Origin: Myxococcota bacterium
Lineage (GTDB): Bacteria; Myxococcota_A; UBA9160; JAFDET01
DNA length: 33,419 nt
NCBI GenBank assembly: GCA_028278065.1
Contig: JANQFA010000107.1
Location: forward strand, 1-33,419
Direction: 5' to 3'
Shown here: positions 1 to 33,419 of the stretch, piece by piece
Layout: every line of letters starts with the position of its first letter
Numbering within the stretch: the stretch's first letter is position 1
Notes under the pieces: generated by a model
What the model was told of the DNA's origin: nothing
Seen by the model: the letters and a program-made list of their open reading frames with translations, nothing else
Databases searched by the model: none
Program-made: the position numbers and the translations under genes

Positions 1-788
1 GCCTCCGGATCGATCTTCATGTAGTTCTCGTGGGAGTTGTCTCCCCAGCGGACCGCCTTCTCTCCCTTCTTCGCCTCGGCGACCTGGATCCAGTCCTTCG
101 TCACGAAGGTGTCGTCGAGCTGGTACGGGTCCGGGGGCAGCATGTCCTCGTAGAGGCCCATGGTGCCGTTGCCCGTCTCGCCCGACCGCGTCCACAGCGA
201 GAGGATCTGGTTGTACCCGGTGAAGAAGACCTCGTCGAAGCCCTGCTTGTGCGGGTAGCTCTCCTCCACGTCTCCCAGGTGCCACTTGCCGTGGAAGGCG
301 GTCGCGTAGCCTTCCTGCGAGAGCACCTCGGCCAGCGTCACCTCTTCGCCCCGCATTCCGTGCATCTCGAGCAGCATGCCGATGTTGTACATCCCGCTCC
401 GGACGGCGAGGCGTCCGGTGATCACGGCCGCCCGGCTCGGCGTGCAGCCGACCTCGGTGTACATCCGCGTGAAGAGGATTCCCTGCTCGGCGAGGGCGTT
501 CAGCTTCGGAGTCTCGAGGCCACGGACCTTCTGGATGGCAGGAATCCCGACGTCGCCGAAGGCCGTGTCGTCCCACATGATGTGGATCAGGTTCGGGGGC
601 CGCCCGAACCGCTCGCGAAGCTCGGCGAGCTTCTGTTCCAGCTTCTCGTCCTCTGCGGCCCAGCGGTCTCCGTGCTGGGCCATCAGGATGTACGTCTCGG
701 CGTCGTGCACGATCCCCTGAGCGCTCGCCACGCCTGGGGAGGCCAGGGTCACAGCGAGCAGGAGAATCGGGAACAGCGAGCATCGCAT
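1..788 (-). CDS. Exported arylsulfatase, C-terminal part beyond window edge
   Basis: Hydrolyses a sulfate ester, probably in the periplasm. The protein starts MRCSLFPILLLAVTLASPGVASAQ as two stretches, MRCSLFPILLLAVTLA then SPGVASAQ, a clear Sec signal peptide. A metal-binding segment (HIMWDDTAFGDVG) precedes the sulfatase signature CTPSR, whose Cys115 would be converted to formylglycine; further on come FHGKWHLG and the KQGFDEVFFTGYNQ block of type I sulfatases. AGGAGG (complement of 795-800) lies 6 bases before the ATG and fixes the start. The frame runs off the left edge after about 262 residues, so roughly half of a normal sulfatase is missing only because of the window. It is divergent from an AraC-type regulator (83-base gap), which may control it. 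Substrate unknown. It carries none of the palindromes found in the molybdoenzyme cluster, so it is probably a separate unit. Confidence 0.93.
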   Translation of the reverse strand, partial: MRCSLFPILLLAVTLASPGVASAQGIVHDAETYILMAQHGDRWAAEDEKLEQKLAELRERFGRPPNLIHIMWDDTAFGDVGIPAIQKVRGLETPKLNALAEQGILFTRMYTEVGCTPSRAAVITGRLAVRSGMYNIGMLLEMHGMRGEEVTLAEVLSQEGYATAFHGKWHLGDVEESYPHKQGFDEVFFTGYNQILSLWTRSGETGNGTMGLYEDMLPPDPYQLDDTFVTKDWIQVAEAKKGEKAVRWGDNSHENYMKIDPE

Positions 789-871
789 GGCATACCTCCT
801 CGGACGCAGGGAGAGCCCCTGGGGGCGACCCTCCCTTGCAGGGCAGGGAACATGGCTGAAACTCGCTGCTC

Positions 872-1840
872 ATGACATCAAGAACCGGCCAGCTCGAGGT
901 GCGCGTCGCCTCCTTCGACGACTTCGAGACCTACCAGAGCGGGCTGCGAGGCTGGACCCCGAAGATCCGCAAGCTCGACACGGGGCCGTTCTCCGCGAAC
1001 CTCGTCCAGGCCGAAGCGGGGCCGGTCCGACTCGCCTACTCGCGGATCCGCTCTGCCCTGGAGCTGGAGGGGACGGCCCAGCCCGGCTTCCACTCCTTCG
1101 GGCTGCCCATGCCCGCGAGCACCCCGGCACTCTGGTGCGGAAAGACCACCTCGACTCGGACGGTCAGCGTCTACGACCTCTCCGGGGCCTTCGAGGCGTT
1201 CGTCCGGCCGGGCTTCGAGACTGCGGTGCTCTCCGTCCGCCCGGAGGCGCTGGCCGCGCTGGGCGAGGACCTCGGCGTCGGCGCTCCCGCCGAGCTGCTC
1301 GAGGGCTTCGACGTAGCGACTTGTAGCGAGGAGCGGATGCTCGCCGTGCGACGGTCTCTGCGGCAGATCGTGGCGCTGCTGACACACGAGCCCGGCCGGG
1401 CCGGCCATTCCTCACTGCTGGGTGCGCTCTCGGAGGACCTCCCGGCACAGCTGCTCGGATCGCTGGCAGAACGGCGCCCCGCCCCCCGGCCGGTCGCTCC
1501 GCACCTGCGCGGGCGCGCGCTCCGCCGAGCCCTCGCATACGTCCGCGAGCACCCTCGCGAGCCCCTTCGAGTGAACGACCTCTGCCGGGCCACGGGCGCC
1601 AGCGAGCGCACGCTGCGGCGCGCCTTCGTCGAGAACGTGGGCGTGCCGCCGAAGGCCTACCTCCTCGCGCGGCGCCTGAACGGCTTTCGTCGCGAGCTGC
1701 GCCACCCGAGGCGGGGTGACTCCCGCGTAAACGAGGCCGCATCCAGCTGGGGCTTCTGGCACATGGGGCAGCTCGCCGCCGACTACAGGCGCTGGTTCGG
1801 GGAGTATCCCTCGGAGACGCTCGCACGCTCCGCTCGCTAG
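872..1840 (+). CDS. AraC-family transcriptional regulator
   Basis: A 322-residue regulator with the usual AraC layout: about 210 N-terminal residues with no recognised motif (ligand-sensing or dimerisation), then a C-terminal double helix-turn-helix of about 100 residues. The first HTH is around LRVNDLCRATGASERTLRRAF; the second is around VNEAASSWGFWHMGQLAADY, followed by the family ending RRWFGEYPSETL. The second HTH has the GFxxxxQxxxxYRxxFG spacing typical of the family. The ATG has no good ribosome binding site, so the start is less certain than the frame; a GTG at 899 is an alternative. It is divergent from the sulfatase, the most likely target. The gene converges on the hemerythrin-like gene with a 96-base gap. 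Confidence 0.9.
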   Translation: MTSRTGQLEVRVASFDDFETYQSGLRGWTPKIRKLDTGPFSANLVQAEAGPVRLAYSRIRSALELEGTAQPGFHSFGLPMPASTPALWCGKTTSTRTVSVYDLSGAFEAFVRPGFETAVLSVRPEALAALGEDLGVGAPAELLEGFDVATCSEERMLAVRRSLRQIVALLTHEPGRAGHSSLLGALSEDLPAQLLGSLAERRPAPRPVAPHLRGRALRRALAYVREHPREPLRVNDLCRATGASERTLRRAFVENVGVPPKAYLLARRLNGFRRELRHPRRGDSRVNEAASSWGFWHMGQLAADYRRWFGEYPSETLARSAR

Positions 1841-1936
1841 GAGCCGGGCACGGGAAAGGGCGAAGCACCACGCCTCGAGCTCGGCGCGCAGGGCCGACCG
1901 CACGGCAGCGGCTCGGTTCGAGGAGAGGACGTCGAT

Positions 1937-2368
1937 TCAGCGGGCGGTGTCGAACTCGCGATCGAGCGTCGCCAGAACGGCCTCTTCGGCCTCTTCGTGG
2001 CTCTTGAAGACGGAGGACAGGGACTCGGTGGCCTGTCGGGCCTCGCCGCGCTTCCCCCGACCCAGCAGGGCCTCCAGGTGGTCCAGCTGGGCGACGAACT
2101 CGTCGTGGGCGTCCACCAGGCCCTTGAGCTCGGTCTTCAGGTCCGGCCGCAGTGCCCAGATCGCCGGATAGTAGAGCCGGTCCTCCTGGTCGAAGTGGGT
2201 CTCCAGGGCGGCGCGCAGCTCCTTCAGCGCAGCCCGGGCGGCATCCGGCTCGCCCTCCGGGTGGAAGGAGTCCAGGACCTCCTCGAAGAGAGTCTCCAGT
2301 CGCCGATGCTCGGCAAGCACGTCACGCTCCACGGAATCCCCCGAGATGGACCCGTCTTCGGGCGGCAC
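1937..2368 (-). CDS. Hemerythrin HHE-domain protein
   Basis: A 143-residue all-helical protein with the HHE cation-binding pattern: AEHRRLETLFEE, then LETHFDQEDRLYYPAI, then LVDAHDEFVAQLDHLEALL, then FKSHEEAEEAVL. The spaced His and Glu/Asp residues would bind a di-iron centre that senses or binds O2 or NO, or buffers iron. The open frame extends back through the neighbouring gene, but GTG at 2368 is chosen because GAGGA sits about 6 bases upstream and the frame before it overlaps the divergent Crp/Fnr gene. Being divergent from a Crp/Fnr regulator suggests a role in redox or oxygen response. That is contextual only. Confidence 0.85.
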   Translation of the reverse strand: MPPEDGSISGDSVERDVLAEHRRLETLFEEVLDSFHPEGEPDAARAALKELRAALETHFDQEDRLYYPAIWALRPDLKTELKGLVDAHDEFVAQLDHLEALLGRGKRGEARQATESLSSVFKSHEEAEEAVLATLDREFDTAR

Positions 2369-2375
2369 CCCCGTT

Positions 2376-2398
2376 CCTCGCCTAACCTGCCGGCGAGG
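2376..2398. promoter_or_regulatory. Inverted repeat between hemerythrin and Crp/Fnr genes
   Basis: CCTCGCC (2376-2382) and GGCGAGG (2392-2398) form a perfect 7-base inverted repeat with a 9-base spacer, in the 76-base divergent promoter region. It overlaps the ribosome binding site of the hemerythrin gene, so it could be an operator or an mRNA hairpin that hides that site. It does not match the TATGAC palindrome found elsewhere in the window. GC-rich DNA gives such repeats by chance, so confidence is low. Confidence 0.3.
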
Positions 2399-2444
2399 CG
2401 CTCGGGTTTGGGCACGAACATAGTAGCAAGCAAAGGCCGTGCAC

Positions 2445-3107
2445 ATGGGGCCTGACATCGCGATCGAGCAGGCGGAGTTCTTCCGCGCCCTCCCCCGGGA
2501 GCGACTCGAGCGCGTCAAGCCGCTGCTGACCGAGAAGAAGTTCGAGCGCCAGAAGGTCTTGTACTTCGAAGGCTCGCCGGCCAACCGCTTGTGGGTCGTG
2601 CGCCGTGGCGAGGTGCGGCTCTACAAGAGCTCGCCGAGCGGGCAGATCACGACCCTGGACGTGTTGGGGCCGGGCGAGATCTTCGGCGCCGTTTCGGCCC
2701 TGGAGCAGGACGTTCATCCCTCCAGTGCGGAGACCGTGAGCCGCGGCAGCGCCTGGTGCCTCAAGCGCGAGGAGTTCCTGCGCCTGCTGGACGAAGACCC
2801 GCGGCTCGCCGTGGAGATCGTCCAGGTCGTGTCCCGCCGCCTGCGCGACGCCCACGACCGGCTGCGGTCGCTGGCCCACGACCCGGCGCCGCGCCGCCTG
2901 GCGCTCGCGCTGCTACGGGCCGCACCCGAGGGGGAGGCCCAGGTGACCCGCCGCGCCCTGGCCGAAGCCGCGGGCACCAGCGTCGAGACGGCGATCCGCG
3001 TGATCCGGCGTCTGGAGGTGGGCGGCGTGGTCAGCGGCGACGTGGGCCGGGTGCGCATCCTGAACGCTGCGATCCTGCGCAAGATCGCCGGGACCGACGC
3101 CGACTGA
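2445..3107 (+). CDS. Crp/Fnr-family transcriptional regulator
   Basis: A 220-residue regulator with an N-terminal cyclic-nucleotide-binding-like beta-roll (about residues 15-115, with FEGSPANRLWVVRRGEVRLY and LGPGEIFGAVSAL), a long dimerisation helix (about 120-145) and a C-terminal winged HTH. The recognition helix reads TSVETAIRVIRRL: V180, E181 and R185 occupy the positions of the DNA-contacting residues of FNR (V-E-x-x-S-R) and CRP (R-E-x-x-G-R), but the fourth contact position is Ile184. There is no N-terminal Fe-S cysteine cluster and only one Cys (105), so it is not an FNR-type oxygen sensor. ATG 2445 is preferred to GTG 2439 because AAAGG is 8 bases upstream. It lies immediately upstream of the molybdoenzyme cluster and is the obvious candidate to bind its palindromes. 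Confidence 0.9.
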   Translation: MGPDIAIEQAEFFRALPRERLERVKPLLTEKKFERQKVLYFEGSPANRLWVVRRGEVRLYKSSPSGQITTLDVLGPGEIFGAVSALEQDVHPSSAETVSRGSAWCLKREEFLRLLDEDPRLAVEIVQVVSRRLRDAHDRLRSLAHDPAPRRLALALLRAAPEGEAQVTRRALAEAAGTSVETAIRVIRRLEVGGVVSGDVGRVRILNAAILRKIAGTDAD

Positions 3108-3134
3108 GCGGCGCTGCCACCCGCCGCGCCGGCC

Positions 3135-3150
3135 TATGACCGAAGTCATA
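3135..3150. promoter_or_regulatory. Operator-like palindrome 1 (TATGAC CGAA GTCATA)
   Basis: A perfect 6+6 inverted repeat with a 4-base spacer, ending 54 bases before the TTG of catalytic subunit A. TGA and TCA are six bases apart, the spacing of CRP and FNR sites, but the half-site TATGAC differs from both TGTGA and TTGAT. It lies between the Crp/Fnr gene and subunit A, so it may serve the subunit A operon. Confidence 0.75.
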
Positions 3151-3204
3151 CCACCGGCCCGACGCGCGACCGACCTTCCCGTCTGATTCGGACGGGAGGT
3201 AGGC

Positions 3205-6045
3205 TTGCTCTCGCGACGGCGATTCCTGCAGGCCGGCGTGGCCGGCGGTCTCGCGCTGGGGCTGAACCGCCTGGCGTGGCTGTCGCCGCCCAGCGCCCGC
3301 GCCGCGAGCCGCGTCGCCTACGCCGACTGGAAGGACGTGTACCGCGAGCGCTGGCGATGGGATCGCGTCGCGCGAGGAACCCACACCAACGTCAACTGCG
3401 TGTCGTCGTGTGCGTGGAACCTGTACGTGCGCGACGGGATGGTGTGGCGCGAGGAGCAGTCGGCGCCCTACGCCGCGTCGAACGACCGCGTCCCGGACTT
3501 CAACCCGCGCGGGTGCCAGAAGGGCGCCAGCTGCAGCGATCTGCTGCTCGGCCCGACGCGCATCCTGCACCCGATGCGGCGGGTGGGTCCGCGCGGCGGC
3601 GGCCGCTGGAAGCGCATCTCGTGGGACGAGGCGCTGGACGAGATCGCGCGCAACCTGGTGGACGTGCTGGTCGAGCGCGGGGGCGAAGGTGCCCTCTGCG
3701 AGCTGGGACCCAACGTGGACTACGGGGCGAACACCGCCGGGGCCCTGCGCTTCTTCCGCCAGGTGGGCGTCCCCCTGACCGACTCCATGGGCCAGATCGG
3801 CGACCTGGCCGTGGGCGGAACCATCACCCTGGGCACACCGCACTGCGACGGCACCTCCGATGACTGGTTCCGCTCCGACCATCTGGTCCTGTGGGCCTTC
3901 AATCCCGCGACCACGCGGATCCCCGACGCCCACTACGTGCACGAGGCCCGCTACCGCGGGGCACGCGTGACCTGCATCGCGCCCGACTACAACCAGAGCG
4001 CCATCCACGGGGACCTTTGGATCTCGATCCGGCCGGGGACGGACGCCGCGCTGGCCCTGTCGGCGTGCCAGGTGATCCTCGCCGAGGGACGGCACGACGC
4101 GGCCTACGTCCGCGAGCAGACCGACCTGCCGTTCCTGGTGCTGGAGGAGTCGGGCCGCCTGCTGCGCGAGTCCGACGTCTTCCGGGGCGGCCGCGACGAC
4201 CGCTTCGCCGTCTGGGATGAGCAGAACGACCGCCTGGTCTGGGCGCCGGGCACCGCCGGCAGCATGGACAGGACCCTGATCATGCCGCCGGGCGTCCGGC
4301 CGGCCCTGGACGTGAAGCGCAGCGTCGAGCGGTACGACGGGCGAAGGGCGGGTGTGCGCACCGCCTTCTCGCTGCTGCGCGAGCGCCTGGACCGGGACCT
4401 GACGCCGGAGAAGGCCGGCGCGGTCACCGGCGTGGCCCCGAACCTGATCCGCCGCTTCGCGCGCGACGTCGCCGCGGCCCGATCGACCCTGATCCTGTCC
4501 CAGTGGGGCTCGTGCAAGAACTACCACTCGGACCTGATCCAGCGCTCGCAGATCCTGCTGGCCTCGCTGACGGGGAACCTGGGCCGCGCCGGCGGGGGCT
4601 GGCGGTCGGGCGCCTTCGTGGCCCTGGACGGGCTGGGCGTGGTGGCCATGCAGGACCAGCTCGACCTGCCCCGCCTGGGCCTGCTGATGGCCCGCTCGCT
4701 GATCGACAAGTCGGCCGTGATGCACCAGTTCGAGTCCATGTACGTGCCCAGCACTGTCTTCCACGCGGTGCACGGCGGGCTGGGAGAGAGGGCGGGCGGC
4801 GCGCTCTCGGGCGAGGGGCAGCTCCCCGACGGTGCCGCGCCATACCTGGCCGAGGCCGTGGAGAAGGGCCACTTCCCGGTGGGCCCGGCACCGGGCAGTG
4901 CGCCGCCGGAGGTGATCTTCAACTTCTGCGGCAACGTGCTGCGCCACACCCGCGGCGGCGAGCGCGTGCGCGAGGCGCTGTTCGACGACGCGCGCCTGGT
5001 GACCACGATCGACTTCCGCATGAGCCAGACCGCGCGGCACTCGGACATCCTCCTGCCAGCGGCCGGCTGGTACGAGAAGATCGGCATCAAGTACATCGCC
5101 GCGTTCGTGCCCTACGTCACCCTGGGCGACCGCGCCGTCCCGCCGCGGGGCGAGTCGAAGCCCGAGTGGGAGATCTTCTCGCGCCTGGCCGAGCGCGTCG
5201 GCGCCGAGGCCCGCAAGCGCGGCGTGACGAGCGTCAAGGGCTTCCGCGGCCAGGACTGCCCCATCGACCAGCTGAGCGCGCGCTTCAGCGACGCCGGGCG
5301 CTTCGGCCCCGACGCCCAGGAGGACGTGGTGCGCTTCATCCTGACGCTGTCGGGCGCGTCCCGAGGCATCAGCCTGGACGACCTCCGCGAGCAGGGTGGC
5401 GCCGTCCGGATCAGCAGCCTCGGCCCCCAGGGCGGCACCGCCGGGATCTACTCCGACTACTCGGAGCAGGAGCCGGTCGTGCCCATGCGCGACTTCGTGG
5501 AGAAGAAGCGCCCCTACCCCACGCTGAGCGGCCGCCAGCAGTTCTACGTGGACCACCCCTGGTTCCTGGAGCTGGGCGAAGAGCTGCCGACCCACAAGGA
5601 CCCGCCGCGCGCCGGTGGCGACCACCCGTTCGTGATGACCGGCGCCCACGCGCGCTGGAGCGTCCACTCCATGTGGCGCGACCACGCCATGATGCTGCGC
5701 CTGCAACGCGGCGAGCCGCTGGTCTGTCTGAACGAGAACGAGGCCGCGGCGCGCGGGATCGGGGACCACGACCTCGTGCGGGTGAAGAACGACCTGGACG
5801 CCTTCGTGGCGCGCGCCCGGACCTCGGCAACGATCCGGCCCGGTCAGGTCCACATCTACCACGCCTGGGAGCCGTACCAGTTCCGCACGGGGAGGAGCCA
5901 CCAGGCGCTCTCGCCGAGCCCGTTCAAGGTGACGCAGCTCGTGGGAGACCACGGGCACCTGCGCTGGGGCTACGCCCACTACGAGCCCAACCAGGTGGAT
6001 CGGGACACGCGCGTCGACGTCGAGAGAGTCGATACGTCCGGATAG
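3205..6045 (+). CDS. Type II DMSO-reductase-family catalytic (alpha) subunit, paralog A
   Basis: Binds bis-MGD molybdenum and one Fe-S cluster and carries out the oxidation or reduction, passing electrons to a beta subunit. 946 residues. The Tat signal is at the extreme N-terminus (SRRRFLQAGVAGG), so the folded enzyme is exported. FS0 ligands are His60, Cys65, Cys69 and Cys104 (HX4C, CX3C, CX34C). Asp200 in IGDLAVGG aligns with the Mo-ligating Asp of NarG and the type II family. The C-terminus has the cofactor-binding TGAHARWSVHSMW and YHAWEPYQF blocks. The TTG start has GGGAGG 5-6 bases upstream. Length (about 950) fits ethylbenzene or steroid C25 dehydrogenase-like enzymes, not NarG (about 1240). 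FNFCGNVLRHTRGG groups it with paralog E rather than B, C and D. No intact beta gene follows; only a relic is seen. Substrate unknown. Confidence 0.93.
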   Translation: MLSRRRFLQAGVAGGLALGLNRLAWLSPPSARAASRVAYADWKDVYRERWRWDRVARGTHTNVNCVSSCAWNLYVRDGMVWREEQSAPYAASNDRVPDFNPRGCQKGASCSDLLLGPTRILHPMRRVGPRGGGRWKRISWDEALDEIARNLVDVLVERGGEGALCELGPNVDYGANTAGALRFFRQVGVPLTDSMGQIGDLAVGGTITLGTPHCDGTSDDWFRSDHLVLWAFNPATTRIPDAHYVHEARYRGARVTCIAPDYNQSAIHGDLWISIRPGTDAALALSACQVILAEGRHDAAYVREQTDLPFLVLEESGRLLRESDVFRGGRDDRFAVWDEQNDRLVWAPGTAGSMDRTLIMPPGVRPALDVKRSVERYDGRRAGVRTAFSLLRERLDRDLTPEKAGAVTGVAPNLIRRFARDVAAARSTLILSQWGSCKNYHSDLIQRSQILLASLTGNLGRAGGGWRSGAFVALDGLGVVAMQDQLDLPRLGLLMARSLIDKSAVMHQFESMYVPSTVFHAVHGGLGERAGGALSGEGQLPDGAAPYLAEAVEKGHFPVGPAPGSAPPEVIFNFCGNVLRHTRGGERVREALFDDARLVTTIDFRMSQTARHSDILLPAAGWYEKIGIKYIAAFVPYVTLGDRAVPPRGESKPEWEIFSRLAERVGAEARKRGVTSVKGFRGQDCPIDQLSARFSDAGRFGPDAQEDVVRFILTLSGASRGISLDDLREQGGAVRISSLGPQGGTAGIYSDYSEQEPVVPMRDFVEKKRPYPTLSGRQQFYVDHPWFLELGEELPTHKDPPRAGGDHPFVMTGAHARWSVHSMWRDHAMMLRLQRGEPLVCLNENEAAARGIGDHDLVRVKNDLDAFVARARTSATIRPGQVHIYHAWEPYQFRTGRSHQALSPSPFKVTQLVGDHGHLRWGYAHYEPNQVDRDTRVDVERVDTSG

Positions 6046-6054
6046 GGAGGCGGC

Positions 6055-6120
6055 ATGAGTCGGCGGATCGCGTTCGATCTGAACGAGTGCATGGGCCGCT
6101 CGCCGGGAACGTGGACGTGA
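6055..6120 (+). pseudogene. Relic of an Fe-S beta subunit gene, internally deleted
   Basis: A 21-codon frame with a strong ribosome binding site (GGGAGG, 5 bases before ATG) begins MSRRIAFDLNECMG, matching the N-terminus of the two intact beta subunits in this window (..RQLAMVMDLNKCIGC and ..RQLAWVFDLNKCIGC). After the second position of the first Cys cluster it ends in RSPGTWT, which resembles the beta C-terminus (..RDPATIEWT) minus two residues. The simplest reading is an in-frame loss of about 320 codons joining both ends. The position, 9 bases after paralog A, is where a beta gene would sit, as it does after paralog E. The C-terminal match is short and could be chance; a leader peptide is the alternative. 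Confidence 0.6.
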
Positions 6121-6139
6121 GGAAGGCCTAGGAGGCGCG

Positions 6140-6769
6140 GTGTCGCGGCCCGGACAGATCCGTTTCCTCTCGCGGGCGGCGCCCCTGTACGACCCCGTCG
6201 TGCGCATGATGGGCTTCCCGCGCCTGTGGCGCGCGCTGACGCGCCACGCGGGCGCCGGGCCGGAGGTCCGCTGCCTGGACGTCTGCACGGGGACCGGCGG
6301 TACGGCGCTGGCCGTGGCCGACGCCGGGGCCCCGGTGGTGGGCATCGACCTGGCGTCGGGGATGCTGCGCGAGGCCGAACGCAAGGCCCGGGAGTCCTCC
6401 CTGGGTGGACGCGTGCGCCTGGTGCGCATGGACGCGCGGCGACTCGCCTTCCGGGACGCCTCGTTTCCGCTCGTGACCTGCACCATGGCCCTGCACGAGA
6501 TGTCGGAGCGCGAGCGCGACACGGTGCTGGGCGAAGTGCGTCGGGTCGCCAGCGAGCGGGTGCTGGTGGCCGACTACCGGGTCCCCCGCACGCCGGGCCG
6601 CAGCCTGCTGTTCCGCGCGGTGCACGCCTTCGAGTACCTGGAGAGCGACGACTTCGCGGGCTTCGCCGCGCGCGAGATGAGCGAGCGCCTGGAGGCGGCC
6701 GACCTGCGGGTCGAGACGCCCTTCGACGCCGGCGCCTATCGGATCTGGCCCTGCCGGGTCTCGTCGTGA
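6140..6769 (+). CDS. Class I SAM-dependent methyltransferase
   Basis: A 209-residue Rossmann-fold methyltransferase of the UbiE/Methyltransf_11 kind. Motif I is CLDVCTGTGGTAL (about residues 45-57), the acidic end of strand 2 is VVGIDLASGML, and VRMDARRLAFRDASFPLVTCTMALHEM covers motifs II and III. The GTG start has GGAGG four bases upstream. It is in the same operon as paralogs A and B, 19 bases after the beta relic and 19 bases before paralog B. No methyl acceptor can be read from the sequence. Type II DMSO-reductase operons do not normally carry such a gene; it might modify the substrate, a quinone, or be incidental. Confidence 0.85.
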   Translation: MSRPGQIRFLSRAAPLYDPVVRMMGFPRLWRALTRHAGAGPEVRCLDVCTGTGGTALAVADAGAPVVGIDLASGMLREAERKARESSLGGRVRLVRMDARRLAFRDASFPLVTCTMALHEMSERERDTVLGEVRRVASERVLVADYRVPRTPGRSLLFRAVHAFEYLESDDFAGFAAREMSERLEAADLRVETPFDAGAYRIWPCRVSS

Positions 6770-6773
6770 CGGG

Positions 6774-6821
6774 GACGGGGAGAAGCCGGTGACCGTGGAC
6801 GGGGAAACGCCGGTGATCGTG
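6774..6821 (+). repeat. 24-base tandem duplication over the start of paralog B
   Basis: Two adjacent 24-base units (6774-6797 and 6798-6821) differ at three positions, and a third unit begins (GACGGG, 6822-6827). Each carries a GGGGA-like ribosome binding motif and in-frame GTG codons, so the translation start of paralog B is duplicated: GTG occurs at 6789, 6795, 6813 and 6819. In protein the units read DGEKPVTV and DGETPVIV. Confidence 0.8.
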
Positions 6822-9647
6822 GACGGGCTCACCCGACGCGAGGTGCTGGCGGCCGGCATCGCGGGCTCCCTGGCCCTGGCGTTGCGCACCCTGGCGCCGC
6901 GCACCGCGACCTCGGCGGCGAACGCCGCGCCGGGTGCGGCGCCGGCGCCGAGCTACCGCGGCCCCGGGGACCTGTACCGCGAGTCCTGGCGCTGGGACCG
7001 GGTCGTGCGCGGGACCCACACCCGGGCCAACTGCTTCAGCGCCTGCTCCTTCGACGTGTACGTGAAGGACGGCGTGGTCTGGCGCGAGGAGCAGGCCGAC
7101 GTCTACGAACGCCAGGTGCCGGGTCTGTCGGACTACGCCCCCCGCGGCTGCCAGAAGGGCGCCTGCTACAGCGACCTGATGGTCGCGCCCGACCGCATCA
7201 CCCATCCCCTGGAACGCGTGGGACCGCGCGGCTCGGGGCGCTGGAAGCGCATCTCCTGGGACGACGCGCTGACGCGGCTGGCCGACGCCATCCTCGATGC
7301 GGTGGAGGAGAACGGGCCCGAGACCGTGGTCTACGACAACGGCACCTCGAACGTGGACGACGGACCCGACTCCCTGGGCGAGATGCGCCTCTTCACGCTG
7401 CTGGGCGCCACCCTGCTGGACGGCTTCGGCGGCACCGGCGACCTGGCCATGGGCGCCTTCCAGACCTGGGGAACCAGCTTCGTGGACGGCAGCTCCGACG
7501 ACTGGATGCGCAGCGACACCCTGCTCTTCTGGCACTGCAACCCGGTGGCCACCCGGATCCCCGACGTGCACTTCGCCAGCGAGGCGCGCTACCGCGGCAC
7601 CGAGGTGATCACGGTGGCACCGGACTACTCGCCCTCGGCGATCCACGCCTCGCTGTGGGTGAACCCGCGTCCAGGCAGCGACGCGGCTCTCGCCCTGGGC
7701 GCGGCCCGCGAGATCGTGGAGCGCCGCGCGGTGGACGAAGCCTACGTCCGCGAGCAGACCGACCTGCCCTTCCTGGTACGCGAGGACACGCGCCGCTTCC
7801 TGCGCCAGTCCGACCTGGAGCCCGGCGGCAGCGACGAGGTCTTCTACGTGTGGGACAGCGCCAGCGCCACCGCCGTCGAAGCGCCGGGCAGCCACGGACG
7901 CTTCCTCGACTCCCTGGACCTGGACGGCGTGCGCCCCGCCCTGGAGGGGTCCTACGAGGTGGAGACCTCCGGCGGGCGCATCGCGGTGCGCCCGGTCATG
8001 GAGCACCTGCGCGAGCGCCTGGCACACTACACGCCGCAGCGGGTGGAGGAGATCAGCGGCGTTCCGCCCGGCGTGCAGCGGCGCTTGGCCCAGCGCCTGG
8101 CGACGTCGCCCCGCACGCTGATCTACGCGTCGTGGGGATCCAACAAGCAGTACCACGCCGACCTGCTGCAGCGTTCGCTGATCCTGCTGTCGGCGCTGCG
8201 CGGCCAGCAGGGCCGCACGGGCGGTGGCGTGCGCTTCGCCGCCTGGCTGCCGCTGGAGGGCGGCCAGAAGCTCATCCCGGGCGCGGAGCTCTCGTGGCCC
8301 ATGCGCCTGCTGCTGCGCTTCTGGACGCCGCCGCCGCGCATGATCGAGGACGGCGTCGCCGCCGCGTCCGGCGCGATGGGCTGGACGCCGTCGCACCTCT
8401 TCCTCCACGCGCACGCGGGGATCGACGAAGCCCAGGACGCCGACGCCGGGGACCCGGCCCTGCCCCGTCCCGCGCGAGCCTACCTGGACGAGGCGCTGGA
8501 GCGCGGCTGGGTGAAGATCCGGCCGGCGCCCGACAAGCCTCCGCGTGTGTTGGTCACCTCGGGCGTGAACCCGCTGCGGCGTTGGCCCCTGCCCCAGATG
8601 GTGGAGCGGGTGCTCTGGCCCAAGCTGAAGCTGATCGCCGCCGTCGATTTCCGCATGTCCACGACCGCACGCAAGGCCGACCTGCTGCTGCCCGCCGCCG
8701 GCTACTACGAGAAGCGCGGCATCAAGTACGTCGTCGGACTGGCGCCCTATGCGGTGGTGGGCGAGCGCGCCGTCGAGCCCCTGGGCCAGTCGAAGGGCGA
8801 GTGGAAGATCATGTCGCTGCTGGCCAGGCGGCTGCAGGAGCGCGCGCGTTCGCGCGGGATCACCGGACCGCTGGCGGAGATCCACGACCGCTTCAGCGAC
8901 GGGGGACGCTGGGGAACCGATTCCGAGGAGGAGATCCTGGACGGCATCCTGCGCGCCTCCTCCGGGACCGGCGGCGTGGGCTGGCGCGAGGCGCGGCGCG
9001 CCGGGGCGATCCCGCTCCGGTCGGCCGGCGGCTGGGGCACCACCAGCGGCGTGGGCAGCGAGGTGGAGCGCGGTGGAAGCCTGACGCCCTCGCGTGTCCA
9101 CGTGGAGGACCGGCGCGCCTGGCCCACCCTGACCGGACGCCAGCAGTTCTACCTGGATCATCCCTGGTTCGAGGAGGCCGACGAGGTCCTGCCTTGCTGG
9201 AAGCCCCTGCCGCGGCCTGGCGGCGCGCACCCGATCCTGCTGTCCGGCGGACACACGCGCTGGAGCATCCACGCCATCTGGCGCGGTCATCCGGACCTGC
9301 TGCGGCTTCAGCGCGGGGGGCCCGCCATGTGGATGTCCGAGGAGGATTCCCGTGAGCGGGCGATCCGCGATGGGGACGCGGTACGCGTGCGCAACGACCA
9401 CGGCTCCTTCCTGGTGGGCGCGAAGGTGTCGGCGGCGCTGCCTCCGGGGCAGGCGATCCTGTACCACGCCTGGGAGCCGTACCAGTTCCCGGGCTGGCGC
9501 GGGAACATGGAGGTCGTCTCGTCGCCCTACAAGCCGCTCCACTTCGCCGGCGGCTACGGGCACCTGCGCTACCGGATGTTCTGCGCGGGCCCGGTGCACG
9601 TTCCGCGGGGTATTCCCGTGGAGGTGGAGCGCATCCGCCCGGCCTGA
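6789..9647 (+). CDS. Type II DMSO-reductase-family catalytic (alpha) subunit, paralog B
   Basis: 952 residues from GTG 6789; later in-frame GTGs at 6795, 6813 and 6819 would also keep the Tat signal (LTRREVLAAGIAGSLALAL, RR at 16-17). FS0 ligands are His77, Cys82, Cys86 and Cys121 (HX4C, CX3C, CX34C). Candidate Mo ligand is Asp218 in TGDLAMGAFQTWG, a segment close to the NarG block DLPPASPQTWG. The C-terminal SGGHTRWSIHAIW and YHAWEPYQFPGW blocks complete the molybdopterin fold. SGVNPLRRWP places it with C and D rather than A and E. It is last in the paralog A operon and has no adjacent beta or gamma gene, so it presumably borrows those at 11354-13051. It converges with the cytochrome-b-like gene, 15 bases apart. 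Confidence 0.93.
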   Translation: MTVDGETPVIVDGLTRREVLAAGIAGSLALALRTLAPRTATSAANAAPGAAPAPSYRGPGDLYRESWRWDRVVRGTHTRANCFSACSFDVYVKDGVVWREEQADVYERQVPGLSDYAPRGCQKGACYSDLMVAPDRITHPLERVGPRGSGRWKRISWDDALTRLADAILDAVEENGPETVVYDNGTSNVDDGPDSLGEMRLFTLLGATLLDGFGGTGDLAMGAFQTWGTSFVDGSSDDWMRSDTLLFWHCNPVATRIPDVHFASEARYRGTEVITVAPDYSPSAIHASLWVNPRPGSDAALALGAAREIVERRAVDEAYVREQTDLPFLVREDTRRFLRQSDLEPGGSDEVFYVWDSASATAVEAPGSHGRFLDSLDLDGVRPALEGSYEVETSGGRIAVRPVMEHLRERLAHYTPQRVEEISGVPPGVQRRLAQRLATSPRTLIYASWGSNKQYHADLLQRSLILLSALRGQQGRTGGGVRFAAWLPLEGGQKLIPGAELSWPMRLLLRFWTPPPRMIEDGVAAASGAMGWTPSHLFLHAHAGIDEAQDADAGDPALPRPARAYLDEALERGWVKIRPAPDKPPRVLVTSGVNPLRRWPLPQMVERVLWPKLKLIAAVDFRMSTTARKADLLLPAAGYYEKRGIKYVVGLAPYAVVGERAVEPLGQSKGEWKIMSLLARRLQERARSRGITGPLAEIHDRFSDGGRWGTDSEEEILDGILRASSGTGGVGWREARRAGAIPLRSAGGWGTTSGVGSEVERGGSLTPSRVHVEDRRAWPTLTGRQQFYLDHPWFEEADEVLPCWKPLPRPGGAHPILLSGGHTRWSIHAIWRGHPDLLRLQRGGPAMWMSEEDSRERAIRDGDAVRVRNDHGSFLVGAKVSAALPPGQAILYHAWEPYQFPGWRGNMEVVSSPYKPLHFAGGYGHLRYRMFCAGPVHVPRGIPVEVERIRPA

Positions 9648-9662
9648 GGTGAGCCCGCGGAG

Positions 9663-10190
9663 TCAGTCCGGCTCCGGATCGTCGTCGGCGTACTCGAAGA
9701 GCGGCGGCGGCGCGCCGCCCAGCGCACGACGCGCGCGCTCCACGAGCTGGCGGCGCGCCGCCGCCAGGTGTACCGGGAGCGAAGCGGCGAACACCCACGT
9801 GGCCCAGACGTGGACCTCCGACGAGGCGTCGAGCAGCCCGATCGGAAGCGAGCACGGCACCCAGAGCGCGATCCCACTCAGCGCCAGCAGCGCGCCGGCC
9901 ACGAGCGTGATCGCGACGTGGACCTTGCGCCACGACCAGGGTTCCGCAGCGCCCAGGCGCCGGCCCAGGTCCGCCAGCAGCGGCCGCGTCGCAGCGGCCA
10001 GCGCCAGCAGCGGGGCGGCCACGAAGGTCCACCCCAGCCACAGGTGCACGTCCGCCAGCTCGCGCCCGTAGCCCCCGATCAGCCGCGCGCGGAGGTCGGG
10101 CAGCTGGATCAGGAACCCCGTAGCCAGCAGGGCCAGGGTCGCGACGGCGTGCGTGGCGTGCAGAAGCCTCCGGATCGCGACCCGGCTCAT
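9663..10190 (-). CDS. Cytochrome b561-like membrane protein
   Basis: A 175-residue protein with four hydrophobic spans (about residues 12-30, 48-68, 90-110 and 127-145) and histidines placed as in di-heme b-type cytochromes: His11 and His14 in helix 1, His49 at helix 2, His91 at helix 3, His127 and His141 at helix 4. This is the plan of the FdhI/HydC/b561 proteins that pass electrons between a periplasmic enzyme and the quinone pool. The C-terminus is acidic (FEYADDDPEPD). Its ATG overlaps the stop of the upstream gene (ATGA), so the two are translationally coupled. Longer upstream frames exist, but they overlap the neighbour and lack its composition. It probably links the exported Mo enzymes to the membrane. 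That role is inferred from context. Confidence 0.75.
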   Translation of the reverse strand: MSRVAIRRLLHATHAVATLALLATGFLIQLPDLRARLIGGYGRELADVHLWLGWTFVAAPLLALAAATRPLLADLGRRLGAAEPWSWRKVHVAITLVAGALLALSGIALWVPCSLPIGLLDASSEVHVWATWVFAASLPVHLAAARRQLVERARRALGGAPPPLFEYADDDPEPD

Positions 10191-10630
10191 CCCTTGTCTC
10201 GGGGACCGACGACGCGCCCGTGCAGCAGCGAGTGATAGCGCCAGCGGCCCGGCATGTGCGAGGAGACCGCCCCGATGACGATGGTGAGGGTCAGCACCGG
10301 GACCGCCGCGGCGGGCTGCGCCTGCGCCAGCACCACCAGTCCGATCTTCACCAGCGTGGCCACGCCACGCACCTGGACCAGCCACACGGGCGCGCGGACT
10401 GCCTCCAGGGCCATCAGCGCCGTCCCCGTTCCCACCGTGGCCGTCAGCGCCGCGGCCAGGCGCTCCGCCGCGATTCCATGCACGTGGCCTCCGTAGAGCA
10501 CCCCGAAGGCGAGCAGGTGGGCCGTACGCAGCAGGGTGCGCCAGAGGCGCAGGTGGGGAATCGGCCTGGGGTCGGCCTCGAGCCGGGCCAGGCCTCGCTG
10601 CGGCGGCGGCTGCGACTCGTCCCCGGCCAT
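10187..10630 (-). CDS. Small multi-span membrane protein, possibly electron transfer
   Basis: 147 residues with four hydrophobic segments (about 35-50, 58-78, 88-104 and 108-124) and several His residues (His38, His49, His51, His125, His133, His137) in positions that could bind heme or metal, notably GGHVHG and RYHSLLHGR. I do not recognise the family with certainty. ATG 10630 is chosen because the frame upstream loses membrane-protein character and runs across the divergent mobB gene. Its stop overlaps the start of the cytochrome-b-like gene. The pair is transcribed away from mobB across palindrome 2, so one operator may control both directions. A role as partner of the cytochrome b is inference. 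Confidence 0.65.
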   Translation of the reverse strand: MAGDESQPPPQRGLARLEADPRPIPHLRLWRTLLRTAHLLAFGVLYGGHVHGIAAERLAAALTATVGTGTALMALEAVRAPVWLVQVRGVATLVKIGLVVLAQAQPAAAVPVLTLTIVIGAVSSHMPGRWRYHSLLHGRVVGPRDKG

Positions 10631-10666
10631 GGCGCCGAGCCTAGCGGCGCCTCCCCCCTCGCGGGA

Positions 10667-10682
10667 TATGACCCCGGTCATG
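10667..10682. promoter_or_regulatory. Operator-like palindrome 2 (TATGAC CCCG GTCATG)
   Basis: Same geometry as palindrome 1 with one mismatch at the outer base of the right half. It lies in the 115-base divergent region between the membrane-protein pair (start 10630, minus) and mobB (start 10746, plus), 63 bases upstream of mobB and 36 upstream of the membrane gene, so it could act on both. Confidence 0.7.
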
Positions 10683-10745
10683 CTGGCTCCCTCGGGCCTG
10701 CCGTACCGTCCGCGCGATGGCCCAGACCGGAGGCTCGGAGACAGG

Positions 10746-11342
10746 GTGAGCCGTCGAGACACGCCGTTCGTAGTGGGGTTGGTCGGAAGCGCCGGCGTCG
10801 GCAAGACCAGCCTGCTGGAACGGCTGATCCCGGAGATCGCGGAACGCGGGCTCGCCGTCGGAGTCGTGAAGCACGCATCCCACGGCTTCCAGGTGGACCG
10901 GCCCGGGAAGGACTCGCACCGCCTGTACGCGTCGGGACCTTCCGCCGTGGCGCTGGCCTCGGACGAGCAGGTGGCGACCTTCGTGCGGCCCGCCACGGAG
11001 CGCACCGTGTCGCTGGGCAGCGCCATGGCCGGACTGCCGGCAGGCCTCGACGTGGTGCTGGTGGAGGGCTTCGGCTGGGAGCCGATCCCGCGCTTCGTCC
11101 TGGTCCGCCCGGAGAGCGCCCCGCGCCGCGAGCACCTGCAGTCGGGACCCGTGCTGGGCGTGGTACAGGTGCCGGAGCCGCTCCCCGACGCCAAGCCCAG
11201 CTACGCGGACACGCTGGTGCGCAAGATCGCGCTGGAGATCGCGGGCCACCCGCCCGCACATCGAGGCCCCCGCCCATGCGCGCACCCCCGCCCTCGTGTC
11301 CGGGTCGCGCTGGGCGTGATCCCCTCATGGGTCCAGGAGTAG
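10746..11342 (+). CDS. mobB: Molybdopterin-guanine dinucleotide biosynthesis adapter MobB
   Basis: A 198-residue P-loop protein. Walker A is GSAGVGKTS (about residues 13-21), followed by MobB features VGVVKHASHGFQVDRPGKDSHR (given here as VGVVKHASHGF and DRPGKDSHR), a central ALASDEQVATF and the VLVEGFGWEPIPRFVLVRP block typical of MobB. It assists MobA in attaching GMP to molybdopterin, making the MGD cofactor of the DMSO-reductase family. GTG 10746 has GGAG 5 bases upstream. The Pro/Arg-rich tail after residue 165 is not part of the usual fold. It heads the gamma-beta-C-D operon; the stop overlaps the ribosome binding site of the gamma gene. A dedicated copy beside five Mo enzymes suggests high cofactor demand. 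Confidence 0.9.
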   Translation: MSRRDTPFVVGLVGSAGVGKTSLLERLIPEIAERGLAVGVVKHASHGFQVDRPGKDSHRLYASGPSAVALASDEQVATFVRPATERTVSLGSAMAGLPAGLDVVLVEGFGWEPIPRFVLVRPESAPRREHLQSGPVLGVVQVPEPLPDAKPSYADTLVRKIALEIAGHPPAHRGPRPCAHPRPRVRVALGVIPSWVQE

Positions 11343-11353
11343 GAGAAAACGCG

Positions 11354-12016
11354 ATGAAAGCCCGCCTCGCCGCTGCGACCGACCTGGATAGGCTCCTCGA
11401 TCCCGACGACGCGGCCTGGTCGGGCGCGCGGAGCGAACGGCTGAAGCTGGAGGGAACGCCGGCGGGCATGCAGCCGACCGCGGTCATCCGGACGGCGTGG
11501 GCAGACAAGGCCATCGGCGCCGTCGGCCGTGTGGAAGTGGCGGCACTGCACAACGGCCGTGAGCTGGCCTTTCGGCTGGCGTGGGAGGACGCGAGCGAGA
11601 ACGGCGCGCTGGGCGACACGACCTCGTTCCCCGACGGCGCCGCGATCCTGCTGCCGACGCTGCCCACCGCGCCGGCCATCACCATGGGCGCGCCCGGCAT
11701 ACCGGTGAACGCCTGGTACTGGCGCGCCGACGAGCCCGAAGGCGGCCGCCACCTGGTGGCAGAGGGCCTGGGCACCTCGAAGACGCTGGAGGGCGGCGCG
11801 GTGCGCGGGCGCGGCCACTGGAAGAGCGGACGCTGGCAGGTGGTCCTGGCGCGGACGCTCGCGCTGCAGAGCGCGGAGGCGGTGGTGCAGCTCGAGGCGG
11901 GCGGGACGATCGGCTTCGCCGTGGCCATCTGGGAAGGCGGCCGGGGCGAGCGGGCCGGGATCAAGGCCTTCTCGGGTCCCCAGTGGATCGAGCTGCAGCT
12001 CGAGGGCGGGAGGTAG
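11354..12016 (+). CDS. Heme b-binding gamma subunit (ethylbenzene dehydrogenase type)
   Basis: A 220-residue member of the EB_dh heme-binding family, the gamma subunit of type II DMSO-reductase enzymes (EbdC, DdhC, SerC, ClrC relatives). It carries the HNGRELAFRLAWEDAS strand pair, FPDGAAILLP, and TMGAPGIPVNAWYWRAD, where Met111 is the likely axial heme ligand. A Lys near the C-terminus (Lys204 in GIKAFSGPQW) is a candidate for the second ligand, by analogy with the Met/Lys heme of EbdC. No signal peptide is visible, so export would need piggy-backing on a Tat-carrying alpha subunit. AGGAG sits 8 bases before the ATG, inside the mobB stop region. It is the only gamma gene for five alpha subunits in the window. 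Confidence 0.88.
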   Translation: MKARLAAATDLDRLLDPDDAAWSGARSERLKLEGTPAGMQPTAVIRTAWADKAIGAVGRVEVAALHNGRELAFRLAWEDASENGALGDTTSFPDGAAILLPTLPTAPAITMGAPGIPVNAWYWRADEPEGGRHLVAEGLGTSKTLEGGAVRGRGHWKSGRWQVVLARTLALQSAEAVVQLEAGGTIGFAVAIWEGGRGERAGIKAFSGPQWIELQLEGGR

Positions 12017-12022
12017 TCGGCG

Positions 12023-13051
12023 ATGGCACGGAGCGAGCGACAGCTGGCGATGGTGATGGACCTGAACAAGTGCATCGGCTGCCAGACCTGCACGATCGCC
12101 TGCAAGCGGCTTTGGACCCGCGACGAGGGCATGGAGTACATGTGGTGGAACACCGTGAACACCCAGCCCGGGCGCGGCACGCCGCGCGACTGGGAGGAGA
12201 TGGGCGGCGGGTTCCGCGACGGGGACGCCCGTCCCGGCAAGCTCCCCACCCGCCGCGACTTCGGGGACGCCTGGGACTTCAACTACGACGAGGTGTTCCA
12301 CGGGGGCAAGGGCGACACGGTGCACCTGAAGGTGCAGGGCGAGGAGCCCGACTGGGGTCCGAACTGGGACGAGGACCAGGGCGCGGGCGAGTACCCCAAC
12401 GCCTACTACTTCTACCTGCCGCGGATCTGCAACCACTGCACGCACCCGGCGTGCCTGGAGGCGTGTCCCCGCAAGGCCATCGTGAAGCGCGAGGACGACG
12501 GGATCGTGCTGGTGGATGAGGACCGCTGCCGGGGGTACCGCTTCTGCATGGAGGCGTGCCCGTACAAGAAGATCTACTTCAACCACGCGGAGAAGGTGGC
12601 GCAGAAGTGCATCTTCTGTTTCCCGCGGATCGAGCAGGGGGTGGCGAACGCGTGCGCCCGGCAGTGCCCGGGGCGGGTTCGCTTCGTGGGCTACCGGGAC
12701 GACGAATCGGGACCGATCCACAAGCTGGTGGACCGGTGGAAGGTGGCGTTGCCGCTGCACCCGGAGTACGGGACGGAGCCGAACGTGTTCTACGTGCCGC
12801 CGCTGGCGCCGCCTCGTTTCGATGAGAACGGCGACATCGACGAGTCGCAGCCGCGGATCCCGAACGAGTACCTGGTATCGCTCTTCGGCCCGAAGGTGCT
12901 GGACGTGCTGGAGGCGCTGAAGGCGGAGATGGCGAAGACGCGTTCCGGGGGCCGGTCGGAGATCCTGGACACGCTGATCGCCTACAAGTGGAAGGACATG
13001 TTCGGCGGGTTCGACCGCGATCCCGCGACCATCGAGTGGACCCGGAGCTGA
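12023..13051 (+). CDS. Four-cluster Fe-S electron-transfer (beta) subunit 1
   Basis: 342 residues of the NarH/EbdB/DdhB type, carrying electrons between the alpha subunit and heme. Four cysteine groups are seen: C17-C20-C23-C27; C136-C139-C144-C148; C169-(Y172)-C175-C179; C196-C199-C211-C215. In the third group Tyr172 replaces the Cys of a 4Fe-4S motif, as Trp does in NarH, so a [3Fe-4S] cluster is expected. No signal peptide, consistent with co-export with alpha. GGGAGG lies 9 bases before the ATG. The stop overlaps the ATG of paralog C (TGATG). It is the likely partner of C and D, and possibly of A and B, which lack their own. Confidence 0.95.
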   Translation: MARSERQLAMVMDLNKCIGCQTCTIACKRLWTRDEGMEYMWWNTVNTQPGRGTPRDWEEMGGGFRDGDARPGKLPTRRDFGDAWDFNYDEVFHGGKGDTVHLKVQGEEPDWGPNWDEDQGAGEYPNAYYFYLPRICNHCTHPACLEACPRKAIVKREDDGIVLVDEDRCRGYRFCMEACPYKKIYFNHAEKVAQKCIFCFPRIEQGVANACARQCPGRVRFVGYRDDESGPIHKLVDRWKVALPLHPEYGTEPNVFYVPPLAPPRFDENGDIDESQPRIPNEYLVSLFGPKVLDVLEALKAEMAKTRSGGRSEILDTLIAYKWKDMFGGFDRDPATIEWTRS

Positions 13052-15930
13052 TGGCCCGGGGGCTCGACCGGCGGACGTTCCTGATCGCGAGCGCCGCAGG
13101 CGCAGCCAGCCTGACCCTCAGCCTGAACACCCTGAGCTGCTCCGAGCAGCCGGCTCCCCCGCCGCCCGCTGACGAGCCCGCCGGCATCCCCGCGCCGCCC
13201 GAGTACGGCGACTGGCGCGACGTCTACCGCGAGCGCTGGCGCTGGGACAAGGTGGTGCGTTCCAGCCACTGGGTGAACTGCTGGTACCAGGCGCACTGCG
13301 CCTGGAACGTCTACGTCAAGGACGGGATGGTCTGGCGCGAGGAGCAGGTGGCCGACTACCCGCAGACCAACGAGCACGTCCCGGACTTCAACCCGCGAGG
13401 CTGCCAGAAGGGCGCCTGCTTCAGCGAGCGCATGTACGACCCCTGCCGGGTGCAGCATCCCCTCAAGCGCGCGGGCGAGCGGGGCTCGGGCAAGTGGAAG
13501 CGCATCTCCTGGGACCAGGCCCTGGACGAGATCGCCGAGTCGATGGTGGAGACCATCGTCGAGGAGGGCTCGGACCGCGTCGTCTGGGAGCCGGGCCCCG
13601 GCATCACCCTGGGCGCGCAGACGGCGGGGATGTTCCGGCTGGGCACCCTGCTGGACTCCACCAGCCTGGACATGAACACGGAGATCGGCGACGGCCACCG
13701 CGGCGTCGCCGAGACCTTCGGCAAGATCGTGTTCGAGCGCTCGGGGGACGACTACTTCCACTCGGACCTGATCCTGATCTGGGGCGGCAACCCCATCTAC
13801 ACCTCGATCCCCAACGCCCACTTCCTGACCGAGGCCCGCTACAAGGGCGCGCAGATCGTCTGCATCGCACCCGACTACAGCGCCTCGGCCATGCACGGCG
13901 ACCTCTGGGTCCCGGTGAATCCGGGCGCAGACGCGGCGCTGGGCCTCTCCATCTGCCAGGTGCTGCTCGAGGAGGACCTGGCGGACCGCGCCTTCGTGGC
14001 CGAGCAGACGGACCTGCCCGTGCTGGTGCGCGAGGACACCGGCCGCTTCCTGCGCACCTCGGACTTGGAGCAGGACGGCAGCGACGAGGAGCTCTACGTC
14101 CACGACCCCAGGCGGGGCGTGACGCCGCTTCCCCAGCGCAGCCTGGCCCTGGACGGGCTCCAGCCATCGCTGGAGGGCCGCTTCGAGGCGACCCTGGCCG
14201 ACGGCGGCCGCGTCGAGGTGCGTCCGGTCTTCGAGCGCCTGCGCGAGCGGCTCGCCGACTACACGCCGGAGCAGGCCACCGCCCTGTGCGGGACCCCGCC
14301 GTCGGTGATCCGCGACCTGGCCCGACGCATCGGCCGAGCCAAGGCCGTGTCCATGACCACGACCAGCAACTTCGGCAAGTACTACCACGGCAACCTGATC
14401 GAGCGGACCCAGGCCCTGGTCTTCGCGCTCTCCGGGAACTACGGCAAGAAGGGCAGCGGCTTCGTCGGCTTCCCGTTCCTGAACAACGACGGCCTCGAGC
14501 CGTTCATGATCTCCATGTTCGACCTGCGGCTGCGGGCGCTGATCTCCACCATGGGCCTGGTGGAGGAGACCCGGCTCAAGATGGCCGGCTACACCGAGGA
14601 GATGATCGTCTGCGAGCAGAGCCGCCAGGGCTTCGAGCAGGGCCGCTCCCACAGCGGCGCCCTCTTCTGGTACGTGCACGGCGGCATGCTGGAGGCCAGC
14701 GAGCCGCTCCAGGACTGGGACCCGTACCTGAAGCGGCCGGTGCGCGAGGTTCTGGACGAGGCACTGGACAAGGGCTGGCAGCAGGTCTGGCCCAGGCGGG
14801 GCGACGATCCGCGCGTGATGATCTCGGTGGTCAGCAACCCGTTGCGCCGGATCCGCTGCTACCCGCTGCTGCTGAAGCACCTGTGGCCCAAGCTGCGGAC
14901 CATCGTGACCATCGACTGGCGCATGACCTCCACGGCGCTCCAGTCCGACTACGTGCTGCCCGCCGCCGGCTGGTACGAGCGCACCGAGCACAAGTGGGTG
15001 ACGCCGCTGATGCCCTTCATCCACGCGGGAGAGAAGGCCACCAGCTACCAGGAGGCCAAGTCCGACTGGGAGATCTTCTCGCGCCTGGCCGAGGCGGTGG
15101 ACCGGCGCGCGGCGCAACGCGGTGCCGAGACGTTCACGGATCGCGCCGGCCGCGAGCGCCCCCTGAAGGGGCTGTACAAGACGTTCTCTTCCGACGGCGA
15201 GTTCGGCCACACCGACGACGACAAGGTGTGCAAGGCCCTCATCGACCACTCCACCAACCTGGAGGGCGTGGAGTGGGAGGACCTGAAGAAGCGCGGCTGG
15301 GCGCGGCACACCAGCACCGGGAAGAGCATCTCGACCATCGGGACCGCCACCGACTTCGAGCCCGGCGAGACCATCACCCCGCTCACCCGGCACGTACTCG
15401 ACAAGGACCCCTACCCCACCCTGTCGCGGCGCATGCAGTTCTACCTGGACCAGGACCTGTACCTCGAGATGGGGGAGACCCTGCCGCTGCACAAGGACCC
15501 GCCCACGGCGGGCGGCCGCTACCCGCTGATGCTGACCGGCGGCCACACCCGCTGGAGCATCCACTCGGCCTGGCGCGACGACAGGCTGATGCTCCAGCAG
15601 CAGCGCGGCGAGCCGGTGATGTGGATCAGCGTCCCGGACGCCGAGGCGCGCGGCGTGAGCGACGGGGACCGCGTGCGGGTCTTCAACGACCTGGACTCCT
15701 TCATCGTCATGGTGAAGGTGGCGCCCGCCGTCCGGACCGGACAGCTCATCCTGTACCACGCCTGGGAGAACTTCCAGTTCGCCAAGGGCAAGGGCTTCCA
15801 GAACCTGATTCCGAGCCCGCTGAACCCGGTGGAGCTGGCCGGCGGCCAGTTCCACCTGCGACCCATGACCATCTGCATGCAGCCCAGCCACACGGACCGG
15901 GACACCCGCGTCGAGGTAGAGAGGATTTGA
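13051..15930 (+). CDS. Type II DMSO-reductase-family catalytic (alpha) subunit, paralog C
   Basis: 959 residues from the ATG that overlaps the beta stop. Tat signal LDRRTFLIASAAGAASLTL (RR at 7-8), then Cys30 and a Pro-rich linker (PAPPPPADEP) before the mature domain. FS0 ligands: His73, Cys77, Cys83 and Cys118; the CX5C spacing (NCWYQAHC) is longer than in its paralogs. Candidate Mo ligand Asp214 in IGDGHRGVAETFG. The C-terminus has TGGHTRWSIHSAW and YHAWENFQF. VVSNPLRRIR places it with B and D. It sits after gamma and beta, which should be its partners, and overlaps paralog D (TTGA). The Cys30 context (TLSC) is a poor lipobox. Substrate unknown. Confidence 0.94.
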   Translation: MARGLDRRTFLIASAAGAASLTLSLNTLSCSEQPAPPPPADEPAGIPAPPEYGDWRDVYRERWRWDKVVRSSHWVNCWYQAHCAWNVYVKDGMVWREEQVADYPQTNEHVPDFNPRGCQKGACFSERMYDPCRVQHPLKRAGERGSGKWKRISWDQALDEIAESMVETIVEEGSDRVVWEPGPGITLGAQTAGMFRLGTLLDSTSLDMNTEIGDGHRGVAETFGKIVFERSGDDYFHSDLILIWGGNPIYTSIPNAHFLTEARYKGAQIVCIAPDYSASAMHGDLWVPVNPGADAALGLSICQVLLEEDLADRAFVAEQTDLPVLVREDTGRFLRTSDLEQDGSDEELYVHDPRRGVTPLPQRSLALDGLQPSLEGRFEATLADGGRVEVRPVFERLRERLADYTPEQATALCGTPPSVIRDLARRIGRAKAVSMTTTSNFGKYYHGNLIERTQALVFALSGNYGKKGSGFVGFPFLNNDGLEPFMISMFDLRLRALISTMGLVEETRLKMAGYTEEMIVCEQSRQGFEQGRSHSGALFWYVHGGMLEASEPLQDWDPYLKRPVREVLDEALDKGWQQVWPRRGDDPRVMISVVSNPLRRIRCYPLLLKHLWPKLRTIVTIDWRMTSTALQSDYVLPAAGWYERTEHKWVTPLMPFIHAGEKATSYQEAKSDWEIFSRLAEAVDRRAAQRGAETFTDRAGRERPLKGLYKTFSSDGEFGHTDDDKVCKALIDHSTNLEGVEWEDLKKRGWARHTSTGKSISTIGTATDFEPGETITPLTRHVLDKDPYPTLSRRMQFYLDQDLYLEMGETLPLHKDPPTAGGRYPLMLTGGHTRWSIHSAWRDDRLMLQQQRGEPVMWISVPDAEARGVSDGDRVRVFNDLDSFIVMVKVAPAVRTGQLILYHAWENFQFAKGKGFQNLIPSPLNPVELAGGQFHLRPMTICMQPSHTDRDTRVEVERI

Positions 15931-18842
15931 CGGACGTACCCACGATCGGACTGTCGCGGCGCACGTTCCTGGCGGCGGGCGCCGCCGGGGTCACGGCCCT
16001 GGGCCTCGGCCTGTGCCGCCTCGAGGAGAAGGCAGCGCCCCCGCCTGCACCGGACGAGCCCGCACCGCCGCTCCCGTACGACGGCCTCGGCGACCTCTAC
16101 CGCGACGCCTGGCGCTGGGACCGCGTGGTGCGCAGCTCCCACGCCCGCGCCAACTGCATCTCCACCTGCTCGTGGAACGTCTTCGTCAAGGACGGGATCG
16201 CCTGGCGCGAGGAGCAGAACGCGCTCTACGAGGCCTCGGAGCCCGGCGTCCCGGACTTCAACCCGCGCGGCTGCCAGAAGGGCGCCTGCTACACGCACCT
16301 GATGTACGAGCCCTCCCGCGTGGTCCATCCCCTGCGCCGGGTGGGCGAGCGCGGCTCGGGCCGCTGGAAGCGCGTCTCCTGGGACGAGGCGCTGACGGAG
16401 ACCGCCGACGCCATGATCGACGCGTCGGTGGCGTCCGGCACCGGGGCCATCGTCTACGACCACGGCACCACCAACATCGACTTCGGGCCCGACACGGTGG
16501 GCGAGATGCGCCTCTTCCGCAGCCTCAACGCCACGGTCATCGACTCCTGGGCGGGCGTCGGCGACATGCCCTACGGAGCGGTGCAGACCTGGGGCATGTA
16601 CAACTGCGAGGGCACGTCGGACGACTGGTTCAAGTCCGACTTCATCGTGGTCTGGGTGGGGAATCCCGCCTACACGCGAATCCCCGAAGTCCACTTCATG
16701 CACGAGGCGCGCTACCGCGGCGCCAAGCTGGTGGTGATCGCGCCCGACTACAACGCCAGCGCGATCCACGCCGACTACTGGCTCAATCCCAGGGTCGGCA
16801 CCGACGCCGCCCTGGCCCTGGCCATGGCCCAGGTGATCCTGCGCGAAGACCTGTACGACGCGGCGTACGTGCGCGAGCAGACCGACCTGCCCATCCTGGT
16901 CCGCGAGGACAACGGCCGTTACCTGCGCGCGTCCGACCTGAAGCGCAACGGCGACGACAAGGTCCTCTTCTTCTGGGACGAGGCGCGCGACCGGCTGGCG
17001 AAGGTGCCCGGCGCCAAGGGCGAAGGCGGCCGCTCGCTGGCCCTGGGCGCCCTGCGCCCTGCCCTGGCCGGACGCAGGACGGTGAAGCTCGTCGACGGCA
17101 CCGAGGTCTCGGTGCGGCCGCTGCTGGAGCGGATGCGCGAGCACCTGGATGCGGAGTACACGCCGGAGCGGGCCGCCGCCGCCAGTGGCGTGTCGGCCGG
17201 CACCATCGAGCGCCTGGCCCGGGAGATGGCCGGGGCGGACAGCGCCATGATCTACTCGTCGTGGGGCGCCTGCAAGCACTACCACAGCGACCTGGTACAG
17301 CGCGCCAAGATCCTGCTGATGGCACTGACCGGGAACCAGGGCAAGAGCGGCGGCGGGCTGCGCGTGGCCTCCTGGTGGCCCATCGAGGGCTTCGACCGCC
17401 TCTCCTCGGGCTCGGGCGAGTTCGACCTGACCACCAAGGTCAAGGCCATCGTGCGCAAGGTCACCGGCAACCTGGGCTGGCGGGACTTCGAGGATCTGAT
17501 GCTGTCGATGCTGCCGCGCCGTGGCAACACGCCGCTCATGCCCTGGCTGTACGTCCACGCCGGCTACAAGGAGATCTGGGACCGCAAGGAGTGGCAGGAC
17601 CCGGCCGTGCCGCGCTCCACCGCCGAGTACATGAAGGAGGCGATGGACGCGGGCTGGATTCCGATCCGACCGGACCCGGGCGTCGATCCCAAGGTCTTCA
17701 TCTTCACCGGGCCCAACCCGTTGCGGCGCTGGCCCTCGCCCCAGGTGGCGCGCAAGCACCTCTGGCCCAAGCTCGACTGGATCGTGGACGTGAACTTCAA
17801 GATCAGCACGTCCGGGCGCCAGGCCGACCTGATCCTGCCCACCGCCGGCTACTACGAGAGGGACTCGCTGAAGTACTCCCAGGCCTACCTGCCGTACCTG
17901 GTGATGTGCGAGAAGGCCGTGGAGCCCCTGGGCGAGGCCAAGCCGGAGTGGGAGATCTTCGGCCTGCTGGCGCGCAGGATCCAGGGCCGCGCCGAGGAGC
18001 GCGGCGTGTCCCTGGTGCGCGACTGCGTCGGTGGCGACGTGGACCTGGCGAAGACCTACGACATGTGGAGCGGCGACGGAGAGCTGCACGAGGGCAATCC
18101 CAAGGCCGTCCTCGACAAGCTGCTGCGCCTGACCACCTCCACCGGCAAGAAGGGCCTCGAGGCGACCCAGGCTACGGGCATGCTGCCCATCGTCGAAGCC
18201 AAGGGGGACTGGAACCCCCTCTACTCCGTCGCCTCGGACTACGAGCCCGGCAAGACGCTCTACCCCCACGCGCGCATGGTCGAGGACAAGGAGATCTGGC
18301 CCACGCTGACGGGCCGCCAGCAGTTCCTGATCGAGCACCCCTGGTACGAGGAGATGGGCGAAACCCTGCCGGTGCACAAGGAGCCGCCGCGCGCCGGCGG
18401 CGAGTATCCTCTGCGCATCACCGGCGGCCATACGCGCTGGTCGATCCACGCCACCTGGCGGGACTCCCAGCTCATGCTCCGACTCCAGCGCGGCGAGCCT
18501 GCGCTCTGGATGTCGGACCGCGACGCCGCCGAGCGTGGTATCGCCGATGGCGATCGGGTCCGCGTGCACAACGACAACGGCGAGTTCGAGGCCGTCGCGA
18601 AGCTGGCGGCTGCCGTGCAGCCGGGCCAGGTGGTGATCTACCACGCCTGGGAGCCCTACCAGTTCAAGGACTGGAAGGGCCAGCAGGAGCCCGTCGTGGC
18701 ACCGTGGAAGGCCCTCCACCTGGCGGGCGGCTACGAGCAGATCCACTACCGCGCCATCTACGGCGCGCCCGGCCACTCCCCGCGCGGCGGCACCGTGGAC
18801 GTCGAGCTCGCCGGTCGCGCCGGTCAGCGCGCCTCGGTGTAG
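15927..18842 (+). CDS. Type II DMSO-reductase-family catalytic (alpha) subunit, paralog D
   Basis: 971 residues from TTG 15927, which overlaps the stop of paralog C (TTGA) and has AGAGG just upstream; no ATG or GTG lies nearby that would keep the signal peptide. Tat signal LSRRTFLAAGAAGVTALGL (RR at 11-12), Cys30, then a Pro-rich linker like that of C. FS0 ligands: His72, Cys77, Cys81 and Cys116 (HX4C, CX3C, CX34C). Candidate Mo ligand Asp213 in VGDMPYGAVQTWG. C-terminal TGGHTRWSIHATW and YHAWEPYQFKDW. TGPNPLRRWP and the QTWG block make it closest to B among the paralogs by eye. It is last in the mobB operon; its 3' end overlaps the convergent acyl-CoA ligase gene by 19 bases. Confidence 0.94.
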   Translation: MTDVPTIGLSRRTFLAAGAAGVTALGLGLCRLEEKAAPPPAPDEPAPPLPYDGLGDLYRDAWRWDRVVRSSHARANCISTCSWNVFVKDGIAWREEQNALYEASEPGVPDFNPRGCQKGACYTHLMYEPSRVVHPLRRVGERGSGRWKRVSWDEALTETADAMIDASVASGTGAIVYDHGTTNIDFGPDTVGEMRLFRSLNATVIDSWAGVGDMPYGAVQTWGMYNCEGTSDDWFKSDFIVVWVGNPAYTRIPEVHFMHEARYRGAKLVVIAPDYNASAIHADYWLNPRVGTDAALALAMAQVILREDLYDAAYVREQTDLPILVREDNGRYLRASDLKRNGDDKVLFFWDEARDRLAKVPGAKGEGGRSLALGALRPALAGRRTVKLVDGTEVSVRPLLERMREHLDAEYTPERAAAASGVSAGTIERLAREMAGADSAMIYSSWGACKHYHSDLVQRAKILLMALTGNQGKSGGGLRVASWWPIEGFDRLSSGSGEFDLTTKVKAIVRKVTGNLGWRDFEDLMLSMLPRRGNTPLMPWLYVHAGYKEIWDRKEWQDPAVPRSTAEYMKEAMDAGWIPIRPDPGVDPKVFIFTGPNPLRRWPSPQVARKHLWPKLDWIVDVNFKISTSGRQADLILPTAGYYERDSLKYSQAYLPYLVMCEKAVEPLGEAKPEWEIFGLLARRIQGRAEERGVSLVRDCVGGDVDLAKTYDMWSGDGELHEGNPKAVLDKLLRLTTSTGKKGLEATQATGMLPIVEAKGDWNPLYSVASDYEPGKTLYPHARMVEDKEIWPTLTGRQQFLIEHPWYEEMGETLPVHKEPPRAGGEYPLRITGGHTRWSIHATWRDSQLMLRLQRGEPALWMSDRDAAERGIADGDRVRVHNDNGEFEAVAKLAAAVQPGQVVIYHAWEPYQFKDWKGQQEPVVAPWKALHLAGGYEQIHYRAIYGAPGHSPRGGTVDVELAGRAGQRASV

Positions 18843-20452
18843 ACGTCCGAGCCGAGGGGGTCGAAGGCCTCCAACAAGAAGCGCTCCTGGGGCTTCTCCG
18901 AGGCCGTCTTGGGGATCTCGTCCACGACCTGGAGGTAGGAGGGGACGAAGTTGGCCTCCAGGTCCCTGCGGCAGGCGGCGAAGACCTCGGCCGCGTCGAA
19001 GGCGCCGCGGTCGCTGGGCACGATGGCGGCCACCACGTCCTTCTCTCCGGGCGCGCCCGACGCGGCCTTCACCCCGTACACGAACACGTCGGACACGCTG
19101 GGCAGCTCGGCCAGGGCCTTCTCCACGAAGCCCACGTTGACGAAGTCGCCGTTGTGCCGGATGCCGCCGCCCTTGCGGTAGTCGAAGAAGAACCAGCCGT
19201 CGGCGTCGCTGTGGCCCATGTCGCCGCTGCGCAGCCAGCCACCGTGGGTCTTCCTGGCCGAGGCCTCCGGGTTCTCGTGGTACTCGACGCTGGCCCTGGT
19301 GCCGTCGGCGGGACGCGAGCAGATCTCGCCCACCACGCCGGGCGGGCACTCCACGTCGTTCTCGTCCAGCACCTTCATCTCGAGGCCGCCCACGGGCTTG
19401 CCGAACGAGCCCACGGGCCCCTGGCCGATGGGCTTGACCGCCAGTCCGCCCTCGACGGCGCCGTACCACTCCAGGATCTGCACGTCGAAGCGACGCTCGA
19501 AGGACTCCCAGATGGCGCGCGGCATGCCCGCGCTCATCACGAAGCGCACCGGGTTGTCGGCGTCGTCCGGCTTCTCGCGCTCGCTGTAGATCGCCGTGGC
19601 CATGCCGCCCAGCAGGGAGAAGGCGGTGCAGCCGTGGGCGCGGCAGACGTCCCAGAGCCTGGACTTGGTGAAGCGCCGGCTGAAGACGCCGCGCAGGCCC
19701 ATGTTGAGAGAGGGCGCCAGGGTCACGGCCTGGGCGTTGCCGTGGGTGAGCGAGAGACCGGTGTAGGGCCGCTCCTCGCCGACGCGGTAGCCGGCCAGGT
19801 GCCCCACCAGGGCGAAGGCGCCGAAGCGCATGTTGGGGAACACCACGCCCTTGGGATCGCCGGTGGTGCCCGACGTGTAGATGATCTGGAGCGGATCCAG
19901 GATCCCCTCGAGCCGCACGTCCACCGTGGACGCCGGCTTGGCCAGTGCCTCGCCCAACGAGTCCACGGCCGTCGCGTCGGCCAGCGGCATGGCCGACTCG
20001 CCCTCGCCGGTCTCCAGCGCCAGGATCCACTCCAGGCCGTCCACCGCGTCTCGCGCCGCGAGTGCCTCGCCCAGGCAGTAGTCGGCGCAGACCACCCCGC
20101 GGCAGCCGGCGTTGCGCAGCATGAAGGCCAGCTTGTCGCCGCGCGTGCGCGGATCGATGGGAACGAACACACAGCCGGTGATGGAGGCGGCGATCATCGT
20201 CTCCACGAACTCCGGGTGGTTGCGCATCATCAGCGCGAAGCGCTCGCCGCGCTCCATGCCCCGCGCCAGCAGCGCCGCGGCCAGGCGGTTGCCGTTCTCG
20301 GCGCAGTCGGCGTAGGTGCGCACCTCGTCGGGAGTGGCGCCCCCGTCCAGGCTCAGGTGCTCGAAGGTGAGCACGTCCAGGTCCGGGTTCTCCTCCGCAC
20401 GGATCCGGATGAGGTCCGCCAGGACCATCGGGTTGGGCTCACGCTGGGCCAT
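18824..20452 (-). CDS. Acyl-CoA synthetase (AMP-forming ligase)
   Basis: 542 residues of the ANL superfamily, activating a carboxylic acid to its CoA thioester with ATP. Motifs: P-loop YTSGTTGDPKG (192-202), WYGAVEGG (A5-type), GDMGHSDADGWFFFDYRKGG (A7/A8-type hinge region) and the C-terminal PKTASEKPQER with catalytic Lys520. The hinge reads YRKGGGIRHNGDFVN rather than DRxKD, as in the CaiC/FadD17-like branch that acts on short or side-chain acids. Last gene of a four-gene operon (25 bases after the thiolase), and convergent with paralog D. With the thiolase and dehydrogenase it would degrade an acyl side chain. The substrate cannot be read from sequence. Confidence 0.92.
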   Translation of the reverse strand: MAQREPNPMVLADLIRIRAEENPDLDVLTFEHLSLDGGATPDEVRTYADCAENGNRLAAALLARGMERGERFALMMRNHPEFVETMIAASITGCVFVPIDPRTRGDKLAFMLRNAGCRGVVCADYCLGEALAARDAVDGLEWILALETGEGESAMPLADATAVDSLGEALAKPASTVDVRLEGILDPLQIIYTSGTTGDPKGVVFPNMRFGAFALVGHLAGYRVGEERPYTGLSLTHGNAQAVTLAPSLNMGLRGVFSRRFTKSRLWDVCRAHGCTAFSLLGGMATAIYSEREKPDDADNPVRFVMSAGMPRAIWESFERRFDVQILEWYGAVEGGLAVKPIGQGPVGSFGKPVGGLEMKVLDENDVECPPGVVGEICSRPADGTRASVEYHENPEASARKTHGGWLRSGDMGHSDADGWFFFDYRKGGGIRHNGDFVNVGFVEKALAELPSVSDVFVYGVKAASGAPGEKDVVAAIVPSDRGAFDAAEVFAACRRDLEANFVPSYLQVVDEIPKTASEKPQERFLLEAFDPLGSDVYTEAR

Positions 20453-20477
20453 CTCGCTCTCCCGCCGCCGACGCGGC

Positions 20478-21710
20478 TCAGACCTGGAGGAGGGTCACGA
20501 CCATGGCCGCCACGTCGGGACCGATGTTGCCCCCGCCATTCTGCGCCAGGCCGACCCGCGCGCCCTCGACCTGACGCTCGCCGGACCGTCCCTGGAGCTG
20601 CTCGGCAAGCTCCACGATCTGCGCGATCCCGGTGGCGCCCACCGGATGGCCCTTGCGCAGCAGCCCGCCCGAGGTGTTGACCGGCAGGCGCCCGCCCAGA
20701 CGCGTGACGCCCTCCTGCACGAGCCGCCCGCCCTCGCCCTTGGCACACAGGGACAGGTACTCGTAGGCCAGGATCTCGGCCGGGGCCGATGCATCGTGCA
20801 GCTCCACCACGTCCAGGTCGTCGGGTCCCAGCCCGGCCTCCTCGTAGGCCTCCCGCGAGCAGACCTCACCGGCGCCTTCCTCGCCGTAGCCGTGGTCCCA
20901 GCCGGAGCGCAGGACGCTCGACACCACCTTGACCGGGCGCTGGATCCCGAGCTGTCGGGCCTTGGCCTCGCTGACCAGCACCACCGCAGCGGCGCCGTCA
21001 CCGATCGGCGAGCACATGGGGCGCGTCAGGGGCTCGGCGATCATGGGCGCCGCCAGCACCTCCTCCACGCTCAGGTGCTCCCGGAACTGGGCGCGCGGGT
21101 TCAGGCTTCCATGGAACGAGTTCTTGGACGATACGGCCGCGAACTGCTCGGCGGTGGTCCCGTACTGGTTCATGTGCGCGCGGGCCGCGGCGGCGTAGAT
21201 GTCCATGAACATGGAGCGCTTCTCGCCGGCCCCGGAGGAGCCGCTCTTGGCCCCGCCCTGCTTGGCCTGGTCTTGGAGGCGCTGCATGATCTCCTGCATC
21301 GCCTCTACGTCCACCGCACCGCTGAAGGCGCCGAACGACTTCTTCTTGTCCGGGTGGTAGAGCTTCTCCACGCCCAGGGCGACCACCACGTCGTAGAGCC
21401 CGGCGCTGACCATGGCAGCCGCCTGGTGCAGCGCGGTCGAGGCGCTGGCGCAGGCGTTCTCCACGTTCACGACCGGCAGCCTGCCCAGGCCGATGGAGCG
21501 CAGGATCACCTGGCCGCGGATGCTCTCCTGTCCCGTGACCAGGCCCGCGGCCGCGTTGCCGACCCAGGCCGCCTCCAGGTCGTCGAGCTTCAGGCCCGAA
21601 TCGGCTACCGCCCCCTGCACGGCCTCCGCGCCCAGGGCCTTGAGTCCCGTGTCCAGGTGCTTTCCGAAGTGCGTCATTCCGACGCCGGCGACGACTGCGT
21701 TGAGGCGCAT
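20478..21710 (-). CDS. SCP2/SCP-x-type thiolase
   Basis: 410 residues of the thiolase fold: GVGMTHFGKH at the N-terminus, nucleophile Cys87 in VENACASAST, ELHDASAPAEI in the middle, GHPVGATG (catalytic His) and QNGGGNIG at the C-terminus. The last motif carries Gly where classical biosynthetic and degradative thiolases have their second catalytic Cys (CxG), which is the SCP-x/lipid-transfer-protein (Ltp) type, known from sterol side-chain and related branched acyl-CoA degradation. Probably cleaves, or retro-aldol cleaves, a CoA-linked side chain. AGGAGA is 8 bases before the ATG. Operon spacing 27 bases to the nitroreductase and 25 to the ligase. Confidence 0.9.
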   Translation of the reverse strand: MRLNAVVAGVGMTHFGKHLDTGLKALGAEAVQGAVADSGLKLDDLEAAWVGNAAAGLVTGQESIRGQVILRSIGLGRLPVVNVENACASASTALHQAAAMVSAGLYDVVVALGVEKLYHPDKKKSFGAFSGAVDVEAMQEIMQRLQDQAKQGGAKSGSSGAGEKRSMFMDIYAAAARAHMNQYGTTAEQFAAVSSKNSFHGSLNPRAQFREHLSVEEVLAAPMIAEPLTRPMCSPIGDGAAAVVLVSEAKARQLGIQRPVKVVSSVLRSGWDHGYGEEGAGEVCSREAYEEAGLGPDDLDVVELHDASAPAEILAYEYLSLCAKGEGGRLVQEGVTRLGGRLPVNTSGGLLRKGHPVGATGIAQIVELAEQLQGRSGERQVEGARVGLAQNGGGNIGPDVAAMVVTLLQV

Positions 21711-21737
21711 GGGGCATCTCTCCTGTTGGGGTCCCGC

Positions 21738-22526
21738 TCAGATCAGGCCGTGGCCCTTGATGCCGAGCGCCTTCTGCAGGTATTCCAGCTCCGCCTCGCG
21801 CCAGGGCAGCGGGCCCGGCTCCTGGATCATCCCGTCCTGCTTGAGCCCCTCCACGACCTCCTTGTCGCGGGGGAACGGCTGGCCGTAGCCGTTGATGTGG
21901 AAGAGGTCCTCGAAGGGCTGGCGCGGGCGCTGCCCGCCGGCCTCGGGGGTCTCCGCCGGGTAGCCCACGGTCTGGAGCAGCAGGACGCGACAGGTCTCGG
22001 GCAGGCCCAGGTTCTGGCGGATCTGCTCGCCGTGGGGCGTGCCCAGGCAGCAGGTGCCGAGTCCCTGCTCGAAGGCCACCAGCGTGGCCTGGGCGATGCC
22101 CTGGCCGCAGTCGATCTCGTTCAGACCGGGCTGCTTGAAGGTCTCCAGCATGGACTCGAAGATCGGAATGATCTTCCCCTCCAGCTCCTGCTCCTTGCCC
22201 TCGCCCACGCCCAGGGCGCCGGCCTCGAGCAGCTCGCGCAGGCGGTCCGACTGTCCGTCCACGGCGGCCGTGTCCAGGTACCAGACGATGACCACCGGCG
22301 CGTAGCGGATCTGGTATCCGGCGATGGGCGCGAGCAGCGCGTCGATCACTTCCTGGGGCGCCGTGTCCTTGAAGACGACCACGGCGCGCAGGCTCTGCAC
22401 GTTGCCCCAGTGCGAGGCGAGCCGCGCCGCCTCGAGCATGCGCTGGATCTTCTCCGGCTCGACCGGCCGGTGGGGAAGCAGGAAGCGAATGGACCGCCGG
22501 TTGCCGATGACCTGCCTGAGTTCCAT
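21738..22526 (-). CDS. Nitroreductase-family flavoprotein
   Basis: 262 residues of the FMN-binding nitroreductase family: N-terminal RRSIRFLLPHRPVEPEKIQRMLEAARLA shows the usual RRS(I/V)R start (given as RRSIRFLLPHR), then SHWGNVQSLRAVVV (FMN contact), a long central insert, LNEIDCGQGIAQATLVAFEQGLGTCCLG (the family core, C-A-Q-shifted) and VGYPAE near the C-terminus. Family members reduce nitro groups, quinones, enones or halogenated rings with NAD(P)H. Its place between an acyl-CoA dehydrogenase and a thiolase suggests reduction or rearrangement of an unsaturated acyl-CoA or ring intermediate; that is inference. It is 17 bases downstream of the dehydrogenase gene. Confidence 0.88.
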   Translation of the reverse strand: MELRQVIGNRRSIRFLLPHRPVEPEKIQRMLEAARLASHWGNVQSLRAVVVFKDTAPQEVIDALLAPIAGYQIRYAPVVIVWYLDTAAVDGQSDRLRELLEAGALGVGEGKEQELEGKIIPIFESMLETFKQPGLNEIDCGQGIAQATLVAFEQGLGTCCLGTPHGEQIRQNLGLPETCRVLLLQTVGYPAETPEAGGQRPRQPFEDLFHINGYGQPFPRDKEVVEGLKQDGMIQEPGPLPWREAELEYLQKALGIKGHGLI

Positions 22527-22543
22527 GGTTCCTCCGTCGGGCT

Positions 22544-23749
22544 TCAGAGCTTCTCGGCGCCGACCAGCCCGAGCAGGTCGTTGCAGCCGTCTTCGATCAT
22601 CGAAGCCCGCGCGTCGCGCAGGAGCTTCTCGGCGGGGTACTCCCGGCTCAGGCCGTTGCCCCCGTAGATCTGCAGGCCCAGGCTCGCCACATCGTAGGCA
22701 GTCTGGGTGCAGAAGGTCTTGGACGCGATCGAGTACTGCACCAGCGGCGGGTGGGTCGCGTTGTAGAGCGCGACGCGCCGCGCCAGCGAACGCGCAGCCT
22801 CCACCTGGGAGAACATCCTGAAGAGCTTCGCCTTCACGTTCTGGTGCTCGAAGATCGGCACACCGCCCTGGATGCGCTCCTTGGCGTAGGCCAGGGCGTT
22901 CTCGAGGGCGGCGCGGGCCACGCCCACGAAGATGGTCCCCATGGCCGCGTTGGCCATGGCCAGCACCATCTCCACGACGGCGCCGTAGGCCTCCTTGCCG
23001 ATCACCATGTACTCGGCGGGGATGCGAACGTCGTCGAAGAAGATCTCACCCTGATTCAGCGCGCGCTGACCCAGCTTGTCCAGAGGCGCGCCGCGCGAGA
23101 CGCCGTCCAGGTCCAGGGGCACCAGCGCCACGCCGCCACCCTTGAAGCCCGCGGCCAGGTCGATGGTGCAGAACAGCGCAGCCGTGGTGGCGATCGTCCC
23201 GTTGGACACCCAGGCCGCCTTCTGCCCGTTGATCACCCACTCGTTCCCGTCCTGGCGCGCCACGCAGTTGGGACGGATCGTCGGATCGTCGAAGTGGGGC
23301 TGGTCGAAGGCCAGGGAGTCGCTGCCGTGGTCCGGCTCGGTGATCGCCCAGCAGCCGATCTCCGGACGGTCGGGCGAGGCGAAGCGCTCCATTAGCTCGG
23401 GCCGCATCGAGATGCGCGCGAACATCGCGGGGAAGCCCGCCACGCCCAGACCGATCGCCAGGCCCGAGTCGCCCCAGCCCAGCTCCTCGCTCACCAGGTA
23501 GCGCAGCCGCGCGCGCTGGATCGGGTCGCCTTCCGGATCCCCGTCGTCGAGAGCGTCGAACTGCAGCGCCCGATACTGCTCGAAGACCTTCCACAACACC
23601 GATTCCGGAGCGATCACCTGGGACGGGTCCGCCAGCCGGTCCAGCTCGGCACCGGCCGGCCGCATCACCTCGGCGGCGAACTTGTGGGCGGTGTGCCGGA
23701 CGGCCTGCTCCTCGTCCGACAGGCCGACCTCGATGTCCTCGAGGGGCAT
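22544..23749 (-). CDS. Acyl-CoA dehydrogenase
   Basis: 401 residues of the FAD-dependent acyl-CoA dehydrogenase family, forming the alpha-beta double bond of an acyl-CoA. Seen: WAITEPDHGSDS (signature 1), a VINGQKAAWVSNGTIATTAAL strand (split as VINGQKAAWVSNG and TIATTAAL), QVEAARSLARR and the C-terminal IYGGNGLSREYPAEKLLRDA with MIEDGCNDLLG, where Glu386 is at the catalytic-base position of medium-chain enzymes. ATG 23749 has GGAGG 8 bases upstream; the open frame beyond it is antisense-like noise. It is the first gene of the minus-strand operon, with palindrome 3 about 60 bases upstream. Confidence 0.93.
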   Translation of the reverse strand: MPLEDIEVGLSDEEQAVRHTAHKFAAEVMRPAGAELDRLADPSQVIAPESVLWKVFEQYRALQFDALDDGDPEGDPIQRARLRYLVSEELGWGDSGLAIGLGVAGFPAMFARISMRPELMERFASPDRPEIGCWAITEPDHGSDSLAFDQPHFDDPTIRPNCVARQDGNEWVINGQKAAWVSNGTIATTAALFCTIDLAAGFKGGGVALVPLDLDGVSRGAPLDKLGQRALNQGEIFFDDVRIPAEYMVIGKEAYGAVVEMVLAMANAAMGTIFVGVARAALENALAYAKERIQGGVPIFEHQNVKAKLFRMFSQVEAARSLARRVALYNATHPPLVQYSIASKTFCTQTAYDVASLGLQIYGGNGLSREYPAEKLLRDARASMIEDGCNDLLGLVGAEKL

Positions 23750-23809
23750 GGGCACTTCCTCCGACGTGGATGATCGTGCCAGACTGAACCATCCGTCGGC
23801 GGGCCCGAG

Positions 23810-23825
23810 TATGACCGGGGTCATA
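23810..23825. promoter_or_regulatory. Operator-like palindrome 3 (TATGAC CGGG GTCATA)
   Basis: A perfect 6+6 inverted repeat, 61 bases upstream of the acyl-CoA dehydrogenase start on the minus strand. The distance is nearly the same as that of palindrome 1 from paralog A, supporting a shared activation geometry. It ties the acyl-CoA operon to the same regulator as the Mo enzymes. Confidence 0.75.
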
Positions 23826-23951
23826 GGCGCACCTGCGCCGACGAGTGCGAGTCCTCCCACCGCCCGCCACCAGAAGCGCCAGCCCCTCCGGGTCAACCGA
23901 GCGCCGCGGTCGGCGGCCCGATCCGGGGAACACGCGGATTCCTACTGCCGG

Positions 23952-23967
23952 CATGACGGCGGTCATA
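23952..23967. promoter_or_regulatory. Operator-like palindrome 4 (CATGAC GGCG GTCATA)
   Basis: One mismatch in the outermost base of the left half. It ends 100 bases before the GTG of paralog E, farther than in the other units, so a longer leader is expected. It shares the 15-base core TGACGGCGGTCATAC with palindrome 5. Confidence 0.72.
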
Positions 23968-24067
23968 CACCCCGGCAGCCATTCCGCGGCTGAATCTCAG
24001 CTCGAAGTCACCCCGTGGCGGGACGTTCGACTGAGACCGATCCAGCGAAGCGAAGGAGGAACGAAGC

Positions 24068-26839
24068 GTGGCCGGAACGACCGGGAATTGGGCGGACGCG
24101 TATCGCAGCAAGTGGACCTGGGACAAGGTCACCTGGGGCAGTCACTCGGTGGACTGCTACCCCGGCGGCTGCCCGTGGCGCGTGTTCAGCAAGGACGGGA
24201 AGATCGTCCGCGAGGAGCAGGCCGGCACGTTCGCACCGGTGGAGCCCGGCATTCCCGACATGAACCCGATGGGCTGCCAGAAGGGTGCCTGCTGGAGCCA
24301 CTGCCACTACTCCCAGGACCGCGTCACTCAGCCGCTCAAGCGCACCGGCGAGCGCGGCGAGGGCCGGTTCGAGCCGATCTCGTGGGAGCAGGCGTTCAGC
24401 GAGATCGCCGACGGGATGCTCGACGCGATCCAGGACCAGGGCGCCGCGTCGATCATCAACCTGTTCACGCCGGAGCCCGGGGCCGCTCCGGCGCGCGTCT
24501 TCTCCGACGTGCTGGGCCTGCCCACCACCGACGGCAACGCGGAGTTCCAGGACTTCAGTCCCGGCTGGCACATCACGTGGGGTCTCTACAACCCGACCGC
24601 CAGCATGGACGATTGGTTCCTGGCGGATCTCACCCTCATCTGGCACGCGAACCCCGTGTACACCAACATCCACTGGTACCACTACGTGGCCGAGTCCCGG
24701 TACAACGGCGGCGAGGTGGTCACCATCGCGCCGGACTACAGCCCGTCCGCGATCCACGCCGACTACCACCAGCCGATCCGCATCGGCACCGATGCGGCGC
24801 TGGCCCTGGCCATGTGTCAGGTGATCATCGACGCGGGCCTCTACCAGAAGCAATTCGTGCAGGAGCAGACGGACCTGCCGCTGCTGGTGCGCTGCGACAA
24901 CGGCCGCTTCCTGCGCGGCACCGACATCATGGAGGCCGACCGCGACGACCAGTTCTTCTGGTGGGATGCTTCCAAGGACGTGCTGACCGCCGCGCCGCGC
25001 CACACCCTGGCGCTGGGCGGGGTGGATCCCGCCCTGGAGGGCCGATACGAGGTCACGCTCAAGGATCTGTCCAGCGTCGAGGTGGAGCCCGTCTTCTCGG
25101 TGCTCAAGCGCCATCTGGAGGCCTATTCGCCCGAGGAGGCCGGACGGATCTGCGAGATCCACCCGGACAACATCCGCAAGCTGGCCCGCAAGGTGGCCAC
25201 GCGGAAGACCAAGATCTTCATCGGCTGGAACTCGGGCAAGTACTACCACGGCGACCTGATGGAGCGCGCCATGGCCCTGCTGCTGGGCCTGACCGGCAAC
25301 TGGGGCAAGAAGGGCACCGGCACGCGGTCCTGGGCGATCTCGGGCATGGACGGCGAGATCTTCCTGGGCGGCAAGGAGGCGCCGGGCCAGGAGGCCGCCC
25401 AGAAGCTGATCGCCGGCATGATCGCCATGCGCCGGCTCATCGCCGCCGACGACCCCACCCTGACCGCGGAGATGATCAACAACCGCATGATGAAGCTGGC
25501 CGCCGACGCCGACGGCGCCGCGGGCTTCCCCATGCCGCCCGCCTTCCTCTGGTACTACCAATACGGCTACAAGGAGCGCTGGAACGACCGCGAGAATCAC
25601 GACCCGTCCATGAAGCGCAGCTTCGACGAGTACGTCGAGGAGGCCATCGAGAAGGGTTGGTGGGACCCGCGCTACTCCAAGGTCTACCAGGACGTGGAGC
25701 CGCGGGTGCTGTTCGAGTCGGGGGGCAACGTGCTGCGCCGCCAGCGCGGCGGTCAGAAGCTGCTGCTCGAGCACCTGTGGCCCAAGCTCCAGACCATCGT
25801 CTCGGTGGACTACCGGATCACCACGACCGGCCTCCACTCGGACTACATCCTGCCCGCGGCCCAGCACTACGAGAAGCTGGGCCACAGCATGCCGTCGGTG
25901 CACCACCTGAACTACGTGCTCTGCGACCGGGCCCAGGAGCCCCAGGGCGAGGCGCTGCCCGACGTGGAGATCGGCTTCCGGCTGCTGGAGGCGATCGAGG
26001 AACGCGCGGCGGCCCGCGGCATGTCGGAGTTCATCGACGCCACGGGCAAGGCGCGGAGCCTCCAGAACCTGACCGACGCGCTCACCCACCAGGGCGCCCT
26101 GCGCGACGAGGAGAAGCGCATCGACGAAGCGATCCGCGATAGCGGCGTCTACGGCGTCCTGCCCAAGGGCAGCAGTCTGGCGACGCTGCGCGAGAAGGGC
26201 CACGTGCGCTGGGAGAACTGGGGGATGATCCTGCACGGCGTGCCCCAGGCCTCGACCCTGAAGCCCGACGAGGTGCACAACCCGCTGCGCTGGCACACCG
26301 AGGACAAGATCCCCTACGACACGCTGGTCCGACGCGCCCAGTACTACATCGACCACGAGTGGTTCCTGGAGGCCGGGGAGCAGCTCCCCACCCACAAGGA
26401 ACCGCCCAACGCGGGCGGGGGGCGGCGCCGCTTCCAGATGACCAGTGGACACAACCGCTGGAGCATCCACAGCATGAACATGACCAACAACATCCTGCTG
26501 AACACGCATCGGGGAGAGCCCTTCGTGTTCATCAACGACACGGATGCCGCGGACCTGAGTGTCGAGAACGGCGCCAAGGTCAAGCTCGTCAGCGACATGG
26601 GTGAAGTGCTGGTCGCGGCGAAGGTCACGCCGTCGTGCCGACCCGGCCAGGTGATCCTGTACAACGGCTTCGAGCCCTACATGCACGAGAACTGGTACGG
26701 ACAGGCGGATCTGGAGCCGGGGCACGTGAAGCACCTGGGCTTCGCGGCCGGTTACGGCCACCTGGACTGGCGGATCCTCTCCTGGCAGCCGATCCCCGCC
26801 GACCGGGCGGTTCGGGTAGACGTCGAAACCCTGGGCTGA
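24068..26839 (+). CDS. Type II DMSO-reductase-family catalytic (alpha) subunit, paralog E, no Tat signal
   Basis: 923 residues from GTG 24068, preceded by AAGGAGGA at 7 bases; an in-frame stop at 24032-24034 excludes an upstream extension. The protein begins MAGTTGNWADAYRSKWTWDK, i.e. directly at the position where the mature domain of its paralogs starts, so the twin-arginine signal is absent. FS0 ligands: His26, Cys30, Cys35 and Cys70 (HX3C, CX4C, CX34C). Candidate Mo ligand Asp162 in QDFSPGWHITWG. C-terminal TSGHNRWSIHSMN and YNGFEPYMHENW differ from the YHAWEPYQF of the others. SGGNVLRRQRGG groups it with A. Beta subunit 2 follows after 42 bases. It is either cytoplasmic or exported with a partner. 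Substrate unknown. Confidence 0.94.
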   Translation: MAGTTGNWADAYRSKWTWDKVTWGSHSVDCYPGGCPWRVFSKDGKIVREEQAGTFAPVEPGIPDMNPMGCQKGACWSHCHYSQDRVTQPLKRTGERGEGRFEPISWEQAFSEIADGMLDAIQDQGAASIINLFTPEPGAAPARVFSDVLGLPTTDGNAEFQDFSPGWHITWGLYNPTASMDDWFLADLTLIWHANPVYTNIHWYHYVAESRYNGGEVVTIAPDYSPSAIHADYHQPIRIGTDAALALAMCQVIIDAGLYQKQFVQEQTDLPLLVRCDNGRFLRGTDIMEADRDDQFFWWDASKDVLTAAPRHTLALGGVDPALEGRYEVTLKDLSSVEVEPVFSVLKRHLEAYSPEEAGRICEIHPDNIRKLARKVATRKTKIFIGWNSGKYYHGDLMERAMALLLGLTGNWGKKGTGTRSWAISGMDGEIFLGGKEAPGQEAAQKLIAGMIAMRRLIAADDPTLTAEMINNRMMKLAADADGAAGFPMPPAFLWYYQYGYKERWNDRENHDPSMKRSFDEYVEEAIEKGWWDPRYSKVYQDVEPRVLFESGGNVLRRQRGGQKLLLEHLWPKLQTIVSVDYRITTTGLHSDYILPAAQHYEKLGHSMPSVHHLNYVLCDRAQEPQGEALPDVEIGFRLLEAIEERAAARGMSEFIDATGKARSLQNLTDALTHQGALRDEEKRIDEAIRDSGVYGVLPKGSSLATLREKGHVRWENWGMILHGVPQASTLKPDEVHNPLRWHTEDKIPYDTLVRRAQYYIDHEWFLEAGEQLPTHKEPPNAGGGRRRFQMTSGHNRWSIHSMNMTNNILLNTHRGEPFVFINDTDAADLSVENGAKVKLVSDMGEVLVAAKVTPSCRPGQVILYNGFEPYMHENWYGQADLEPGHVKHLGFAAGYGHLDWRILSWQPIPADRAVRVDVETLG

Positions 26840-26881
26840 GCGCGGACGCGGTCCGGCTCGAGCGAGGAAGGAGCTCTAGCG

Positions 26882-27916
26882 ATGGGAACCATCACCACTT
26901 CGAAGCGGCAGCTCGCCTGGGTCTTCGACCTGAACAAGTGCATCGGCTGTCAGACCTGCTCGGTCGCATGCAAGGTCCTGTGGCCCGGCGAGGACGAGGG
27001 CACCGAGGCCATGTGGTGGATGACGGTCAACACCCAGCCCGGACGCGGCACGCCGCGCGGCTGGGAGGAGATGGGAGGCGGCTACCAGGAGGGGAAGCTG
27101 CAGCTCGGCAAGATCCCCAGCGACGAGGAGACCGGCGGAGGTTGGGACTTCAACTACGACGACGTGCTGCGCGGCGGCGGAGGCCGCGGCACGCACCTCC
27201 GGAAGATATCCGGCAGCAAGACCTGGGGCATGAACTGGGACGAGGATGAGGGCGGCGGCACGTTCCCCAACGCCTACTACTTCTACCTGCCGCGCCTGTG
27301 CAACCACTGCACGGAGCCCGCGTGTCTGGAAGCGTGTCCCAACGACGCGATCTTCAAACGCGAAGAGGACGGGCTCGTGCTGCGGGACGAGGATGCCTGC
27401 CAGGGCGCGCAGCAGTGCCGGCGAGCCTGCCCCTACAAGAAGATCTACTTCAACCGGGCCCGCAACGTGAGCCAGCACTGCATCGGCTGCTTCCCGCGCG
27501 TCGAGCAGGGTGTGGCGCCGGCCTGCGTGCGCCAGTGTCCGGGACGCGCCGCGTTCATCGGCTTCGACGACGACCCGGGCGGCGTGGTCGACAAGCTGGT
27601 CCACAAGTGGAAGGTCGCCCTGCCGCTGCACCCGGAGCGCGGCACCGGCCCCAACGTCTACTACGTGCCCCCGCTGGCGCCGGCGCCGCTCGGGGAAGAC
27701 GGCGGCTTCAAGGAGGACGGCGACCGGATCCCGCCCGCCTACCTGGAGTCGCTGTTCGGGTCGGAGGTGCACGGCGCCCTGGACGTGCTGCGCACGGAGT
27801 TGGAGAAGAAGCGCCGCGGCCAGGAGTCCGAGCTGATGGACACGCTGATCCTGTACCGCTGGAAGGACGCACTGGGGCCGCTGAGCCGCGACCCGGCGGA
27901 CATCCGCTGGGACTAG
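26882..27916 (+). CDS. Four-cluster Fe-S electron-transfer (beta) subunit 2
   Basis: 344 residues, clearly paralogous to beta 1 along the whole length. Cysteine groups: C20-C23-C26-C30; C140-C143-C148-C152; C173-(A176)-C179-C183; C200-C203-C215-C219. In the third group Ala176 stands where NarH has Trp and beta 1 has Tyr, so again a [3Fe-4S] cluster is likely, with a different pocket. AAGGAG lies upstream of the ATG. It follows paralog E and is presumably its dedicated partner. No signal peptide, and here the partner alpha lacks one too. No gamma gene follows; the next gene is under its own palindrome. Confidence 0.95.
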   Translation: MGTITTSKRQLAWVFDLNKCIGCQTCSVACKVLWPGEDEGTEAMWWMTVNTQPGRGTPRGWEEMGGGYQEGKLQLGKIPSDEETGGGWDFNYDDVLRGGGGRGTHLRKISGSKTWGMNWDEDEGGGTFPNAYYFYLPRLCNHCTEPACLEACPNDAIFKREEDGLVLRDEDACQGAQQCRRACPYKKIYFNRARNVSQHCIGCFPRVEQGVAPACVRQCPGRAAFIGFDDDPGGVVDKLVHKWKVALPLHPERGTGPNVYYVPPLAPAPLGEDGGFKEDGDRIPPAYLESLFGSEVHGALDVLRTELEKKRRGQESELMDTLILYRWKDALGPLSRDPADIRWD

Positions 27917-27940
27917 CACGGCGCTACGGCCTGGGCCCGG

Positions 27941-27956
27941 GGTGACGGCGGTCATA
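27941..27956. promoter_or_regulatory. Operator-like palindrome 5 (GGTGAC GGCG GTCATA)
   Basis: The right half is perfect and the left half keeps TGAC, with two outer mismatches. It lies in the 89-base gap after beta 2 and ends 49 bases before the ATG of the flavin oxidase-cytochrome c gene, similar to the 54 bases at paralog A. It shares a 15-base core with palindrome 4. Confidence 0.62.
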
Positions 27957-28005
27957 CCTTCCGCAGCCCGTCCCTGCGAGCTTGACCCACACGGCGGAGG
28001 GTGGC

Positions 28006-29901
28006 ATGGGCGGAGTGCGTGGCGACGGGGCCAGTCGACGCAGCTTCCTCAAGGCAGTGGGCGCTGCGGTGGGAGCCGCAGCGCTGCCGCTGGGCGGCGG
28101 GCCGACGACGCGGGCCGCAGCGCTGCCGCTGGACGGCGGGCCGACGGGGCGGGCCGCAGCGCTGCCGCTGGGCGACGGGCCGACGGGGCGGGCCGCCGGC
28201 AGCAACGCCTACGACGCGGTGGTCCTCGGCGGCGGCTTCGCGGGAGTGTGCGCCGCCCGCGAGCTGCGCCACGCCGGACTGCGCGTCCTGCTCCTCGAGG
28301 CCCGCAACCGGCTGGGCGGGCGGACCTTCACCGCCCGGCTGGGTCAGGAGCTCTTCGACCTGGGCGGGACGTGGGTCCACAGCACCCAGCCCCACGTCTT
28401 CGCCGAGATCAACCGCTACGGGCTGGAGCTGGTCGAGAACCCGGCCGTGATCCCCGAGCTGCTGCTCTGGTGGGACGGCGCGCGCGTGCGCCAGGCGGGT
28501 GTGCGAGAGTGGGCGCCGCTCCTGAAGGAGGCGTTGTGCGCGACCGGCGGGGAGACGCCGGAGGCGCCCATGTCGGTGCTCAAGGGCTACGCGCTGCTGC
28601 AGCGGCAGATGGTCGAGTTCCACGCCGGAGCCGCCGCCGCGTTCCCGCGCCCCTTCGAGCCGTTCTTCGCCGACGCCTGGCGCGATGCCGACGCGCTCAC
28701 GGTCCGCGATCGCCTGGACCAGATGGACCTGCCGGACTCGCGGCGGGCGCTGCTGGAGGGCGTGCTGGGCGCCAGCGCCCACGGCGCCTTCGACCAGGCG
28801 AGCCTGCTGGAGATGCTGCGCTGGTGGGCCCTGTCGGGGCACGACCTCCAGCGCTACTCGGACAGCGTGGCGCGCTTCCGGTTCCGCCACGGCACCGTCA
28901 GCTTGATCGAGGCCATGCTCGAGGACGGGCGTCCCGACGTGCGGCTCGGGGCGCCGGTGGTCCAGGTGACCCAGAATGGCGAGGAGGTCGCGGTCGTCAC
29001 CGAAGCCGGCGAGCGCTTTCGCGCGCGCGCGGTCGTCGCGGCCCTTCCGCTGAACGTGCTGGCGAAGATCCGCTTCACACCGGAATTGCACCCCGACAAG
29101 GTCGCCGCCTCGCGCGAGCGACACGCCGGTGCCGGGATCAAGCTCTACGCGCGCGTGCGGGGCGAGCTCCCGCCCGTGGCGATCTTCGCCCCGGAGTCGG
29201 AGCCGCTCTCTTCGGTCTTCACCATGGCGCAGGGCGAGCACGGGAGCGAGCTGGTGGCGTTCGGGACCGACCCGCGACGCATCGACGCCCACAGCGCCCC
29301 GGCGGTGCAGGCGTTCCTGCGCCGCTTCCTCCCGGACGTGGAGGTCCGCGACACGGTCTCCTACGACTGGCACCTGGACCCCTGGTCGCTGGGCACCTGG
29401 TGCGTCCTCCGCAAGGGACAGATGGGGAAGTACCTGCCGGGCCTGCGCGCGCCCCAGGGACGCGTGCACTTCGCCGGCGCCGACTGGGCCCTGGGCTGGC
29501 GCGGCTTCATCGACGGGGCCATCGAGATGGGCAACCGGGTGGCGCAGCAGGTGGTCGCCCAGCTCGAGGAGCGAGCGGAGCCGCAGGAGGCCGCGACAGA
29601 CGGCCGCGACGGAGAGCCTGCCCTCCAGTCGTGCGCGGTGTGTCATCCCAGCGATGCGTCCGGCGCGCACGGCGTGGGGCCGAACCTGCGCGGCGTCCAC
29701 GGGCGCGACGCCGCCGCCGACCCCGGCTTCGCCTACTCGCGCGCTCTGCGCGAGCGCGGCGTCACCTGGACCGACGCCGAGCTCGATGCCTTCCTGGCCG
29801 ATCCCGCCGGCTACGTCCCGGGCACCACCATGCCCTTTTCCGGGATCGCCGATCCGCAGGAGCGCGCCGCCGTGATCCGCGCGCTGCGTCAGCTCCGGTG
29901 A
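28006..29901 (+). CDS. Tat-exported flavin amine oxidase fused to cytochrome c
   Basis: 631 residues. A Tat signal (SRRSFLKAVGAAVGAAALPL) is followed by three copies of a 13-residue repeat (25-63), then a flavin monoamine oxidase domain: dinucleotide fold VVLGGGFAGVCAARE with G75-G80, LEARNRLGGRTF, LGGTWVHSTQPHVF, and the C-terminal FAD motif FAGADWALGWRGFIDGAIEMG (split as FAGADWALGWRG and FIDGAIEMG). Residues about 535-631 are a class I cytochrome c: CAVCH (C543, C546, H547) and TTMPFSG with Met608 as likely axial ligand. Such a fusion implies that electrons from the flavin go to heme c instead of O2. ATG 28006 has GGAGGG upstream; TTG 27982 is an alternative. Substrate unknown; an amine or a C-C bond next to a carbonyl are possibilities. 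Confidence 0.92.
   Translation: MGGVRGDGASRRSFLKAVGAAVGAAALPLGGGPTTRAAALPLDGGPTGRAAALPLGDGPTGRAAGSNAYDAVVLGGGFAGVCAARELRHAGLRVLLLEARNRLGGRTFTARLGQELFDLGGTWVHSTQPHVFAEINRYGLELVENPAVIPELLLWWDGARVRQAGVREWAPLLKEALCATGGETPEAPMSVLKGYALLQRQMVEFHAGAAAAFPRPFEPFFADAWRDADALTVRDRLDQMDLPDSRRALLEGVLGASAHGAFDQASLLEMLRWWALSGHDLQRYSDSVARFRFRHGTVSLIEAMLEDGRPDVRLGAPVVQVTQNGEEVAVVTEAGERFRARAVVAALPLNVLAKIRFTPELHPDKVAASRERHAGAGIKLYARVRGELPPVAIFAPESEPLSSVFTMAQGEHGSELVAFGTDPRRIDAHSAPAVQAFLRRFLPDVEVRDTVSYDWHLDPWSLGTWCVLRKGQMGKYLPGLRAPQGRVHFAGADWALGWRGFIDGAIEMGNRVAQQVVAQLEERAEPQEAATDGRDGEPALQSCAVCHPSDASGAHGVGPNLRGVHGRDAAADPGFAYSRALRERGVTWTDAELDAFLADPAGYVPGTTMPFSGIADPQERAAVIRALRQLR
28078..28194 (+). repeat. Three tandem 39-base repeats in the signal-peptide linker
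   Basis: Units at 28078-28116, 28117-28155 and 28156-28194 differ at only a few positions. Each encodes 13 residues of the form AALPL(G/D)(G/D)GPT(T/G)RA. They lengthen the stretch between the Tat hydrophobic core and the folded flavin domain. The near identity points to recent expansion by slippage or recombination. Confidence 0.9.
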
Positions 29902-30052
29902 AGCCCGCTCGCAGCGACATCCGCAGGTGCGCGTCCCCCGGGCGCGACTGCGAGCCGCGCCGTGCGCCGGTGGAGGCGGAGCGGCTGCCTGCGCGCGCCG
30001 GGATCGCCGCCCTTTCCTCCGCGCCTCGGGCTGCGGCGGCGGGGAGGGCCCG

Positions 30053-30718
30053 ATGACGACCGAATCCCTGGAAGGTCTGGAGAGCGCCGAGGGCCGCCTC
30101 GCGGCGGCGCGCAGCCTGGCCTACCACGTCTTCGCGGGCCTCTTCGAGTACCCGGACGGTCCGCAGGCCGAGGCGATCCGCTCGGGCGCCCTCGCCGGGA
30201 AGCTGCGCCAGGCGCTGGTCGCCGTGGACCCGTCCGTGGACGAGGCCGCCGACTGGGAGGCGCTGGGCGAGGCCGGCGAGGGCGACGACCTGGCCGTGGA
30301 GTTCACGCGGCTCTTCGACGTGGGTAGCGGCGCGCCACCGTGCCCGCTGCACGGCGGCCTGTACGGCGGTGCCCGCATGAAGACCATGGAAGAGGCGGTG
30401 CGCTTCTACAACTTCTTCGGCCTCACCCTCTCGGAGACGCCACGCGAGCTGCCCGACCACCTGATCACGCAGCTCGAGTTCCTGCACTTCCTCGCCTTCC
30501 GCGAGGCCCAGGCCCTGGAGTCCGGAAGCGACGCGGGAGCCTGGCAGCGCGCCCAGCGCGACTTCGTCGGCCGACACCCGGGCCGCTGGGTGCCGCAGCT
30601 CCTCGCCCGCCTGGAGAAGGAGGAGCCCATGCCCTTCTTCCGCGAGCTGGTGGGCCGACTCGCCGGCTTCCTGGAGGACGAGGCCCGGCGCCTGGCAGAG
30701 GCGGCGCCGGCAGCCTGA
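30053..30718 (+). CDS. TorD/DmsD-type chaperone for Tat-exported molybdoenzymes
   Basis: 221 residues, all-helical, with the family core: VEFTRLFDVGSGAPPCPLHGGLYGG (split VEFTRLFDVGSG and PCPLHGGLYGG), YNFFGLTLSE and LPDHLITQLEFLHFLAFREA. The PDH..(L)E...(L) block is the hallmark of these cytoplasmic chaperones, which bind the Tat signal or the apo-enzyme until the Mo cofactor is in. ATG 30053 with GGGAGG upstream is preferred over an open extension back to 29927, whose residues are low-complexity. It follows the flavin oxidase gene after 151 bases. As the only chaperone seen, it probably serves paralogs A to D. Confidence 0.88.
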   Translation: MTTESLEGLESAEGRLAAARSLAYHVFAGLFEYPDGPQAEAIRSGALAGKLRQALVAVDPSVDEAADWEALGEAGEGDDLAVEFTRLFDVGSGAPPCPLHGGLYGGARMKTMEEAVRFYNFFGLTLSETPRELPDHLITQLEFLHFLAFREAQALESGSDAGAWQRAQRDFVGRHPGRWVPQLLARLEKEEPMPFFRELVGRLAGFLEDEARRLAEAAPAA

Positions 30719-30927
30719 GCCGACCCGGGACTGCGGAAGCGGCAGCTGCGCGTGGCACTGCGTCGAGCGCAGCAGGCCGTGGCCCGGAGCGGCGGAACCG
30801 CGAGGGAAATTGACGCCTCGCCTCGGCGGCGGTACCCACTGAAGGGCGCGGCGGCGCCCCGGATCCGAAGGCACGCGTCCCCCTTCGCCGAGCCATCATG
30901 GCGCCATGACCCACCGGAGGACCCGAC

Positions 30928-32019
30928 TTGCAGCACGCACGTCGCGCCGCGCTCGTCGCAGCGATCGCTCTCGCGTTGGGGGCCGTGGTGGCCCACGGCG
31001 AGAGCCCTCCCGAAGATCCCGCCGCATCGGCGCCGGTCGCGCCCGCAGCCGACACCGACTCCACGAAGGGTGAGTCGCTCGAGGCTCGAATCGAGCGAAC
31101 CGAGCAGGCACTCGCGGAGCTGCGCAGTCGCTGGGACGAGACGTTCGCGCCGACCACCGCCGACACCGTCGAACGGATCGTCAACGGCGAGTTCCGCGCC
31201 TTCAATACGATGCTCACGATCCTCGCGGTATTCGTGACGACGTTGGGGCTTGTGGCGTTCTGGGTACTTCGAGGAAGGCTCGAGCGCGAGCTGGAGGAGG
31301 GAGCGAGCGAGGTCCGGGCCGAGATCAAGAGAGCGCGCGAGGACTTCGCGCGGGTCCGGATCCGCTCACATCTCTCGCTCCAGCATCAGATCGCGCTCAG
31401 GCTCTGGAAGAACTGCGGCGAGCTCGACGAGGACAGCCCGATCTTCCAGGAGGCCGTGATCATCGCGCTATCGATCGCGCAGTCGAACTTCGACCTCGCG
31501 ATCGAGCGATTCGACGCGGTGCGGAACCGCCGCGACGACCTGGACACGCTCTGCTTCCTGGAGGCCCACAACTCCTACGCGTACTACCGCAGTCTCTACC
31601 ACTACCTGGCGACGACGACCGCGCCCTTCGCGCCGCTCTCCCACGAGGAGCGACGGCAGGTCATCGCCATCGCCCTCGGGCCCTACATGCAGGCGCGGCG
31701 GAACGCGTCCCTCGATCCGAAGAGGCGGAACGACTGGGTCTTCCGTCAGCGCTTCAACTGGACCGAGACCTATGCGGAGGTGCTGATCCGTCTCGGCGAC
31801 GCGGCCGAGCAGAGCCAGGGGCGCGCGCTGATCCTCGAGCTGCGTGCGGACCCGGACCTGCCGGAGGGGGTGAAGGACTGGATCGATCGCAAGTACCGAG
31901 ACCTCGTCGGCCCCTTGGAGCGGCCGCCCACGCAGCCCCCCGGAACCTCGGACCCGGCCGCGGACGCAGGGGACGACCCGCCTTCGGACGCCGACCCGCC
32001 CGAAGGCGGGAGCGGGTGA
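30928..32019 (+). CDS. Membrane-anchored protein of unknown function
   Basis: 363 residues from TTG 30928 (GGAGG 7 bases upstream). N-terminal signal peptide (RRAALVAAIALALGAVVAHG), a Pro/Ala linker, a short coiled-coil-prone stretch (about 49-72), one transmembrane helix (about 93-115, MLTILAVFVTTLGLVAFWVL), then a charged helix and a helical C-terminal domain (about 145-335), ending in an acidic Pro-rich tail. I do not recognise the family. Codon use is less GC-extreme than in the Mo cluster and no palindrome precedes it, so it is probably not part of that regulon. Confidence 0.75.
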   Translation: MQHARRAALVAAIALALGAVVAHGESPPEDPAASAPVAPAADTDSTKGESLEARIERTEQALAELRSRWDETFAPTTADTVERIVNGEFRAFNTMLTILAVFVTTLGLVAFWVLRGRLERELEEGASEVRAEIKRAREDFARVRIRSHLSLQHQIALRLWKNCGELDEDSPIFQEAVIIALSIAQSNFDLAIERFDAVRNRRDDLDTLCFLEAHNSYAYYRSLYHYLATTTAPFAPLSHEERRQVIAIALGPYMQARRNASLDPKRRNDWVFRQRFNWTETYAEVLIRLGDAAEQSQGRALILELRADPDLPEGVKDWIDRKYRDLVGPLERPPTQPPGTSDPAADAGDDPPSDADPPEGGSG

Positions 32020-32032
32020 CCGGAAACGCAAA

Positions 32033-32052
32033 CGGCGACCCGAGGGTCGCCG
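32033..32052 (+). terminator. Hairpin after the unknown membrane protein gene
   Basis: CGGCGACCC (32033-32041) and GGGTCGCCG (32044-32052) pair perfectly, leaving an effective CGAG loop. It lies 13 bases after the stop at 32019. There is no T-tract, so it is a stable 3'-end hairpin that might or might not terminate. Confidence 0.5.
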
Positions 32053-32550
32053 CTCGTCAGGATCCGACCGGGCCGAAGTCGCCCGGACCGCTGTCGATTC
32101 GCATGTCTACGCTCCTCCTGCTCACCCCGACAAATCTGCTCACCCGGAGGCGAGCGTCAACCCTGTGGGGCGACCGCCAGGATCCGCTCCCAATATAGGA
32201 TCCATCGGCCGGAGCCGCATGAAGCTGAGCCTGCCGGCTCTCGAGCCTCGGTCTCCGGTCGCGCTACCCCCTCCCCTCGGGGCCCGCTGCCCTCCTGGGC
32301 CGAGCAGCACCCTTCGCGCAAGTCAGCGGCGAAGAACGCCGAGATCCCTGGGCGTTCTGGCGGGATGGACTCGACAACCTCCGGCTGTAACCCCTCGGAA
32401 ACGTAAGGGTCCCGACCGCTGAAGCTCGTACCCCGATGCCTGGGGTGCCGCTGGGGGTACCCGGTCGCGGCCCTCCTGGCAGGAACGGATCAGGGCCGAG
32501 CCGCGGGGTGCCTCGTGGCCGTCATGACTGTTGCGGACTATCGTACGGAC
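32053..32550. other. Gene-poor stretch before the toxin-antitoxin pair
   Basis: No convincing gene in about 500 bases; open frames here have poor codon bias and no ribosome binding sites. Seen: a direct repeat CTGCTCACCC near 32119 and 32137, two GGATCC sites flanking CCAATATA near 32180, and an inverted repeat GTACCCC/GGGGTAC (32428-32434 and 32454-32460). The final part should hold the promoter of the toxin-antitoxin pair. Base composition is slightly lower in GC than in the Mo cluster. Confidence 0.4.
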
Positions 32551-32778
32551 ATGACGAAGCGGCTCACGCGCTCTGGAAACAGCTTGGCCCTCGTGATCGA
32601 CCGGCCTCTCCTGGAAGCGCTGGACATCGACGCGGACACGGAGCTCGAGCTGTCCACCGATGGCGACGTCCTCGTCGTGACTCCACTGCGCGACCGCAAG
32701 CGAAGGCGTCGGGTCGCGGAGCTCGTCGCCGAAGCGCACGAGCAATACGGCGGCGTGTTCCGACGCCTCGCCGAGTGA
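32551..32778 (+). CDS. AbrB/MazE-type antitoxin
   Basis: 75 residues with the swapped-hairpin DNA-binding start MTKRLTRSGNSLALVIDRPL and the ELELSTDGDVLVVTPLR strand pair typical of AbrB/MazE proteins. The C-terminal half (RKRRRRVAELVAEAHEQYG) would wrap the toxin. ATG 32551 begins the conserved domain exactly; an in-frame ATG at 32524 gives a 9-residue extension with no family support. Its stop overlaps the start of the Doc gene (GTGA), the usual coupling of such pairs. It probably represses its own promoter. Confidence 0.85.
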   Translation: MTKRLTRSGNSLALVIDRPLLEALDIDADTELELSTDGDVLVVTPLRDRKRRRRVAELVAEAHEQYGGVFRRLAE

Positions 32779-33167
32779 CCGAACCGCTCTTCCTGACCCT
32801 CGACGAGGTCGTGGCGATCCACGCCGATCAGGTCCGGCGGTACGGCGGGCAGACGAGGCTGCGAGACCTCGGCTTGCTGCAATCGGCATTGGGCATGCCC
32901 GAGACCACTTTCGAGGGCGAGTTCGTTCACGGAACCCTCTTCGAGATGGCGGCGGCCTACGTCTTCCACGCCGCCCGCAAGCACCCGTTCGTGGACGGGA
33001 ACAAGCGAACAGCGCTCATGTGTGCACTGGTGTTCCTCGGACTGAACAGTTGGCGACTCGAGGCGGAGTCGGACGCGCTCTACGAGCTGGTCGACGGCGT
33101 TGCTGCAGGCTCGGTCGACAAGGCCGAGGTCGCGGTCCTTTTGCGCCAGAACTCTGTCGGCCGCTAG
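32775..33167 (+). CDS. doc: Doc-type (Fic-fold) toxin
   Basis: 130 residues of the death-on-curing family. The Fic motif HPFVDGNKRTA (about residues 75-85) carries the catalytic His and the phosphate-binding loop. LRDLGLLQSALGMPETTFEG is the conserved N-terminal element (split LRDLGLLQSAL and GMPETTFEG). Doc phosphorylates elongation factor Tu in known cases and so arrests translation. The partner here is an AbrB/MazE-like antitoxin, which is a known alternative to Phd. GTG 32775 overlaps the antitoxin stop. Confidence 0.9.
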   Translation: MTEPLFLTLDEVVAIHADQVRRYGGQTRLRDLGLLQSALGMPETTFEGEFVHGTLFEMAAAYVFHAARKHPFVDGNKRTALMCALVFLGLNSWRLEAESDALYELVDGVAAGSVDKAEVAVLLRQNSVGR

Positions 33168-33322
33168 GCGAGCGCGGCGGATCGGGGAACCGGCTGGCCG
33201 AGGCCTGTTCGGTCCGAGCTCCTGACAACCCGCGGAGCCCGGCGACAACGCCCCGGAATCGTGAGGGCATTTCTCGCGGACCCTGTGCCCAAGGTGTGCT
33301 CGAGGCCCGCGGCCTGCCCGCC

Positions 33323-33419
33323 CTAAGCCGCCGCCTCGAGGTTCTCGCGAAGGATCCGTGGGTGACGTGCAGCGATCCGCAGCAGCGCGATCGCAGGACC
33401 CTCCGGCTGCCTCCTCCCC
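33323..33419 (-). CDS. Possible C-terminal end of a gene entering from the right
   Basis: On the minus strand an open frame enters from the window edge and ends at a TAG (complement of 33323-33325). The last residues read PAIALLRIAARHPRILREN then LEAAA, helical and of plausible composition. Only about 31 codons are visible, so it may be chance. The 155 bases between the Doc stop and this frame hold nothing I can support. Confidence 0.25.
   Translation of the reverse strand, partial: GRRQPEGPAIALLRIAARHPRILRENLEAAA

Follow-up and report, generated by a model that had tools for sequence, protein, structure and literature searches.

The crp locus and its surroundings

The window, by which we mean the whole stretch of 33,419 nucleotides analysed here, carries a gene for a Crp/Fnr regulator (crp) that diverges from a hemerythrin gene and is followed by a cluster of molybdoenzyme genes. 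The features needed for the argument are given below; gene starts come from a codon-bias gene caller made for the analysis and are approximate.

1937–2332, minus strand: hemerythrin HHE gene, divergent to crp (PF01814, 3.4e-15; gene call)
2445–3107, plus strand: Crp/Fnr regulator, ETAIR type, 220 residues (Pfam PF00027 and PF13545; AlphaFold2; structure match)
2982–2999, plus strand: codons of V180-E-T-A-I184-R185 (alignment; helix DNA pattern at 2973–2998 of C250)
3135–3150, no strand: putative operator TATGACCGAAGTCATA, with crp on one side and the first molybdoenzyme alpha gene on the other (pattern scan)
3205–6045, plus strand: type II DMSO-reductase-family alpha subunit (ethylbenzene-dehydrogenase-like), putative target (TIGR03479, 2.1e-256, below curated cut-off)
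10667–10682, no strand: putative operator TATGACCCCGGTCATG in the divergent region before mobB, EB_dh gamma, beta and alpha (pattern scan, gene calls)
10704–10709, plus strand: candidate −10 hexamer TACCGT, its centre 32 bp downstream of the centre of the 10667 operator
10773–11342, plus strand: MobB (molybdopterin-guanine dinucleotide biosynthesis), the gene that directly follows the 10667 operator (TIGR00176, 2.5e-26, above cut-off, scanned as 10536–11339; gene call)
22544–23749, minus strand: acyl-CoA-dehydrogenase-like gene, putative target, one of six homologous target genes (named by eye)
23810–23825, no strand: putative operator TATGACCGGGGTCATA between the divergent acyl-CoA-dehydrogenase-like (minus) and alpha-subunit (plus) genes
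23952–23967, no strand: second putative operator CATGACGGCGGTCATA in the same divergent region
24068–26839, plus strand: alpha subunit homologous to the 3205 alpha, putative target (same BLAST cluster of targets)
27941–27956, no strand: degenerate operator-like site GGTGACGGCGGTCATA upstream of an FAD oxidoreductase/cytochrome c gene (two mismatches; doubtful)

The crp reading frame is open from the ATG at 2445, with an in-frame GTG at 2439. Its product has the domain order of the Crp/Fnr superfamily, a cNMP-binding barrel (PF00027, 2.4e-21) followed by a Crp-type helix-turn-helix (HTH_Crp_2, PF13545, 3.2e-08), both above the Pfam cut-offs. The AlphaFold2 model (mean pLDDT 93.6, pTM 0.79) places the recognition helix at residues 180–192; its best structural match is CRP of M. 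tuberculosis (4a2u; Z 24.1, rmsd 2.3, 214 aligned residues, 24% identity), and it also matches FNR of A. fischeri (5e44; Z 22.2), the match spanning residues 3–217. Scored against the NCBIfam models for named regulators (FtrB, CRP, NtcA, FixK and Fnr) the protein falls below every curated cut-off, the best being FtrB at 53.3 bits against 211.

Between 3205 and 30715 there are five type II DMSO-reductase-family (ethylbenzene-dehydrogenase-like) alpha subunits, two betas, one EB_dh gamma and one chaperone in a 33-kb cluster, with two alphas, one beta, the gamma and the chaperone identified by profile and the rest by eye. The betas, gamma and chaperone being fewer, several alphas may swap partners. 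The gene at 27982–29901 is a fusion, with an FAD amine-oxidase-like domain and, at the C-terminus, a domain resembling cytochrome c-550 (NF043008, below cut-off), and the protein at 32775–33167 contains the string HPFVDGNKRT and has, judged by eye, a Fic/Doc (death-on-curing) domain.

A Crp/Fnr subfamily with the ETAIR helix

The original prediction described a recognition helix of the form V-E-x-x-I-R, and in the numbering of the protein itself the alignment indeed reads V180, E181, T182, A183, I184 and R185. It also called this helix unusual, but the helix is not rare, as 222 stretches of a species-level genome set, namely those matching helix peptide patterns, encode a relative. All 23 aligned family members have ETAIR, preceded by V or I; that alignment (A2, 23 members) leaves aside partial copies in G026 and the additional copy in G009. 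Near the helix T168, R169, G177, T178, T182 and A183 are also conserved in the subfamily, in an alignment whose rows were partly fetched by the helix peptide, so that conservation of the helix columns is by construction.

A wider alignment (A3) comprises the window protein and 73 of 80 loci, omitting L154, L155, L156, L159, L166, L167 and L171. In a tree of 58 rows, made up of 30 of the 74 A3 rows and 28 others, all 44 ETAIR proteins lie on one side of a single branch with support of 89/90. The ETAIR proteins are thus compatible with a single origin, judged from sequence relationships, and helix and operator may have been joined by descent.

Putative operators in the window and in its own genome

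Matches to ATGACNNNNGTCAT occur exactly at 3136, 10668, 23811 and 23953, within the four palindromes at 3135, 10667, 23810 and 23952, which, as predicted, all have A immediately preceding TGA. All four are intergenic by the gene calls, and three lie in divergent regions. With up to two mismatches allowed there are 17 matches in the window against 5.35 expected, a number that none of 100 shuffles reaches. These counts, together with the co-occurrence across genomes and the motif-free inverted-repeat scan given below, rule out chance palindromes. The pattern scan found no operator upstream of crp itself in the window.

Within the 5.35-Mb genome the 16-mer TATGACNNNNGTCATA has four exact sites, two in the window (C250) and two on contig C60, and both of the sites with one mismatch are again in the window. 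The C60 sites flank a paralogue of crp that is 74% identical and has the same VETAIR helix; downstream of them lie genes for a radical-SAM protein and a CDP-alcohol phosphatidyltransferase. This paralogue also adjoins a hemerythrin gene, and a TATGATCGCGATCATA palindrome overlaps its start.

Helix and operator occur together

Searching 60 relatives detected a clear member of the Crp family in 22 genomes (E down to 4e-42), other Crps giving 2e-26 and weaker. Exact TATGAYNNNNRTCATA was present in 22 of the 22 family-positive genomes (120 sites) against 3 of the 38 others (3 sites; Fisher 1.6e-13), where the 38 include G059, which has a truncated family member (residues 4–69) and no site. A reversed control pattern gave 5 matches across the 60 genomes. 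The ninefold wider pattern TBTGAYNNNNRTCAVA, which forbids A before TGA on both sides, gave 28 sites in the 22 genomes and 100 in the 38; as the pattern with C, G or T before TGA has no link to the family, the link is to the A.

Among 282 genomes of the same phylum, a DNA pattern for GT-x-[VI]-ETAIR was found in 26. Because this pattern requires GT before the helix it misses proteins with NVR[VI]ETAIR, and the phylum counts rest on it. Within the class of the window genome exact sites were present in 17 of 17 VETAIR carriers (96 sites) against 5 of 42 non-carriers (one each), while of the nine carriers elsewhere in the phylum a single one had any. Four site-bearing genomes scored as non-carriers (G179, G124, G268 and G265) were found to encode Crps with NVR[VI]ETAIR and to have sites of the TATGAT-N4-ATCATA type. 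No ETAIR Crp was found in G250, G224, G257 and G282 despite two to four exact TATGAYNNNNRTCATA sites in each, which could mean that a gene was missed, that something else reads the site, or that the sites are there by chance.

For other phyla, 50 genomes were picked for their VETAIR Crps; they represent 50 of the 57 loci that lie outside the own clade, with L154, L156, L159, L161, L166, L167 and L171 omitted. The 26 Nitrospirota/Rokubacteria-type genomes held 71 sites against 9 for the control and the 19 Chloroflexota genomes 65 against 2, while the five Aquificota genomes, with 13 against 10, showed no clear excess. G106 stands apart from the other four Aquificota genomes, with one control match but seven TATGATTTAAATCATA-like sites. 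The Chloroflexota class was also sampled evenly, with 150 genomes, and sites were present in 33 of 36 carriers (128 sites) and 45 of 114 non-carriers (81 sites).

A strict rule by which VETAIR always means the operator fails in Aquificota and in eight of the nine own-phylum carriers outside the class. The original prediction, that the change in the helix and the change in the site may be matched, is partly supported: within the subfamily it agrees with co-occurrence, the base before TGA, intergenic position and −10 spacing, and with recurrence in other phyla, but these same two groups limit it, and the comparisons do not single out Ile184. When VETAIR helices were surveyed for the same helix beside a different conserved operator, no alternative conserved operator was found. 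For the subfamily the matched pairing of helix and operator is well supported by these sequence comparisons.

The base preceding TGA and the arrangement of promoters

At 23 own-clade loci picked by Crp alone there were 43 intergenic symmetric xTGAY-N4-RTCAx sites, and in all 43 the base x was A; the only two intragenic sites of this kind both had C. At 27 Nitrospirota/Rokubacteria-type loci A was present in 19 of 20 intergenic symmetric sites. Near crp the operator was not found at 24 Chloroflexota loci (A in 0 of 6 symmetric intergenic sites), and no symmetric xTGAY-N4-RTCAx site was found at six Aquificota loci. A motif-free scan around crp, covering all 5-mer half-sites with gaps of 2–10, gave TATGA-N6-TCATA as the top palindrome of the own clade, at 19 of 23 loci against a background of 0.0; in the Nitrospirota/Rokubacteria-type group it tied for first with ATGAT-N4-ATCAT (7 of 26 each, background 0.05). 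The same scan gave no shared palindrome near crp in Chloroflexota or Aquificota, though whole Chloroflexota genomes hold the operator.

Operators at crp itself are usually TATGAT and those at other target genes mostly TATGAC (for example L037:11307, L092:797, L093:9964, L199:4023 and L217:4044), possibly a built-in affinity difference for autoregulation.

None of the 77 distinct sites in own-clade loci lies inside a called gene, in sequence that is about 73% genic, and 69 are at most 350 bp upstream of a start. Regions L192–L231 and L232–L251 were chosen for exact sites, so they contribute site position, neighbours and spacing but no site counts; a count of 102 of 103 is not used as evidence because it takes in such regions.

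In the class II geometry of CRP and FNR the operator is centred at −41.5 and the −10 element at −9.5, a difference of 32. TAnnnT offsets had no role in the choice of sites, and TAnnnT was found at exactly +32 from the operator centre in 16 of 122 gene-oriented promoters, with 8 more at 33 and a mean elsewhere of 0.28. The peak recurs in the independent Chloroflexota set, at exactly +32 in 13 of 21 sites (13 of 42 strand views; mean elsewhere 0.60), and the Nitrospirota/Rokubacteria-type group has 5, 5 and 5 at 31, 32 and 33 of 48 views (mean 0.68). Read from sequence, TAnnnT at +32 is the geometry of a class II activator, replicated in Chloroflexota. In the window a full TAnnnT at +32 is present only for the 10667 operator; the hexamer at +32 from the 3135 operator, GACCTT, is a partial match, and there is none for 23810 and 23952 on the alpha-gene side.

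The putative regulon

Target genes were named by Pfam on one member of each cluster, except that beta, MobB and acyl-CoA dehydrogenase were assigned by eye. In the own clade the commonest target clusters are crp and hemerythrin (14 each), followed by the molybdoenzyme alpha (10), acyl-CoA dehydrogenase (6), AurF-like (4), Coq4-like (4) and PhyH (3). The pairs and singles include the beta subunit, an NO reductase (NorB_cytochrome_c-like, 4.5e-50), HemN, a ferredoxin, HGD-D, an FAD_binding_2 protein, MobB and a cytochrome. The NO reductase lies downstream of sites in two genomes; a domain search found no NorB cytochrome-c-like domain in the window genome.

In the Nitrospirota/Rokubacteria-type group the gene after the near-crp site is a small COX1/NnrS-like membrane protein, DUF1858, ScdA_N or hemerythrin. 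Chloroflexota targets are a fumarate reductase flavoprotein, a thioredoxin-like [2Fe-2S] ferredoxin, PocR-HTH, methylmalonyl-CoA mutase and a multiheme cytochrome. Taken together, the putative targets point to anaerobic metabolism and NO handling, by guilt by association.

At four Chloroflexota loci (L233:3090, L239:2208, L249:3082 and L250:3373) operators precede HTH_17-PocR-like genes, the PocR and HTH_17 assignments having been checked on the L249 copy only. This suggests that the PocR-like genes form a second-tier sensor under Crp.

The sensor domain

The absence of Fe-S cluster cysteines, also part of the original prediction, is borne out: the window Crp has a single cysteine, C105, and no cysteine is conserved among 24 own-clade rows. 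Fe-S sensing is ruled out on this ground. Compared with the cAMP-binding GlxR, the GE..RTSSA segment becomes GA..YPASA in the A3 profile and GAVSALEQDVHPSSA in the window, so that the family profile lacks the Glu and Arg-Ser of the CRP phosphate-binding cassette. A histidine of the dimer helix, His137, is present in 83% of own-clade rows and 89% of Nitrospirota/Rokubacteria-type rows. We take it to align with the position of CRP Ser128, near the effector site, and a role for it in heme binding is a guess. HcpR offers a precedent for a Crp/Fnr barrel able to hold heme (PMC12750200). Heme/NO-type sensing by the window Crp is a tentative proposal, to which we give slightly less than even odds.

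Relation to known regulators

The subfamily resembles FNR of E. coli and A. fischeri in its fold, the V-E..R frame of the helix, the TGA core, the 4-bp gap of the palindrome, class II spacing and the anaerobic character of the target genes. It differs in lacking the four cluster cysteines and in its putative operator, which has TATGA where that of FNR is TTGAT-N4-ATCAA; Ile184 presumably occupies the position of FNR Ser212. CRP, whose operator is TGTGA, and GlxR are close in structure, the best match of the model being the M. tuberculosis protein, but GlxR has the helix RETVNK and a cAMP pocket whose Glu and Arg are not kept here. CRP/FNR specificity swaps were reportedly described by Spiro in 1990.

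DNR, NnrR and HcpR share with the window subfamily the lack of FNR cysteines, and NO reductase, NnrS-like and hemerythrin/ScdA_N genes are among the putative targets of the latter, but their motifs, as given in part of Rodionov et al. 2005, are TTGAT, TTGcg, TGTGA, TTGAC or GTAAC (PMC1274295). Sections of the same study, which describe HcpR, DNR, NnrR and others as lacking FNR cysteines, correlate helix-turn-helix residues 180 and 181 with motif bases 3 and 6 in these and other regulators; its section 8 does not treat residue 184, and the strings TATGA, ATGAC and ATGAT are absent from its main text. A 2025 survey of the helix-turn-helix gives, in one part, no specific base contacts other than residues 180, 181 and 185 (PMC12531629). 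In the one open-access collection searched, nothing was found on the pair of ETAIR helix and TATGAC operator.

A probable class II activator with its own operator

Considered as a whole, the analysis favours, with a probability of roughly 0.8, a dimeric Crp/Fnr activator of the widespread ETAIR-helix subfamily that would bind TATGAY-N4-RTCATA, Y being mostly C at target genes, and that has a putative anaerobic/NO regulon. Subfamily, operator, putative regulon and promoter geometry draw their support from sequence statistics, and we infer DNA binding, the reading of bases by residues, and activation. As in CRP and FNR, reading of the TGA core would fall to E181 and R185, and V180 together with I184 would accept A:T, but not G:C or T:A, just before TGA. 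Activation would be of class II, from an operator centred about 41.5 bp before the transcription start. The regulator would control itself in many genomes, the neighbouring hemerythrin and, in the window, the large cluster of ethylbenzene-dehydrogenase-like enzymes, which are of the oxygen-independent hydroxylation type; elsewhere the subfamily goes along with genes for NO reductase and HemN and with further anaerobic genes. Its N-terminal barrel, which lacks both Fe-S cysteines and the phosphate-binding Arg, may sense NO or anoxia, perhaps via heme as in DNR and HcpR, and the window Crp is most likely an anoxia/NO-responsive class II activator.

How the A came to be selected is a narrower matter. 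The operator might have been kept by descent, with the A dictated by DNA shape or by residues besides Ile184, which would then be a passenger. The single supported branch that holds all ETAIR rows fits this account, as do the other conserved residues near the helix, but the operator persists where the residues flanking ETAIR change, as in the NVR[VI]ETAIR proteins, and it still accompanies proteins only 30–35% identical to the window Crp. We consider descent alone a real possibility, if one we would lean against. Since a single origin would fit the ETAIR proteins and the whole helix is common to all of them, Ile184 is not isolated as the cause of the operator change; as such a cause it is plausible. 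The fuller proposal, that 184 is a third specificity position of Crp/Fnr proteins, at which, with V180 and E181 held, Ile184, where FNR has Ser and CRP has Gly, selects A before TGA, and that this code marks an old NO/anoxia-responsive subfamily across Myxococcota, Nitrospirota, Rokubacteria/Methylomirabilota and Chloroflexota, seems to us evenly balanced.

The remaining alternatives concern the signal and the binding protein. All strong sites in the window lie in the molybdoenzyme cluster, and catabolic genes recur as targets elsewhere (CoA-transferase, an FAD_binding_2 dehydrogenase, acyl-CoA dehydrogenase), as would be expected of a local regulator of a hydrocarbon/steroid-type cluster that senses a substrate-derived ligand or a nucleotide. 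However, crp and hemerythrin are the commonest targets, no substrate is common to the NO reductase, HemN, NnrS/COX1-like, ScdA_N, DUF1858, fumarate-reductase and multiheme cytochrome genes, and the nucleotide version is at odds with the loss of the phosphate-binding Arg and Glu of GlxR. We regard such a sensor as unlikely and favour NO or anoxia over a substrate-derived ligand because of the gene neighbourhoods. That the TATGAC palindromes are bound by some other protein, with Crp a bystander, is very improbable: some genomes without a detected ETAIR Crp do have one to seven sites, but sites and Crp co-occur across genomes, an autoregulatory site is positioned at crp in many of them, and a TGA-N6-TCA core with class II spacing is typical of Crp/Fnr sites.

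The preferred reading, a class II activator of the ETAIR subfamily with an operator of its own, bears on more than this one locus. Protein–DNA recognition has a textbook example in the Crp/Fnr code, and the natural experiment described here, replicated in several phyla, points at residue 184. The operator supplies a candidate anaerobic-metabolism regulon in largely uncultured groups and, if the residue-184 code is true, regulons would become readable from the genomes of many uncultured species.

Follow-up and report, generated by a model that had tools for sequence, protein, structure and literature searches.

Among described flavin amine oxidoreductases (FAOs), the closest counterparts of the protein analysed here are Pnao, the best match in the PDB by phmmer (1.6e-107), and NicA2, the next (about 2e-78). 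Both are dehydrogenases that use cytochrome c (PMC9396064). Pnao reacts poorly with O2 and rapidly with the cytochrome CycN, its aromatic cage is formed by Trp434 and Phe470, and its Trp424–Tyr422 pair has been proposed to act as an electron wire (PMC9396064). FAOs were long taken for oxidases, and for most cytochrome-linked members the physiological substrate is not known. According to the main text of Akram et al. 2025 (PMC12224317), oxidases and dehydrogenases cannot be told apart from sequence alone, and fusions of a TAT signal, an FAO and a cytochrome c (TAT-FAO-CytC) constitute subclade 3F, for which intramolecular transfer from FADH2 to heme is predicted from sequence. The fusion architecture had thus already been predicted in the literature; our search for other amine oxidase–cytochrome c fusions returned this paper alone, and in its main text we found neither kinetics for any fused FAO-CytC protein nor the molybdenum-regulon context described below.

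Architecture of the fusion protein

The window, the whole 33,419-nucleotide stretch of DNA that was analysed, carries on its plus strand one open reading frame that joins an FAO to a cytochrome c and contains the following features.

28006 to 29901, plus strand: FAO–cytochrome c fusion, 631 codons without an internal stop, ATG start, GGAGGG ribosome site 5' of the ATG
28033 to 28053, plus strand: Tat twin-arginine motif SRRSFLK (residues 10–16, S10 to K16), both arginines invariant among the aligned fusions
28075 to 28196, plus strand: 39-bp tandem repeat, 3.1 copies, encoding (AAALPLxxGPTxR)3 between the signal peptide and the FAD domain
28210 to 29571, plus strand: FAO domain, residues 69–522 (PF01593, 2.4e-59; Pnao 7e7h/7u6l, 1.6e-107)
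28228 to 28245, plus strand: FAD dinucleotide-binding glycines G75 to G80 (GGGFAG), invariant or nearly so
29140 to 29142, plus strand: K379, corresponding to Lys340 of NicA2, adjacent to flavin N5
29362 to 29370, plus strand: Y453-D-W455, equivalents of Pnao Tyr422 and Trp424, the proposed wire pair
29398 to 29400, plus strand: W465, aromatic-cage residue (Pnao Trp434, NicA2 Trp427)
29506 to 29508, plus strand: F501, second aromatic-cage residue (Pnao Phe470, NicA2 Asn462)
29572 to 29619, plus strand: Ala/Glu-rich linker, about residues 523–538, of variable length in the fusion alignment
29620 to 29898, plus strand: class I cytochrome c domain, about residues 539–631 (PF00034; phmmer matches to cytochromes c)
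29632 to 29646, plus strand: heme-attachment motif CAVCH, residues 543–547 (C543-A-V-C546-H547), cysteines and histidine invariant
29830 to 29832, plus strand: M609 in GTTMPF, predicted axial (distal) heme ligand, invariant in all seven fusions

The Pfam Amino_oxidase profile PF01593 matches residues 78–516 (202 bits against a cut-off of 19.8) over its positions 1–442 of 443, giving the full-length domain that, with the FAD-binding Rossmann motif also present, marks the FAO superfamily. Cytochrom_C (PF00034) covers residues 541–628 at 26.2 bits against a cut-off of 21.3, and residues 532–630 match cytochromes c in the PDB (phmmer, best 8e-22); the CxxCH motif and distal methionine of class I cytochromes c are both in place. 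The twin arginines, the heme cysteines and histidine and the methionine are invariant in six aligned fusions and in a Gemmatimonadetes fusion, and the 39-bp tandem repeat is not present in the aligned relatives. The sequence-only reading had described one chain holding an FAD amine oxidase fold and a C-terminal CxxCH cytochrome with a Met ligand; the Pfam matches, CAVCH and M609 confirm it, down to the exact coordinates. Its proposal of a Tat-exported FAO with a built-in acceptor is likewise favoured by the invariant Tat motif, the fused cytochrome and the use of cytochrome c by the kindred Pnao and NicA2. An AlphaFold model built from nine sequences was poor (pLDDT 59, cytochrome domain not resolved) and is unfit for estimating an FAD–heme distance.

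Active site and proposed electron path

Both cage residues and the N5 lysine are conserved in the fusion as W465, F501 and K379. L496 was considered as the counterpart of the NicA2 cage asparagine and rejected, as the residue count aligns that asparagine with F501. At the wire position, all seven fusions have tyrosine, as do three relatives whose cytochrome c is encoded by a separate neighbouring gene; histidine stands there in NctB, an oxidase, and in two relatives for which no neighbouring cytochrome c was found, and phenylalanine in L069, despite an adjacent cytochrome c. The wire tyrosine thus appears to track a linked cytochrome c, as a correlation rather than proof.

The fusion is probably an amine dehydrogenase of the periplasm that carries its electron acceptor with it, passing flavin electrons to its own heme. 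The folded protein with its FAD would be exported by Tat and heme c attached outside; the FAD would take a hydride from the C–N bond of an amine, and the two electrons would leave the flavin singly via Trp455 and Tyr453 to the heme bound by Cys543, Cys546, His547 and Met609. The heme would then pass them to a soluble cytochrome c and on to aa3 or cbb3 oxidases, and direct reaction with O2 is predicted to be poor. The genetic signposts of an FAO dehydrogenase that uses cytochrome c, namely a TAT signal and a linked cytochrome c, are both found here. The genome encodes aa3- and cbb3-type oxidases and their c-type cytochromes, a possible electron sink for the fusion; given these oxidases, the earlier suggestion of anaerobic metabolism is not borne out.

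A periplasmic oxidase whose flavin reacts with O2, with the cytochrome domain as a side path or structural element, would account for the retention of Lys379, a lysine that in true oxidases is associated with reactivity towards O2, and would agree with the main text of Akram et al. 2025 (PMC12224317), where most tested Tat-FAOs lacking an adjacent cytochrome c were oxidases. However, the dehydrogenases NicA2 and Pnao also have this lysine, the heme ligands are invariant across seven genomes, and the same text treats an operon cytochrome c, here fused, as the stronger predictor of dehydrogenase function, which leaves an oxidase unlikely.

The FAO fold also houses desaturases, the HpnE and CrtI models match weakly, and genes for acyl-CoA ligase, thiolase, acyl-CoA dehydrogenase and ethylbenzene-dehydrogenase-like molybdenum enzymes lie nearby, so that a flavin desaturase or hydroxy-compound dehydrogenase, preparing or finishing a steroid or terpenoid substrate for the molybdenum hydroxylases, was also weighed. 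The HpnE and CrtI matches, however, span the FAD-binding stretch only and fall far below their cut-offs, the best relatives are amine enzymes that share the aromatic cage, and FMN is bound covalently in the known delta-24 steroid desaturase, which is not similar to phytoene desaturases; such a role is quite improbable.

Molybdoenzyme neighbourhood

The fusion gene follows an iron-sulfur beta-subunit gene at a distance of about 90 bp and is itself followed, about 150 bp further on, by a TorD-like chaperone gene; its surroundings are listed below.

24068 to 26839, plus strand: type II DMSO-reductase-family molybdenum alpha subunit without a Tat signal (TIGR03479, 6.5e-243; ethylbenzene dehydrogenase alpha 2ivf, 8.8e-196)
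26882 to 27916, plus strand: iron-sulfur beta subunit (TIGR03478, 3.3e-139)
30053 to 30718, plus strand: TorD-like type II chaperone, delta (TIGR03482, 7.2e-44)
11354 to 12016: EB_dh gene (Pfam)

Ethylbenzene dehydrogenase is the best structural match of the alpha subunit at 24068. No Tat signal was detected in this alpha or in its orthologs, and the four other molybdenum alphas of the window have Tat-like leaders. The alpha at 24068 is probably cytoplasmic and, because it lacks the signal, would occupy a compartment separate from the exported fusion and make no contact with it. With its orthologs in G001, G004, G010, G011 and G018 it forms a Tat-less, ethylbenzene-dehydrogenase-like clade that is predicted to be cytoplasmic.

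Five type II DMSO-reductase-family alphas lie in this 33-kb window (3205–6045, 6789–9647, 13036–15930, 15927–18842 and 24068–26839), and related genomes contain up to 19 molybdenum alpha matches each, an unusual expansion. A small upstream ORF and a Fic/Doc gene at 32593–33167 are possibly a toxin–antitoxin pair.

Within the genus, the arrangement was followed in two congeners. In G001, the orthologous alpha–beta pair lies on a contig that ends inside a CDP-alcohol phosphatidyltransferase gene. That gene also opens a second contig (the two share 315 bp at 96% identity), where it is followed by a radical SAM gene, the fusion and an MFS_2 transporter; this overlap of contig ends suggests, without proving, that alpha–beta and fusion are neighbours there too. 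Comparison of G002 (L017, 8569–13501) with G001 (L032/L016) shows the block PhyH, phosphatidyltransferase, radical SAM and fusion to be kept, and no molybdenum alpha was detected in the G002 genome, which looks like a clean loss of the alpha–beta pair in G002 or a gain in the sister species. Outside the genus, neighbourhoods differ and no conserved molybdenum neighbourhood was found next to the fusion gene, although G034 has two molybdenum alphas 7–13 kb from it.

In the ethylbenzene dehydrogenase operon (ebdABCD order), the gamma subunit gene lies between those for beta and the chaperone. The fusion gene occupies this gamma place, no EB_dh gene adjoins the 24068 alpha–beta pair (that of the window lies at 11354), and fusion and alpha promoters have a palindrome in common, but the idea that the fusion is an electron-transfer subunit replacing a missing heme b gamma, and not an independent amine dehydrogenase, is the least probable of those considered, since the alpha is probably cytoplasmic here and in the orthologous genomes, G002 retains the fusion with no molybdenum alpha detected in its genome, the fusion stands away from molybdenum genes in other genomes, its amine-site residues are intact, and Pfam finds no EB_dh domain (PF09459), the mark of a gamma subunit, in the protein.

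Palindrome and candidate regulator

Six copies of the palindrome TGAC-N4-GTCA lie in the window, where 0.33 would be expected, and none of 100 shuffles reached that count. Five copies lie in promoter positions, before the molybdenum alpha at 3205, mobB, the acyl-CoA dehydrogenase operon, the molybdenum alpha at 24068 and the fusion.

2439 to 3107, plus strand: Crp/Fnr-family regulator (cNMP_binding and HTH_Crp_2, Pfam), predicted palindrome binder from co-occurrence with the palindrome
3137 to 3148: palindrome between the Crp/Fnr regulator and the molybdenum alpha at 3205
10669 to 10680: palindrome between the gene at 10187–10630 (minus strand) and mobB (plus strand)
23812 to 23823: palindrome upstream of the acyl-CoA dehydrogenase operon (minus strand)
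23954 to 23965: palindrome upstream of the molybdenum alpha at 24068, identical to the copy at 27943
27943 to 27954: palindrome TGACGGCGGTCA, about 50 bp before the fusion ATG, with the same site upstream in both congeners

The sites of the fusion gene and of the alpha at 24068 have 15 identical bases in common. In each of the three genus members the palindrome is conserved ahead of the fusion gene; the two congeners are close relatives, so that these are not three independent observations. Five other genomes also have it before their orthologous molybdenum alphas, and copies with a single mismatch precede two more paralogs. Twenty genomes were compared for close orthologs of the regulator, defined by 45% identity or more to the 2439–3107 protein: the 13 that have one contain at least two strand matches of ATGAC-N4-GTCATA, and the seven that lack one contain none or one. 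Regulator and palindrome presence thus go together in all 20 genomes (Fisher p = 1.3e-5, not corrected for kinship).

From these patterns we infer that the Crp/Fnr-family protein binds the palindrome, which apparently marks a Crp/Fnr-type regulon of type II molybdenum enzymes across the order. In the window's genus, expression of the fusion would be tied to this regulon of molybdenum hydroxylases. The link to the molybdenum enzymes raised by the sequence-only reading holds in part: promoter sites and gene order make co-regulation likely, but a compartment shared with the adjacent enzyme is improbable for lack of a Tat signal. The link is lineage-specific, because elsewhere in the order the genomes that carry the fusion have the regulator and palindromes but show no site at the fusion gene and a different neighbourhood.

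A hemerythrin-domain gene (1937–2584, minus strand) is divergent from the regulator; this pair recurs in G002, and a paralogous pair lies at G000:C60.

Distribution and origin of the fusion

An unbroken, one-frame fusion is present in five other genomes of the order, two from the window's genus (G001, G002) and three from other families (G034, G043, G027), with identities of 61–79% by genome search and 62–81% over the aligned fusions, and a Gemmatimonadetes MAG (L060) carries one that is 63% identical. Seven genomes in two phyla therefore encode it as a single ORF, and this recurrence excludes the artefactual joining of two genes by a frame error. The fusion is rare and its distribution patchy, as strong matches occur in 7 of 379 genomes of the phylum, one of them (G018) an FAO without cytochrome, and no plasmid match covers 80% of the query. 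This G018 protein (L021) is 55% identical and shares its contig with multicopper nitrite-reductase-like and SCO1-like genes, both named by eye from sequence.

In the tree, the seven fused rows cluster with the unfused G018 protein (96/99), while the fused rows alone group weakly (64/55), so that a single origin of the fusions is neither favoured nor disfavoured. Unfused proteobacterial relatives have a homologous cytochrome c gene directly downstream, in the same FAO-then-CytC order, and these cytochromes are about 40–47% identical to the fused domain of the window; the fusion therefore plausibly arose by the joining of such neighbours.

Implications

What is new is that the fusion lies within a molybdenum-enzyme cluster and seems to be expressed along with it. 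A tentative proposal, for which the chances are modest, is that it performs the exported first step of the Crp/Fnr-controlled molybdenum-hydroxylase regulon: it would deaminate a nitrogenous compound, a cytoplasmic molybdenum enzyme would then hydroxylate the carbon skeleton with water, and the tethered heme would spare both O2 and a diffusible partner. If true, FAO dehydrogenases and type II DMSO-reductase-family hydroxylases would be linked in a pathway not described before. The promoter evidence, comprising regulator, site and co-regulated molybdoenzymes, offers a concrete lead to the physiological substrate. The natural fusion also offers the cleanest way to test direct electron transfer from flavin to heme, since its acceptor is unable to diffuse off and both flavin and heme can be followed in a single purified chain.

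Comparison with known systems

Pnao of Pseudomonas putida S16 (7e7h, 7u6l) and the fusion are identical in the Trp/Phe cage, the N5 lysine and the Tyr–Trp pair, whereas the acceptor of Pnao is the separate cytochrome CycN and that of the fusion is built in. In the pocket of the fusion, Val253 and Ser257 take the place of Pnao Trp220 and Asn224; its substrate probably differs from that of Pnao, and these replacements make pseudooxynicotine unlikely as the true one. NicA2 resembles the fusion as a Tat-exported FAO and reduces a periplasmic cytochrome c, but the cytochrome of the NicA2/CycN pair is separate, its cage has Asn462 in place of Phe501, and its score is lower. In Marinicaulis (L063), Lysobacterales (L064) and Sphingobium (L067), the FAO-then-CytC order is that of the fusion and the cytochrome is homologous, with the difference that FAO and cytochrome are encoded separately and each has a leader of its own; identity to the fusion protein is 37–39% for the FAOs of L063 and L064. 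By architecture, as distinct from tree position, the fusion matches subclade 3F as presented in the main text of Akram et al. 2025 (PMC12224317), in which TAT signal, FAO and cytochrome c are likewise held in one polypeptide.
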